Source: Cedecea neteri (lineage in GTDB: Bacteria > Pseudomonadota > Gammaproteobacteria > Enterobacterales > Enterobacteriaceae). From it: 64,000 nt of DNA. The translations under genes were made by a program, and so were the position numbers. Of the stretch, positions 1-64,000 are shown piece by piece (positions within the stretch are counted from its first letter, which is position 1; each line of letters begins with the position of its first letter). Location: positions 3,658,001 through 3,722,000 of the forward strand of contig NZ_CP009459.1 of the NCBI RefSeq assembly GCF_000758325.1, written 5' to 3'. Below the pieces are notes generated by a model. The model was not told the DNA's origin. It saw nothing but the letters and a program-made list of their open reading frames with translations, and made no database searches.

Positions 1-2268
1 CACCTCTTCCGGCATCAGCCCACCTTCCTGGCCCAGGTCTTTCCCCTGAATGCCATGCTCGGTGCCCAGCAGGTATTTGAGCATAAATTCATGCCCCTTC
101 CCGGAAGAGCCCAGCAGGTTCGAACGCCAGATAAACATATTGCGCGGGTGGTTATAGCCGGAGTCCGGCTGCTCCGCCGCGAAGCGGATACCGCCGGATT
201 TAAGTTGTTCAACGGTGTAATCCACCGGCGACATTCCGGCCTCTTTCGCCCGGTCAGCAATGCGCAGCGGGTTAGTGCCGAGCTGCGGGGCAGACGGCAG
301 CCAGCCCATACGCTCGGCGCGCACGTTGAAGTCGATCAGATGGCCGGTGTAGCGGGACTTATCCGCCAGCGGCGACAGGAACTCGTCCGCCGTCACCGTC
401 TCATAGCGCCACTGGCTGGAGTGGTTATAGAAGTAGGAGGTGCTGTTCATGTGGCGAGGCGGGCGCTGCCAGTCGAGGGCAAACGCCAGCGGCATCCAGC
501 CGGTCTGCGGACGCAGTTTTTCCTGGCCAACGTAGTGGCCCCAGCCACCGCCGCTCTGCCCGATGCTGCCGCAGAAGATCAGCATATTGATCAGCCCGCG
601 GTAGGCCATATCCATATGGAACCAGTGGTTCACGCCCGCACCCACGATAATCATCGAGCGGCCATGAGTTTTGTCTGCGTTATCCGCAAACTCGCGGGCG
701 ATACGCACGATATCCTGTCGAGGCACGCCGGTGATCTGCTCGGCCCAGGCGGGCGTATAAGCCTTCATTTCATCGTAGCTGCTGGCGCAGTTATCATCGT
801 TCAGGCCACGATCCAGGCCGTAGTTAGCCAGGGTGAGATCGTAAACCGTTGCCACCAGCACGCTTGAGCCGTCCGCCAGCTGCAGGCGTTTAACCGGCAG
901 CTTATGCAGCAGCACGTCTTTCAGTTTGACGTTGTCGAAATGTTCGGTGCTCTCACCGCCAAAGTACGGGAAGCCCACCTCGGCGACTTCATCGTGGCTG
1001 CCCAGCAGGCTCAGACGCAGCGCGGTTTCTTCTCCGGTGCTGCCGTCACGCTGCTCCAGGTTCCACTTACCTTTCTCACCCCAGCGGAAGCCGATAGATC
1101 CGTTCGGTGCGACCAGCTCACCGGAGTGGTCAGCCAGCGCCACGGTTTTCCACTGCGGGTTATTTTCCTGGCCGAGACTGTCGACCAGGTCTGCCGCCCG
1201 CAGCAGATTAGCTGGCGCATAGAAACCGTCACGCGGTTCCAGCGTCACCAGCATTGGCATGTCGGTGTAGCGGCGAACGTAGTCGGTGAAGTACTGGCTT
1301 GGTTGGTCGAGATGGAACTCCCGCAGCATAACGTGGCCCATTGCCATCGCCATCGCGGCATCCGTTCCCTGCTTCGGTGCCAGCCACTGGTCGCACAGCT
1401 TGGAGATTTCCGCATAGTCCGGCGTAACGGCCACCGTTTTGGTGCCTTTGTAGCGAACTTCGGTGAAGAAGTGGGCGTCCGGGGTACGCGTCTGCGGGAC
1501 GTTGGAGCCCCAGGCGATGATGTAACCGGCGTTGTACCAGTCGGCGGACTCAGGCACGTCAGTCTGTTCGCCCCAGGTTTGCGGAGACGCTGGCGGCAGG
1601 TCGCAGTACCAGTCATAGAAGCTCATGCAGGTGCCGCCGATAAGCGACAGATAGCGGGTGCCTGCGGCGTAAGAAACCATCGACATAGCCGGGATCGGTG
1701 AGAAGCCGGTGATACGGTCCGGGCCATAGGTTTTTGCGGTATAGACGTTCGCCGCTGCAATCAGTTCGTTAACTTCTTCCCAGCTCGAACGAACAAATCC
1801 CCCGCGGCCACGGGCCTGTTTGTAGCTTTTGGCTTTGTCAGGATCGTTGATGATCGATGCCCAGGCTTCAACCGGATCGTTATACTGCGTTTTCGCTTCG
1901 CGCCACAGCTTGATCAGGCGTTTACGCATCTGCGGGTACTTCAGACGGTTGGCGCTGTAGAGATACCATGAATAGCTTGCGCCACGCGGGCAGCCGCGAG
2001 GTTCGTGGTTAGGCATATCCGGGCGGGTACGCGGGTAGTCAGTTTGCTGGGTTTCCCAGGTCACCAGGCCGCTTTTGACATAAATCTTCCAGCTGCAGGA
2101 GCCGGTGCAGTTCACGCCGTGCGTAGAGCGCACCACTTTGTCATGCTGCCAGCGCTGGCGATACCCTTCTTCCCAGTCGCGATTGGTATCGAGTAGCTGG
2201 CCGTGTCCATTGGCGAAGGTGTCTCCCTTCTGCCTGAAATAACGAAACCGGTCGAGGAACTTGCTCAT
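1..2268 (-). CDS. narG: Respiratory nitrate reductase alpha subunit NarG (partial, C-terminal part lies outside the window)
   Basis: Catalytic subunit of the membrane-bound nitrate reductase NarGHI, which reduces nitrate to nitrite with quinol electrons on the cytoplasmic face. The window holds the first 756 codons; the gene runs off its left edge. The start reads MSKFLDRFRYF after a good AGGAG ribosome site. The N-terminal FS0 cluster motif is visible as H-x3-C-x3-C (HGVNCTGSC), with a further Cys in EPRGCPRG, and the molybdopterin-domain sequence follows without interruption. The gene lies downstream of narK in the same orientation, as in E. coli, and its promoter carries an exact FNR site. 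narHJI are expected beyond the window edge. Confidence 0.97.
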   Translation of the reverse strand, partial: MSKFLDRFRYFRQKGDTFANGHGQLLDTNRDWEEGYRQRWQHDKVVRSTHGVNCTGSCSWKIYVKSGLVTWETQQTDYPRTRPDMPNHEPRGCPRGASYSWYLYSANRLKYPQMRKRLIKLWREAKTQYNDPVEAWASIINDPDKAKSYKQARGRGGFVRSSWEEVNELIAAANVYTAKTYGPDRITGFSPIPAMSMVSYAAGTRYLSLIGGTCMSFYDWYCDLPPASPQTWGEQTDVPESADWYNAGYIIAWGSNVPQTRTPDAHFFTEVRYKGTKTVAVTPDYAEISKLCDQWLAPKQGTDAAMAMAMGHVMLREFHLDQPSQYFTDYVRRYTDMPMLVTLEPRDGFYAPANLLRAADLVDSLGQENNPQWKTVALADHSGELVAPNGSIGFRWGEKGKWNLEQRDGSTGEETALRLSLLGSHDEVAEVGFPYFGGESTEHFDNVKLKDVLLHKLPVKRLQLADGSSVLVATVYDLTLANYGLDRGLNDDNCASSYDEMKAYTPAWAEQITGVPRQDIVRIAREFADNADKTHGRSMIIVGAGVNHWFHMDMAYRGLINMLIFCGSIGQSGGGWGHYVGQEKLRPQTGWMPLAFALDWQRPPRHMNSTSYFYNHSSQWRYETVTADEFLSPLADKSRYTGHLIDFNVRAERMGWLPSAPQLGTNPLRIADRAKEAGMSPVDYTVEQLKSGGIRFAAEQPDSGYNHPRNMFIWRSNLLGSSGKGHEFMLKYLLGTEHGIQGKDLGQEGGLMPEEV

Positions 2269-2361
2269 CGGGATACTCCTGATGTGGAGCCTGGTGGCTC
2301 TTCTGGTGAAATCGACATTGCTTGATGCCCGAGACGGTAACGCCTCGAAAGCAGGGGATTT

Positions 2362-2375
2362 TTGATAACGATCAA
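2362..2375 (-). promoter_or_regulatory. FNR site of the narG promoter
   Basis: TTGATAACGATCAA is an exact match to the FNR consensus TTGAT-N4-ATCAA. Read on the minus strand it is TTGATCGTTATCAA, which as I recall is also the E. coli narG site. Placed at -41.5 it predicts a start near 2327 with a -10-like TTACCG at about 2337-2342. This supports anaerobic class II activation of narG. Confidence 0.85.
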
Positions 2376-2488
2376 CTGCTCCTGGTGTGGTTTTTGGTCG
2401 CCCGGCGGCCACTACCACCAAAGTGTAAGGCTTGAAAAATCACTAACTAACTGAATATAAATACAAAAAAATCAAAACTTATCAGAGA

Positions 2489-2526
2489 AGGGGTAGCGGC
2501 ACGCCGGGTTTGGGTATTAAGGGGTA
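2489..2526 (-). promoter_or_regulatory. NarL heptamers upstream of narG
   Basis: Two minus-strand TACCCCT heptamers (2489-2495 and 2520-2526) fit the NarL consensus TACYYMT. They lie about 165 and 195 bases upstream of the inferred narG start, in line with the far-upstream NarL sites known for E. coli narG. The rest of 2376-2488 is AT-rich and could hold the IHF bend site, but I cannot place it. Confidence 0.6.
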
Positions 2527-2562
2527 GGCGGCGAATTAACCACCGCTGAAAACGTAAAGGGC

Positions 2563-2588
2563 AAAAAAAAGCGCGGACAAAGCCGCGC
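2563..2588 (-). terminator. Rho-independent terminator of narK
   Basis: On the minus strand a GCGCGG/CCGCGC stem with a 6-base loop is followed by a run of eight or nine T. It lies about 30 bases past the narK stop. Confidence 0.85.
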
Positions 2589-2615
2589 AAAGGGATAACC
2601 AAAGAGGTCAAAGCT

Positions 2616-4007
2616 TTAGCGTGAGGATTTCCGGCCATAAACGGCCCAGGTAATAACCACGCACACAATATAAAAGACGAGGAACAGCTTCATCGCCCCA
2701 GCAGGCGAACCAGTCAACGCCAGAGAGGTGCCGAAGGCCTTAGGGATAAAGAACCCCCCGATAGCCCCAATGGCCGAAATAAACCCCAGCGCTGCGGCGG
2801 TATCCGTGGCGGCCTCTCGCAGGGCGACTTCATCGCTGCCACCGGCGGCTTTAACTCTGTCCATTGTCAGCTTGCGGAAAATCACGGAAATCATCTGGAA
2901 AGTCGAGCCACTGCCCAGCCCGGCCGTGAGGAACAGCATCAGGAACACGCCGAAGAAGGCGATAAAGTTCCCGCCCTGACCATTAGATGGCAGCGTGGTG
3001 AACAGCAGCGCGCTGAATATTGCCATCAGGATAAAGTTATACAGCGAAACCCGGGTGCCGCCCCAGCGGTCGGAAATCGCCCCACCGGCAGAACGAGCCA
3101 GGGCGCCAAACAGCGGCCCAAAGAAGGCGAAATGCAGAATATTGACGTCCGGGAACTGTGTTTTAGACAGCATCGCAAACCCGGCGGAAAAACCGATAAA
3201 CGAGCCAAATGTCGCCAGGTAGAGCAGCCCCAGAATCCAGAGATGGCCACGCTTAAGCACCGGCAGCTGTTCACGCAGGGAGGCTTTGGACGCCGAAAGA
3301 TCGTTCATCCCGAACCAGGCCGCTAAAGTGAATACCGCCAGAAACGGTACCCAAATCCACGCGGCATTTTCCAGGAACAGCATCGTGCCGTCGCCCTGTG
3401 CCACGCCTTTGCCGCCAAAAACGGCAAACATCGACAGGGAGATCGCCAGCGGGGCCACCAGCTGCATCACGCTCACGCCCATATTCCCCAGCCCGCCGTT
3501 AATCCCCAGCGCACCGCCCTGCTTTGCCTTCGGGAAGAAGAAGCTGATGTTTGCCATGCTGGAGGCAAAGTTCGCCCCGGCAAAGCCGCACAGCAGCGAG
3601 ATACAGATGAAGGTGTTAAACGAGGTGCTGGTGTCCTGTACGGCAAAGCCCAGCCAGACGCACGGAATAATCAAAATCCCCGTGCTGAACGCCGTCCAGC
3701 GACGGCCGCCAAAGACCGGCACCATGAACGAATACGGCACGCGCAGCAGCGCGCCGGAAACGGAAGGTAACGCCGTGAGCATAAACAGCTGATCGGTGGT
3801 GAACGTGAAGCCGACCTTATTCAAATTTACCGCTACCGCGCTGAACAGCATCCAGACGCAGAAGGCCAGCAGCAGGCTTGGAACGGAAATCCACAGGTTG
3901 CGGCTGGCGATCCGGTGGCCCTTCTGCTGCCAGAACTGCGGGTCTTCCGGCCGCCAGTCGGTAATCAGTGCGCCCGACGACTTCTCAGGAACGGGAGACT
4001 GTGACAT
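2616..4007 (-). CDS. narK: Nitrate/nitrite antiporter NarK
   Basis: Inner-membrane MFS transporter that exchanges nitrate for nitrite during nitrate respiration. The 463-residue length equals that of E. coli NarK when the start is MSQSPVPEK. That start is preceded by GAGGTG, whereas the longer open frame (to 4040) has no such site. The MFS nitrate-porter signatures are present, for example GFAGANFASSMANISFFFP and the later GLGSGSTFQMISVIFRK, with about 12 hydrophobic segments. It is transcribed towards narG and divergently from narXL. An FNR site lies 60 bases upstream and a terminator downstream. Confidence 0.97.
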   Translation of the reverse strand: MSQSPVPEKSSGALITDWRPEDPQFWQQKGHRIASRNLWISVPSLLLAFCVWMLFSAVAVNLNKVGFTFTTDQLFMLTALPSVSGALLRVPYSFMVPVFGGRRWTAFSTGILIIPCVWLGFAVQDTSTSFNTFICISLLCGFAGANFASSMANISFFFPKAKQGGALGINGGLGNMGVSVMQLVAPLAISLSMFAVFGGKGVAQGDGTMLFLENAAWIWVPFLAVFTLAAWFGMNDLSASKASLREQLPVLKRGHLWILGLLYLATFGSFIGFSAGFAMLSKTQFPDVNILHFAFFGPLFGALARSAGGAISDRWGGTRVSLYNFILMAIFSALLFTTLPSNGQGGNFIAFFGVFLMLFLTAGLGSGSTFQMISVIFRKLTMDRVKAAGGSDEVALREAATDTAAALGFISAIGAIGGFFIPKAFGTSLALTGSPAGAMKLFLVFYIVCVVITWAVYGRKSSR

Positions 4008-4066
4008 AAACACCTCATTTCGTGTGAGTAAATGCCGCAACCTTAGGGTTCCTGCGTCGAGATTAG

Positions 4067-4080
4067 TTGATGTAAATCAA
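4067..4080 (-). promoter_or_regulatory. FNR site of the narK promoter
   Basis: TTGATGTAAATCAA is an exact FNR consensus palindrome. At -41.5 it predicts a narK start near 4032, leaving a short leader before the start codon at 4007. Confidence 0.85.
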
Positions 4081-4222
4081 GGGATAATCTATCTCTCCGG
4101 CGGGCAAAAAAAACCCCTCATTCTTTGTGAGTAATCTTCTGGCAAAAAAATAACGTGATTTATCACACCCCTGCGAAGCTTGCTGTCGGCCGCTCCCAAC
4201 GCCCTGCCACCTTTGGCAATTA

Positions 4223-4256
4223 GGGGGTAATCCTTTGGGGGTATGGGTATACTCCA
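4223..4256. promoter_or_regulatory. Cluster of NarL/NarP-like heptamers between narK and narX
   Basis: On the minus strand this stretch holds TACCCCC (4223-4229 and 4237-4243) and an exact TACCCAT (4243-4249), facing TACTCCA (4250-4256) on the plus strand. These resemble the TACYYMT heptamers that control the narK-narX intergenic region. The sequence from 4081 to 4222 shows no other clear element. Confidence 0.45.
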
Positions 4257-4314
4257 GCTGTTGACTGAAAATAGCGCCACTCTTCACCTTTCCCGCTCAG
4301 GAGCCCGTTTGCCA

Positions 4315-6108
4315 ATGCTAAAACGCCTGTTTTCTCCCCTTTCGCTGGTCAATCAGCTCGCGCTGGTTGTCATGCTGCTGGCGATGTTAAGCGTGGCGGG
4401 AATGGCGATGGCCGGCTGGCTGGCCCAGGGGATCTCGGGCAATGCCCACGCAATCAATAAAACGGGCTCGATGCGCATGCAGAGCTACCGCCTGCTGGCG
4501 GCCATTCCATTGAAGGAACAGGACAAAATGCTGCTGCGAGAAATGGAGCAAACCACGTGGAGCGACGATCTGCACCTTGCCGCCGAACGCGACGGGCAGC
4601 AGGCCAAACTCCGCGAGCTACAAGATTACTGGCGCAGCACGCTCGAACCGGCGCTGATTGCTGCCCAAACGCCGCAGCAGGTAAAACCCGCCGTCGTCCA
4701 TTTCGTTGCCAGCATCGATGAACTGGTCAGCTCCTTTGATCGCACCACGGAGATGCGCCTGCATCACGTGATTTTGCTGCAGCAGGGTATGGCGGTGCTA
4801 CTCGGGATATTGATTGTCTTTACCCTGATTTGGTTACGCAAAAGATTACTCCGCCCGTGGCGCCAGTTGCTGGCGATGGCCACCGCCATTGGTCAGAGGG
4901 ACTTCACCCAGCGGGTGACTGTTCGCGGGCGCGACGAAATGGCCACGCTCGGGAGCGCGCTTAACAGCATGTCCAGCGAGCTGGCGCAAAGCTACGCGGT
5001 GCTTGAGCGGCGAGTCAGGGAGAAAACCGCCGGGCTTGAGCAAAAAAACCAGATGCTCACCTTCCTCTACGAGGCAAACCGCCGCCTGCACGCGCAGGCC
5101 CCGCTGTGCCAGCGTATTTCCCCCGTACTGAGCGAACTCCAGGTTTTAACCCCGCTGCTGGGCATCGTGCTGCGGGTGTACGAGTACGAAGATGAAGAGA
5201 ATTATCAGGAGTACACTTTCCAGCCGGACTCGCACTGCGATGCCCAGGGCTGCCAGCTGTGCCCGGATGCCGGGGCCGCGCTGCCGCAGGACACCACTAC
5301 GCTGAAATGGCGCCTTACCGATAATCATATCCACTACGGTCTGGTGCTGGCCCAGTTGCCTTCGGGCAAAACGCTGACCGAAGATCAGCAGCAACTTATC
5401 GCCACGCTGATGGAACAGCTCACCGCCACGCTCGCTATGGAGCGCCAGTATGAGCACCAGCAGCAGTTAGTGGTGATGGAGGAGCGCTCCGCCATCGCCA
5501 GGGAACTGCATGACTCCATCGCCCAGTCGCTTTCCTGTATGAAGATGCAGGTCAGCTGCCTGCAAATGCAGGGCAAAGCGCTGCCGGAAGAGAGCCGGAC
5601 GCTGCTGGAGCAAATACGCGGTGAGTTGAATACTTCCTGGCGGCAGCTGAGAGAATTACTGACCACCTTCCGCCTGAAGCTCACAGAGCCTGGCCTCCGC
5701 CCGGCGCTTGAGGCCAGTTGCCAGGAGTTCAGCGACAAACTGGGCTTCCCGGTGACGCTGGACTACCAGCTCCCGCCGCGCTTAGTCCCTTCTCACCAGG
5801 CTATCCATTTGGTGCAGATCGCGCGCGAGGCGCTGAACAACAGCCTGAAACACGCGGCAGCCAGCGCCTGCGGCATTAGCGTCACCCTTCACGGAAATCA
5901 GGTACGCCTGGCGGTGTGGGACAACGGGCGCGGTATTTCCGGCAGCGGCGAGCGCAGCAATCATTACGGCCTTATTATCATGCGCGACCGCGCTCAAACC
6001 TTGCAGGGTGACTGCCAGGTACGCCCCCGCCCCTGCGGCGGCACCGAAGTGGTCGTCAATTTTATCCCCGAAGCACCGCTTTCTTCCGTAACAAGGAGCG
6101 AAGAATGA
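4315..6108 (+). CDS. narX: Nitrate/nitrite sensor histidine kinase NarX
   Basis: Membrane sensor kinase that detects periplasmic nitrate and nitrite and phosphorylates NarL. The 597 residues (E. coli 598) show TM1 at about 15-37, a periplasmic domain opening with the P-box ([17 protein letters not shown]), TM2 at about 152-174, a HAMP linker, a Cys-rich central region ([11 protein letters not shown]) and the HisKA_3 H-box [13 protein letters not shown] HATPase_c domain with DNGRGIS follows. The start MLKRLFSPL is chosen because it matches the family and follows AGGAG; the frame stays open upstream to 4243. The stop overlaps the narL start as ATGA, so the pair is translationally coupled. Confidence 0.96.
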
Positions 6109-6755
6109 GTAATCAGGAAGCAGCAACCATTTTGCTGATAGACGATCATCCCATGATGCGTACCGGCGTTAAGCAGCTCATTAGCATGGCGCCAGAGCTG
6201 GCCGTCATCGGTGAAGCCGGCAGCGGCGAACAGGGCGTGCAGCTTGCCGAAGCGCTCGATCCAGACCTGATCCTGCTCGACCTGAACATGCCGGGCATGA
6301 ACGGGCTGGAAACGCTCGACTGCCTGCGCGAAAAAGCGCTGTCAGGGCGCATTGTGGTGTTTACCGTTTCGAATCATGAAGAAGATGTGGTCACCGCCCT
6401 TAAGCGCGGTGCGGATGGCTATTTGCTGAAAGACATGGAGCCGGAGGACTTGCTTAAAGCCCTGCAGCAGGCCGCGGCGGGAGAAATGGTACTTAGCGAA
6501 GCGCTGACGCCTGTGCTGGCGGCCAGCCTGCGGGCTAACCGCGCCACCTCAGACCGTGACGTCAATCAGCTTACGCCGCGGGAACGCGATATCCTGAAGC
6601 TGATAGCCCAGGGCCTGCCTAACAAGATGATCGCCCGTCGCCTGGACATCACCGAAAGCACGGTGAAGGTGCACGTCAAACACCTGCTGAAAAAAATGAA
6701 GCTTAAATCCCGGGTGGAAGCCGCCGTTTGGGTTCATCAGGATCGCATTTTCTAA
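6105..6755 (+). CDS. narL: Nitrate/nitrite response regulator NarL
   Basis: DNA-binding response regulator that controls nitrate-responsive genes such as narG and narK. At 216 residues it has the same length as E. coli NarL. The receiver domain has the acidic pair D13-D14 and phospho-acceptor D59 (LLDLNMPG). The C-terminal LuxR-type helix-turn-helix reads [15 protein letters not shown] followed by [18 protein letters not shown]. It overlaps narX by 4 bases. It converges on ychO: an inverted repeat (GTTACTCC/GGAGTAAC, 6761-6787) spans the ychO stop but has no T-run. Confidence 0.97.
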
Positions 6756-6761
6756 CGCCGG

Positions 6762-8162
6762 TTACTCCCCGGGTAGCAAGGAGTAACGTGGGTCACTTTC
6801 GGGAGCAATCAGCAGCGGAGCCGCGGGCTTGAGCACAATCTCATTCGACGCGACTCGCTGCCCCTTTTCATCTTCCACGGTGACCGACAGATGATATTCA
6901 TTGTCGGCACCTGCCTGCCACGCAGGCAAAATAATGCTCCAGCCGTCGGCGCTGCGCGGCTGGGCCGGTGGCGTCAGGCTGAGTGCCTGGGTATCCCCCT
7001 GCCATGCCAGCTGCCGGATGCCGTGAGTCGCTTTCACCTGCAGCTTAAGCAACACTGTTTCTCCCGACTGCAGCTGCCACGGCGGTGTGGCCAGGAATAC
7101 CGACAGCGTTTTACGCTGGCGAAACTGCATCACCGGGACGGATTCCCGTTCAACGCTATCGTAGCGGCTGCCGCGTAGCGAGCTCGCCGCTGCCACTTCG
7201 TCCGCCGAGAGCTGCTTTTGCAGCGGCACGCCGAAACGATAATTCAGCTTAAGCCCCAGGTTTTCCTGTGCGATCCCGCTTTCCCCCTGCTTATGCTGGG
7301 CCGTCAACGTAATCAGCGGCACGGGCGTGTAGTTGATCCCCATAGTCACCGCGACAGGATTTCGGTATCCGCTATCGTTGTCGAAGAGCGTGACGTTGTC
7401 ACCAAAATATTGTTCGAAGCTGAGGCTGGTAAAAATATGTCGATAAAACGGCAGCCAGGCCTGCGCGGTGACGTCATAGCCTCGGGCCAGGCGTTGCTCA
7501 AGCGTGTCGGTTTGCCCACGCCAACTGTTTAGCGGTTGGTAATAGTTGGCCGAAAGCCGCAGGTATTCCCCCCAGGCTTCGGCGCCAAATCCCGCGCGCT
7601 GGAGCTGCGTTGTCAGTTGGTTATCGTAGAACGAGTTGTAGCCCAGCAGCCAGTTGCCGGCGACCCAGCGCTGCCCCAGCCCAAGGTTGCCAGTGGTGCC
7701 GTCTTTTTGCTGACTAAGGCCAAGCTGACTCCAGGTCAGATAGCGGCTGTTGTCCTGCCAGGGCGTGAACAGTGAGCCATTGCTGCCCTTCCAGCTGCCG
7801 TGTTCATCCACCTGCAAATTAACGCTGGCTTTACCCCACGGCGAAAGCAATGTCTGGGTTTCATCAGTCACTTTGTCGGCCAGTAAATCTCTCAGGCTGG
7901 TAAAGGCGAACAATCGGGCCTGCTCGCCGGTATCCAGCCCGTTATCCACCATGCTGTCTTCGCCAAACTTCTTCGCCATCGCGGCAATCCTGCGCGCGGC
8001 AGCATCGGTCTCAGGCGCAAGCCCCATGTTGGGCAGGTCATCAGCGGGAGAAGAGAAAGGGTTTCGGACGGTGGGAACAACGTTGTTTGAGGTGCTCATT
8101 GCCCCTCCCGGGCGAGGGAGCAAACAACACAAAGTCAAAAGCGGAACGGCAAATCTACGCAT
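6762..8162 (-). CDS. ychO: Inverse autotransporter / invasin-like outer membrane protein YchO
   Basis: Invasin-family protein expected in the outer membrane. The 466 residues comprise a signal peptide (hydrophobic to about residue 21), an alpha-helical linker, a 12-strand-type beta-barrel domain at about 95-320 with the characteristic YLTWSQLGLS and GQRWVAGNWLLGYNSFYD, and one C-terminal Ig-like domain at about 355-450. It matches E. coli YchO in length and in its place between narL and ychN. Large passenger domains are absent, so it is a short member of the family. Function in E. coli is only loosely linked to adhesion and biofilm. Confidence 0.9.
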   Translation of the reverse strand: MRRFAVPLLTLCCLLPRPGGAMSTSNNVVPTVRNPFSSPADDLPNMGLAPETDAAARRIAAMAKKFGEDSMVDNGLDTGEQARLFAFTSLRDLLADKVTDETQTLLSPWGKASVNLQVDEHGSWKGSNGSLFTPWQDNSRYLTWSQLGLSQQKDGTTGNLGLGQRWVAGNWLLGYNSFYDNQLTTQLQRAGFGAEAWGEYLRLSANYYQPLNSWRGQTDTLEQRLARGYDVTAQAWLPFYRHIFTSLSFEQYFGDNVTLFDNDSGYRNPVAVTMGINYTPVPLITLTAQHKQGESGIAQENLGLKLNYRFGVPLQKQLSADEVAAASSLRGSRYDSVERESVPVMQFRQRKTLSVFLATPPWQLQSGETVLLKLQVKATHGIRQLAWQGDTQALSLTPPAQPRSADGWSIILPAWQAGADNEYHLSVTVEDEKGQRVASNEIVLKPAAPLLIAPESDPRYSLLPGE

Positions 8163-8322
8163 TGCTTAATGATAACACACTGGTTTTGCTCTTAACGGCC
8201 AGAACCACACGCATGTATGACTCCAGGATTAATCCTGCTTTCCCGGGCACAAATCATACCCAGAGATAACTCAGGGCGATACACTGCTTCTTACGCTCAG
8301 CGTTACCATCAAGGAGAAACCC

Positions 8323-8676
8323 ATGCAGAAGATAGTCATTATTGCCAACGGGGCAGCGTACGGCAGCGAGTCGCTTTTTAACAGTTTGCGGCTGGCCAGC
8401 GCCCTGCGAGACCAGGAGCCGCAGCCAGAAGTAAAACTGTTCCTGATGTCCGATGCGGTTACCGCTGGCCTGCGCGGTCAGAAGCCCGCCGAGGGATACA
8501 ACATTCAGCAGATGCTCGAGATCCTCACCGCGCAAGGTGTGCCAGTGAAGCTCTGTAAAACCTGTACCGACGGGCGCGGGATCACCAGCCTGCCGCTCAT
8601 TGAAGGCGTTGCCATCGGCACGCTCGTTGAACTGGCCGAATGGACGCTAGCGTCGGACAAAACCCTAACCTTCTAA
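8323..8676 (+). CDS. ychN: DsrE-family protein YchN
   Basis: Small cytoplasmic DsrE/DsrF-like protein of 117 residues, the same length as E. coli YchN. It begins [14 protein letters not shown] after AAGGAG and carries the conserved Cys pair in [11 protein letters not shown] that suggests a sulfur-transfer or redox role, though the cellular function is not established. It is divergent from ychO. The chemoreceptor gene starts 110 bases downstream, in a place where E. coli has none. Confidence 0.93.
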
Positions 8677-8786
8677 TTATTTCAGCGCGGGAATATTATT
8701 TGCTTATACCCTCTCCCGCGCCATCAAGTTACCTGCAATTGTTGCCGATATTTTGCTTAGGACAACACAGCAGCAGGATAATAATT

Positions 8787-10574
8787 ATGGTTAGATCTCT
8801 TCGTACACGTCTTCTTTTAGTCACGGCAATTTGCCTGGTCTCAGCTTTATGTCTTAACACCTTTATCAATTACACCGTCACCAGCCGCGATAACCAGCGC
8901 GCCATCACCGACACACTAACCAGCACCAGCCTGAGCCATTCCGTCGCTATCGGCGACTGGGTCAGCGGAAAAATGGCGATCGTTAGCTCGCTGGAAAACG
9001 CCGCGCTGAGTGAAGATCCCATCCCGGTCTTCACTCAACTGGCCAAAGCCGGCGGCTTCACCAATATCTACGTGGGCTATGCGAATAAAACTGCAAAATT
9101 TTCTGACCCGACGGGGGTACCGGCCGACTTCGACCCCACCGGGCGCCCGTGGTATCAGCAGGTGGTGAAGGACGATGGCCCTGTCGTCACCGCCCCTTAC
9201 GTGGACGCCGGTACCGGTAAGCTGGTCGTGACTTTTGCCGTGCCCATTAAGCAAAATGGCAGCCTTAAAGCCGTTGTCGCGGGGGATGTGGCGATGGACA
9301 GCGTGGTGGCTAACGTGCGCAGCATTCACCCTACGCCCGCCAGCAGCGGGCTGCTGATCAATAGCGATGGAACGTTGATTGCCGCTCAGGATCCGACCCT
9401 GACGCTGAAAGCCTTTTCTGATGCCGTTCAACAGGCTGATTTACCTCAGTTGCTCGGCGATACTCACCGTTCTACCGGTATCATCAGCGGAGCAAATAAG
9501 CAGCTGATGGCCACGCCGATCGCCGGTACGCATTGGTATCTGGTCGTGGCCCTCGACGAACATGATGCCACTTCGGGGATGCGCGCTTTACTGAAGGCTT
9601 CCGCCATTGCCCTACTGGTGCTGGTGCTGATTTCCGGTGCGATTGTGCATCTGTTGATTAGCAAGGTGATGAGCCGCCTCGGGACGATCCGCGACGGGAT
9701 GCGTGCCATCAGCAACGGCACAAACGACCTGTCGCAGCGCTTACCCGAAACCGGTCACGATGAAGTGACGGAAATCGCCCATGCCTTTAACGCCTTCAGC
9801 GACAAGCTGGGCCTGGTGATGACCCAGCTCAGGGATTCCAGCGCCTCAGTAAAAGTCGCCGCCAACGAAATTGCCGCAGGCAATCAGGAGCTTTCTGCCC
9901 GCACCGAGCAGGCCGCCTCCAGCCTGAGAGAAACAGCCAGCGCCGTAGAGCAGATCACCGCCTCCGTCGCAAACTCTACAGCTTCTGCCGCTCAGGCCAA
10001 CACTCAGGCCCACAGCGCCGGTGAAGCCGCCGAACGCGGGGGAGAAGTCGTGTCGAAGGTGATAGTCACCATGCAGGCCATTGAGCAAGCCTCCGGCAAG
10101 ATTGGCGACATCACCGGCGTCATTGACAGCATCGCTTTCCAGACCAATATCCTGGCATTAAACGCTGCCGTTGAGGCTGCTCGCGCCGGAGAACAAGGCC
10201 GGGGATTTGCCGTAGTGGCAGGTGAAGTGCGTAACCTCGCCAGTCGCAGCGCGCAGGCGGCGAAGGAGATCAAAAGCCTGATCGACTCCACCACCGCAAG
10301 CGTTGCCGATGGATCGCTTTACGTACGCCAGGCCGGTGAAGCGATGGACAAAATAGAACAAAGCGTCGGCAGCGTTTTGGTCATCATGCGCGAGATAACC
10401 CTCTCCGCTGACGAACAGATGAAAGGGATTCAGGAAATTAATCACGCGGTGACCCATCTGGACAATATGGTGCAGCAGAATGCTGAGCTGGTAGTGGAAT
10501 CTGCGGCGGCGGCGGGTGCATTGCAAAGTCAGGCTGGAGAGTTAGCGGAAACCGCGGGGCATTTCCGTATTTAA
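8787..10574 (+). CDS. Methyl-accepting chemotaxis protein with periplasmic dCache-type sensor
   Basis: Chemoreceptor of 595 residues that should signal through CheW/CheA. TM1 spans about 8-28 and TM2 about 271-291; between them is a Cache-type sensor with the motif GRPWYQQVV near 119-127. A HAMP domain follows (about 292-345), then the coiled-coil signalling domain with the conserved hairpin [20 protein letters not shown]. The start at 8787 follows AGGA; the frame stays open back to 8640 but there overlaps ychN. The C-terminus ends in GHFRI and lacks the NWETF-type tether for CheR/CheB. The ligand is unknown; Cache domains often bind small organic acids or amino acids. Confidence 0.92.
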
Positions 10575-10580
10575 TGATGC

Positions 10581-10615
10581 GCTGGCGGACGTTTGCCAAC
10601 GAAACACCCGCCAGC
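10581..10615 (+). terminator. Possible terminator hairpin after the chemoreceptor gene
   Basis: A perfect 8-bp stem GCTGGCGG/CCGCCAGC with a 19-base loop begins 7 bases past the stop. No T-run follows, so termination would be weak or Rho-assisted. Confidence 0.4.
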
Positions 10616-10717
10616 TGAAAGGTTTCAGGCACAATATAATTATTGTTTAATCGTTGCGGCATTTTTTGATCAGCATCAGCATTTACCCCTCTCGGCTCTG
10701 GTGTGATGCCACGAGTG

Positions 10718-10739
10718 ATTTGTGAACAACATCACGAAC
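10718..10739 (+). promoter_or_regulatory. Candidate CRP site upstream of the DUF1883 gene
   Basis: TGTGA-N6-TCACG (10721-10736) matches the CRP consensus TGTGA-N6-TCACA at nine of ten core positions. It is centred about 68 bases upstream of the start codon at 10797, a plausible activating position. Confidence 0.5.
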
Positions 10740-10796
10740 CAGGACATCACCTTTGGGGGCCAGCAGGCCATGTTTGATGCGGAAGTGGAGTGAAAA

Positions 10797-11042
10797 ATGC
10801 CAGTAGTAAAAGCCAGTTTAAAACTTTTTGGTGGCGATACCGTGGTGGTTCGCTGTTCGAATAACTGTCATATCCATTTGATGTGCGACTCAGACAAGCA
10901 CGGTAGCCCGGAGGCCGACGTGTTAAGCGTGCAAAATCGCCAGTCGGCCTATATTGCCGTGCCCTATAGCGGGACCTGGAAGGTGCTGATCGACAGCCAC
11001 ACGCAATCGCTGGAGCACTCCATCAGTTATGTTCCGGCATAA
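10797..11042 (+). CDS. DUF1883 family small protein
   Basis: An 81-residue soluble protein without signal peptide. The sequence (KLFGGDTVVVRCSNNCHIHLM near the N-terminus, then VPYSGTWKVLID and HSISYV) fits the DUF1883 family, a small predicted beta-rich fold of unknown function. A good GGAG ribosome site lies 8 bases before the ATG, and a strong terminator follows the stop. It is probably monocistronic and possibly CRP-controlled. E. coli has no gene at this place, so it belongs to the accessory insertion between ychN and chaC. Confidence 0.75.
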   Translation: MPVVKASLKLFGGDTVVVRCSNNCHIHLMCDSDKHGSPEADVLSVQNRQSAYIAVPYSGTWKVLIDSHTQSLEHSISYVPA

Positions 11043-11049
11043 AAACTAA

Positions 11050-11070
11050 GGCCACCTTTCGGTGGCCTTC
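11050..11070. terminator. Terminator between the DUF1883 gene and chaC
   Basis: GGCCACC/GGTGGCC stem with a TTTC loop, followed on the plus strand by a T-rich tail (TTCTTCTTTC). It separates two convergent genes and may act in both directions. Confidence 0.75.
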
Positions 11071-11076
11071 TTCTTT

Positions 11077-11772
11077 CTATGCGAAGCCGGGCTGCAGCCC
11101 GCTGTCATCCTCATGTCCGCTCAGCCAGGCTCGCACCTGATTTGCCAGTTCGGACATACGATCGTCCTGCATACCGTGCTTTTTCATCTCCTGCTCGAGA
11201 GAGAAAAGGTACTGCGCATTGGTGCCCAGCGGCCCGCTGGCAGAAGCGATCAGCGGCGCGATGGTTTCTGCCCGGGTATCCGCCTCATACAGCGGGTGAC
11301 GCGGGTCCATAATGAACACCAGCGCGTTGACCGTCCGCCCATCATCCAACTCGAGTTTACACCAGGTGGGCAAATAGCAGCCGGTGATCATCTCCCGCTT
11401 CCAGACCAGCGTCAGCTCGTCTTCCAGGCCTGCCTCCGGCAGCCGATAAGCCAGCCCGGTCGTTCTGCCGCCCTCTTTAAGCGCGAGCATACGTCCGGGA
11501 CGGCAGGCGGTTCCACGCCCCGCCGTCAACCGCAGGCAAAATGCACGATGCCAGCCCACCAGCATGCCGGGGGCTGACTCTTCAAATTCAAAAGCCGGGT
11601 TCCACATCAATGAACCGTAACCAAAGAGCCATACCGGACTTTGGTCTGGGCGACAAGCGAGCGTGGCGGCAAGTGACGCCGAGCGCTGCTCAGGGGACCA
11701 CAGTAACGATTCCTCAATGGCACCAAAAGCCGTCTTACAATCCGCTTTCATTAAGAAATCACGCGTTAACAC
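11077..11772 (-). CDS. chaC: Glutathione-specific gamma-glutamylcyclotransferase ChaC
   Basis: Cytosolic enzyme of the ChaC family, which cleaves glutathione to 5-oxoproline and Cys-Gly. The signature loop VWLFGYGSLMWNP and the downstream GWHRAFCL are present. I place the start at a GTG (VLTRDFLMKADC), which follows GGAGGT by six bases and gives 231 residues, the length of E. coli ChaC. The frame stays open upstream to 11901 without a ribosome site. It is divergent from chaA; chaB, which lies between them in E. coli, is missing. Confidence 0.92.
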   Translation of the reverse strand: MLTRDFLMKADCKTAFGAIEESLLWSPEQRSASLAATLACRPDQSPVWLFGYGSLMWNPAFEFEESAPGMLVGWHRAFCLRLTAGRGTACRPGRMLALKEGGRTTGLAYRLPEAGLEDELTLVWKREMITGCYLPTWCKLELDDGRTVNALVFIMDPRHPLYEADTRAETIAPLIASASGPLGTNAQYLFSLEQEMKKHGMQDDRMSELANQVRAWLSGHEDDSGLQPGFA

Positions 11773-12344
11773 GATATACCTCCGCCACTGCTTGCTTCCG
11801 TGCGACTGCACACGCTGCGCCTTCCCGGCATTTATTGACAACTTTTGCCTACTAATAGAGCAATATATCAAGACCATAAGCAATTCACCGCGCGCTGGCA
11901 AGCATGATGACGATCACAAAACAGATAAATTGTCATTTTTTCTTGCCAGACTGACGTGTGCTACTCTGTCACCAAATAATTAACCACACACAATAGAAGG
12001 TTAATTTTCATGACATCTCTGTTGGTAAACAATGCACTCGCCCGTTACTGTATCTCTAACATACTGATTTCACACTCAGGTTGTGATTTTCATGCCAATA
12101 CCCCGGACAAACGCCATCAAAAATAGTGGTTGTTTGATTGAATTAAATTCATATCAATATGTTTTATTTAAATTAAATAAAGAACACACGGTATTTTGAT
12201 GAGCTTGACTTAAATTCAAATAAATGCCGTAAAAATAAGTAAATGTTTAACTAAAAGTGACGGTTTTTTGTTAGTTTATATGACTTCAAAAACCTGACTA
12301 TAATGATCAAAACAGGTTATCGCCTGCAGAGATGGAGAAGTTGA
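11773..12344. other. AT-rich chaC-chaA intergenic region, without chaB
   Basis: This 572-base interval separates divergent chaC and chaA. In E. coli chaB (about 76 codons) lies here; no ChaB-like frame is visible on either strand. The right part (12130-12330) is strongly AT-rich. The only coding-like element is a 38-codon frame at 12010-12126, described separately. Confidence 0.6.
12010..12126 (+). CDS. Possible small protein or leader peptide, 38 aa
   Basis: A 38-codon frame starting MTSLLVNNALARYC and ending TPDKRHQK, preceded by AGAAGG eleven bases before the ATG. It has two cysteines, a short hydrophobic stretch (YCISNILIS) and a basic tail. I do not recognise it. It lies 218 bases upstream of chaA in the same direction and could be an independent small protein, a leader peptide or chance. 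Conservation is untested, so confidence is low. Confidence 0.3.
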   Translation: MTSLLVNNALARYCISNILISHSGCDFHANTPDKRHQK

Positions 12345-13448
12345 ATGACAAAAACACAACATGAGGCGGTAAAAACCCGCCACAAGGAGAGTTCTCTCAT
12401 TTTCCCGGTACTGGCACTGGCGGTACTGGCAATGTGGGGGTCAAGCCAGTCCCTGCCGGTGGTTGTCGGCATCAATATTTTGGCGCTGGTCGCCATCCTG
12501 AGCAGTGCCTTTAGCGTTGTTCGTCACGCGGACGTGCTGGCGCACCGTCTGGGTGAACCCTACGGCTCACTGATTCTGAGCCTGTCGGTCGTTATTCTTG
12601 AAGTTAGCCTGATTTCCGCGCTGATGGCCACCGGCGATGCCGCCCCAACGCTGATGCGCGACACGCTCTATTCCATCATCATGATTGTGACCGGCGGCCT
12701 TGTGGGCTTCTCCCTGCTGATGGGCGGCCGCAAATTTGCCACGCAGTACATGAACCTGTTTGGTATCAAACAGTACCTGATCGCCCTCTTCCCGCTGGCG
12801 GTGATCGTGCTGGTGTTCCCGATGGCGCTGCCGGGCGGCAACTTCTCGCTGGGCCAGTCCCTGCTTGTGGCGCTGATTTCTGCCGCGATGTACGGTGTGT
12901 TCCTGCTGATTCAGACGAAAACGCACCAGAGCCTGTTTGTTTACGAGCACGAAGATGAAGGCGACAGCGATGACCCGCACCACGGCAAGCCGTCCGCGCA
13001 CAGCTCCGCATGGCATACGGCCTGGCTTATCGTCCACCTGATTGCGGTGATCGCCGTCACCAAGATGAACGCCAACCCGCTGGAGCATCTTCTGGATGCG
13101 ATGGATGCCCCGGCCCAGTTCACCGGCTTCCTGGTCGCCTTGCTGATTCTGTCTCCGGAAGGGTTGGGCGCGTTAAAAGCGGTGCTGAGCAACCAGGTAC
13201 AGCGCGCCATGAACCTGTTCTTCGGTTCCGTGCTCGCCACCATTTCCCTGACCGTACCGGCGGTGACGCTGATTGCCTGGCTCACCGGCAACGACCTTAT
13301 TTTCGCCCTCGGCATGCCGCAGATGGTGGTTATGATGGCGGCGCTGGTCCTGTGTCAGATTTCGTTCTCCACCGGCCGCACCAACGTGCTTAACGGTACC
13401 GCGCACCTGGCGCTGTTTGCCGCCTACCTGATGACCATCTTTGCCTAA
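12345..13448 (+). CDS. chaA: Calcium/sodium:proton antiporter ChaA
   Basis: Inner-membrane CaCA-family antiporter that expels Na+ and Ca2+ (and K+ in E. coli) in exchange for protons at alkaline pH. It has 367 residues (E. coli 366) and about 11 hydrophobic segments. The two CaCA repeats carry SVVILEVSLISALM and ALLILSPEGLGALK, with the conserved acidic residues. A cytoplasmic loop at about 200-220 is Asp/Glu/His rich (EHEDEGDSDDPHHG), as in E. coli. GGAG precedes the ATG by nine bases. It is divergent from chaC. Confidence 0.96.
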   Translation: MTKTQHEAVKTRHKESSLIFPVLALAVLAMWGSSQSLPVVVGINILALVAILSSAFSVVRHADVLAHRLGEPYGSLILSLSVVILEVSLISALMATGDAAPTLMRDTLYSIIMIVTGGLVGFSLLMGGRKFATQYMNLFGIKQYLIALFPLAVIVLVFPMALPGGNFSLGQSLLVALISAAMYGVFLLIQTKTHQSLFVYEHEDEGDSDDPHHGKPSAHSSAWHTAWLIVHLIAVIAVTKMNANPLEHLLDAMDAPAQFTGFLVALLILSPEGLGALKAVLSNQVQRAMNLFFGSVLATISLTVPAVTLIAWLTGNDLIFALGMPQMVVMMAALVLCQISFSTGRTNVLNGTAHLALFAAYLMTIFA

Positions 13449-13453
13449 ACAGC

Positions 13454-13475
13454 AGACTGCCCGTAAGGGCAGTCT
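13454..13475 (+). terminator. Stem-loop after chaA
   Basis: Perfect 9-bp stem AGACTGCCC/GGGCAGTCT with a GTAA tetraloop, 5 bases past the chaA stop. It has no T-run, so it may protect the 3' end rather than terminate; a proper terminator follows at 13519-13550. Confidence 0.5.
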
Positions 13476-13518
13476 CTAGTGTTTACTCCCTCTCCCCGTG
13501 AGAGAGAGTTCCAAATAT

Positions 13519-13550
13519 AAAAAAACCCGCCGAAGCGGGTTTTCTTTTTT
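13519..13550. terminator. Bidirectional terminator between chaA and kdsA
   Basis: AAACCCGC/GCGGGTTT with a CGAA loop, flanked by an A-run on the left and TTTTCTTTTTT on the right, so it can terminate both converging units. Confidence 0.9.
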
Positions 13551-13557
13551 GCAGCAA

Positions 13558-14421
<864 letters not shown>

Positions 14422-14436
14422 TTATCAGGTGTGAAC

Positions 14437-15246
14437 TTAATGCAGGGTAATCTGCTTGTGCGCAATCGAATTGATTTGCGCCTTAATCATTTCGCTAATC
14501 GGATCTTCCGGGCACTGCTCAACAAAATAGCTCAAGTCGTTGAGCGCCACGTGTTCGCAGTCCAGCTGCGCATAAATCAGGCCGCGGTCGCGAATTTCGT
14601 ACGGGTCTTCAGGATTAAACTGCAGCAGCACTTCGCTGGCGCGCAGCGCCATCTCCATCTGCCGCTCCTCCATCAGTGCGGACTTGAGCGTATCCAGCAG
14701 CTTGCGGATCACCTCCGCGTTGTCGGACTCGTCCAGATCTTCGTCGAACAGCTCCGCCGTCGGGTTAATATTGCCCTTGAGCCAGACTTCCAGCGTGTGC
14801 TCATCCAGCGTATCGCCGTTAAACGGATTGATAAGCCACATTTCGCCGTCCATCCAGTCGGCTCGCAGAATAAGCTGCGTTGGGAAAATCACCGGCATCA
14901 GCGGAATATCTAGCTGCTCGGCAAGCCACAGCAGAATTGCCCCAAGGGAAACAGCGCTCCCCTGACGACTTTTTAAAACGTTGTCCAGCCACAGGGCGTC
15001 AGACAGGCGATACACGCCGCCTGAGTCCTTAAAGCCCCATTCACCGTAAAAGAGTTCCAACAGTTTTTCCAGCTGCAGGTCGGGATGAGCCCCCAGGCAA
15101 ATCTCTTCTTTTGCCAGCTTCAGCAGCTCCCCGAGCTGCACTTTAACTTCTGCGGTCGGGAAATCATCCCGAATCAGCTGCGAGACCAGAATCATGCCCT
15201 CGCAGAGCGGTGCCTGATTAAATTCGAAATCGGCTAACGACTTCAT
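14437..15246 (-). CDS. sirB1: SirB1 family protein (YchA)
   Basis: A 269-residue cytoplasmic protein, the same length as E. coli SirB1/YchA. The N-terminal two-thirds is the transglutaminase-like SirB1 domain (GSAVSLGAILLWLAEQLDIPL, PTQLILRADW) and the C-terminal part (about 190-260) is TPR-like (FNPEDPYEIRDRGLIYAQL). The biochemical role is unknown; the Salmonella name comes from an effect on SirA signalling. It sits 2 bases after sirB2 and 24 before kdsA, inside the hemA-kdsA operon. Confidence 0.94.
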   Translation of the reverse strand: MKSLADFEFNQAPLCEGMILVSQLIRDDFPTAEVKVQLGELLKLAKEEICLGAHPDLQLEKLLELFYGEWGFKDSGGVYRLSDALWLDNVLKSRQGSAVSLGAILLWLAEQLDIPLMPVIFPTQLILRADWMDGEMWLINPFNGDTLDEHTLEVWLKGNINPTAELFDEDLDESDNAEVIRKLLDTLKSALMEERQMEMALRASEVLLQFNPEDPYEIRDRGLIYAQLDCEHVALNDLSYFVEQCPEDPISEMIKAQINSIAHKQITLH

Positions 15247-15248
15247 AC

Positions 15249-15638
15249 TTACCCCAATATCGGTATTTTAGTGGTGGCGAGTTTTATGATGATGTAAAGC
15301 ACCACCAGCCCCAGCAGAAAAGCAAACCAACGAACCTGCTGGCTGCGCGGGCGTTTCCCCAGCGCGATAAAACCTAAAGCGATATAGATGATAACGCCAA
15401 ACAGCTTTTCAGTCAGCCACGTTCCCTGCGGCGTAAAAGGATAGAAATGCGTAACCATAACCAGCGCAAAACCACTGATCAATAACAACGTATCATTAAC
15501 GTGCGGTACGATGCGCACCCAGCGTTTGCCGGACATCACAGACCCGCGATATTGCCACCAGTAGCGTAAAACAAACAGGCTGATCGAAATAACGACGGTG
15601 AAAATATGCAGATATTTAAGTGAAAAATAAGTCGCCAA
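15249..15638 (-). CDS. sirB2: SirB2 family integral membrane protein (YchQ)
   Basis: A 129-residue inner-membrane protein with four predicted hydrophobic segments, starting MATYFSLKYLHIF. It matches E. coli YchQ (about 130 residues) in length and place. The signature region RWVRIVPHVNDTLLLISGFAL is typical of SirB2. Function is unknown. It lies 20 bases after prmC and 2 before sirB1, so it is translated from the same operon. Confidence 0.92.
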   Translation of the reverse strand: MATYFSLKYLHIFTVVISISLFVLRYWWQYRGSVMSGKRWVRIVPHVNDTLLLISGFALVMVTHFYPFTPQGTWLTEKLFGVIIYIALGFIALGKRPRSQQVRWFAFLLGLVVLYIIIKLATTKIPILG

Positions 15639-15658
15639 AATGTCTGTTCCTTAATAAG

Positions 15659-16489
15659 TCAAAGATAGCGTCCTGACGTCAGGCGATCGTTATCGCCATA
15701 ATCTTTGTAGGTTGCAACCTCGGTAAAACCAGCGTCCCGCAGCAAACGCTGCACGCTTTCGCCCTGCGTCCAGCCGTGCTCCAGCACCAGCCAGCCACCG
15801 GGTTCAAGAAAACGGCGTGAATCGTTAACCAGAGTTTCTAAATCGGCCAGGCCATGATTCTCCGCCACCAGCGCGCTTTTCGGCTCAAAGCGAACGTCAC
15901 CTTCACTGAGGTGCGGATCGGCTTCGTCGATATACGGTGGATTACTGACGATCAGCGCAAAACGCTGGGCATCAAGGGCGCTAAACCAGTGACTTTGCAG
16001 CACTCTGACGTTGGTTATACCCAGGTTTTCTGCGTTCATTTTTGCCAGCACCACTGCTTCCGGCACCACGTCCAGCGCGGTAACATCGCAGTCAGGGCGT
16101 TCGCTGGCCAGCGCCAGAGCAATAGCTCCCGTTCCGGTGCCAAGATCTAAAATTGCGCACGGGGCATTCGGCAGCTTAGTTAACGCATGTTCGACGAGGC
16201 ATTCGGTATCAGGCCGAGGAATCAGCGTCACCGGAGAAACGCGCAGCGGCAGCGACCAGAACTCACGTTCGCCCACGAGGTGCGCAACCGGCTCCCCGCG
16301 TTCCCGACGAACCAGCAGCCCATCAAGCTCGGCTTGCTGGGCTTCCGTCAGCGTGGTTTCACCAAAAGCGAGGATAAACGTGCGGGATTTGCCGGTGACA
16401 AACCCCAATAAAATCTCCGCATCTCGCTTTGGGCTTTCGCTTTGCGCCAGGCGCTGAACGGCCTGGCGAAGCCATGACTGAAACTCCAT
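15659..16489 (-). CDS. prmC: Release factor glutamine N5-methyltransferase PrmC (HemK)
   Basis: Methylates the glutamine of the GGQ motif in RF1 and RF2 with S-adenosylmethionine, which raises termination efficiency. The 276 residues include an N-terminal helical RF-binding domain (about 1-75), the AdoMet loop LDLGTGTGAIALAL and the catalytic NPPYI motif (SNPPYIDEAD). Its start overlaps the prfA stop by one base (TAATG), tying it to its own substrate RF1 in the same operon. Confidence 0.97.
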   Translation of the reverse strand: MEFQSWLRQAVQRLAQSESPKRDAEILLGFVTGKSRTFILAFGETTLTEAQQAELDGLLVRRERGEPVAHLVGEREFWSLPLRVSPVTLIPRPDTECLVEHALTKLPNAPCAILDLGTGTGAIALALASERPDCDVTALDVVPEAVVLAKMNAENLGITNVRVLQSHWFSALDAQRFALIVSNPPYIDEADPHLSEGDVRFEPKSALVAENHGLADLETLVNDSRRFLEPGGWLVLEHGWTQGESVQRLLRDAGFTEVATYKDYGDNDRLTSGRYL

Positions 16490-17571
16490 TAATCCTGCTC
16501 GGACAGCGCCGCGAGCTGATCGGCCTGGAACTCCTGCACAATAGGCTCGATCAGGGCGTCGATTTTCCCTTCCATCACTTCATCCAGACGGTAAAGCGTC
16601 AGGTTAATGCGGTGATCGGTCACGCGCCCCTGCGGGAAGTTGTAGGTACGGTTGCGGTCAGAGCGATCGCCGGAGCCCAGCAGGTTACGGCGAGTAGAAG
16701 CCTCTTCCTGCTGACGTTTGGCGACTTCGGCAGCGCGAATTCGCGCGCCAAGCACGGAAAGCGCCTTGGCTTTGTTTTTATGCTGGGAACGTTCGTCCTG
16801 GCACTCCACCACAATGCCGGTCGGCAAGTGGGTAATACGGATTGCGGAGTCGGTGGTGTTAACGTGCTGCCCGCCCGCACCTGAGGAACGGAAGGTATCG
16901 ATGCGCAGATCCGCTGGGTTAATGTCCGGCAGTTCCGCCTCTGGAATTTCCGGCATCACCGCCACGGTACACGCAGAAGTATGAATACGCCCCTGAGATT
17001 CAGTGGCCGGGACGCGCTGAACGCGGTGGCCGCCGGACTCAAATTTCAGGCGACCATAGACGCCCTCGCCGCTGATTTTAGCGATCACTTCTTTGAAACC
17101 ACCGTGCTCGCCTTCGTTGGCGCTGATGATTTCAATGCGCCAGCGGCGGGATTCGGCATAGCGGCTGTACATGCGGAACAGATCGCCGGCAAACAGCGCG
17201 GCTTCGTCCCCGCCGGTGCCGGCACGAACTTCGACAAACGCATTGCGCTCATCGTCGGGATCTTTTGGCAGCAGCAGAACCTGAAGCTGCTGCTCCAGCT
17301 CTTCGCTGCTGGCTTTGGCTTCAGCCAGCTCTTCCTGCGCCATCTCGCGCATTTCCGGGTCGCCGAGCATACTTTCTGCGGTTTCAATGTCTTCCTGTAC
17401 CTGACGCCATTGCAGGAAACAGCGCGATACATCGCTTAACTGGGCATATTCACGAGACAGGGCGCGGAAACGGTCCTGATCGGCAATGGTCGAGGCATCG
17501 CCTAGCAGGGCCTGAACTTCTTCATGGCGCTCCTGCAAGGCTTCCAGTTTGGCAACAATAGAAGGCTTCAT
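16489..17571 (-). CDS. prfA: Peptide chain release factor 1
   Basis: RF1 recognises UAA and UAG in the ribosomal A site and triggers peptide release. At 360 residues it equals E. coli RF1. The catalytic motif [13 protein letters not shown] is near residue 233 and the PxT codon-recognition region lies in the central domain ([11 protein letters not shown]-like segment [13 protein letters not shown]). It follows hemA by 36 bases and is coupled to prmC by a one-base overlap. Confidence 0.98.
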
Positions 17572-17607
17572 GGGCGGTGGTTCACCTTGTAATAAGAGTT
17601 GTGTGTG

Positions 17608-18864
17608 CTAATCCAGCCCGAGGCTGTTACGCAGGATTTGCAGGCGTTCGTCGTCCCCGTCACGGGCAGCCTGCGTGAGCGATTTGGTTGGAGCATGAAT
17701 CAGGCGGTTGGTCAGTTTCCAGGCCAGATCCTGCAGTACGGATTCCGCGTCGCCGCCCTGTTGTAGGGCAGCCAGCGCTTTGGCAGCCAGGTCGTCTCTC
17801 ACCTGCTCTGCCTGACTACGGTATTCTCGAATGGTCTCGGAGGCGCTTTGCGCGCGCAGCCAGGCCATAAATTCACTGCATTCCTGAGCCACGATAGTTT
17901 CAGCCTCAACCGCCGCCGCTTTGCGCTGCGCGAGGTTGCTCTGAATAATGGCCTGCAGGTCGTCCACGCTGTAAAGGTAGGCGTTCGCCAGCTTACCCAC
18001 CTCTGGTTCAACATCACGCGGTACGGCGATGTCTACCAGCAGCATCGGCTGGTTACGACGGGCTTTAAGCGCGCGTTCCATCATCCCTTTGCCGATGATA
18101 GGCAGCGGGCTGGCGGTAGAACTGATGATGATATCGGCATCCGCCAGACGTTCGTCAATTTCACTCAGGCTAATCACTTCCGCGCCGACCTCATCGGCCA
18201 GCACCTGAGCGCGTTCTCGGGTACGGTTGGCGATAATCATCTTCTCAACTTTATGCTCGCGCAGATGGCGGGCAACCAGTTCGATAGTCTCCCCGGCACC
18301 GACCAGCAGGACCGTTACCGAGGAAAGAGATTCAAAGATTTGCCGTGCCAGGGTGCAGGCGGCAAACGCGACGGAAACGGCGCTGGCGCCAATGTCGGTT
18401 TCGGTGCGCACGCGCTTGGCAACGGAGAAGGACTTCTGGAACATACGCTCCAGCTCGCTGGAAAGCGAATGACCTCTTTGGGAATCGGCAAAGGCTTTTT
18501 TCACCTGCCCGAGGATCTGCGGTTCGCCCAGCACCAGTGAATCCAGGCCGCTGGCCACGCGCATCAGATGGCTGACGGCGTCGTTATCGTGGTGCCAGTA
18601 TAGGCTTTTACGCACTTCCTCTTCGTTGAGGTTGTGGTAATCACACAGCCAGCGCACCAGCCCTTCGTGCAGGTTTTCCTGTTGCTCAACGCTCAGATAT
18701 AACTCAGTTCTGTTACAGGTCGACAGTACCACCCCGCCCTGGACCATAGGCTGTTCCAGCAAGCTGCCCAGCGCCTGGTCGAGCGTGTCTGGCGAAAACG
18801 TTACACGTTCTCGCAGCGATACTGGCGCGGTTTTGTGGTTAATTCCTAACGCTAACAGGGTCAT
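17608..18864 (-). CDS. hemA: Glutamyl-tRNA reductase HemA
   Basis: Reduces glutamyl-tRNA to glutamate-1-semialdehyde with NADPH, the first committed step of C5 tetrapyrrole synthesis. With the start [15 protein letters not shown] it has 418 residues, as in E. coli. The catalytic Cys is in [13 protein letters not shown] and the NADPH site in [17 protein letters not shown]. The frame continues upstream to 19023, but that extension has no family similarity. The ribosome site is weak. It heads the operon down to kdsA and is divergent from lolB. Confidence 0.97.
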
Positions 18865-19066
18865 GGAGCGGTCTGAGTAATACCGATGTTGATAAGGATT
18901 TCTGGTCGCATCATACAGGATGAGCCGAATCAATAAAAGAGAGCTTCCCCTTGTGGAGTAAGTGGATGATTTATGATTTAAGACAACATGACCGTAGACG
19001 CCCTGCCGCCCGCCCGCTAGCATGAACGGTTGACCACAAAAATGAATTTAAGGATTTGCTGCCGCC

Positions 19067-19690
19067 ATGTTGATGCCAAAAGCCCGCCTGATGCGCCTTC
19101 TGCCCCTTGCCAGCCTCGTGCTGGCCGCCTGTTCAGTCAACCAACCGAGCGGCCCGGGCAAGAGTCCTGACTCGCCGCAGTGGTTAGAACACCAGCAACA
19201 AGTGCAAAAAATCACCCAGTATCAGACGCGCGGCGCTTTTGCTTATCTCTCCGATAGCCAAAAGGTATATGCCCGCTTTAACTGGCAGCAAACCGCGCCG
19301 GACCGCTACCGCCTGCTGCTGACCAACCCGCTCGGCAGCACCGAACTTGAGCTTAACGCTCAGCCGGATCGGGTTCAGTTAACCGACCGCGACGGCAAGC
19401 GCTACACCGCCACAGATGCGGAAGAGATGATTGGCAAGCTGACCGGAATGCCTATTCCGCTGAACAGCCTGCGCCAGTGGATGCTCGGCCTGCCGGGCGA
19501 CTCCACAGACTACAAGCTGGACGACCAGTATCGCCTGCGCGAAGTAAACTACACCCAGGGTGGCAAAACCTGGAAAGTGGTGTACAGCGATTACGACAGC
19601 AAAACCCAACCTTCTCTGCCTTCCAACATGGAACTGCGCGAAGGCGATCAGCGCATCAAGCTGAAAATGGACAGCTGGACGGTGAAATAA
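19067..19690 (+). CDS. lolB: Outer membrane lipoprotein receptor LolB
   Basis: Outer-membrane lipoprotein that accepts lipoproteins from LolA and inserts them into the outer membrane. The 207 residues begin with a type II signal peptide ending in the lipobox LVLAAC, and +2 is Ser, which fits outer-membrane sorting. The body matches E. coli LolB ([34 protein letters not shown]). A second in-frame ATG at 19073 would shorten it by two residues. The TAA stop shares a base with the ispE start (TAATG). Confidence 0.96.
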
Positions 19691-20559
19691 TGATCTCCCG
19701 CTGGCCTTCCCCTGCAAAACTGAACCTGTTTTTGTACATCACCGGCCGCCGTGCCGACGGCTATCACAACCTGCAGACGCTGTTTCAGTTTCTTGATTAT
19801 GGCGATACGCTCGCCATCGAACTGCGTCACGACGGCGTCATTCAGCTGGTGACCCCGATTGACGGCGTGCCTGATGAAGAAAACCTGATTGTGCGAGCCG
19901 CCCGTATGCTGATGGAATACGCGGCAGAAAAAGGCACCCTGCCCGCGGGCGCAGGGGCCGATCTCGGCGTTGAGAAGCGGCTTCCGATGGGCGGCGGACT
20001 GGGCGGCGGCTCTTCCAACGCGGCCACCGTGCTGGTGGCGCTGAACCATCTCTGGAAAACCGGCTGTAGCGAAGACGAACTGGCCGCGCTGGGCATTCGT
20101 CTTGGTGCCGACGTGCCGGTGTTTGTCAGGGGTCATGCCGCCTTCGCGGAAGGCGTCGGCGAAATCCTGACGCCGGTTGAGCCTGAAGAAAAATGGTACC
20201 TGGTTGCCCATCCAGGCGTCAGCATTCCGACGCCGGTCATTTTTGGCGATCCTGACCTCCCGCGCGAAACCCCGGTCAGGTCAATTACGACGTTGCTAAA
20301 ATGTGAATTTGGCAACGATTGTGAGGTTATCGCAAGAAAACGTTTTCGCGAGGTTGATGCCGCGCTTTCCTGGCTGTTAGAATACGCGCCGTCGCGCCTG
20401 ACCGGCACCGGCGCTTGTGTGTTTGCTGAATTTAACACCGAGCACGCCGCCCGGCAGGTGCTTGAGCAAGCCCCGGAATGGCTGCATGGGTTTGTTGCGC
20501 GAGGCGTTAATAGATCTCCGCTGCATCAGGCCATATCCGGGCAAGCTGGGCATTGGTGA
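19690..20559 (+). CDS. ispE: 4-diphosphocytidyl-2-C-methyl-D-erythritol kinase
   Basis: GHMP kinase of the MEP isoprenoid pathway that phosphorylates CDP-methylerythritol with ATP. The start [15 protein letters not shown] overlaps the lolB stop by one base. The substrate segment [19 protein letters not shown] and the glycine-rich ATP loop [15 protein letters not shown] are intact. At 289 residues it is a few longer than E. coli IspE (283), with an extra tail after [10 protein letters not shown]. Its 3' part contains a PurR-like operator and the probable prs promoter. Confidence 0.96.
20334..20349. promoter_or_regulatory. PurR-like operator inside ispE, upstream of prs
   Basis: AAGAAAACGTTTTCGC is a near-palindrome centred on ACGT that fits the PurR box pattern (compare ACGCAAACGTTTTCGT). 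It lies just upstream of the inferred prs promoter, as expected for PurR control of prs in enterobacteria. Confidence 0.6.
20354..20383 (+). promoter_or_regulatory. Probable prs promoter with a leader of about 295 nt
   Basis: TTGATG (20354-20359) and TAGAAT (20378-20383) with an 18-base spacer predict a start near 20390, inside ispE. This leaves a leader of about 295 nt before the GTG at 20685, close to the roughly 300-nt untranslated leader known for E. coli prs. Confidence 0.5.
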
Positions 20560-20645
20560 CAACGTCACCTCGTTTCAGACGTTGCATCGTGCTCTTTAAT
20601 ACACCGCCTGGATGGGGGCTACCCCGCCCGCACATTATGCGGTAG

Positions 20646-21632
<987 letters not shown>

Positions 21633-21645
21633 TAGACGTTGCTTT

Positions 21646-21677
21646 TAAAACCCGCTGCGGCGGGTTTTTTCGTTTTT
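21646..21677 (+). terminator. Terminator of prs
   Basis: AAACCCGC/GCGGGTTT stem with a short TGCG loop followed by a T-rich tail (TTTTTTCGTTTTT), 15 bases past the prs stop. Confidence 0.9.
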
Positions 21678-21737
21678 GAACTACTCTTTTTTCAATGCCT
21701 CCTTCACCTGCCTGAACGACAGATGATGCGCTCACGG

Positions 21738-23432
21738 ATGGAATCACAAGTGAAAACCGTATCTTCTTCTCACGTAATGCCTTTCCGCGCCCTGATTGAT
21801 GCCTGCTGGCGCGAAAAGTACACCCTGTCTCGCTTTAGCCGCGACGCCATCGCCGGCGTGACCGTCGGGATCATCGCTATCCCTCTCGCTATGGCGCTGG
21901 CCATCGGCAGCGGCGTTGCGCCGCAGTACGGTTTGTATACTGCCGCCGTCGCCGGGATTGTCATCGCCCTTAGCGGCGGCTCGCGCTTCAGCGTCTCCGG
22001 CCCGACAGCGGCTTTCGTGGTGATCCTCTACCCGGTCGCACAGCAGTTTGGCCTTGCGGGTCTGCTGGTTGCCACGCTGATGTCCGGGATATTCCTGATC
22101 CTGTTTGGGCTGGCGCGCTTTGGGCGGCTTATCGAATACATTCCGCTGTCGGTGACGCTGGGCTTTACCTCCGGGATCGGCATCACCATTGCGACGATGC
22201 AGGTGAAAGACTTTTTCGGCCTGACGCTGGAGCACGTGCCGGAGCACTACCTGAATAAAGTGGCCGCGCTGGCGATGGCGATGCCCACGGTGAATATGGG
22301 CGACGCTGCAATCGGCATCGTGACGCTGGCGGTGCTGATTCTCTGGCCACGCCTGGGGCTTCGTCTGCCGGGGCATCTTCCTGCGCTGCTGGCGGGCTGC
22401 GCCGTGATGGCGATTGTTGCTTCTTTGGGTGGTGAAGTCGCGACGATTGGCTCCCGGTTCCACTACGTGCTGGCCGACGGCACCCAGGGCAACGGCATTC
22501 CACAGCTTCTGCCTCAGCTAATGCTCCCATGGGCGATGCCAAATTCGGAGTTTACGCTTAGCTGGGATTCGCTCAGCGCCCTGCTGCCCGCGGCGTTCTC
22601 TATGGCCATGCTGGGTGCCATCGAATCCCTGCTTTGCGCGGTGGTGCTGGACGGCATGACCGGCACTAAACACAACGCCAACAGCGAGCTGGTCGGCCAG
22701 GGGCTGGGAAATATTATTGCCCCGTTCTTCGGCGGTATTACCGCCACTGCGGCCATTGCCCGCTCCGCCGCTAACGTGCGTGCCGGGGCAACTTCGCCGG
22801 TAGCCGCCATTATTCACTCGCTGCTGGTGATCCTGGCCCTGCTGGCGCTCGCCCCTCTGCTTTCCTGGCTGCCGCTTTCGGCGATGGCGGCCCTGCTGCT
22901 GATGGTGGCGTGGAATATGAGCGAGGCGCATAAAGTCGTCAACCTGCTGCGCCGGGCACCGAAAGACGACATCATCGTGATGCTAATCTGCATGTCGTTG
23001 ACCGTGCTGTTTGACATGGTGATTGCCATCAGCGTTGGCATTGTGCTGGCGTCGCTGCTTTTCATGCGCCGGATAGCCCGAATGACCCGCCTCGCGCCGC
23101 TTAACAATGTGAATGTGCCTGAGGATGTGCTGGCGCTTCGCGTCACGGGGCCGCTGTTCTTTGCCGCCGCCGAAGGGCTGTTCATTCAGCTCGCCCAGCA
23201 GGTGCCGGGGCATCGGGTGGTTGTTCTGCAATGGGATGCGGTGCCGCTGCTGGACGCGGGGGGTCTGGATGCCTTCCAGCGCTTTGTAGAGAAAATGCCG
23301 GAAGGCTGCGAACTGCGGGTGACGAACCTTGAATTCCAGCCGCTGCGCACGCTCGCGCGGGCTGGCGTGAAGCCCATTCCCGGCCGCCTTACGTTCTTCC
23401 CGGATGTTCAGGCCGCACTGGCCGCCAGTTAG
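21738..23432 (+). CDS. dauA: SulP/SLC26-family C4-dicarboxylate transporter DauA (YchM)
   Basis: Inner-membrane SulP transporter; E. coli DauA takes up succinate and other C4-dicarboxylates at acidic pH. The transmembrane part carries the SulP signature [25 protein letters not shown], and a C-terminal STAS domain (about 455-555) includes [14 protein letters not shown]. The frame is open to 21639. I use ATG 21738 (564 aa); a GTG at 21750 ([14 protein letters not shown]) would give 560 aa and fits E. coli DauA (559) best. It follows the prs terminator and so needs its own promoter. Confidence 0.93.
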
Positions 23433-23447
23433 CGGCCAGCTTCACGC

Positions 23448-23657
23448 CTACAGCCCGGCTTCCCGCCTCCGCCGGGCGCTCACGCTTTCACGGTTCACGC
23501 CCCAGTTGTCGGTTTCAACCTCGTCGATAACCACAAAGGTGTCGGCGGGCTTTTTGTTTAATACCTGCTCCAGCAGATCGGTGACGCCCTCAATCAGCGC
23601 CAGCTTCTGCTCTGCGCTGACCCCTTCCCGGGTGACGCGAATATTAACGTATGGCAT
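23448..23657 (-). CDS. 4-oxalocrotonate tautomerase family enzyme
   Basis: A 69-residue tautomerase of the 4-OT family. After removal of Met the N-terminal Pro (MPYVNIRVTREG) is the catalytic base. The domain continues with a helix (SAEQKLALIEGVTDLLEQVL) and the strand FVVIDEVETDNWGVN, and the tail is Arg-rich (SARRRREAGL). The substrate is unknown. It lies 13 bases after the SDR gene and is probably co-transcribed with it, so both may act on the same keto or enol compound. E. coli lacks both genes at this place. Confidence 0.85.
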   Translation of the reverse strand: MPYVNIRVTREGVSAEQKLALIEGVTDLLEQVLNKKPADTFVVIDEVETDNWGVNRESVSARRRREAGL

Positions 23658-23670
23658 AGCAGCTCTCCCG

Positions 23671-24411
23671 TTACCAGATCCCGGCGGTGCTGCCGCCGTC
23701 CACGGCCATGACCGTGCCGCTGACGAACTGTGAATCCGTCAGGTACAACACGGCGTTCACCACATCCTGCACGGTGCCTGTCTTCCCGCTCGGAGACAGA
23801 GAGCTGAGAAAACCTACCGAGCCTGAATAATCCGCATGAAGCGGCGTCTCGATAATGCCGGGTGCAACGGCGTTAACCCGCACATTATCCGCCGCCAGTT
23901 CTAAAGCCAGCGCCCTGGTCGCCTGGTTCAAACCGCCCTTCACCATCACCGGCAGCAAAGCAGGCACCTTAACGTTAGGCTGCATGGCCACGCTCGCCGT
24001 GATGTTCACGATGTGCCCCGACTTATTTTTGCTCATATGGCTGGCAGCCAGCTGGGACGGGAACAAAAACCCTTTCAGGTTGGTGTTAATCAACGCGTCG
24101 ATATCCTGCTCGCTATAATCGCTAGCCGGTTTCGGGATAAAGATCCCGGCGTTATTGATCAGAATATCCACGCGGCCAAAAGCGGCTATCGCCTGCTTAA
24201 ACAGTGCTTCTGCGGTGGCCTTCAGCGCAATATCTCCGGCCACTGCCAGGAAGTTCGCCGGGTTGCCCAGGCTTGCAGCCGCCGTTTCTAAGCGCTTCAG
24301 CGTGCGGCCATTGCCGACAACATTATAGCCACGAGCCAGATAAGCCTGGGCGATAGCCAGGCCGATGCCGCTCGAGGCGCCGGTCACAATAACGGTTGGG
24401 GTTGAGTTCAT
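23671..24411 (-). CDS. Short-chain dehydrogenase/reductase lacking the catalytic tyrosine
   Basis: A 246-residue Rossmann-fold SDR. The cofactor loop TGASSGIG (10-17) and NNAG (86-89) are intact, and Ser140 (NITAS) is at the usual place. However, in the stretch PALLPVMVKGG the residue four before Lys158 is Pro154, so the YxxxK tyrosine is missing. The start MNSTPTVIVTG follows a GGAG-type site; the open frame continues upstream to 24492. It is divergent from the LysR gene (117 bases apart) and leads into the tautomerase gene. The reaction is unknown and may not be standard hydride transfer. Confidence 0.83.
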   Translation of the reverse strand: MNSTPTVIVTGASSGIGLAIAQAYLARGYNVVGNGRTLKRLETAAASLGNPANFLAVAGDIALKATAEALFKQAIAAFGRVDILINNAGIFIPKPASDYSEQDIDALINTNLKGFLFPSQLAASHMSKNKSGHIVNITASVAMQPNVKVPALLPVMVKGGLNQATRALALELAADNVRVNAVAPGIIETPLHADYSGSVGFLSSLSPSGKTGTVQDVVNAVLYLTDSQFVSGTVMAVDGGSTAGIW

Positions 24412-24528
24412 GCTTTGCTCCTGTCGGTGAATGTGGAGCTCACTATACTTATGACACAATGACCGATAAATTAGCCATCCGTAACATGACAAGATACCTC
24501 ATGTAATAAATAGAAAGAGAACGCCGGG

Positions 24529-25440
24529 ATGAAACGCCACTTCGAAGAGATGCAGATCGGCACGCTGGAGCTGTTTTGCCAGGCCGCAGAACAGCTGAGC
24601 TTCAGCGCGGCGGCCAATTTTATGGGGATCACGCCCGCGGCGGTCAGCCGCTCCATCGCCCGCCTGGAAGAGCGCCTGGGCGTGCGCCTGTTCGTGCGTA
24701 CAACCCGCCAGATCAGGCTGACAGAAAGCGGTGAGCGCTACTTCCGCCAATGCCAGCAGGCGCTGCAGCAGCTCAGAGAGGCGGAGCGAGAAGTCACCGG
24801 CGCGCAGATTGAACCTGCAGGCGTGCTGCGAATTAGCCTCCCCACGCCCTATTCTCATTATCGCGTGCTGCCGCTGCTGCCAGAATTCAGACAGCTTTAC
24901 CCCCGCGTATCGGTGCAGGTTCACATCAGCAACCGCAACATCGACTTTGCCGATGAAAGTTACGACATCGCCATTCGCGGCCGCTCGCCCCAGGACTCAT
25001 CGCTTATTGCCCGCAAGCTCGAAGATGCGGAGCTGATCACCGTGGCTTCCCCGGCCTATTTAGCCCGGGCGGGAATACCTAAAACGCTGGACGACTTAAA
25101 TCATCACGAGTGCATCCAGTTTGAACTGCCGAGCACCGGACGAAAAGTGCCCTGGACGTTTAGCGTCGAGGGTAAAGATACCGACATTTTTACCCATGGC
25201 GGCTTCACCTGTGCGGAAGACGTGTTGGGGATTGTGACGCTTGCCAAAAGCGGCGCGGGCCTGATCCAGACCTACCGTTTTATACTGGAACAGGACGTGG
25301 CCGACGGGACGCTGGTTGAAGTGCTGCCCGAGTACGGCGGCACCTCCCGGCCGTTTATTTTACTCTACCCGCACGCCCGCCATCTCTCTTTACGCGTCAG
25401 GAGCCTGGTTGATTTCTTAGTCCAGCGGCTTGGAACATAG
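24529..25440 (+). CDS. LysR-family transcriptional regulator
   Basis: A 303-residue LysR-type regulator. The N-terminal winged helix (about 1-65) reads LELFCQAAEQLSFSAAANF and RLEERLGVRLFVRTTRQI; the effector domain (about 95-295) is of the PBP2_CrgA-like kind (YDIAIRGRSPQDSSLIARKL). It is divergent from the SDR-tautomerase pair, the classic layout for a LysR regulator and its target, so it probably controls them. Its 3' end overlaps the convergent MerR gene by 44 bases. Confidence 0.88.
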   Translation: MKRHFEEMQIGTLELFCQAAEQLSFSAAANFMGITPAAVSRSIARLEERLGVRLFVRTTRQIRLTESGERYFRQCQQALQQLREAEREVTGAQIEPAGVLRISLPTPYSHYRVLPLLPEFRQLYPRVSVQVHISNRNIDFADESYDIAIRGRSPQDSSLIARKLEDAELITVASPAYLARAGIPKTLDDLNHHECIQFELPSTGRKVPWTFSVEGKDTDIFTHGGFTCAEDVLGIVTLAKSGAGLIQTYRFILEQDVADGTLVEVLPEYGGTSRPFILLYPHARHLSLRVRSLVDFLVQRLGT

Positions 25441-26449
25441 CGCCAATGGCCTGCTGCAGCCAGCTCAGCACCTCCGGCGTCATCCAGGTACCTTTGGCAA
25501 GCTCTGGTTCGTTCGCCATTGCGGTGCGGAATTTTTGTTGCGTTTCTGGCGATATCCCGGCGAACGACTGAAACAGCTCCAGCCAGCGGCGAGAGAGCTG
25601 TTGCGCCTGATTTGATTCAGGCTTCACCCCTTCCGCATTGGCCTTCCTCACCGCAGCCACCAGCGGCGGCCACTCCTGCATCCGGTCGAAATAGTGGCGG
25701 CTGGTGAAAGCAAACTCCTCATCGTTGAGGTAGCGCCGGTAAATCTCCAGCTTGCTGTGGCCAAATGCGCGAGTTACGTATTCGGTCAGCGCCGGTGAAA
25801 TCCCTGTCTGGCGGGCCATATCCGGCTCAGCCTGATGCATTTTGTTCAGGCGAACCAGGAAATCCGGTTCACCCGCCGTGTCACGCTCCAGGATTTTCAT
25901 CCAGTGCGCCGCCAGCCGCTGGGCGCGTTCATCGGCCGGGGGAACGCCCTGAGCATGAAGCCCGGCCACCTCGTCGACCAGTTGTTTCCACTCTTCGTCG
26001 CGGCGGCTATCAGCCTGCGCAAAAGGCAGGCGCTCTAACTCTTCTTTTGAAAAATAGCGATCGTACATCGTCATTAACTCCAGCGTTGTCAGCCATTCCT
26101 CGAGGTCAGGTTCTGCGCCGCTGCGCAAAGTTTCACGCAGCGTAACCAGTCGCTGGCGCAGCACGGCGATTTCAGCCAGTTGGCCATCCAGCACTGAGAT
26201 CTGTGAATCCAGGATCTCCGGGAGCGACAGCGCCTGACGATCGAGACAGTCGCGCACCTCACCCAGGCTCATTCCCATCCGGCTCAGCGCCTGAATATGA
26301 TGCAGCCGGGCGATATCCTGCCGGTTATACAGTCGATAACCCGCGGCGGTGCGGGCAGAAGGCAGCAACAGACCTATAGCTTCATAGTGGTGTAGCGTTC
26401 GTACCGTAGTCCCGGCACGCTTTGCCAGTTCACCCACTTTGAACAACAT
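25397..26449 (-). CDS. MerR-family regulator with a long TipAS-like C-terminal region
   Basis: A 350-residue regulator. The N-terminal MerR domain (about 1-70: KVGELAKRAGTTVRTLHHYE) is followed by a dimerisation helix and a long all-helical region (about 125-340) like the TipAS ligand-binding domains that bind drugs in some MerR proteins; the segment YDRYFSKEELERL marks its start. AGGAG lies seven bases before the ATG. No target gene is adjacent in the same direction. It overlaps the LysR gene tail to tail by 44 bases. The ligand is unknown. Confidence 0.85.
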   Translation of the reverse strand: MLFKVGELAKRAGTTVRTLHHYEAIGLLLPSARTAAGYRLYNRQDIARLHHIQALSRMGMSLGEVRDCLDRQALSLPEILDSQISVLDGQLAEIAVLRQRLVTLRETLRSGAEPDLEEWLTTLELMTMYDRYFSKEELERLPFAQADSRRDEEWKQLVDEVAGLHAQGVPPADERAQRLAAHWMKILERDTAGEPDFLVRLNKMHQAEPDMARQTGISPALTEYVTRAFGHSKLEIYRRYLNDEEFAFTSRHYFDRMQEWPPLVAAVRKANAEGVKPESNQAQQLSRRWLELFQSFAGISPETQQKFRTAMANEPELAKGTWMTPEVLSWLQQAIGAMFQAAGLRNQPGS

Positions 26450-26522
26450 ATCCTGCTCCTTTTGGCTTCTGCTGAGGGGGAGTGTGCAGCCTCACGTTAC
26501 GTGAGGGTCAATCCGTTAAGCA

Positions 26523-26556
26523 TAAAAAAAACGGCCCCTGAAAAGGAGCCGTTTCT
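26523..26556 (-). terminator. Terminator of ychH
   Basis: On the minus strand AACGGCTCC/GGGGCCGTT (one G-T pair) with a TTTTCA loop, followed by a run of T. It lies about 20 bases past the ychH stop. Confidence 0.85.
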
Positions 26557-26572
26557 CAAAATCTGCTAAATA

Positions 26573-26851
26573 TTAGCTGTGGCGATGATGTTCATCCCGG
26601 CGGCAGCGTTTGTCGTAATGGCGTACCCACCAGTAACGGTCGCAGACCTGTTCACGTCCGCCAATGCGCGCCCCTGCAAGCCAAAGTACGGCCCCAACGA
26701 AAATGCTCAGCACGGCACCGTGGGCGAAAAACTGCGGCAGGTTTAGCTGCGGGAGCTGGTTCAGAATTGAATAGCCCACGCCGACCACCATCACAACCAG
26801 TCCCAATCCCATGAGGACATTACCGAGTAACGAAGCGTTTCTGCGTTTCAT
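26573..26851 (-). CDS. ychH: Stress-induced small inner-membrane protein YchH
   Basis: A 92-residue protein with two transmembrane segments (about 9-29 and 43-62) and a conserved charged tail (CDRYWWVRHYDKRCRR). Length and sequence match E. coli YchH, reported there as a CRP-regulated stress and biofilm protein. It sits between the accessory insertion and pth, as in E. coli relative to dauA and pth. The 274-base gap to pth contains a TGTG/TCACA-like pair at about 26936-26952, but its spacing is wrong for CRP, so I do not call a site. Confidence 0.93.
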   Translation of the reverse strand: MKRRNASLLGNVLMGLGLVVMVVGVGYSILNQLPQLNLPQFFAHGAVLSIFVGAVLWLAGARIGGREQVCDRYWWVRHYDKRCRRDEHHRHS

Positions 26852-27125
26852 ATGTCACCTCCGCAAGATTACGGGTCGGTGGGGAACATCCCCTATCCTT
26901 GTGACTAAAGTATAGACAACGCCCCTAAAGCGCGTGTGCGTGAGCGATCACAATTACGAACGAAAGGCCTACAAAAGTTTACAAATAAGCGCCTGAGTTA
27001 CTTGAAATTCTAATGGTTCAGATCCTCAACTATTCAAGAATGTGTCTGCGCGGGGATTGCGCTTTGTCAACGTCGCCCTCGCACAGTAAACTACGCGGCT
27101 GTGAACGGTTTTCAGGAATTTAAAC

Positions 27126-27710
27126 GTGAGCATTAAATTAATTGTCGGCCTGGCTAACCCAGGCGCTGAATATGCAGCGACCCGCCATAATGCCGGGGCC
27201 TGGTATGTGGATTTACTGGCCGAGCGCCACAATCAGTCGCTGAAAGAAGAAGCGAAATTCTTTGGCTACACCGCCCGCATTAATCTGGGTGGAGAAGACG
27301 TTCGCCTGCTGGTTCCGACCACGTTTATGAACCTCAGCGGGAAAGCGGTTGCCGCCATGGCCACCTTCTTCCGCATTGCCCCGGACGAAATTCTGGTGGC
27401 GCACGATGAACTGGATCTCCCGCCGGGCGTGGCAAAATTTAAGCTGGGTGGCGGGCACGGCGGGCACAACGGCCTGAAGGACATCATCAGCAAACTCGGC
27501 AATAACCCGAACTTTCACCGGTTACGCGTGGGGATTGGCCATCCGGGCGATAAAAACAAAGTTGTCGGCTTTGTGCTCGGCAAACCGCCGATCAGCGAAC
27601 AGAAGCTTATCGACGACGCGGTAGACGAAGCGGCGCGCTGCACCGAAGTCTGGCTGAAAGAAGGCCTGACTAAAGCCACTAATCGTCTGCACGCCTTTAA
27701 AGCACAATAA
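27126..27710 (+). CDS. pth: Peptidyl-tRNA hydrolase
   Basis: Recycles tRNA by hydrolysing peptidyl-tRNA released from stalled ribosomes. The 194 residues equal E. coli Pth. The start is a GTG (reading [13 protein letters not shown]). Catalytic His20 is in [14 protein letters not shown], and the conserved FMNLSGKAV and [14 protein letters not shown] segments with Asp93 in AHDELD are present. ychF follows after 139 bases. Confidence 0.97.
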
Positions 27711-27849
27711 ACCGGCCTTCCCCGCACCGGGAAAGGATTTCCACGCCCGCTGGCGGCGGTTTCAGTGTATAATACGCAAAGTTATCTACATTTTTTCAAT
27801 GAAAACAGTAAAATTCATTGATAATCAAGCAATTAAGGTGATTTAAACC

Positions 27850-28944
27850 ATGGGATTCAAATGCGGTATCGTCGGCTTGCCGAACGTGGGTAAATCCACG
27901 CTGTTCAATGCCCTGACCAAAGCAGGTATCGAAGCGGCTAACTTCCCGTTCTGTACCATCGAACCGAACACGGGCGTGGTGCCAATGCCGGACCCGCGTC
28001 TGGACAAGCTGGCCGAAATCGTTAAACCGCAGCGTATCCTGCCGACCACCATGGAGTTCGTGGACATCGCTGGTCTGGTGAAAGGCGCGTCTAAAGGCGA
28101 AGGCCTGGGCAACCAGTTCCTGACCAACATCCGTGAAACCGAAGCTATCGGCCACGTGGTGCGCTGCTTCGAAAACGACAACATCATCCACGTAAACAAT
28201 AAAGTGGATCCGGCTGACGACATCGAAGTCATCAATACCGAGCTGGCGCTGTCTGACCTGGACACCTGCGAGCGCGCGATTCATCGCGTGCAGAAGAAAG
28301 CCAAAGGCGGCGACAAAGACGCTAAAGCCGAGCTGGCAGCGCTGGAAAAATGCCTGCCGCAGCTGGAAAACGCCGGTATGCTGCGCGCGCTGAAAAATCT
28401 GACTGAAGAAGATAAAGCGGCAATCAAATACCTGAGCTTCCTGACCCTGAAGCCAACCATGTACATCGCCAACGTTAACGAAGACGGTTTTGAAAACAAC
28501 CCGTACCTCGATAAAGTCCGCGAAATTGCCGCAGGTGAAGGTTCCGTCGTGGTTGCCGTCTGCGCCGCCGTTGAATCCGACATCGCCGAACTGGACGACG
28601 CCGACCGTGAAGAGTTCATGGCCGAGCTTGGTCTGGAAGAGCCGGGCCTGAACCGCGTGATCCGCGCAGGCTACGAGCTGCTGAGCCTGCAAACCTACTT
28701 CACCGCTGGCGTGAAAGAAGTACGCGCGTGGACCATCCCTGTCGGCGCAACCGCTCCACAGGCGGCGGGTAAAATCCACACCGACTTCGAAAAAGGCTTC
28801 ATTCGTGCGCAAACCATCGCCTATGAAGACTTCATCACCTACAAAGGCGAGCAAGGCGCGAAAGAAGCCGGCAAAATGCGCGCCGAAGGTAAAGACTACG
28901 TAGTGAAAGATGGCGACGTGATGAACTTCCTGTTCAACGTCTAA
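27850..28944 (+). CDS. ychF: Ribosome-binding ATPase YchF
   Basis: Obg-family P-loop protein that prefers ATP, binds ribosomes and modulates redox stress in E. coli. The 364 residues (E. coli 363) start [17 protein letters not shown], with G1 at [10 protein letters not shown]3 at DIAG, a coiled-coil insertion at about 135-190 and a C-terminal TGS domain ending [10 protein letters not shown]. It is preceded by a TATAAT-like element (TATAATACG near 27768) and followed by a strong terminator. Confidence 0.97.
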
Positions 28945-28964
28945 GCTGTTCCCTCCGGCCATAA

Positions 28965-28996
28965 AAAATCCACGCTCAGGCGTGGATTTTTTTTAA
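28965..28996 (+). terminator. Terminator of ychF
   Basis: Perfect 11-bp stem AAAATCCACGC/GCGTGGATTTT with a TCAG loop, continuing into a T-run. On the minus strand it also has a T-rich tail, so it may serve the convergent NCS1 permease gene. Confidence 0.9.
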
Positions 28997-29007
28997 ACAA
29001 AGAAAAA

Positions 29008-30444
29008 TCAGCGAGCCGCGCTGTTCGGGTAAGTCGTCGCCGCCGGCAAAACACGTTTATCCAGTCGGTGTAACCCGTAATAGAGTGCTGCGGTGCCAAA
29101 CCAGCCGATGATCCACGACACGTCGTTGCCGTCGAAGAGCCACGTCAGCGAACCGTGGAAAAGCGGGTTCTCAATGAACGGCAGTTGAATCAGTACCCCG
29201 ACGATATAAACCCCTATGCCAAACAGGTTCCAGCGGCCATAGCGCTTATCGGCGTCAAACAGCGCGGGAATATCTACGGCTCGGGATGAAATAAAGAAGT
29301 AGTCGGTCAGGCTAATGGCGCTCCACGGCACAAAGAAGGCCAGCAGGAAAAGCAGGAAATGGGTGAAGTGTTTCAGGAATGCCGGTTCACTCAGCAGCGC
29401 AATAATGCAGGAAGCCGCCACCATCAGCACCACAAACAGAATGCGGTTCTTCTGGCTCAGGATCACCTGCTTGCGGAATCCGGACACAATGGTGGTCAGC
29501 GACATAAAGCTGCCGTACGCGTTCAACGTGGTAAAAGTAATTTTGCCGAAGCAGATAGCAAAATAAATCAGCATCGCCATGGTTTCGGTTTTGCCCAGCC
29601 CCACAATATAGCCAACCTCGTGGCCGGAAAAAGCACTCCCGGCTATGGCAGCGGTGATAACCCCCAGCGTCATCGAAGCCTGAGTCCCCAGCACGGTGCC
29701 GCTAAACACCGAGAAAAACACCTTCGGGCCTGACACGTCTCGCGGCAGATAGCGCGAGTAATCGGAAACATAGGGGCAAAAGGCAATTTGCCAGGAAGAG
29801 GACAGCGACACAGCCAGCAAAAACATTGGCATGGAGAAGTGGTTATTTTGCAAAATGGCCGCGAGATCGGTGTTGAACAGCAGCGATCCAAACAGCCAGG
29901 CAAAAGCCAGCACGCCGACAATACTGGCGACCTTCCCGAGCTTATGAATTACCCGATAACCAAGCACGGCAATGACGATAATAATGGCGCTAAACAGGAT
30001 CATCCCGCTGACATCGCTGATCGACAGCAAATGCGCCATCGCCTGCCCCGCCAGCACGGTGCCGCTGGCAGAAAACCCGATATACATAATGCACACCAGC
30101 ACCAGCGGAATCACCGCCCCGTAAACACCAAACTGCGCCCGGGAGATGATCATCTGCGGCAGGCCAAGACGCGGCCCCTGCAAAGCGTGGAAGGACATGA
30201 TCGATGCCCCCAGAATCTGCCCTACAAACAACCCCACCAGCGACCAGACTACATCGCCGCCCAGCACCACGGCCAGCGCGCCGGTGACAATCGCTGTGAT
30301 CTGCAAATTGCCGCCGAACCAAAGGGTAAACTGGCTAAACGGATGCCCGTGACGCTCCCCGTCCGGGATGTAATCGATAGATCGGGTCTCGCTCAGACGT
30401 GAGCCCTTTTTTGACTGTTCTTCTGTGGATGAAAAGGAAGACAT
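29008..30444 (-). CDS. NCS1-family (CodB-type) permease, probable Hut-regulon transporter
   Basis: A 478-residue inner-membrane permease of the nucleobase:cation symporter-1 family (cytosine, purine, thiamine, allantoin type) with about 12 TM segments; the family region PFSQFTLWFGGNLQITAIVTGA opens the domain. The start MSSFSSTEEQ follows GAGGT; the frame is open to 30489. Upstream at 30506-30515 is the same TGTATATACA operator as before hutU, within an 18-base identity, so HutC probably represses it. As I recall, Pseudomonas hut loci also contain a CodB-like gene beside hutU, so urocanate or histidine uptake is more likely than cytosine uptake. The substrate is inferred, not shown. Confidence 0.85.
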   Translation of the reverse strand: MSSFSSTEEQSKKGSRLSETRSIDYIPDGERHGHPFSQFTLWFGGNLQITAIVTGALAVVLGGDVVWSLVGLFVGQILGASIMSFHALQGPRLGLPQMIISRAQFGVYGAVIPLVLVCIMYIGFSASGTVLAGQAMAHLLSISDVSGMILFSAIIIVIAVLGYRVIHKLGKVASIVGVLAFAWLFGSLLFNTDLAAILQNNHFSMPMFLLAVSLSSSWQIAFCPYVSDYSRYLPRDVSGPKVFFSVFSGTVLGTQASMTLGVITAAIAGSAFSGHEVGYIVGLGKTETMAMLIYFAICFGKITFTTLNAYGSFMSLTTIVSGFRKQVILSQKNRILFVVLMVAASCIIALLSEPAFLKHFTHFLLFLLAFFVPWSAISLTDYFFISSRAVDIPALFDADKRYGRWNLFGIGVYIVGVLIQLPFIENPLFHGSLTWLFDGNDVSWIIGWFGTAALYYGLHRLDKRVLPAATTYPNSAAR

Positions 30445-30503
30445 AACGACCTCGCTGAACCTGATTAAACGCCGGAAAACCCATCGCACATCAAATGATC
30501 ACT

Positions 30504-30520
30504 CATGTATATACAAGCAA
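30504..30520. promoter_or_regulatory. HutC-type operator before the NCS1 permease
   Basis: Core TGTATATACA palindrome at 30506-30515. The extended sequence TCATGTATATACAAGCAA is identical to the one before hutU (44963-44980). It lies about 62 bases upstream of the permease start. Confidence 0.7.
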
Positions 30521-30710
30521 TGAACGCAAACCACACCCTGCTGATAATGAATTTGCGAACTAAGTTGTAGATTTTATGTAACCAAATTGATGTGCAGATG
30601 TACCAATATGAAAAACTGATGGTTGCGTGGCATTGAAAACCAGTCCAAACGTTGACAGGAGGGCTAACGTTGAGAAAAGAGGTAAATTAAGGCGCCAGTT
30701 AATATCAAAA

Positions 30711-30735
30711 GAAACCCACGCTGACGGTGGGTTTC
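30711..30735 (-). terminator. Terminator of the DUF6515 gene
   Basis: GAAACCCAC/GTGGGTTTC 9-bp stem with a 7-base loop. On the minus strand it runs into TTTTGATATT. Confidence 0.75.
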
Positions 30736-30774
30736 TTACCTTGCTGCCTGCTATACAGGCTGAAAAAATGGGGA

Positions 30775-31176
30775 TTACAGCCCGGCAGGGCGCGGCACTT
30801 CGAAATAGTTGCCGTTAATATCCTTCTGATAATAGCTGCCATTACGCACGTAATAGCGTTTGCCGTTGTAATCCAGCACACTCACGCCAGTGTTAATGCT
30901 GGACGGCGTCTCCACGCGAATGTATTCCGCCCCCTGACGCTGGTAGTAAATCCCGTTGACCACGTAATAAGTCAGGCCGCCCACGATAATGGCCGTGGCA
31001 AGCCCCGGTAAGACGGTCAAACGCGGCCCGCCATAGAAATAATGTGGCCCCGGATAATAACGTGGGCCAGACCAGAACCCCGGGCCATGGCCAAACCAGG
31101 GGCCAGGACGCGCCTGCGCCAGGGAAGGCACAACAATCAGCGCAGACATTGCCAACACATACAGATACTTTTTCAT
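30775..31176 (-). CDS. DUF6515-like secreted protein
   Basis: A 133-residue exported protein. A signal peptide (MKKYLYVLAMSALIVVPSLAQA) is followed by a Gly/Pro/Tyr/His-rich segment (about 23-52), a hydrophobic stretch (LATAIIVGGLTYYVVNG) and two YY-x-R/K repeats (GIYYQRQG, RYYVRNGSYYQKD). This fits the DUF6515 family of periplasmic or envelope proteins of unknown function. It is monocistronic, with its own terminator. Confidence 0.7.
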   Translation of the reverse strand: MKKYLYVLAMSALIVVPSLAQARPGPWFGHGPGFWSGPRYYPGPHYFYGGPRLTVLPGLATAIIVGGLTYYVVNGIYYQRQGAEYIRVETPSSINTGVSVLDYNGKRYYVRNGSYYQKDINGNYFEVPRPAGL

Positions 31177-31326
31177 CTCGAACTCTCCTGACCTGCGGCT
31201 GAACGCGAGCTTTAGCCCGCTTTATGTCGATTATAATCCCGCCGCATCAGGCTTTTCCGTATAGGGAAAGTAAATCCGCGAAATCTCCACAATCCCGCTG
31301 ATGACGTCTTTATTTGTCCATAGATG

Positions 31327-31352
31327 TAAAAAATCCACGCAAAGCGTGGATT
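31327..31352 (-). terminator. Terminator of the carbonic anhydrase gene
   Basis: AATCCACGC/GCGTGGATT with an AAA loop; on the minus strand it is followed by a T-run. The core stem is the same as in the ychF terminator. Confidence 0.85.
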
Positions 31353-31381
31353 ATATTGTCTGCAAGAACGCTGGCGTGAGG

Positions 31382-32017
31382 TTATTCGAAACAAACGTCA
31401 GGGTTATCCGCCAGGGAAATAAACGACTTGCTGTTTTTATCCAGGGTGCGAATTTCGCCGCTTTCGATATCGTAAACCCAGCCGTGCAGGCGCAGGCCAT
31501 TGTTACGCAGCCCTACCGCGACGGAAGGATGCGTTTTAATGTTGTTCAGCTGGGCGATAACGTTTTCTTCTACCATGGCGTTGACCTTGTCGGTCTCGTT
31601 GTTCCAGGTTTTCTTTTCCACCACCGCTTTTGCCGCATCGGCATAGTGCAGCCAGTGCGCAACGGCTGGCATCGGGTCCAGGCACTGGCAGGAGGCGATC
31701 GCTTTCATTGCGCCGCAGTTAGAGTGCCCGCAAATCACAATATCGGTCACGCCAAGGGCAACAACCGCGTACTCGATGGTCGCAGAAACGCCGCCAGGCT
31801 CCGGACCGAAAGAAGGCACGATATTGCCGGCATTACGAATAACGAAGAGCTGCCCAGGTTCTTGCTGCGTTACCAGCTCCGGTACCAGACGGCTGTCGGA
31901 GCAGGAAATAAAAAGCGCTTTAGGATTTTGGCTGGACGCCAGGCTGCGAAAGAGCTCTTTGCGCTGCGGGAAAATCTCTTTCTGGAAGTTAAGAAAGCCT
32001 TCGATGATATGTTGCAT
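31382..32017 (-). CDS. cynT: Beta-class carbonic anhydrase, CynT-like
   Basis: Cytosolic zinc enzyme that interconverts CO2 and bicarbonate. The 211 residues carry Zn ligands Cys39 (SCSDSR), His98 and Cys101 (GHSNC) and the Asp41-Arg43 dyad. The sequence follows E. coli CynT (for example [20 protein letters not shown] and ENVIAQL) more than Can. The cyanase partners cynS and cynX are not next to it, so here it probably serves general bicarbonate supply. It is monocistronic, with a terminator 30 bases past the stop. Confidence 0.88.
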
Positions 32018-32110
32018 AGCACGTTCTCTTGTTCTGTAGTGACTCCGACATGATAGAGATCACATTGAGTTAGTCCAGCCCCAACGCCGCTTTTTCTCTG
32101 CCGACAAGCC

Positions 32111-32143
32111 GGAATAAATCCACATCAATCGTGGATTTATTCC
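32111..32143 (-). terminator. Long inverted repeat downstream of the Cif homologue
   Basis: GGAATAAATCCAC/GTGGATTTATTCC is a perfect 13-bp stem with a 7-base loop, 20 bases past the stop of the Cif-like gene. It lacks a T-run, so it may be a terminator with an A/T-rich stem or an mRNA 3'-end structure. Confidence 0.55.
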
Positions 32144-32163
32144 CTGCTACCGGCGGCAAATAC

Positions 32164-33042
32164 TTAGCCGCATCGGGCTTTAATCGCCGAGACGTTTTTC
32201 TCAAGATTGGCCGGATCGTATTCCGCTAATTGAAAATTAAAACCTTGATTCCTCTGTAGATCCAGGCGCTCCGGGCGCAGCATGTTCGGGTTACTGTCAA
32301 CGTCGAACAGCTTCGCAATATGCCCCGGATCGATTCGTCCGTGCGACATATTCATAAAATGCGTGTTGATGTCGTTGAGCGATACCGGATGCGAGGCTTT
32401 CTTGCTCATCCAGTCATCAAGACGCAGCGGGCGTGTCGCTCCGTCGCCTAAATCGGACTGATACAGAAACGCATCGCGCCTTGGCTTAGAGCTTGCCGGC
32501 AGATCAATGACGTACGCATGGCCCATGCCTGCGTCATTCACACGCAAAATAAAATGTTTGTGAGCGGGTAAGCTGGCAAGCTGCTGCTGAAGCTGAGGTA
32601 ACGACATTGTACGACCGTGTTCAAAAGCGTAGCTGAAATGGTCGGTGTCGAGGAAAAGCTTCATTACGTTATTCGCCGTGACGCCGCAAACAGGCTCGTT
32701 AATGCGCTTGCTGCTGCCCAGCATCGCCTCAACTTCGTGCTTAGGCATCCCCCACTCTCTGGCCGTATTGGAAATATTATCGTCTATCGCTTTCAGCAGC
32801 GCCGAAGGACTTTTATGGTGAATCGGCACCGAATTGTCATCGCTGTTAAGCAGCACGTTGGCCCTCAGGTTTTTGCCGCTTAGCTTCGCGAAATCCTGCA
32901 CCAGGCGGGTGGACGGGTTATTCACGCTGCGGGACGACGAAGCCGTGGCCGACGTTCTGGTGGTGCGGCTCGACTGGCCACTTTGCGCCTGCAGGCGAGG
33001 ATCGGACTGTGTAGGACGGAACGTATTAAGGATATTTCTCAT
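32164..33042 (-). CDS. Cif-family deamidase homologue (type III effector-like)
   Basis: A 292-residue protein (Cif about 282). In the cyclomodulin Cif a papain-like Cys109-His165-Gln185 triad deamidates ubiquitin and NEDD8 in host cells. Here Cys119 (EPVCGVTANNVMKLF), His175 (GMGHAYVIDLP) and Gln195 (FLYQSDLGDG) show spacings of 56 and 20, exactly as in Cif. The first 45 residues are rich in Ser, Thr, Arg and Gln, like a type III secretion signal. I choose ATG 33042; the frame is open to 33249 but that part overlaps the upstream SDR gene and its terminator. The gene stands alone, with no chaperone or secretion genes in view. A divergent bacterial enzyme without host target is the alternative. 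Confidence 0.78.
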   Translation of the reverse strand: MRNILNTFRPTQSDPRLQAQSGQSSRTTRTSATASSSRSVNNPSTRLVQDFAKLSGKNLRANVLLNSDDNSVPIHHKSPSALLKAIDDNISNTAREWGMPKHEVEAMLGSSKRINEPVCGVTANNVMKLFLDTDHFSYAFEHGRTMSLPQLQQQLASLPAHKHFILRVNDAGMGHAYVIDLPASSKPRRDAFLYQSDLGDGATRPLRLDDWMSKKASHPVSLNDINTHFMNMSHGRIDPGHIAKLFDVDSNPNMLRPERLDLQRNQGFNFQLAEYDPANLEKNVSAIKARCG

Positions 33043-33114
33043 CGGAGGGTATTCCACTCGTTGGGTAATTGAGGCTGAGTGGTAGCGCTGGCGCGCAGGT
33101 TCCCCGACAAAGGT

Positions 33115-33143
33115 GAAAAAACCACGCCGAAGTGTGGGTGGTT
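33115..33143 (-). terminator. Terminator between the SDR gene and the Cif homologue
   Basis: On the minus strand AACCAC/GTGGTT encloses a C(TTCG)G hairpin, followed by TTTTT, 15-40 bases past the SDR stop. It isolates the Cif-like gene from the SDR transcript. Confidence 0.7.
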
Positions 33144-33157
33144 CGGGACAAACGTGC

Positions 33158-33865
33158 CTACCGCAGCGTATAGCCGCCGTCGCAATAGATAGTGCTGCCG
33201 GTAATATTTTGATTATCAAGCAGAAAAAGCGCCGTTGCAGCCTGCTCATCTACGTGCCCCGGGCGACCATTTAGCGCCAGGCTGTTCCAGTGTTGCCAGG
33301 CCGATTCGCGCACTTCCGCCGGGCGGTTGCGCCAAAGTTCGCTGTCGGTAGTGCCCGGCGACAGGCAGTTGACTCGAACCGGCTTTAGTTCCACCGCCAG
33401 GCCCCGCGCCAGTCCCTCAAGCGCCGCGTTACAGGCGGCATAGGCGGGTGCCCCAATAGGACGGGCAGATGCCGCACCGGACATCAGCACCACCGCAGAG
33501 GAAGCGTACAGATAGGGAAGCGCTTCATAAACGGCCCAATACTGTGACCAGAATTTGGCCTGAAACAGCGCTTCGGAAGTGACGGCATCGCCATCGCGAA
33601 AATCGCCAGTTTGATAAGTGGCTGCCGGAGTAAACAACCCCTTCAGCGGCCCGGCATCCGAAAAGAAAGCCCTGAGAGACAAACGGTCGGTGACATCCAC
33701 CGTTTTACCGGCGGCATTTTTGCCAAGCTCGGCTAATGCCGCCTGCAGTTTTTCCCCCGACCGCCCGCCGATAAGCACGCTGTCTCCGCGAGAAGTCAGC
33801 TTGCGGGCAAGCGCCAGCCCGATACCAGAGCTGCCGCCCAAAATAGCATAACGTGCACTGGCCAT
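33158..33865 (-). CDS. SDR-family protein with YxxxN in place of YxxxK
   Basis: A 235-residue Rossmann-fold protein of the SDR superfamily. The nucleotide loop GGSSGIG (10-16) is intact, Ser129 (LMSGAAS) is in place and Tyr142 is present, but the motif reads YAACN, so the active-site lysine is Asn146. The usual NNAG segment is also altered (TPAATYQ). C-terminal TIYCDGGY is typical. The substrate is unknown. It lies between hutF and the Cif homologue, with 92 bases to hutF, and shows no obvious link to histidine degradation. Confidence 0.8.
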   Translation of the reverse strand: MASARYAILGGSSGIGLALARKLTSRGDSVLIGGRSGEKLQAALAELGKNAAGKTVDVTDRLSLRAFFSDAGPLKGLFTPAATYQTGDFRDGDAVTSEALFQAKFWSQYWAVYEALPYLYASSAVVLMSGAASARPIGAPAYAACNAALEGLARGLAVELKPVRVNCLSPGTTDSELWRNRPAEVRESAWQHWNSLALNGRPGHVDEQAATALFLLDNQNITGSTIYCDGGYTLR

Positions 33866-33957
33866 GATTTTCTCCTCGTAAACTTGCAGGCCAGCATTAC
33901 AACCCGAAATCCCGGAGGCGGATAGCTCAATAGCGGATATGCATTTTCACCGGGCAA

Positions 33958-35325
33958 CTAACGCGTTAGCTGCTTCAAAACCTGCGCGAAGTCCGCTTTG
34001 ATCTCTGCGTCTTTCTCATGTCGCCCTTGACGGATCACCCATTTCCCGCCAGTCATAACGTCTTTGATTGGGTTAGAAGAGCAGGCAAAAATCCAGCGAT
34101 TCAACAGCTCGCTATCTTTCGCTGTCGCCAGGAACGGATCGTCCCCGTCCAGCACCAACCAGTCGGCCCTCGCCCCTACGGCCAGCTCACCAATGTTTTG
34201 CCCTAGCGCCATGCGCCCGCCGCGCAGCGCTCCCTGATAAAGCACGTTGCCGACATAAGGCTCCGCCTCAAGGTGAAGCAAATTGCGGCGGCGGTTATTC
34301 AGCCGCTGGCCGTATTCAAACCAGCGTAAATCCTCGCTCACGCTGACGCTGATATGGCTGTCGGAGCCAATGCCCCAGTTGCCGCCCTGCTGCAAAAACG
34401 CCTGCCCAGGGAAAATGCCGTCCCCGAGATTCGCTTCGGTGGTCAAACACAACCCGGCGACTGCGCCAGAATCAGCCATAAGCCGCGTTTCGCTTTCGGT
34501 GATGTGCGTGGCATGAATCAGGCACCAGCGTTCATCGACGGGCATATTGTCATACAGCCACTCGACGGGACGCAGCCCGGACCAGGCGAGGCAGTCCGCC
34601 ACCTCTTTCTGCTGCTCGGAAATATGAATGTGCACAGGTTGGGGTTGCGTCTGGCTCGCCAGCACAATATGCATTTGTTCCGGCGTCACGGCGCGCAGCG
34701 AGTGGAAGCACAGCCCTGCGCGCTGCATCGGTTCCGGAGCAAGCGCCGTGGTGATACTGTCGTACAGTTTCAGGTAGCTGTCGGTGTCGTTAATAAAGCG
34801 GCGCTGCCCCGCCGAAGCGGGCTGCCCCCCGAACCCGGAATGCGTATACAGCACCGGGAGCAGCGTCAGGCCAATGCCGACGTTTTTTGCGGCCTGAGCC
34901 ACGCGCAGCGCCAGCTCCGCAGGCTGTGCGTAGGCTTTGCCGTCCACATTGTGATGCAGATAGTGAAACTCGGCCACCGAGGTATAGCCGGCTTTCAACA
35001 TTTCGATATACAGATAGCTGGCGATGGTCTCCAGCTGTTCCGGGGTGATTTTGCCCACCAGGCGATACATGAGATCGCGCCACGTCCAGAAGCTGTCTGC
35101 CGGGTCGCCAACCACTTCCGTTAGCCCCGCCATCGCCCGCTGAAAAGCGTGCGAATGCAGGTTCGGCATCCCCGGCACGACAACGCCGCCCAGGCGGATA
35201 TCACCTTCATCCGGCACGCAGTCAGCTGCCACTGAATGAATGACGCCCTCGGGCGAAACGCCCATTCTGACATTTTCCGCCCAGCCCTGCGGCAGAAGCG
35301 CTTTTGCCGCAAAATATACCGCCAT
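33958..35325 (-). CDS. hutF: Formimidoylglutamate deiminase HutF
   Basis: Converts N-formimino-glutamate to N-formyl-glutamate and ammonia in the five-step histidine pathway. The 455-residue amidohydrolase has the metal motif LHSHAFQRAMAG (HxH at 56-58), later metal ligands in HIHISEQ and GSDSHIS, and a C-terminal beta-sandwich segment. HutF needs HutG of the N-formylglutamate deformylase type, which is encoded at 47975-48772, so the locus is internally consistent. It is divergent from hutC across a double HutC-type operator. Confidence 0.95.
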   Translation of the reverse strand: MAVYFAAKALLPQGWAENVRMGVSPEGVIHSVAADCVPDEGDIRLGGVVVPGMPNLHSHAFQRAMAGLTEVVGDPADSFWTWRDLMYRLVGKITPEQLETIASYLYIEMLKAGYTSVAEFHYLHHNVDGKAYAQPAELALRVAQAAKNVGIGLTLLPVLYTHSGFGGQPASAGQRRFINDTDSYLKLYDSITTALAPEPMQRAGLCFHSLRAVTPEQMHIVLASQTQPQPVHIHISEQQKEVADCLAWSGLRPVEWLYDNMPVDERWCLIHATHITESETRLMADSGAVAGLCLTTEANLGDGIFPGQAFLQQGGNWGIGSDSHISVSVSEDLRWFEYGQRLNNRRRNLLHLEAEPYVGNVLYQGALRGGRMALGQNIGELAVGARADWLVLDGDDPFLATAKDSELLNRWIFACSSNPIKDVMTGGKWVIRQGRHEKDAEIKADFAQVLKQLTR

Positions 35326-35354
35326 ATCAGCACCCCGGTTCGATGTTAATCAAT

Positions 35355-35380
35355 TGTATATACATGCATGTATATATACA
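35355..35380. promoter_or_regulatory. Double HutC-type operator between hutF and hutC
   Basis: Two palindromes lie side by side: TGTATATACA (35355-35364) and TGTATATATACA (35369-35380). They lie 30 bases upstream of the hutF start and 53 upstream of the hutC start, fitting repression of hutF and autorepression of hutC, relieved by urocanate. Confidence 0.75.
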
Positions 35381-35432
35381 TCCAAATAGGGGTAGAGTAA
35401 ACTTTAAAGGATACCCGGGCGAGGAATGATGA

Positions 35433-36194
35433 ATGGCACAAAACGACGTTTTTAAAGCAGCGGCAGAGACCGACAATCTGGACCAGCCGGCCCCCTATTA
35501 TGAAAGGGTCAAAATCATTATTAAGACCAATATTCATAGTGGATTGTGGCCAGTAAACTACCGCGTTCCCTCCGAAAGCGAACTGGTGAATCAGTTTGGC
35601 TACAGTCGCATGACCATCAACCGCGCCCTGCGCGAGCTGACCGCTGAAGGTCTGCTGGTGCGTATGCAGGGTATCGGGACTTTCGTCGCCGAAGTGCGCG
35701 GGCAGTCCGCGCTGCTGGAAATCAACAATATTGCCGACGAAATTGCCAGCCGCGGCCATCGCCATCACGCCCGCGTGCTGGAACTGACTCAAGTTTATGC
35801 CGATGCGCAGCAGGCCATGGCCTTCAACTTACCCAAAGGCAGCCGCCTGTTCCACTCGCTGATTTGCCACTACGAAAACGGCGTCCCGGTGATGCTGGAA
35901 GACCGCCTGGTGAACTCGCTGATCGTGCCGGATTACTTCCAGCAGGATTTTACCCGCATCACGCCCAACGCCTATCTCTCGTCCATCGCGCCCATCGTTG
36001 AAGGCGAGCATATTATTGAGGCGGTAAACGTGCCTCGCGAAGAGTGTGCTTATCTGGAAATCGACGAACACACGCCTTGCCTGCAGGTCAATCGCCGCAC
36101 CTGGACCGGCCGCCAGAATAAAAAAATCGTCACCAGCGTGCGTCTGGTTTACCCGGGTTCGCGCTACCGCCTCGAAGGAAGCATGCACAAATGA
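35433..36194 (+). CDS. hutC: Histidine-utilisation repressor HutC
   Basis: GntR-family repressor of hut genes that releases DNA on binding urocanate. The 253 residues have the N-terminal winged helix (about 20-90: YERVKIIIKTNIHSGLWP, VPSESELVNQFGYSRMTINR) and a C-terminal UTRA ligand domain (about 110-245). It overlaps hutD by 4 bases (ATGA). Matching palindromes before four transcription units suggest its regulon extends to the permease, the ABC operon and hutUIG. Confidence 0.95.
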   Translation: MAQNDVFKAAAETDNLDQPAPYYERVKIIIKTNIHSGLWPVNYRVPSESELVNQFGYSRMTINRALRELTAEGLLVRMQGIGTFVAEVRGQSALLEINNIADEIASRGHRHHARVLELTQVYADAQQAMAFNLPKGSRLFHSLICHYENGVPVMLEDRLVNSLIVPDYFQQDFTRITPNAYLSSIAPIVEGEHIIEAVNVPREECAYLEIDEHTPCLQVNRRTWTGRQNKKIVTSVRLVYPGSRYRLEGSMHK

Positions 36195-36745
36195 TCCAGC
36201 TTCTGCCCTATGAGCAGTGCCCGGAAATGCCCTGGAAAAACGGCCAGGGCGTGACGAGGGAGATTTATCGCTTTCCGGCCACGGATTGCTACGACTGGCG
36301 TATTTCGGTGGCCACCATCCGCCAGGACGGCCCCTTTTCTCTTTTTTCAGGCTATCTGCGCAATATCAGCGTGCTGGAAGGCGAAGGCATGACTCTCACC
36401 GTCGACGGTGAACAAAGCGCACTTATTCCGCCTTTCCAGGCCACGGATTTTAGCGGCGACAGCGAAGTCAGCTGTACGATTGTCGGCGGGCCGCTGCTGG
36501 ACTTTAACGTCATCTATAAGGCAGACACCACCCAAGCCACGGTAAGCTGGCTGCGGGAAGGCACCTGGGCGCACCAGCAGGGTACACAGCTGCTGTTTAA
36601 TGCCGGTGGCGTTCTGGAGCTTGAGGTCAACGGTGAACGCCAGGTTTTACAGCACTACGACAGCCTGTTGATTAGCGCCCCGGCCACGATCAGCGTGGTT
36701 TCCTCTGCCTCTTCCCTCTTCGCCCGCGTTACCCTTTCGGCATAA
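36191..36745 (+). CDS. hutD: HutD/Ves-family cupin
   Basis: A 184-residue HutD-family protein with a bicupin-like fold. Typical pieces are MPWKNGQGVTREIYRFP at the N-terminus and WRISVATIRQDGPFSLFSGYLRNISVLEG. In Pseudomonas HutD is thought to limit hut expression or sense urocanate or formylglutamate; the mechanism is not settled. It is translationally coupled to hutC, the usual hutCD pairing. Confidence 0.92.
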   Translation: MIQLLPYEQCPEMPWKNGQGVTREIYRFPATDCYDWRISVATIRQDGPFSLFSGYLRNISVLEGEGMTLTVDGEQSALIPPFQATDFSGDSEVSCTIVGGPLLDFNVIYKADTTQATVSWLREGTWAHQQGTQLLFNAGGVLELEVNGERQVLQHYDSLLISAPATISVVSSASSLFARVTLSA

Positions 36746-36771
36746 AAAAACCGGCAGACTGGCTGCCGGTT
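36743..36771 (-). terminator. Terminator of the leftward ABC/lyase/CoA operon
   Basis: AACCGGCAG/CTGCCGGTT 9-bp stem with a 5-base loop; on the minus strand it continues into a run of T. It lies 17 bases past the enoyl-CoA hydratase stop. On the plus strand the tail is poor, so hutD is weakly served by it. Confidence 0.85.
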
Positions 36772-36787
36772 ACAACGCTATTTTACT

Positions 36788-37549
36788 TCATCGCCCCTTA
36801 AACTCGGGCGATTGCTTATTTTTAAACGCCGCCAGCCCCGCGGCCCGGTCTTCACTGTCGGCAATTAACGCAGAGAGCGATCTCTCGTAGGCCACGCCCG
36901 CGCTAAGCGGCATTTCGTAGCTGGCCGCCACGGCTTTTTTTATCATCATCGCGGCAAGCGGCGCGGCTTTTGCCACCTGAGTTGCCAGCGCTAAAGCCTG
37001 CTCTTCCAGCGCATCCGTCACGCGGCTGACAAGCCCTGCATATAGCGCTTCCTGTGCGTCGATTCTTCTGCCGCTTAACAGCATGTCCATCGCCAGTGAT
37101 TTGCCCACGGCGCGCACCAGCCGCTGCGTCCCGCCCGCACCGGGGATAATCCCGATGTGGCTTTCCGGCAGGCCAAAGACGGCGCTCGAATCGGCGATAA
37201 TAATGTCGCACAGCAGCGCCAGCTCCAGGCCGCCACCGAGGGCGTAGCCAGACACGGCGGCAATCAGCGGCGTTTCAATGCTCGCCACCCGGTCCCACTT
37301 CTCGCTGAACCCGCTGCGCCATAATGTTGTCGCCGACGCAGACGCCAGCGTGCCGGTATCCGCCCCGGCAGAAAAGGCTTTGGGGGAGCCAAGCAAAACA
37401 ATCGCCCTGACGTCCGGTCGCCCGTCCAGCTCGGTTAAGGTGCCAAGCAGCTCATCAAGCATCTCAGCCGTGAGCGCGTTGTATTTCTGTGGCCGGTTGA
37501 GCGTCACCACCGCAACCGCACCGTCAACGTGAGAAAGGATATCACTCAT
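36788..37549 (-). CDS. Enoyl-CoA hydratase/isomerase (crotonase) family protein
   Basis: A 253-residue crotonase expected to add water to a 2,3-unsaturated acyl-CoA. The oxyanion-hole segments AFSAGAD and SGYALGGGLELAL are present, and the first catalytic Glu lies in LPESHIGIIPGAGGTQRL. The second catalytic Glu (in SLAMEMVL of mammalian hydratase) is Asp here (SLAMDMLL). It is the last gene of the leftward operon, overlapping the dehydrogenase gene by 8 bases. With the CoA-transferase and the dehydrogenase it makes a CoA activation-hydration-oxidation set, perhaps for an imidazole acrylate. Confidence 0.85.
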   Translation of the reverse strand: MSDILSHVDGAVAVVTLNRPQKYNALTAEMLDELLGTLTELDGRPDVRAIVLLGSPKAFSAGADTGTLASASATTLWRSGFSEKWDRVASIETPLIAAVSGYALGGGLELALLCDIIIADSSAVFGLPESHIGIIPGAGGTQRLVRAVGKSLAMDMLLSGRRIDAQEALYAGLVSRVTDALEEQALALATQVAKAAPLAAMMIKKAVAASYEMPLSAGVAYERSLSALIADSEDRAAGLAAFKNKQSPEFKGR

Positions 37550-38435
37550 GCTTCTCTCCCCCGGTCAGTTGCCTGACGATGTCGTCACGATGGCGCATTC
37601 CGGCGGCGGCGGTCTCTGCGGTCCACGCATAGAAGCCCTCCCCGCTTTTCGCGCCGAGTTTTCCGTCGGCCACTTTGGCTTTCAGCCACGCCGGGAGTTC
37701 ACCGCTGTTATCCAACGCGGGCAATAAAATACCGGCCACTTTCTCTACCGTATCCAGCCCGGCAAAATCCATTAGCTTCATCGGCCCCATCGCCGCCCAG
37801 CGGGGAGCCAGCGTGCGTTGCACCGCCCGGTCTACGTCCTCCACGGAGCCGATCCCGGCATCTACCAGATAAAGCGCCTCGCGCAGCATCGCGTACTGCA
37901 GCCGGTTGATAATAAAGCCCGGTATATCCTGGTTAACGACGATCGTCTCTTTCCCCAGCTGCTGGCAGATGTCCCGCACGTTCTGGCAGATGTCATCTCC
38001 GGTCTGTTCCCCACGCACAATCTCGATCATCGGCATGGTATCCGCCGGGTTAAACCAGTGCATACCGATCAGCCGCTGCGGCTGGTTCAAGGCCGAGGCC
38101 AGCAGCGTGATAGACACGCTTGAAGTGTTCGTCGTGATAACGCAATGCTCGCCCACCAGGTGCTCGACATCCTTCAGCACACGCTGCTTGAGCGCCACGT
38201 CTTCGGCAACGTTCTCGGACACCAGGTCAGCACCGCTCAGACAAGCCTCAAAGGAGGTGGTGAACTCTACGGCTTCACCAGCGCCGAGGGATGCCACAAT
38301 GGCTCGCGCTTTATCGAGCGTCGACTCAGAGCGCGACCACAGGCTAACGCGGTAGCCCGCACGCGCCATCACCACGGCGATGCGCGCGCCCATTGTTCCG
38401 GCCCCGATCACCGCCACTTTCTTTATTTGCACCAT
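37542..38435 (-). CDS. 3-hydroxyacyl-CoA dehydrogenase family protein
   Basis: A 297-residue NAD-dependent dehydrogenase of the 3-hydroxyacyl-CoA dehydrogenase family (beta-oxidation, hydroxybutyryl-CoA and carnitine dehydrogenase type). It has the Rossmann loop VAVIGAGTMGARIA, the catalytic His in IGMHWFNPADTMPMIEIV and the C-terminal helical domain (about 185-290). The start MVQIKKVAVIG is used; the frame is open to 38537 but overlaps the upstream gene. It follows the CoA-transferase by 16 bases and overlaps the hydratase by 8, so it should act between CoA activation and chain cleavage. No thiolase is present in the window. Confidence 0.86.
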   Translation of the reverse strand: MVQIKKVAVIGAGTMGARIAVVMARAGYRVSLWSRSESTLDKARAIVASLGAGEAVEFTTSFEACLSGADLVSENVAEDVALKQRVLKDVEHLVGEHCVITTNTSSVSITLLASALNQPQRLIGMHWFNPADTMPMIEIVRGEQTGDDICQNVRDICQQLGKETIVVNQDIPGFIINRLQYAMLREALYLVDAGIGSVEDVDRAVQRTLAPRWAAMGPMKLMDFAGLDTVEKVAGILLPALDNSGELPAWLKAKVADGKLGAKSGEGFYAWTAETAAAGMRHRDDIVRQLTGGEKHE

Positions 38436-38451
38436 TTGCGTTCTCCGCCGG

Positions 38452-39648
38452 TTAAATGACGCCCTGCGCCTTGAGCTGCGCCAGCGTTGCCTCGTCGATA
38501 GCCAGTAATTCTCGCAGCACGCTGGCCGTATGCTCACCCAGCGCAGGCGGCACCAGCGCAGGCTCGGCTTGCATGGCGCTCATTTTCACCGGCTGCGGAA
38601 CAATAGAGATGGTGCCTGCCGTCGGGTGCGTCACCTGCTTCACGAGTTCGCGTTCTTTCGCATAGTCGCTGGTCAGAATCTGGTCGAGACGCAGCACGGC
38701 TGAAGCCGGGACGCCCGCGTGGTCCAGAATGGCCTGAGCATCGTTCACCGTTTTATCCGCCAGCCAGCGTTCAATTTCTTCCCGCAAGGGCCGCTGGTTC
38801 GCCAGGCGCAGCGGGTCGGTGAGATACAGCGGATCGCTTGCCAGTTCGGGCTTATTCATCGCCGAGCAAAGCTGGCGGAAAAGCTTATCGTTGGCGACAG
38901 CAATGACGATGTGGCCATCCTGCGCCGGATAGCTGTCCATCGGCGCGCTGATGGGGTGCGCGTTGCCCAGCCGCCCGGCGGAAGGCTGCCCGCCGATCCA
39001 TTGAGTCAGGGAAACCATTTGCATCGTCACCATGGTGTCGAGCATTGAGACATCAAGATGCTGCCCTTTGCCGCTGATCCCGCGCTGCAGCAGTGCCGCG
39101 AGCACCGCCCAGCTGCCGTACAGCCCGGCCACAACGTCCCCAATGGCATCGCCGACGCGGGTTGGCTCCCCTTCTGCCCAGCCGGTGACCTGCATGATGC
39201 CGCCGTAGGCCTGCACGATATGGTCGTAGGCGGCTTTGTGCGCCATCGCCCCGTGCTGCCCAAACCCGGAAATACTGGCGTAAACCAGCCTCGGGTTGAT
39301 TTCCTGCAGCGTCGCATAGTCGATGCCGAGGCGTTTGGTTACGCCCGGACGGAAGTTCTCCACCAGCACGTCGGCCTGCGCCACCAGTTGCTTAAGAATA
39401 GCTAGCCCCTCCGGAGCCTTTAAATCCAGGGTAACGCTTTTCTTGCCATGGTTAAGCTGCATGAAGTAGCTGCTTTCCCCGCCGATATGCGGAGTGAAAC
39501 TGCGCGAGTCATCCCCGCTGCCCGGCATCTCAATCTTGATGACGTCCGCCCCGAGATCGTTCAGCAGCGAGGCGCACCACGGTCCGGCCAGCACGCGGGA
39601 TAAATCAAGCACTCTGACGCCTTTCAGCGGCTGTAAAGCTTCACTCAT
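38452..39648 (-). CDS. CaiB/BaiF-type (class III) CoA-transferase
   Basis: A 398-residue family III CoA-transferase like CaiB, BaiF and formyl-CoA transferase, which moves CoA between carboxylic acids through an Asp-anchored mixed anhydride. The N-terminal LDLSRVLAGPWCASLL, the segment VENFRPGV and the catalytic Asp171 (GDAIGDVVAGLY) are intact. Its start overlaps the end of the HutH-like lyase gene by 8 bases, so the two are coupled, which suggests that the lyase product (or its acid) is the CoA acceptor. Carnitine-type substrates are the main alternative. Confidence 0.88.
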   Translation of the reverse strand: MSEALQPLKGVRVLDLSRVLAGPWCASLLNDLGADVIKIEMPGSGDDSRSFTPHIGGESSYFMQLNHGKKSVTLDLKAPEGLAILKQLVAQADVLVENFRPGVTKRLGIDYATLQEINPRLVYASISGFGQHGAMAHKAAYDHIVQAYGGIMQVTGWAEGEPTRVGDAIGDVVAGLYGSWAVLAALLQRGISGKGQHLDVSMLDTMVTMQMVSLTQWIGGQPSAGRLGNAHPISAPMDSYPAQDGHIVIAVANDKLFRQLCSAMNKPELASDPLYLTDPLRLANQRPLREEIERWLADKTVNDAQAILDHAGVPASAVLRLDQILTSDYAKERELVKQVTHPTAGTISIVPQPVKMSAMQAEPALVPPALGEHTASVLRELLAIDEATLAQLKAQGVI

Positions 39649-41200
39649 GTTCGGACTCCTCAGCCAGGGCGAGCAGCCGCTGGCTCAGCTCACCTTCAGC
39701 AATCAAATCGCGCACGGCATGCATATCCGGATAAAGCGCCGTGTCGGTCTCACGGAACGGCACGCGGGCGCGCACCATGCCCAGCGTTAACTCCGCGCCA
39801 ACCGAGGCGCGAAGCGGGCGGTGAAACTCCAGCGCCTGGCTGGCGCACAGCAGTTCGATGGCAACGATATCCACCGCGTTGCTCACCGCCAGCATGGCTT
39901 TGCGCGCCGAAGAGACGCCCATGCTGATATGGTCTTCCTGCCCGGCACAGGTGGTGACGGTGTGCACGCTCGACGGCGCGGCCAGGCTGCGGTTATCCCC
40001 CGCCAGCGCGGCGGCCACGTAAGGCGGGATCATCATCCCGGAGTTCGCGCCGCTTCTGCCGACCAGGAACGCAGGCAGACCGCTAAGATGCACGTTGGTA
40101 ATACGATCCGAGCGTGCCTGAGACGCCGTGCTGACCTGGGCAATGGCGACAGCCAGAGAATCCAGCGCCAGCGCCAGCGGGGCACCGTGCCCGTTGCCGC
40201 CGGGCAGAATAACCAGCGCGTCTTCTTCGATGAGAAAGACCGGGTTATCGGTCATCGAGTTGAGTTCGATAGTCACAATCTGGCGGCAATGGGCGAGCTG
40301 GTCGCGCACCGCGCCGTGAATTTGCGGAATACAGCGCAGGCTGAGTGCATCCTGCACCCGATGGTCGCGGTAACGGGCAAAGATCTCGCTGCCGCTCAGC
40401 AGACGGCGAAGAATCGCGGCGGTTTTCTGCTGCCCGTCATGCGGACGGAGGGCATGCAGCCGGGCGTCATAGCCCCGGGTATTGCCCTTTAATGCTTCCA
40501 GGCACATGCCGCCGGCCATGTCCGCCACCGGCAGCAGCCGCTCAAAATCATGCACGGCAAGGCACGCCAGGCCAGTGATTTCGTAGGTGCCGCTGATCAG
40601 CGCATGGCCTTCGCGCGGGCCAGGCACTCGGGGAGCGATCCCCGCTTTTGCCAAAACCTCAGCAGACGGCAGAAGCTCGCCCTGATACCAGCACTGCCCT
40701 TCGCCAAACAGAGACAGCCCGATATGCGCCGTCGCAATTAAATAGCCGACCGAGCCGCTGGCCGGTGACCACGGTGTCACCTGCCGGTTAAGCATTTCGG
40801 CCATGCGCTTCGCCAGCTCAGCGCTGACGCCGCTGTAGCCCTGCAGCAGGGACTTCAGCATCACCGCCATCATGGCGCGCACTTCACGCACCGACAAATC
40901 TGGCCCCATCCCGCAGGCGTGGCTGCGCAGCATATTGAGCTGCACGCTGGCGATCTGGTCGGCAGAAAGGCGCTCCGTGACCAGGTCACCTACCCCGGTG
41001 GTCAGGCCGTAGATCACCTGCCCCTCATCTATTGCCCGTCGAATATACCCGCTAACGTGGTCCATATTCGCCAGCGCCTCAGGGGCCAGTTCGACCGGCG
41101 CCCCGTCGGCAATGCGCACCAGCTCGTCAATCGTGGTTTGCGCCCTGCCTAAGGTAACGGTTTCATGGGAACGCGCGGTGGAGCCAGTTTGTCTTGTCAT
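39641..41200 (-). CDS. HutH-fold lyase without MIO motif (candidate ergothionase / histidine-betaine lyase)
   Basis: A 519-residue aromatic amino-acid lyase homologue. Tyr64 (IYGLTTG), His94 (RSHACG), Arg289 (SLRCIPQ) and the Glu of QEDHISM match catalytic positions of histidine ammonia-lyase (Tyr53, His83, Arg283, Glu414). But where HAL has GSVGASGDL this protein reads PASGSVGYL: aligned on the downstream His, Ser-Val-Gly (150-152) takes the place of the MIO-forming Ala-Ser-Gly. Val151 to Ser203 is 52 residues, as Ser143 to Asn195 in HAL, so Asn195 is Ser. HAL Tyr280 and Phe329 are Leu and Gly. It thus cannot be ordinary HutH. Ergothionase is a known MIO-free member that removes trimethylamine from ergothioneine; the adjacent betaine-type importer supports such a substrate. 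Databases may label it hutH. Confidence 0.75.
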   Translation of the reverse strand: MTRQTGSTARSHETVTLGRAQTTIDELVRIADGAPVELAPEALANMDHVSGYIRRAIDEGQVIYGLTTGVGDLVTERLSADQIASVQLNMLRSHACGMGPDLSVREVRAMMAVMLKSLLQGYSGVSAELAKRMAEMLNRQVTPWSPASGSVGYLIATAHIGLSLFGEGQCWYQGELLPSAEVLAKAGIAPRVPGPREGHALISGTYEITGLACLAVHDFERLLPVADMAGGMCLEALKGNTRGYDARLHALRPHDGQQKTAAILRRLLSGSEIFARYRDHRVQDALSLRCIPQIHGAVRDQLAHCRQIVTIELNSMTDNPVFLIEEDALVILPGGNGHGAPLALALDSLAVAIAQVSTASQARSDRITNVHLSGLPAFLVGRSGANSGMMIPPYVAAALAGDNRSLAAPSSVHTVTTCAGQEDHISMGVSSARKAMLAVSNAVDIVAIELLCASQALEFHRPLRASVGAELTLGMVRARVPFRETDTALYPDMHAVRDLIAEGELSQRLLALAEESEHE

Positions 41201-41209
41201 CGTACGCCC

Positions 41210-42094
41210 TTACTTGCTCAGACCATGTTTAACCAGCCACTGATGCGCAACGTCATCAATGCTGGCAAATTCCGCAAGCTGCCCGTTCATGGCGATCAGG
41301 TCTGCGGTGGTTAACTGGGCCGAAACTTTGTTCAACGTGCCCTCAATGGTCGGATTCAACGTAGTAGTGGCCACAATCGGGACGATGTTTTGCGCCGCAA
41401 ACAGGTTTTTCGGATCGGCCAGCGCCACCAGATGGTCTTTCTGAATTTCCGGCGTGGTGGAGGTTAAATCCGCCGCCTGAATTTGGTTATTTTTCAGCGC
41501 GGTCAGCGTCAGCGGGCCCGCGACATCCAGTACTTTGAAGCTCTTGAAGTTCAGGCCATACACTTCTTTCAGCCCCGGCACGCCTTCGTGACGCGTTTTC
41601 CATTCAGCCGGGCCGCCCAGAATAAGCTCTGCCGCATGAGGCTTCAGGTCTTCAATGGTTTTGAGGTTGTACTTATCCGCCGTTTTTTTGGTAACGGCGA
41701 TAACGTCGCTGTTTTGCGCCACGGAGGTATTCAGCATTTTCACTTTGGCCGGCAGCTTCGCCGCCAGCGCGGTCGCCACTTCGTCGGAGCTGTGCGCTTT
41801 ATTATTGGCATCCAGGTAGCTCAGCAGCGCGCCGCTGTACTCCGGGATAACGTTAATGGATCCGTCCAGCAGGGCCGGAATGTAAACCTCACGGCTGCCG
41901 ATGTTGAGCTTCTTCTCCACCGGGATGTTCTGCGCTTCCAGCGCACCGGCGTAAATCGTCGCCAGCAGCTGGTTTTCCGGAAAATCAGCCGAGCCAATAA
42001 TCACCTTCTGCCCCGCATCTGCCGCCCACGCGGAGGAAACAACGGACAGCATCGCGGCACTCAACAGCGTCAAACAACGTTTCTTCATATTCAT
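41210..42094 (-). CDS. Betaine-type (OpuC/HutX-like) ABC transporter substrate-binding protein
   Basis: A 294-residue periplasmic binding protein of the OpuAC/OpuC (glycine betaine/choline/carnitine) class. The signal peptide (MNMKKRCLTLLSAAMLSVVSSAWA) is followed by the domain signature VIIGSADFPENQLLATIYAGALE. I choose ATG 42094 six bases after GGTG; a GTG at 42103 is the longest option. Such proteins bind quaternary ammonium groups with an aromatic cage; EgtU of this class binds ergothioneine. It lies between the permease genes and the lyase gene (9-base gap), so the lyase probably acts on its cargo. Confidence 0.87.
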   Translation of the reverse strand: MNMKKRCLTLLSAAMLSVVSSAWAADAGQKVIIGSADFPENQLLATIYAGALEAQNIPVEKKLNIGSREVYIPALLDGSINVIPEYSGALLSYLDANNKAHSSDEVATALAAKLPAKVKMLNTSVAQNSDVIAVTKKTADKYNLKTIEDLKPHAAELILGGPAEWKTRHEGVPGLKEVYGLNFKSFKVLDVAGPLTLTALKNNQIQAADLTSTTPEIQKDHLVALADPKNLFAAQNIVPIVATTTLNPTIEGTLNKVSAQLTTADLIAMNGQLAEFASIDDVAHQWLVKHGLSK

Positions 42095-42127
42095 CGCTTT
42101 CACCTTGTGTAATTAACGGGCTCAACA

Positions 42128-42808
42128 TCACTGGGTTTTGATACGTCGGGAAATGCCGTGGGACACCACGTACTTCACCGAAAGGGAAAAGAACACATCC
42201 ACGAGCAGCGCCAGAATGGCAACCAGTACCGCACCGGCGGTCATCTGGGCAAAATCGTTCGCCGCGCGACCGTCGATAATCAACCGCCCCAGGCCGCCAA
42301 GCGAGACGTAGGCCGCAATGGTGGCGGTAGAGATAATTTGCAGCGTGGCGCTGCGAATACCGGACAGAATCAACGGCGTGGCGCAGGGCAGCTCCACCTG
42401 AGTCAGCACCTGGAACGGCGTCAGGCCGATGCCTTTGGCGGCATCGTGCACGCTGGGGTCAACGGAGCGAATCCCCGCATGCACACCCAGCGCTATTGGC
42501 GGCAGGGCTAATACCACCAGCACGATAATGCACGGCAGAATAAAGGCCATGTCGGACTCGAAGTAGCCCGCCATCAGAATAACCAGCAGGATAATCAGGC
42601 CAAACGACGGCAGGGAACGCAGCGCGTTGGTGGTGCCAATCAGCAGCGCTTCCCCTTTGCCGGTATGGCCGGTGTAGCAGCCCACCGGAAACGCGATGGC
42701 TATCGCTATCGCCAGCGCCACCGCGCTGTAGCCGATATGCTGCGCCAGCAGCGGAAGAATACCGTCGTCGCCATACCAGTGGCTGAGCGTAAAGAACCAG
42801 TCAGACAT
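42128..42808 (-). CDS. Betaine-type ABC transporter permease (second)
   Basis: A 226-residue inner-membrane permease of the OpuC/ProW type with five or six TM segments. The EAA-like loop (DPSVHDAAKGIGLTPFQVLTQVELP) contacts the ATPase. It begins 3 bases after the first permease gene and is followed by the binding-protein gene. Two separate permeases of this class in one operon are usual for OpuC/OsmU-like importers. Confidence 0.9.
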   Translation of the reverse strand: MSDWFFTLSHWYGDDGILPLLAQHIGYSAVALAIAIAIAFPVGCYTGHTGKGEALLIGTTNALRSLPSFGLIILLVILMAGYFESDMAFILPCIIVLVVLALPPIALGVHAGIRSVDPSVHDAAKGIGLTPFQVLTQVELPCATPLILSGIRSATLQIISTATIAAYVSLGGLGRLIIDGRAANDFAQMTAGAVLVAILALLVDVFFSLSVKYVVSHGISRRIKTQ

Positions 42809-42811
42809 ACT

Positions 42812-43456
42812 TTATCCCCTTGTTGGCTGCCAGCGGCTTAATGAGCGGGTGACGGCCACAACCACGCAGTCGAGCACGAAAGCCAGCACGATACACAGCA
42901 CGATGCCGGCAATAATTGGCGTCAGAAACTGCAGCTGAAACCCCTGAGTAAACAGCGACCCGAGCTGCGGGGCGCCGATCAGCGCGGCGACGGAAACAAT
43001 GCTGACGTTAGAAACCACGGCAACCCGCATCCCCGAGCCAATTACCGGCACCGCCAGCGGCAAATCAACCTGGAAAAACTGGTGCATCGGCTTATAGCCG
43101 AGGGCAAAAGCAGACTGCCGGGTGTCGGTGGGCACCGAATCCAGCCCGTCACACACGGTTCTGACCAGCAGCGCAAAGCTATAAATCGTCAGTGCCACCA
43201 CCACGTTGATCGGGTCGAGGATCTGCGTGCCGAGCAGCGGCGGTAGCAGTACAAACAGCGCCAGGGACGGGATGGTATAGAGCAGCCCGAACAGGTTAAG
43301 AATCACGCCCTTTACGCGCGGCATGCTGCTCACCAGCCAGCCAGCCGGAATCGCCAGCAGCAGGCCAATCAGGATCGGCGTCACAGAGAGGTAGAGATGC
43401 CACAGCAGCAAATGGAAAATTTTGTCGCTCTGCGCCCACAGCCAGTCAAATCTCAT
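42812..43456 (-). CDS. Betaine-type ABC transporter permease (first)
   Basis: A 214-residue permease paralogous to the next gene. It starts MRFDWLWAQSDKIF with an ATGA overlap with the ATPase gene stop, so an apparent longer frame (to 43558) is not used. The EAA-like loop reads DTRQSAFALGYKPMHQFFQVDLP. Both permeases should form the membrane channel of the importer. Confidence 0.9.
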   Translation of the reverse strand: MRFDWLWAQSDKIFHLLLWHLYLSVTPILIGLLLAIPAGWLVSSMPRVKGVILNLFGLLYTIPSLALFVLLPPLLGTQILDPINVVVALTIYSFALLVRTVCDGLDSVPTDTRQSAFALGYKPMHQFFQVDLPLAVPVIGSGMRVAVVSNVSIVSVAALIGAPQLGSLFTQGFQLQFLTPIIAGIVLCIVLAFVLDCVVVAVTRSLSRWQPTRG

Positions 43457-44550
43457 ACCGCCTCCCGCGCCATCGACTTGCAGGCATCCAGGACGTGATC
43501 CAGCCCCAGAGTACCCAGCACTTCTGCCCGCTCGCCAATCACCACCGCCCGGTGACACGGCGAGCTGAGCGCGGAGTCAAGCATCTGGCGCAGCGTGCCG
43601 GTTTGGGGGAAGAAGGTCGCGCCCAGATTAATGTGCTCCGGCACCACCGCCTCAACCTGCTGGTGCGTATCAAACCAGCCGCAGGCTTTGCCTTCGCGGG
43701 TCACCAGCAGCCAGCGCTGCACCGCAATGTTGCGCGCCATATCAATAGGCGTGCCCACTTCGGCGGTCGGCTCCGTCTGCATTGAGGCCAGCGGCCCGGA
43801 ATTGTAGAAACTCAGCTTGCGATAGCCGCGGTCGCGGCCAATAAAGTCGGCAACAAAATCACTCTGCGGGGCGTTAAGCAGCTCACCCGGGGACGCCATC
43901 TGCCCCAGCTTGCCGCCGGGCTTCAGGACCGCAACCAGATCGCCCAGCTTCATGGCTTCATCGATATCGTGGGTCACCATAATGATGGTTTTACTCACTT
44001 CCTTTTGAATGCGGAGAAACTCTTCTTGCAGCTGGTCACGCACCACCGGGTCCACGGCGCTAAAAGGTTCATCCATCAGCATGAACTCCGGGTCAGCGGC
44101 CAGCGCTCTGGCAACCCCTACACGCTGCTGCTGGCCACCGGAAAGTTGCCACGGATAGCGTTTTGCCAGCTGCGGGGCCAGGCCGACAACTTCCAGCAGT
44201 TCCCCTGCTCTCGCACGGGCTTTGGCCTTAGGCATGCCGTTGAGGATTGCGGTGGTAGCAATGTTGTCGATGATGTTTCGGTGCGGGAACAGGCCCGCAT
44301 TCTGGATAACGTAGCCAATACGGCGGCGCAGCTGCACCACGTCCATAGCCGAGGTGGATTCACCGTTAAGAAGGATGTCGCCGGAGGACGGCTCAATCAG
44401 CCGATTAATCATGCGTAGTGACGTTGTTTTCCCACAACCGGAAGGGCCTACCAGCACGGTGATCTTGCCGCCGGGTGCGGTGAGATTCAGTCCATCCACC
44501 ACGACCGTGCCGTCGTCATAAAACTTGGTCACATTGTTGAAAGTAATCAT
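43453..44550 (-). CDS. Betaine-type ABC transporter ATPase (OpuCA/ProV-like)
   Basis: A 365-residue ATPase that powers the importer. Walker A is VGPSGCGKTTS, the signature is LSGGQQQRVGVARAL and Walker B is FMLMDEPFSAVDP. The C-terminal about 110 residues form a CBS-like regulatory part. It is the first gene of the leftward operon; GAGGCG precedes the ATG by seven bases, and a HutC-type palindrome lies 67 bases upstream. The order ATPase-permease-permease-binding protein is that of OpuC/OsmU systems; HutV of Pseudomonas and Sinorhizobium hut loci is the same class. Confidence 0.92.
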   Translation of the reverse strand: MITFNNVTKFYDDGTVVVDGLNLTAPGGKITVLVGPSGCGKTTSLRMINRLIEPSSGDILLNGESTSAMDVVQLRRRIGYVIQNAGLFPHRNIIDNIATTAILNGMPKAKARARAGELLEVVGLAPQLAKRYPWQLSGGQQQRVGVARALAADPEFMLMDEPFSAVDPVVRDQLQEEFLRIQKEVSKTIIMVTHDIDEAMKLGDLVAVLKPGGKLGQMASPGELLNAPQSDFVADFIGRDRGYRKLSFYNSGPLASMQTEPTAEVGTPIDMARNIAVQRWLLVTREGKACGWFDTHQQVEAVVPEHINLGATFFPQTGTLRQMLDSALSSPCHRAVVIGERAEVLGTLGLDHVLDACKSMAREAV

Positions 44551-44616
44551 CGCTACGCCTCATGGTCATCTGGCTGCCGAAGAAATGAACGGCTGCGTAA
44601 AAAAGCTATGTATAGC

Positions 44617-44630
44617 ATTGTATGTACAAT
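44617..44630. promoter_or_regulatory. HutC-type operator of the ABC/lyase operon
   Basis: ATTGTATGTACAAT is a palindrome (ATTGTA/TACAAT) that shares the TGTAT-TACA core with the hutU and hutF operators. It lies 67 bases upstream of the ATPase start. Confidence 0.6.
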
Positions 44631-44963
44631 CTGCAAAGCCTGTGCCATAACAAGTACGCAACATCGAAAAAAATGAATTTTATTGTTTAAAAACAAATAA
44701 ATAATGATTTTATTAAATTTTAAGTGTGATCGAATCGTGATTTTCATCAGGATTAAACGGTGCCTTCCGGGCGATTTTCCAGCTATCTGAACTGCTATTT
44801 TTGCCCCAAAAAGGATCAATCTCTTTGTAAAGAGCGCCAAAATGGTGCGTAAGAGGTCGAAAAAGAAACGATATATGATGTAACTACTTAGCAGTGTTTA
44901 TTTAATTAATTGATTTAAAAGAACAATAAAATGTTTTTCGCGCCTGGCATCAAATGTGCTAAT

Positions 44964-44980
44964 CATGTATATACAAGCAA
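44964..44980. promoter_or_regulatory. HutC-type operator of hutUIG
   Basis: Core TGTATATACA at 44966-44975, in an 18-base stretch identical to the operator of the NCS1 permease gene. It lies about 71 bases upstream of the hutU start. Confidence 0.75.
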
Positions 44981-45045
44981 ACGAAAAAATGACATGGTAT
45001 TTTTCGTGAGCACTTTCCCCGTTATCTCAAAACAAGGTGAACCCC

Positions 45046-46722
45046 ATGAAGAGTGAGTTTTCTCGTTATCGTGATGTTGAAATCAGGGCGCCACGCGGCA
45101 CGAAGCTGAATGCAAAAAGCTGGCTGACGGAAGCCCCGCTGCGCATGCTGATGAATAATCTCGATCCGGACGTGGCTGAAAACCCAAAAGAACTGGTGGT
45201 TTATGGCGGCATTGGCCGGGCGGCGAGAAACTGGGAGTGCTACGACAAAATGGTCGAAGCGCTTAAGGCCCTGAATGAAGATGAAACCCTGCTGGTGCAG
45301 TCCGGCAAGCCGGTTGGCGTCTTTAAAACCCACGCCAACGCCCCTCGCGTGCTGATTGCCAACTCTAACCTGGTGCCGCACTGGGCTAACTGGGAACACT
45401 TCAATGAGCTGGATGCAAAAGGCCTGGCGATGTATGGCCAGATGACCGCCGGGTCGTGGATCTACATCGGCAGCCAGGGCATTGTGCAGGGCACCTATGA
45501 AACCTTCGTAGAAGCAGGCCGCCAGCACTACAATGGCTCGCTAGCCGGGCGCTGGGTACTCACTGCGGGCCTCGGCGGCATGGGCGGCGCACAGCCGCTG
45601 GCCGCTACCCTTGCCGGGGCCTGTTCACTGAACATTGAATGCCAGCAGTCACGCATCGACTTCCGCCTGCGCACCGGTTATGTCGACGAGCAGGCCAAAG
45701 ATCTGGACGACGCCCTCGCCCGCCTCAAACGCTACACCGACGAAGGGAAAGCCGTTTCTATCGCCCTGCACGGCAATGCGGCAGAAATTCTGCCTGAACT
45801 GGTGAAGCGCGGCGTGCGCCCTGACATGGTCACCGACCAGACCAGCGCCCACGATCCGCTCAACGGCTACCTGCCAATTGGCTGGAGCTGGGAAGAGTAC
45901 CGCGAGCGCGCAGCCGTTGAGCCTGCGGTGGTCACTCAGGCGGCGAAAGCCTCCATGGCAGAACACGTTAAAGCAATGCTCGCCTTCCAGCAGCAGGGCA
46001 TTCCTACCTTTGATTACGGCAACAACATCCGCCAGATGGCCAAAGAGATGGGCGTCAGCAACGCCTTTGATTTCCCGGGCTTTGTGCCCGCTTATATTCG
46101 CCCGCTGTTCTGCCGCGGGATCGGGCCTTTCCGCTGGGCCGCGCTGTCCGGCAACCCGGAAGATATCTACCGCACCGATGCCAAAGTCAAAGAACTTATT
46201 CCTGACGACAAGCACCTGCACCGCTGGCTGGACATGGCCAAAGAGCGCATAAGCTTCCAGGGCCTGCCAGCGCGTATCTGCTGGGTCGGCCTCGGCCAGC
46301 GCGCAAAACTGGGCCTGGCGTTTAACGAAATGGTCAGAAGCGGCGAACTGTCTGCCCCTATCGTCATTGGCCGCGATCACCTTGATTCCGGTTCGGTGGC
46401 AAGCCCGAACCGCGAAACTGAATCAATGCAGGATGGCTCCGATGCCGTGTCCGACTGGCCGCTGCTGAACGCCCTGCTGAACACGGCCAGCGGCGCGACC
46501 TGGGTTTCCCTGCACCATGGTGGAGGCGTCGGCATGGGCTTCTCACAGCACTCCGGCATGGTTATTGTCTGCGACGGCACCGACGAAGCGGCAGAGCGTA
46601 TTGCTCGCGTGCTGAACAACGATCCGGCCACCGGCGTGATGCGCCACGCGGATGCGGGCTATGATATTGCTATTGAGTGCGCCAAAGAGCACGGCCTGAA
46701 CCTGCCAATGCTGGCGAAGTAG
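45046..46722 (+). CDS. hutU: Urocanate hydratase HutU
   Basis: NAD-dependent urocanase that hydrates urocanate to imidazolone propionate. With ATG 45046 ([10 protein letters not shown], six bases after AAGGTG) it has 558 residues, the family length. The glycine-rich NAD region [15 protein letters not shown], the active-site segment [13 protein letters not shown] and [17 protein letters not shown] are intact. It heads the rightward hutUIG operon under a HutC-type operator. Since the window has no ordinary hutH, its urocanate must come from a hutH elsewhere or from the MIO-free lyase acting on a histidine betaine. Confidence 0.97.
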
Positions 46723-46773
46723 TTCCCCTGGGGTGCGGCTTTCGCCGTGCCCCGTCCTGATGAGAGAGATCTT

Positions 46774-47982
46774 ATGCGGATTTTATGGCGTAACTGCCGC
46801 ATCACCACCATGGTCAATGGCCAGTACAATATTATCGAAGGCGCGGCGATGCTGACCGAAGGCAACAAAATTGCCTGGATTGGCCCCGAAAGCCAGCGCC
46901 CAAATCAGCCCCATGACGAAGAGCGCGATCTTCAGGGCAAACTCGTCACCCCTGGCCTTATCGACTGCCACACCCATAGCGTGTTCGGCGGCAACCGCAG
47001 CCAGGAATTTGAGATGCGCCTGAACGGTGCCACCTACGCGGATATTGCCGCGGCAGGCGGCGGGATAGCCAGCACGGTGAAGGCCACGCGTCAGGCAAGC
47101 GAAGCCGAACTGCTGGCAAGCGCCAGCCGCCGTATCAACGCATTACGCAAAGACGGCGTGACTACCCTGGAAGTGAAATCGGGCTACGGCCTCAGCTTTG
47201 ACGACGAGCGCAAAATGCTGCGCGTGGTCCGCCAGTTGGCGCAAACTCTGCCGCTGACAATTTACAGTACCTGCCTGGCTGCACACGCCCTGCCCCCGGA
47301 ATACAAAGACCGCAGCGACGACTTTATCACCGACGTTTGCGAACGTTGGTTACCTGAATTGCATCGTGAAGGGCTGGTTGACGCCGTCGATGCCTTCTGT
47401 GAACACCTGGCCTTTTCCGTGCCGCAGGTCGAACGCGTCTTTGTGAAAGCGCATGAACTGGGGCTGCCGGTTAAGCTTCATGCCGAACAGCTTTCGCTGC
47501 TGCACGGCGCGGGGCTTGCCGCCCGCCACAACGCACTTTCCGCCGACCATCTGGAATATCTCTGCGAAGACGATATTACGCTGATGGCAAAACACGGCAC
47601 GACCGCCGTGCTGCTGCCCGGCGCGTTTTACTTCCTGCGCGAAACGCAGAAGCCGCCGGTCGCGCTGCTGCGTAAGCATCACGTGCCAATGGCCATTTCC
47701 AGCGACCTGAACCCAGGCACTTCCCCGGTGCAGTCCCTGCGTTTAATGATGAACATGGCCTGTACGCTGTTTGGCCTGACGCCGGAAGAAGCACTTGCTG
47801 GCGTGACGCTAAATGCGGCGCGCGCGCTCGGGATTAGCGAGAAAACGGGCACCCTGGAAGCAGGTAAAGAAGCCAGCTTTGTTGCCTGGGAAATAGACCA
47901 TCCCGCCGAACTGAGCTACTGGCTGGGCGGCACGCTCTCCAAACAGGTTATCTATCAAGGTAAAGAGGTGTGGAATGATTAA
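46774..47982 (+). CDS. hutI: Imidazolonepropionase HutI
   Basis: Zinc amidohydrolase that opens imidazolone propionate to N-formiminoglutamate. The 402 residues start [13 protein letters not shown] after a GAGAGAG site; the frame is open to 46747. Metal and substrate motifs are [38 protein letters not shown] and [10 protein letters not shown]. It follows hutU by 51 bases and overlaps hutG by 8. Confidence 0.97.
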
Positions 47983-48772
47983 GGGCTTTGAGCTTCACCA
48001 GGGCAAGCTGCCGCTGCTGATCAGCATGCCGCATCCCGGCACGCAGTTAACGCCGGAAGTGGCAGACGGGCTGACGGCGCGGGCCAAAAAACTGGAAGAT
48101 ACCGACTGGCATATTCCCAAACTTTACCAGCCAGTACGCGAGATGGGTGCCAGCATCCTCAGCGCCAACTACTCGCGCTACGTGGTGGATTTAAACCGTC
48201 CCTCGGACGACAAGCCGCTGTACACCACGGCCACCACCGGGCTTTACCCGGACATTTTTTTCGACGGTGAACCGCTGTTCGAGGCGGGGAAATCCCCTGA
48301 TGCGCAGGCCAGAGCAGATATCCTGACCAACATCTGGCAGCCCTATCACCAGGCGCTTGCCCAGGAACTGGCAAGGCTCAAAGAAATCTTTGGCTATGCG
48401 CTGCTATGGGATGCGCATTCCATCAAATCCGTGGTACCTCGCCTGTTCGAAGGCCGCCTGCCGGATCTTAACTTCGGCACTGCGGACGGCGCCAGCTGCG
48501 ATCCGGCACTCAGCGCTGAACTGTTAAAAACCAGCGAGCATTTCAACGGCTACAGCAAAGTGCTGAATGGCCGCTTCAAGGGCGGGTACATCACTCGCCA
48601 TTACGGTGCGCCACAGCAAAATATCCATGCGGTACAGCTGGAAGTGGCGCAGTGCTGCTACATGGATGAAGAGAGTTTTGCCTGGTCAGACGATAAGGGC
48701 GCGCAATTCCAGCAGTTGCTGACCCAATTGATTGGGACCGCGCTCGATTGGGGAAAACGTCATTACGGCTAG
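47975..48772 (+). CDS. hutG: N-formylglutamate deformylase HutG
   Basis: Hydrolyses N-formylglutamate to glutamate and formate, the last step of the five-step pathway. The 265 residues belong to the N-formylglutamate amidohydrolase family ([42 protein letters not shown]), not to the arginase-like formiminoglutamase also called HutG in Klebsiella. Its pairing with HutF defines the pathway branch. Translation is coupled to hutI by an 8-base overlap. Confidence 0.95.
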
Positions 48773-48812
48773 TCCGCTTGACTTAATTTGTTAAAAGCGT
48801 ACTTTTCAGGAC

Positions 48813-49793
48813 ATGAAAACTATTCTGGTTATTGTCCCTGACGGCGGCATGCTGTTCGAAGCCGCCGGTATCGCCGATATTCTGATGCAGGCTAACCGCC
48901 TGCATGCGGAAGCCCTGACCGAGCCTCGCTACCGCATCAGTATCGCCACCACTCAACCCCATCACGTCGTGCACGGCATGTCCGGCCTGAACCTGCTGGC
49001 CGATCACCGGCTGGCCGACCTCGATCCCAATGAGCCTCGCGACACCATCATGATAACCGGCAAAGGCCAGAGCGAGCCCGAAGGCAGCGCGGTGGTCGAC
49101 TGGCTGTGCCGCGCCGCGCCGAATACTCAGCGCATTGCCTCCGTGTGCGGCGGCGCGATGCTGCTGGCCCGCGCCGGGCTGCTGGATGGCCGCCGGGCAA
49201 CCACCCACTGGCGAATGCTGGAAGAGATGCAGGCCAGGTGGCCGCAAATCAAAGTTGAAGGCGGCCCTCTGTATATTCAGGACGGCCCGGTGTGGACCTC
49301 CGGCGGCGTGAGTTCCGGCTTTGACCTTACGCTGGCGTTGGTTGAGGCGGATTACGGCTTCACCCTCGCGCGGGATGTGGCCCAGGATCTGGTGATGTAC
49401 CTCCATCGCCCCGGCGGCCAGCTGCAGTTTAGCCGCTATCATCTGCGCCAGGCGGCCAATACCGGGCCGATAAGCCAGCTTCAGGACTGGCTGCTGGATA
49501 ACCTGGCAGAGGATTTGTCGGTAGAAAAACTGGCGGAACGGGTCGCCATGAGTCCACGTAATTTTACCCGCGTCTTTACCCGTGAAACCGGCGTCACACC
49601 CGCCCGCTATGTGGAAGAAGCCCGACTGGCCGCCGCCCGCCATCATCTTGAGCAGTCGAACGACACCCTGGAGCGGGTCGCCTGCGCTTCGGGCTTTGGC
49701 ACCGCCATTAACCTGCGCCGCGTCTTTGAACGCCAGCTTCACCTCACGCCGGGAGAATACCGCGAACGTTTCCACTGCCGGAAGTTGGCATGA
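48813..49793 (+). CDS. GlxA-family transcriptional regulator (DJ-1/PfpI + AraC)
   Basis: A 326-residue regulator. The N-terminal DJ-1/PfpI-like domain (about 5-190) has the nucleophile-elbow-like ASVCGGAMLLARAGLLDGRRATTHW; the C-terminal AraC domain (about 215-320) reads LSVEKLAERVAMSPRNFTRVFTRETG. GlxA-type proteins often control catabolism of betaines, carnitine or arginine. It lies 40 bases after hutG in the same direction and may be co-transcribed. Its target could be the downstream GAPDH gene or the betaine operon; this is inference. Confidence 0.87.
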   Translation: MKTILVIVPDGGMLFEAAGIADILMQANRLHAEALTEPRYRISIATTQPHHVVHGMSGLNLLADHRLADLDPNEPRDTIMITGKGQSEPEGSAVVDWLCRAAPNTQRIASVCGGAMLLARAGLLDGRRATTHWRMLEEMQARWPQIKVEGGPLYIQDGPVWTSGGVSSGFDLTLALVEADYGFTLARDVAQDLVMYLHRPGGQLQFSRYHLRQAANTGPISQLQDWLLDNLAEDLSVEKLAERVAMSPRNFTRVFTRETGVTPARYVEEARLAAARHHLEQSNDTLERVACASGFGTAINLRRVFERQLHLTPGEYRERFHCRKLA

Positions 49794-49871
49794 ATTGATC
49801 CTTTTTTGTCATTTACGCCATTTCACTCTGAGCCTACTCTGACCCCAGACATTCAAGAGAAGGAGTGAATC

Positions 49872-50882
49872 ATGGTTAAGGTCGGGATTAATGGTTTTGG
49901 CAGAATCGGACGTAACGTGCTGCGAGCTGCCCTGGGTAACCCCAATATTGAGATCGTGGCCATCAACGATCTGACGGACAGCAAAACCCTTGCGCACCTG
50001 TTAAAACACGACTCGCTGATGGGCAAACTGCCTGCACCGGTGGAGGCTTCCGAAGGGCTGCTTCACGTTGACGGCAAGCCGGTTCGCGTCTTCAGCGAAA
50101 GAGATCCGGCGCTGATCCCATGGCGTGACGTTGGCGTGGATATCGTTATCGAGGCCACCGGCTTTTTCACCAGTCGCGAAAAAGCCGAGGTTCACATCAC
50201 CCACGGCGGCGCAAAACGCGTGATCATTTCGGCCCCAGGCAAAGACGACGATCTGACCATCGTACTGGGCGTGAACCACGAAAGTTACGATCCGCAGAAG
50301 CATTTTGTGGTCAGCAACGGCAGCTGTACTACCAACGGCCTGGCCCCTGCCGCGCAGGTGCTGCATCAGGCATTCGGCATTGAACACGGCCTGATGAACA
50401 CCACCCACGCCTACACCAACAGCCAGGCGCTGCACGACCAGCCGGAAAAAGACCTGCGTGGCGCACGGGCGGCAGCGCTGTCGATTGTGCCGTATTCCAG
50501 CGGCGCGGCTAAAGCCCTCGGCAAGGTTATCCCGGAGCTTGACGGCCGCCTGACCGGCTACTCTTTGCGTGTGCCGGTGCCGGTAGTGTCCATCGTCGAT
50601 TTAACCGTGACGCTCAAACGCGATGTCACGGCGGAAGAAGTGAACGCCGCGTTCCGTAAAGCCGCAGAAGCTGGCCCGCTGAAAGACATTCTGGGCTACA
50701 GCGATGAGCCGCTGGTCTCCAGCGATTACCAGGGCGACCCGCGCTCTTCGATTATTGACGGGCTTTCAACTCTGGTGATTGGCGGGAATCTGGTGAAAAT
50801 TCTGGCCTGGTACGACAACGAATGGGGCTTCTCTAACCGCCTGGTTGACCTTGCCCTGCTGATGGATAAACGCGGGCTGTAA
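49872..50882 (+). CDS. gap: Type I glyceraldehyde-3-phosphate dehydrogenase, not GapA-like
   Basis: A 336-residue NAD-type GAPDH. It has the Rossmann start KVGINGFGRIGRNVLRAA, Asp33 (INDLTD) for NAD, Cys152 (SNGSCTTNGLAP) and His179 (NTTHAYTNSQ). It differs from enterobacterial GapA: TTHAYTNSQ and DLRGARAAALSIVPYSSGAAKALGKV resemble Bacillus and cyanobacterial types, so it is probably an acquired or ancient second copy. GGAG precedes the ATG by seven bases and a strong terminator follows. Whether it works in glycolysis, gluconeogenesis or on another aldehyde is unknown. Confidence 0.9.
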   Translation: MVKVGINGFGRIGRNVLRAALGNPNIEIVAINDLTDSKTLAHLLKHDSLMGKLPAPVEASEGLLHVDGKPVRVFSERDPALIPWRDVGVDIVIEATGFFTSREKAEVHITHGGAKRVIISAPGKDDDLTIVLGVNHESYDPQKHFVVSNGSCTTNGLAPAAQVLHQAFGIEHGLMNTTHAYTNSQALHDQPEKDLRGARAAALSIVPYSSGAAKALGKVIPELDGRLTGYSLRVPVPVVSIVDLTVTLKRDVTAEEVNAAFRKAAEAGPLKDILGYSDEPLVSSDYQGDPRSSIIDGLSTLVIGGNLVKILAWYDNEWGFSNRLVDLALLMDKRGL

Positions 50883-50898
50883 CGGTCGCTGAAATGCA

Positions 50899-50927
50899 AA
50901 AGCCAGCCTTGCGGCTGGCTTTTTTTA
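50899..50927 (+). terminator. Terminator of the GAPDH gene
   Basis: AGCCAGCC/GGCTGGCT stem with a TTGC loop followed by seven T. Confidence 0.92.
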
Positions 50928-50967
50928 TTGCCGCCTCTGCAATACAGAGGCTGGCTGAGGCGTTAAC

Positions 50968-52626
50968 TTACAGCGCCATATCGTGCTGGGTCGCCGCTTC
51001 CGCTTTCGCTTCAGCTGGTTTTGCTACCGGGGTTGCGCTCTGGTCGTTCATTTGAATGACCGGCGGTTTGGTCAGCTGCAGCGTGGCTGCGGTGTCATCC
51101 CAAACTTTCTGCGTCAGCGCCGCGTTGCCGTTCATCTCCTGGCCGTAGCTTGGTACAACGGAGCGGATCTTGCTCTGCCACTCAGGCGAGTTGAACTGCT
51201 GCGGGAACATCTGCTTCAGCACGTTCAGCGTGATAGGTGCCGCGGTAGATGCGCCTGGGGATGCGCCCAGCAGAGCAGAAATGGTTTTCTGCTGGTCAAC
51301 AACCACTTCGGTACCGAGTTTCAGCACGCCACCTTTATTCTCATCTTTTTTGATGATCTGCACGCGTTGGCCGGCCTGAATCAGTTTCCAGTCTTCTTTA
51401 CGCGCCTGCGGGTAGTACTCTTTCAGCGCCTCAAAGCGGTCTTCATCACTCAGCATCACCTGACCAATCAGGTATTTCACCAGGTCAAAGTTATCCAGAC
51501 CTACGTCGGTCATCGGCATAAAGTTGCTGGTGGTGGTGGTGCTCAGCAGATCGAAGAAAGAGCCGTTTTTCAGGAACTTGGTAGAGAAGGTCGCGAACGG
51601 CCCAAACAGCACTACGCGCTTACCGTCGATAAAGCGGGCGTCAATGTGCGGCACGGACATCGGAGGCGCACCCACGGAGGCCTGACCATACACTTTTTCA
51701 AGATGCTGGCTGGTTACCGCCGGGTTTTCGGTCATCAGGAAGGAGCCACCCACCGGGAAACCGGCGTAGTTTTTCGATTCTGGAATACCGGTTTCCTGCA
51801 GCAGTTTCAGCGCGCCGCCGCCAGCCCCGATAAAGACATATTTCGCATCTATGGCGTGCTCTTTGCCGCTGGTCACGTCTTTGATGGTAACGTGCCAGGA
51901 ATTATCACCGTTGCGTTTGAAGTCGGTGACTTCAGAAGATGTTTGCAGGGAGAAGTTCGGGCTTTTTTTCAGGCTGCCGATCAGCTGGCGGGTAATTTCG
52001 CCGTAGTTAACGTCGGTCCCTACTGGCGTCCAGGTGGCTGCCACTTTTTGATTCGGGTCGCGCCCTTCCATCACCAGCGGAGCCCACTGTTTAATTTGCT
52101 CGTGGTTAGTGGAGAATTTCATGCCCTGGAACAGCGTGGTTTTCTGCAGCGCATCATAGCGTTTGGTCAGATACTCAACGTTTTTATCGCCCCAGACAAA
52201 ACTCATGTGTGGCGTGGAATTAATAAACGAATGCGGATCGTTCAAAATACCGCGCTGAATTTGTGCGGACCAGAACTGGCGGGAAATCATAAACTGTTCG
52301 TTAATTTCCAGCGCTTTGCTGACATCAATAGAACCGTCCGGGCGCTCCGGCGTATAGTTCAGTTCCATATTTGCCGAGTGCCCTGTACCGGCGTTATTCC
52401 AGCCGTTAGAGGACTCAAGCGCCACGCCGTCAAGCTTCTCAACCATGACCTGTTTCCAGTCCGGCTGCAGCTCCTGGAGCCACGTCCCGAGAGAGGCGCT
52501 CATAATACCGCCGCCAATCAGCAGGAAGTCAGTTTTTTGCGTGGAATCCGCGTTAGCGTAGCTAGCAGAGCTTACGAATAACGCCAGTGTTGTCAGAGAA
52601 ATAATTGTCTTTTTCATTGCAGGCAT
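50968..52626 (-). CDS. mqo: Malate:quinone oxidoreductase Mqo
   Basis: FAD-dependent peripheral membrane enzyme that oxidises malate to oxaloacetate and reduces quinone. The 552 residues (E. coli 548) have the FAD loop [31 protein letters not shown] and [14 protein letters not shown]. The N-terminus is a signal-like hydrophobic segment ([22 protein letters not shown]), as in E. coli Mqo. The start may be ATG 52617 (MKKTII); neither start has a good ribosome site. The tail is rich in Ala, Lys, Glu and Pro. It is convergent with the GAPDH gene; E. coli has mqo elsewhere. Confidence 0.95.
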
Positions 52627-52927
52627 AATAATTCTATTGCATCGCAGGTGAATGAAGTAGATCTATGTTAACCCACTTTCACGATATTTTAAAATCTCAT
52701 TCACATCCTGATTAATCCATACAATTAATGCCAATGATTTTTTTAATTAAAAAAACCAAATAAAATCAGATATTATAAAAATAATACCGCCGAATAATAC
52801 ATCCTGTATTCCTGGTATTATTAGCGGTAATTCACTTAATTATCGGGATGTTATTGGTAAAAAAAATCCACACGCAGGTATGGATTTTATCCTTATTTTG
52901 TTGCCACAAAAGGCGATAAATTCGTCG
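52627..52927. other. AT-rich gap between mqo and the FMN reductase gene
   Basis: Holds the mqo upstream region and the terminator of the reductase gene (52863-52888). The stretch 52680-52800 is very AT-rich with many short A and T runs, suited to H-NS or a long promoter region. I see no gene in it. Confidence 0.5.
52863..52888 (-). terminator. Terminator of the FMN reductase gene
   Basis: AAAATCCA/TGGATTTT stem with a 10-base loop; on the minus strand it is followed by a run of T. Its stem is a variant of the AATCCACGC terminators seen near ychF and cynT. Confidence 0.75.
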
Positions 52928-53488
52928 TTAACGGTTTGTGCTATTTTGCTCTACCGCCTTAATAAAGACGTCAAGCTGGGTACGAATAGACGCCGCCGTG
53001 GCGGAATCAACTAAACGTCCGTTCTCCAGTTTCTGCTGAGCAAAGCTGACCGCCAGCTCCGGCAGCGGCACCATGTTGCACAGCATTGAGGCCAGCGTTT
53101 CCCGCAGCTGGTATTGCGCCCTGACGCCGCCAAGTGCGCCGGTCGACTGCGAAACAAAAAAGACATATTTTCCCAGCATACAGCTGGCCCTGACCGGCCT
53201 TGACAGCCAGTCGAGCGCATTCTTGAGTACGCCGGGTATGCCGTGATTGTATTCCGGCACCGTAATGATCACCGCATCGGCCTCAGTCACTAGCCGACGG
53301 GCGCTTACCACCGGCTCAGGTAATTCCCCCTTTTCCAGATCCTGGCAATAATGTTCCATGGCGCCAATATCAAGCACGCTAAAATGACTCGGCTCAGGCA
53401 GCATTTCGCCAATGCTGTTGAGCAATGCACGGGAAGCGGAATCTACCCGCAAGCTACCGGCTATACCTACGAAGCGTAATGTTTTCAT
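52928..53488 (-). CDS. NAD(P)H-dependent FMN reductase (ChrR/YieF-like flavodoxin fold)
   Basis: A 186-residue flavodoxin-like oxidoreductase that should reduce quinones, azo compounds or metals with NAD(P)H. It has the FMN loop GIAGSLRVDSASRALLNSI and the family motif PEYNHGIPGVLKNALDWLSR. It is divergent from the AraC gene (97 bases apart), which is probably its regulator. The exact substrate cannot be told. Confidence 0.88.
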   Translation of the reverse strand: MKTLRFVGIAGSLRVDSASRALLNSIGEMLPEPSHFSVLDIGAMEHYCQDLEKGELPEPVVSARRLVTEADAVIITVPEYNHGIPGVLKNALDWLSRPVRASCMLGKYVFFVSQSTGALGGVRAQYQLRETLASMLCNMVPLPELAVSFAQQKLENGRLVDSATAASIRTQLDVFIKAVEQNSTNR

Positions 53489-53585
53489 CTTGTTCTCCTC
53501 TTATTTTCTCGATGCCGGTATTATCAGAAAAAGAATGTGATAATTCTTTCGCTAATCCGCCAAAACCCTTCGCAGGAGTGCCAAC

Positions 53586-54356
53586 ATGCCAGACGCCCTA
53601 TCCGTGGCAATCGCAGCTTCCGACATGACCCATCGCCGCGGGGACGACGTGACGTTTCACTGCCATATGCACGGCCAGTTAAGCGTCACGCTGGAAGGCA
53701 CCCTTCGGCTGCAAACCGAAACAGGTTGGTGGCTGGCTACGCCCGGTAACGGCGTTTGGGTGCCGCCGGGCCTGCGACACCGGGCGCTTTACACCGAGCG
53801 TTCGCGGCTGATTAACCTGCGTTTCCGACAAGGGTTTGAGCTGCACTTGCCGGAAAACAGCTCGCTTATCGTCGCCTCAAATCTGCTGACGGAGCTGGCC
53901 AAAGAAGCCTTAGCGATTCAACACAGCGACGATCCGGGCGCACAACTTGAGCTCATTGCACAACTGCTGCACTTCCAGCTGCGAAAACAAGTTTTGAAAA
54001 CCGATCTGTTTGTGCCTGAGGGTAAAGATAAGCGGCTGAGGATAATCACCAACCTGCTGCGGGAAGATCCAGCCTGTAGCAAAACGCTGGTGCAGCTGGC
54101 CGCTGTCGCCTTCATTAGCCCCAGAACATTAGGCCGTCTCTTCGAAAGCGAAATCGGGATAAATTTTACTCGCTGGCGGGAAAGAATGAGGATTATCAGC
54201 TCGGTGGAAAAATTGGTTAACGGCGAGCCGATAACTCAGGTGGCGTATGATATGGGCTATCAAAGCGCCAGCAGCTTTACCACTGCCTTTACCCGAATTA
54301 TCGGCCTGCCGCCGGGGCGTTATCTTAAAGAGACTTTCACCCCGGATAAAAGCTGA
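53586..54356 (+). CDS. AraC-family transcriptional regulator with cupin sensor
   Basis: A 256-residue regulator: an N-terminal cupin-like domain (FHCHMHGQLSVTLEGTLRL, VPPGLRHRALY) and a C-terminal AraC domain (about 160-250; KTLVQLAAVAFISPRTLGRLF and ITQVAYDMGYQSASSFTTAF). It starts 97 bases from the divergent FMN reductase gene and overlaps the convergent MFS gene by 37 bases at its end. It likely controls one or both; the ligand is unknown. Confidence 0.87.
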   Translation: MPDALSVAIAASDMTHRRGDDVTFHCHMHGQLSVTLEGTLRLQTETGWWLATPGNGVWVPPGLRHRALYTERSRLINLRFRQGFELHLPENSSLIVASNLLTELAKEALAIQHSDDPGAQLELIAQLLHFQLRKQVLKTDLFVPEGKDKRLRIITNLLREDPACSKTLVQLAAVAFISPRTLGRLFESEIGINFTRWRERMRIISSVEKLVNGEPITQVAYDMGYQSASSFTTAFTRIIGLPPGRYLKETFTPDKS

Positions 54357-55741
54357 CGGCGGGTGACGGCGGCGATCGCCAGCGCCAGCATCATCACAAT
54401 TTCAGCCGCCAGGAACCCAATCATCGCCACGGAATAATCCCCGCTCTGGTGCTGCAAATGCAGGAACAATGCGCCGAGGACCGCCGGGCCAAGCCCCAGC
54501 GCAGACTGCTGCAGAGTGCTTAATATGGCGCTTGCCGCCCCGGCATCGTTCAGGTCGATATCGCGCATCCCGATGCGGTAGAAACTGTTCACAATCAGCG
54601 CCTGGCCGTAACCCACCACCAGCGTCGCCGGGGCAATAGCCAGCGGGCCTGCGTGAGTGCCAAAGTGGTAAAGCGTCAATATCAGCCCCAGCAGGCCCAC
54701 CACCTGGATGGCAATTCCGCTCAGTAAAATAGTGCTCAGCGAATGGCGCACGATAAGCCTCGGCGCAAACCATGCGGAGACAAAATATGAAATGCCCATG
54801 GCAATAAAACTGTTCCCGGACTGCCACGGTGCCATCCCCATGCCCGACTGCAGCGTCAGTGCCATGCAGAACATAAAGCCCGACCAGCAGGTAAAGAACA
54901 GCAGCGCAATCAACAGGCCAAACCTTATGCTGCCCAGCTTAAGCAGCCTTGGCGGCAGTAGCGGCTGTAGCCCACGCTGCTGCTGGTTAAGCGCGCCAAC
55001 GCGCATCAGATAGCCGAGCGGCAGCGTGGCCACCAGCATCAGCTGCATCGGCCACGGCCAGTGTAGCTCTGGCCCCAGCGCCATCGGGAACAGCAGGCAA
55101 CACAGCACCAGCGCGAGCGTGAAGGTTCCCTGCCAGTCAATCCGCGAGTGGCTTTCGCTGCGCGTTTCAGGAATATAAAACCGGCTCAGGACCAGCACCA
55201 ACAGGCAGATTGGCACGTTAATAAAGAACGCGTTTCGCCAGCCCAGCCCGGCAATATCCGCCGACACCAGCCAGCCGCCGCCCATCTGGCCGATGATAAA
55301 GGCAATCCCGCCAATGCCGCCGTACAGGCTAATGGCGCGGGCGTGAGCGGTGCCCTTGAGCGTCACGTGCAGCGTGGCAAGGATCTGCGGCACGATCAGC
55401 GCAGCGCCAACGCCTTGCAGGGTACGGGCCGCCAGCAGCTCGGTGACCGAGCCGGATATCCCGCAGAGAAAAGAAGCAATACCGAACAGGGCCACGCCCC
55501 AGAGCAACGTTCTGCGGCGGCCGTGGTTATCCCCCAGTTTGCTACCCACCGCCAGGCTGACGGCAAAGGCAACGCCGTAAAGTGCCACAATAAGTTCAAG
55601 TTGGGTTGCCGTAGTGCCGAGGGACTGCGTGATCGAGTCCAGCGCCACGTTGGTGATAGAGGTGTCGATTAACGGCAACATCTGGCCCGTCAACAGCAGC
55701 ACCAGGCCCGCACGACCGGGTGAAACAGGCGAATTATTCAT
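54320..55741 (-). CDS. MFS efflux transporter, DHA2 (14-TM) family
   Basis: A 473-residue drug:H+ antiporter-2 type protein. The family motifs are LPLIDTSITNVALDSI in TM1, KLGDNHGRRRTLLWG after TM2 and the motif-C region of TM5. I take ATG 55741 (MNNSPVSPGRAG), nine bases after GGAG; an upstream ATG at 55753 has no such site. It is divergent from an HTH regulator across an inverted repeat, which suggests ligand-controlled efflux. The substrate is unknown. Confidence 0.88.
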   Translation of the reverse strand: MNNSPVSPGRAGLVLLLTGQMLPLIDTSITNVALDSITQSLGTTATQLELIVALYGVAFAVSLAVGSKLGDNHGRRRTLLWGVALFGIASFLCGISGSVTELLAARTLQGVGAALIVPQILATLHVTLKGTAHARAISLYGGIGGIAFIIGQMGGGWLVSADIAGLGWRNAFFINVPICLLVLVLSRFYIPETRSESHSRIDWQGTFTLALVLCCLLFPMALGPELHWPWPMQLMLVATLPLGYLMRVGALNQQQRGLQPLLPPRLLKLGSIRFGLLIALLFFTCWSGFMFCMALTLQSGMGMAPWQSGNSFIAMGISYFVSAWFAPRLIVRHSLSTILLSGIAIQVVGLLGLILTLYHFGTHAGPLAIAPATLVVGYGQALIVNSFYRIGMRDIDLNDAGAASAILSTLQQSALGLGPAVLGALFLHLQHQSGDYSVAMIGFLAAEIVMMLALAIAAVTRRQLLSGVKVSLR

Positions 55742-55799
55742 CAGAGACTCCATTGCATAGTTCAGGATACCGACGTAGGATCCCTGAACATTTAACCGG

Positions 55800-55825
55800 G
55801 TACCAGTTCTTACTTATACTGGTAC
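55800..55825. promoter_or_regulatory. Inverted repeat operator between the MFS and HTH genes
   Basis: GTACCAGT-N10-ACTGGTAC is a perfect 8-bp inverted repeat in the 111-base divergent interval. It is probably bound by the adjacent HTH regulator, which would control both genes. Confidence 0.6.
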
Positions 55826-55852
55826 TGGCACTACTATTCTGGAGTATTTGTG

Positions 55853-56728
55853 ATGCTCATCACTCAGCCTGAACTGCGCCATGGCCCGCTGGACGACAGC
55901 CGTAAAATGCTGGCGCTGTTTTTGCGCACCCGGCGTGAAAGTCTGGACCCGCAGCGGCTGGGGCTACCGCGCAGCGGGCGTCGCCGCACGCCCGGCCTTC
56001 GCCGCGAAGAAGTGGCGCTGCTGGCTGATATCGGCGTGACCTGGTATACCTGGCTGGAGCAGGGACGAGAAGTGAATCCATCCTCAAGCGCCATGGCGGC
56101 GATCGCCAGCGCGCTGCAGTGCTCCCCGGCGGAAACCCGTCATTTGTTTATTCTGGCCGGCCTGCCCCCATCCGAAGCGCCCGCCGCCGCGCAGTGCGAG
56201 GGGCTCAGCCCCGCCGCCAGACGGATGCTGGACGCCCTGATGCCCAACCCTGCCAGCATTCAGAAGCCGAACTTCGACATACTCGGCTACAACTCACATT
56301 TTTGCCACCTCATGGGGGTCGATCTCGACAATGAACCGCCGGAGCACCGCAACTGCATTTATCAGTATCTGACTAATGAGACCTGGCGCAGCCGGGTGGA
56401 CTGTAACGAAGATGTACTGCCCAAGTTTGTCGGCTGGTTCCGCGCCGGGATCACCGAGCACCGAGGCGACCCGCGCTGGGAAGCACTGCTGGAATCGTTT
56501 TTCACCGCTTCACCCGCGTTTAAAACGCTCTGGGAGCAGCGCTATGAAATCCGCAATATCGAAAATCATATAAAACAGTATACGCATCCGCAGATCGGCA
56601 CCTTCGGTATGCAACAGGTCAACTGGTACTCTGCCCCGCGAGACGGTTCAAGACTGTTGGTTTACCTGCCGATTGATGAAACAGGTGAGCGCGCTTTGCG
56701 GCTGTTTTCTCAATCGAGCGGCACCTGA
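55853..56728 (+). CDS. HTH (XRE-type) regulator with MmyB-like ligand-binding domain
   Basis: A 291-residue regulator. The N-terminal HTH (about 15-95) reads RRTPGLRREEVALLADIGVTWYTWLEQGR, typical of MmyB-like regulators; the C-terminal MmyB ligand-binding domain (about 110-285) is PAS-like. In this family it often sits opposite a transporter or SDR gene and represses it; here the partner is the MFS gene. A GTG three bases upstream is an alternative start. A terminator follows. Confidence 0.88.
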   Translation: MLITQPELRHGPLDDSRKMLALFLRTRRESLDPQRLGLPRSGRRRTPGLRREEVALLADIGVTWYTWLEQGREVNPSSSAMAAIASALQCSPAETRHLFILAGLPPSEAPAAAQCEGLSPAARRMLDALMPNPASIQKPNFDILGYNSHFCHLMGVDLDNEPPEHRNCIYQYLTNETWRSRVDCNEDVLPKFVGWFRAGITEHRGDPRWEALLESFFTASPAFKTLWEQRYEIRNIENHIKQYTHPQIGTFGMQQVNWYSAPRDGSRLLVYLPIDETGERALRLFSQSSGT

Positions 56729-56740
56729 ATCTTTGCCTTC

Positions 56741-56777
56741 ACATCGGGCAGCCTGAAGACGGCCCGATGTTTTTTTA
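56741..56777 (+). terminator. Terminator of the HTH regulator gene
   Basis: ACATCGGGC/GCCCGATGT 9-bp stem with a 12-base loop, followed by a run of T. Confidence 0.88.
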
Positions 56778-57021
56778 TTGTTTTAAGAATAACCTCAAGG
56801 AAACCTAAAAAGCCCTCTCACATTGACCGCAGAATAAAAATAACGCTTCGCTGAAAAGCCTGAATTTATCAAACAAATTCAAAAAATTAACGCTATCTTC
56901 ATGCTTTTTACTATACTTACGCGACACGTCGATTACTTTTACATCAGCCTAATTTTTTGCTGCGTTAACCTGGCATTAAACCTTCATGTACGTAATAGGT
57001 TATTCCACTGTTATAACACCA

Positions 57022-57049
57022 TTGAATTGTTAACCGGGCTATGTAAAAT
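57022..57049 (+). promoter_or_regulatory. Probable promoter of the lipoprotein/pseudokinase cluster
   Basis: In the 485-base gap 56729-57213, TTGAAT (57022-57027) and TAAAAT (57044-57049) with a 16-base spacer predict a start near 57056 and a leader of about 158 nt before the ATG at 57214. The part 56780-57020 is AT-rich and I see no gene in it. The leader is G+C richer and could fold, but I recognise no riboswitch. Confidence 0.45.
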
Positions 57050-57213
57050 CACGCTACTATGCTGAAACCACGCGAATTCCTTGCACCGGCGAGATACTCA
57101 AGCCGCCGCGCCGTTTTGCGTGGGCGTATCTCACGTCGTGGATAATTTTCCTGTGCGGCGCTCCTTGCTCCCGCGGCGGTTGGGTTTTAACCTTTTTCTC
57201 AGGGAACGTCTCA

Positions 57214-57708
57214 ATGAAATTGCGAAGCCTGTTAGTCCTCCTTGTTGTCACTACGGTTGTCGGCTGTAAAGCGCCGCCGCCGAAGATGACCGACGACACC
57301 ATTGTGACCAGCACGGTAAACGGCGTCACCCTGACTCACCGCTATATCGTTGAAGTACCGAAAGAATTCACGCCTGTTGACGCCGAGTATCGGGCACTTT
57401 ATCCGGGTTCCATCATGAGCAAACCCGATTTTGGTGGCAAAGTGCTGGGCCAGCTTGAGAATGGCCAAAGCTATACCGTGCTAGGCGAAGTGGAAAACCA
57501 CTGGTTTGCTATCGCCGAACAGGATAAACAAGAGCTGCTGGGCTATGTGCCGCTCAGGGCGCTGGTAAAAAGCGAGCTGTATAACCAGACGCTGAAAAAA
57601 GACCGGCCTCGCCCTCGTCGCGCGGCCAAAAAATCCACCTGCGTTGCGGTAGATAATAAAAGCAAAGCCTGCCAGAACGCCGACAACGGAACGTGGATCA
57701 TTAATTAA
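57214..57708 (+). CDS. Lipoprotein with SH3-like domain
   Basis: A 164-residue lipoprotein. A type II signal peptide ends in VTTVVGCK (Cys18, +2 Lys). The middle (about 70-115) resembles a bacterial SH3 domain (GKVLGQLENGQSYTVLGEVENHWFAIA, GYVPLRALV). The tail is basic (KKDRPRPRRAAKK) and ends with two cysteines. I do not recognise a named family. It comes first in a three-gene cluster with an exported protein and a membrane pseudokinase, so it may be the peptidoglycan- or ligand-contacting partner. Confidence 0.75.
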   Translation: MKLRSLLVLLVVTTVVGCKAPPPKMTDDTIVTSTVNGVTLTHRYIVEVPKEFTPVDAEYRALYPGSIMSKPDFGGKVLGQLENGQSYTVLGEVENHWFAIAEQDKQELLGYVPLRALVKSELYNQTLKKDRPRPRRAAKKSTCVAVDNKSKACQNADNGTWIIN

Positions 57709-57712
57709 ACTT

Positions 57713-57728
57713 CCCCCCCGGGGGTTTT
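57713..57728 (+). terminator. Weak terminator-like GC stem after the lipoprotein gene
   Basis: A C-run facing a G-run (CCCC/GGGG with a short C loop) followed by TTTT, just past the stop. It could reduce but not abolish read-through to the next gene. Confidence 0.35.
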
Positions 57729-57829
57729 CTAACCAAAGTTTTTGGTATGAGAGTAGCAACGACTTACCCGGCAACCTGTGCAGGCGTTAACGTTGTCCTC
57801 TCTTTACACACAGGCTAACAAGGATTTTT

Positions 57830-64000: not shown

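Follow-up and report, generated by a model that had tools for sequence, protein, structure and literature searches.

The eight leftward genes at positions 36788-44550 of the window, the whole 64-kb stretch of DNA analysed, may constitute a HutC-controlled operon for the use of an alpha-N-modified histidine, with hercynine (N-trimethylhistidine) as the leading, still tentative candidate. The ABC importer would take up the N-modified histidine. The MIO-free lyase, using HutH-type contacts to imidazole and carboxylate, would then abstract the beta proton and expel an already charged amine, trimethylamine, for which the MIO electrophile would not be needed. Hercynine was given slightly less than an even chance of being the lyase substrate. 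The product is probably urocanate, and here our confidence is high, based on the hut context, the HutC operator and the co-occurrence of hutU. Urocanate would be converted to glutamate and formate via HutU, HutI, HutF and HutG and would lift HutC repression of the operon and the hut genes. The gene set, MIO loss, clade structure, hut linkage, operators and separate HutH were read directly from the sequences.

The gene set named in the original prediction was confirmed by the Pfam families ABC_tran, BPD_transp_1 (twice), OpuAC, Lyase_aromatic, CoA_transf_3, 3HCDH and ECH_1 (Table 1). Its tight packing and single terminator were likewise recovered. With the likeliest starts, intergenic gaps ranged from -8 to +24 bases, or up to +33 if the binding protein begins at its ATG, and a hairpin with a T run directly followed the last gene. 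Two listed open reading frame starts were too long: the start of permease A was probably 43456 and that of the dehydrogenase probably 38435.

Table 1. Features of the operon and the surrounding hut locus, in window positions.
Feature	Position	Strand	Evidence
ABC importer ATPase, OpuCA/ProV class	43453..44550	-	PF00005; TIGR01186 286.2 bits (cut-off 326.6, not reached)
ABC importer permease 1, inner ATG as probable start	42812..43456	-	PF00528
ABC importer permease 2	42128..42808	-	PF00528
OpuAC-family periplasmic binding protein that has lost its aromatic cage	41210..42103	-	PF04069; best PDB match EgtUC, 92 bits; pocket comparison
MIO-free HutH-fold lyase	39641..41200	-	PF00221; TIGR01225 497.3 bits, below the HutH cut-off of 539.15; triad deleted; AF2 structure prediction, pLDDT 92.4
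Class III CoA-transferase	38452..39648	-	PF02515 428 bits; nearest in PDB formyl-CoA and succinate--HMG CoA-transferases
3-hydroxyacyl-CoA dehydrogenase family protein, inner ATG as start	37542..38435	-	PF02737, PF00725; nearest PDB 4om8, 200 bits
Enoyl-CoA hydratase family protein	36788..37549	-	PF00378 242 bits; nearest in PDB EchA8
Terminator-like hairpin at operon end	36749..36771	-	9-pair stem and T run; consensus match only
hutU, urocanase, divergent from operon	45037..46722	+	TIGR01228 1016.8 bits
hutI, imidazolonepropionase	46747..47982	+	TIGR01224 489 bits
hutG, N-formylglutamate deformylase	47975..48772	+	TIGR02017 361 bits
hutD	36191..36745	+	PF05962 164 bits
hutC, histidine utilization repressor	35433..36194	+	TIGR02018 293 bits, above the 220 cut-off
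hutF, formimidoylglutamate deiminase	33958..35325	-	TIGR02022 684 bits
NCS1-family permease, probably in the same regulon	29008..30489	-	PF02133 158 bits; operator just upstream
HutC-type operator some 70 bases ahead of the first operon gene	44619..44628	.	Sequence match to TGTA-N2-TACA (PMC12977541)
HutC-type operator before hutU	44966..44975	.	Sequence match
HutC-type operator between hutF and hutC	35355..35364	.	Sequence match
HutC-type operator before NCS1 permease	30506..30515	.	Sequence match

Alignments bore out a lyase of HutH fold without MIO. The Ala-Ser-Gly triad was missing in the lyase and its clade, with GSVGY---LIATAH in the operon lyase versus GSVGASGDLAPLAH in HutH. The HutH residues Y53, S82-H83, Q277, R283 and E414 were retained, of which S82-H83, R283 and E414 are the imidazole and carboxylate contacts of HutH. 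Every aligned row of the clade kept Tyr, His, Gln, Arg and Glu in the active site. Tyr280 was replaced by Leu in 40/40 triad-deleted lyases, including the ergothionase of T. denticola, and retained in 95/95 MIO enzymes, many rows being close relatives. The T. denticola enzyme is a known trimethylamine lyase, and this common loss of MIO and Tyr280, together with the retained HutH residues, argues for hercynine as the best explanation. Unlike HutH, the operon lyase also carried Gly at Phe329, and clade members from 13 genomes scored 488.7-505.2 bits on TIGR01225 (cut-off 539.15). It coexisted with a true histidase: all 13 carrier genomes checked encoded a separate MIO-bearing HutH above the cut-off, so L-histidine is already covered, and the lyase was rejected as the cell's own histidase. 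Altogether, three clades of MIO-free lyases were found, with copies in Bacillaceae and on plasmids of Klebsiella, rhizobia and Aureimonas among them. The annotated records that were read label such proteins 'histidine ammonia-lyase' or 'aromatic amino acid ammonia-lyase', although the known triad cannot give rise to MIO in them. MIO loss paired with Leu280 provides a simple sequence test for their re-annotation.

In 8/8 genomes of the genus examined (own included), these eight genes recurred at the same site amid hut genes, and the gene set is therefore not due to chance. A search of other genomes, suggested in the original prediction, recovered the whole set within the genus and the lyase with CoA genes also in distant lineages. 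Importer and lyase formed a near-constant core across loci. Hut genes without an MIO HutH flanked this core in the window genus (8/8), in the Klebsiella/E. coli plasmid copies read (3/3), in G593 and, decayed, in G443. On an Aureimonas plasmid (L183), the same importer type was accompanied by a hut cluster that was complete but had as its sole 'hutH' a lyase of a second MIO-free type. Both arrangements argue for the hut route. Within a family sample, hutU was found in 9/9 lyase-bearing genomes (one, G443, decayed) versus 94/246 in the background (hypergeometric 1.4e-4; by genus 0.002).

Four exact sites matching the HutC operator consensus TGTA-N2-TACA, taken from PMC12977541, were observed in the window, versus about 0.5 expected. 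An exact site was located upstream of the importer ATPase in 15/24 loci. These included G550 and G623, which had no adjacent hut gene, and its retention there also supports the hut route. Five further loci showed one-mismatch sites only, and no operator was found within the 450 bases searched in Sodalis and G640. The predicted operator at the promoter suggests that the operon is under HutC control. With hutU, I, G, F, C and D and these operators, the locus resembled Pseudomonas-type hut loci with HutC, but differed in having as entry enzyme a MIO-free lyase, which comes with a dedicated importer and a CoA module. In the three Klebsiella/E. coli plasmids read, a permease 52-53% identical to the NCS1 permease of the window separated hutU from hutI. 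Some observations counted against the hercynine explanation: operators were missing or imperfect at some loci, type-C loci had no adjacent hut genes, no methylamine gene was present among the eight genes and the CoA module was not accounted for.

The identity of the substrate was weighed mainly on the binding protein and on comparison with ergothionase. A quaternary-ammonium-type importer, as originally predicted, held at family level, with an OpuAC-type binding protein, two permeases and a ProV-type ATPase as in EgtU/OpuC systems; EgtUC was the best PDB match (30% identity). It did not hold at the ligand pocket, which was compared using EgtU ligand residues from PMC9732360. In 9/9 binding proteins from lyase-bearing loci and in three further rhizobial binding proteins, Asp, Thr/Leu and Gln stood at the positions of the EgtUC cage residues Y341, Y419 and Y443. 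In the lyase-linked proteins, the fourth cage aromatic, F293, was Tyr, the carboxylate residue K242 was Ala and the invariant G244 was Phe; Glu375 and Arg379 were retained. The pocket thus appears not to be a standard trimethylammonium site, and the loss of three of four cage aromatics weakened the hercynine reading, in particular the 'trimethylated' part of the claim. The substrate could instead be an imidazole amino acid whose ammonium bears N-H, for example D-histidine or N-alpha-methyl/dimethylhistidine; it would lose ammonia or a methylamine in a MIO-independent, E1cB-like reaction and supply urocanate to hut. Arg275 and Arg379 could hold its carboxylate, Asp/Asn339 and Asp341 replace the cage and Asp243 and Glu375 lie near the imidazole, although these contacts were assigned by analogy with EgtUC, which is 30% identical. 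An amino-acid-type SBP_bac_3 binding protein shared an operon with a MIO-free relative in G021 (L045), which favours this substrate class and counted against hercynine. Also in its favour, a phenylalanine ammonia-lyase turns over D-phenylalanine independently of MIO. Our search of the open-access literature found no paper on that turnover. Since ammonia is the harder leaving group without MIO and Leu280 is shared with the trimethylamine-releasing ergothionase, we consider an N-H ammonium substrate rather unlikely. Were the substrate to carry a free N-H ammonium, as the pocket suggests, the enzyme would represent a naturally occurring histidine lyase that works independently of MIO. Import of ergothioneine, with an ergothionase forming thiourocanate for breakdown by the CoA enzymes, was disfavoured and is very unlikely. 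Ergothionases (T. denticola 6s7j; Burkholderia sp. HME13) likewise have the HutH fold and lack the MIO triad (alignment; PMC13405746), share an expected imidazole substrate class and, in 6s7j, have Leu at the Tyr280 position, and EgtUC was the closest solved binding protein. However, the lyase was only 25.6% identical to 6s7j and 28-30% to lyases from ergothionase contexts, and a single clade with ergothionases was rejected (AU test, p 6.3e-52). At the HutH 386 column, all rows of the operon lyase's clade had Tyr versus Lys in 6s7j and three aligned lyases from thiourocanate-hydratase loci. This lysine, which we take to be catalytic in ergothionase, was missing, and an ergothionase assignment was rejected. 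The neighbouring hutU was the only match to the thiourocanate hydratase model in the genome, below the cut-off (691.6 versus 930 bits), and scored 716.4 bits on the S-methyl-thiourocanate model (cut-off 880); from its model scores it is a urocanase. With most EgtU ligand residues also missing, the ergothioneine branch of the original prediction was not supported, and its hercynine branch, with urocanate entering hutUIFG, was favoured.

The CoA-transferase, hydratase and dehydrogenase formed a module that recurred in the window genus, Sodalis, rhizobia and Acetobacter and was lost in some cases. The presence of these families in one operon resembled the CoA-dependent side-chain beta-oxidation of aryl-acrylates such as cinnamate or coumarate, but the operon held a CoA-transferase instead of a ligase and no thiolase. 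Among solved structures, their nearest relatives were CoA-transferases acting on small acids and otherwise generic enzymes; 4om8 is a pyridine-aldehyde 5-dehydrogenase of the same family. In Sodalis, in G640 and at the rhizobial loci L047, L180, L181, L182 and L187, the lyase gene kept company with all three CoA genes although no hut gene was adjacent, and lyase and CoA enzymes were also linked in Acetobacter. Such loci would fit the module as the main route, in which an aromatic betaine yields an aryl-acrylate that is CoA-activated, hydrated, oxidised and thiolysed, the hut linkage being regulatory only. The module was missing in G593, in G623 and on the Klebsiella/E. coli plasmids, with only CoA-transferase fragments in G550; these losses, the retained S82-H83 imidazole motif and hutU in all nine carrier genomes checked make this main route improbable. 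Alongside the hercynine-to-urocanate route, the module might serve as an optional second branch beta-oxidising the acrylate side chain, although we hold this to be somewhat doubtful. Fold and family would also allow a redundant or inactive HutH paralogue. This is most unlikely given the conserved active site, own importer, own operator and plasmid spread.

More broadly, the loci could possibly represent an undescribed entry to histidine catabolism, though we put this below hercynine use itself: a MIO-free lyase family converting alpha-N-modified or D-histidine to urocanate, with many copies under HutC control and a CoA branch in some lineages. Searches of the open-access literature turned up no earlier account of either a hercynine lyase or this operon, a weak negative with subscription journals mostly outside coverage. 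Should this reading be correct, betaines of the histidine type or other modified histidines would have a direct, regulated route into hut. A trimethylamine-releasing step on Klebsiella plasmids would, if true, bear on gut trimethylamine sources. The Bacillaceae MIO-free relatives adjoined N-methyl-L-tryptophan oxidase genes at the two loci scanned (475.7 and 456.3 bits against a cut-off of 257), which points to a theme of N-methyl amino acids in line with the hercynine explanation. The Klebsiella-type plasmid copies comprised importer, lyase and hut genes, and the putative route is found on many Klebsiella plasmid records, 163 of which match the binding protein. One of the three Klebsiella/E. 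coli plasmids read was typed as conjugative.

The original prediction of this gene set, with a HutH-fold lyase lacking the MIO cofactor (built from an Ala-Ser-Gly triad), was confirmed. On the 4.66 Mb enterobacterial chromosome carrying the window, the genes formed a single leftward operon between two hut blocks, in the order ABC ATPase, two permeases, binding protein, lyase, class III CoA-transferase, 3-hydroxyacyl-CoA dehydrogenase and enoyl-CoA hydratase. A terminator-like hairpin directly followed the last gene. No MIO-bearing HutH was present within this hut locus; the genome's own HutH was located at another place (L002). One ORF showed a partial match to a cycle inhibiting factor (CIF) domain, with 86 bits against a cut-off of 25 bits, and CIF-domain matches also lay close to hutF in other members of the genus.

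Features of the lyase locus in the window
Feature	Position	Strand	Remark
NCS1-family permease	29008-30515		range includes the HutC-type operator just before its start
ORF with partial CIF-domain match	32164-33249		
hutF	33958-35325	-	other flank of lyase operon
hutC-hutD	35433-36745	+	other flank of lyase operon
Lyase operon	36788-44550	-	eight genes
MIO-free lyase	39641-41200	-	within the operon
hutU-hutI-hutG	45037-48772	+	divergent from lyase operon

The lyase clade was rare, with 9 of 246 genomes in the family sample and 1 of 398 in the phylum sample, the latter being the window's own genome. Comparison of five locus groups pointed to a near-constant core of importer and lyase, with hut genes and CoA genes as two separate partners. 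In the window genus (group A), all eight genomes examined combined importer and lyase with both the CoA genes and the hut genes. Group B, comprising Klebsiella and E. coli plasmids (three read) and genome G593, had the same set without CoA genes. The lyase was matched by 179 plasmid records, from Klebsiella and others, at 60-80% identity and occurred in 2 of 5426 E. coli genomes; genome G443 held a decayed group B version with importer, lyase and hut genes fragmented. Group C was formed by a Sodalis praecaptivus plasmid, genome G640 and plasmids of rhizobia (Rhizobium lusitanum, Neorhizobium, Agrobacterium, R. beringeri and Rhizobium sp. BT04). These loci held importer, lyase and CoA genes without adjacent hutU, hutI, hutG or hutF, and HutC-like regulators of 39-42% identity were present in the four annotated rhizobial ones. 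In group D, G623 held importer and lyase only; G550 likewise held both, and CoA-transferase fragments 3' of its lyase were the sole remnant of the CoA module, indicating its loss there. Acetobacter okinawensis (group E) carried the lyase and all three CoA genes; behind them came hutI, hutF, hutG, hutD and hutC, together with another MIO-free lyase. The 21 kb examined there gave no match to the importer.

A pattern search based on TTGTATATACAT near hutU gave four sites in the 64 kb, a number reached in none of 100 shuffles. The HutC consensus TGTA-N2-TACA, as given in PMC12977541, returned the same four sites (0.5 expected by base composition), preceding the NCS1 permease, hutF/hutC, the lyase operon and hutU. 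In 15 of 24 loci, an exact site occurred in the 450 bases preceding the importer ATPase; these 15 included G550 and G623, both without adjacent hut genes. Among the other nine, four rhizobial loci and Aureimonas had one-mismatch sites only, and none was found in these 450 bases in two Sodalis loci of the same plasmid, G640 and A. larrymoorei, whose locus lacked the lyase. On Klebsiella plasmids, a homologue of the NCS1 permease was flanked by hutU and hutI, which makes urocanate or a similar compound a possible cargo of this permease.

All nine lyase-bearing genomes of the family sample had hutU (fragmented in G443), a gene carried by 94 of the 246 genomes sampled (p = 1.4e-4, or 0.002 when counted by genus); this significance is inflated by relatedness and by reduced, endosymbiont-size genomes. 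Because of this co-occurrence, the hut linkage and the HutC-type operators, the lyase product is read as urocanate, which would enter hut. Each component, whether MIO-free lyase, hut or OpuC-class importer, is of a known kind; their combination is new. No description of this entry was found in the open-access literature searched, and the route is testable. A role of the lyase as the cell's histidase was rejected, since a separate HutH above cut-off was encoded in 13 of 13 carriers checked, with the ASG triad in all 16 above-cut-off matches. Across all aligned lyases, Tyr280 was replaced by Leu in 40/40 triad-deleted proteins and kept in 95/95 intact ones as well as in one ACG variant of the triad, providing a usable annotation rule.

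Import of ergothioneine or hercynine, cleavage to (thio)urocanate and trimethylamine, and a CoA branch on the acrylate side chain had been proposed. This interpretation was partly supported: urocanate as the likely product entering hut found support, ergothioneine and thiourocanate did not. By analogy with ergothionase, MIO-free chemistry would favour a substrate with an amine that leaves readily as it stands, which, without sulfur, points to hercynine. The N-methyl amino acid oxidase next to Bacillaceae relatives of the lyase (two scanned) was counted on the same side. The binding-protein pocket counts against it. Relative to the EgtUC ligand residues (aromatic cage, carboxylate lysine and G244 among them) described in PMC9732360, the cage had lost its three tyrosines (to Asp, to Thr or Leu, and to Gln), with Ala in place of the lysine and Phe in place of G244; Glu375 and Arg379 were kept, and Arg275 and Asp243 were new. 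These changes were seen in 9 of 9 lyase-locus proteins (window plus eight) and also in three further rhizobial ones. Related importers of L047 (second operon) and L049 retained most of the cage. Judged by its residues, the pocket better resembles a site for a free-ammonium imidazole amino acid. Weighing chemistry against pocket, hercynine is a plausible but tentative substrate and an N-H form of histidine a less likely one. The CoA gene order after a lyase predicted to make an acrylate fits the proposed side-chain beta-oxidation, and the genes accompanied the lyase in lineages far apart (groups A, C and E); they look old and sometimes lost. Against this branch, they were absent from groups B and D apart from the G550 fragments, and hutU occurred in nine of nine carriers checked, with hutI intact in eight. 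The operon held no thiolase, and matches of all three CoA proteins were unremarkable. The complete Acetobacter genes and the G550 remnant left the odds on the CoA branch unchanged.

MIO-free relatives were also found elsewhere. Aureimonas sp. AU20 plasmid pAU20c (L183) carried a window-type importer and a complete hut cluster, whose annotated hutH (L183:14142-15656) lacked the triad (GSVGY---LTHAAAIGL) and belonged to a different clade from the window lyase. A third clade occurred in Bacillaceae (L088, L090, L092, L098, L099), with hutU and hutI nearby in three Peribacillus loci. There, an N-methyl amino acid oxidase adjoined the lyase, the FAD proteins exceeding the N-methyl-L-tryptophan oxidase cut-off in both loci scanned (L092, L098); the L092 lyase, the only one scanned for it, adjoined an MFS transporter. 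The lyases of L047 (5575-7221), L048 and L049 were MIO-free, with a loop one residue shorter; they had the lysine of ergothionase type, showed Ala-Arg where the Ser-His imidazole motif would stand, and are possibly ergothioneine sulfonate lyases; binding proteins retaining most cage residues accompanied those of L047 and L049. In G021 (L045:13846-18447), a hut cluster held both an MIO HutH and an MIO-free lyase. This lyase shared its operon with an ABC importer of amino-acid type, and hutC lay on one side of that operon and hutD-hutF on the other. On Agrobacterium plasmids (L184, L185), the same binding-protein subfamily, at about 50% identity, stood beside an LLM-class flavin monooxygenase without a lyase.
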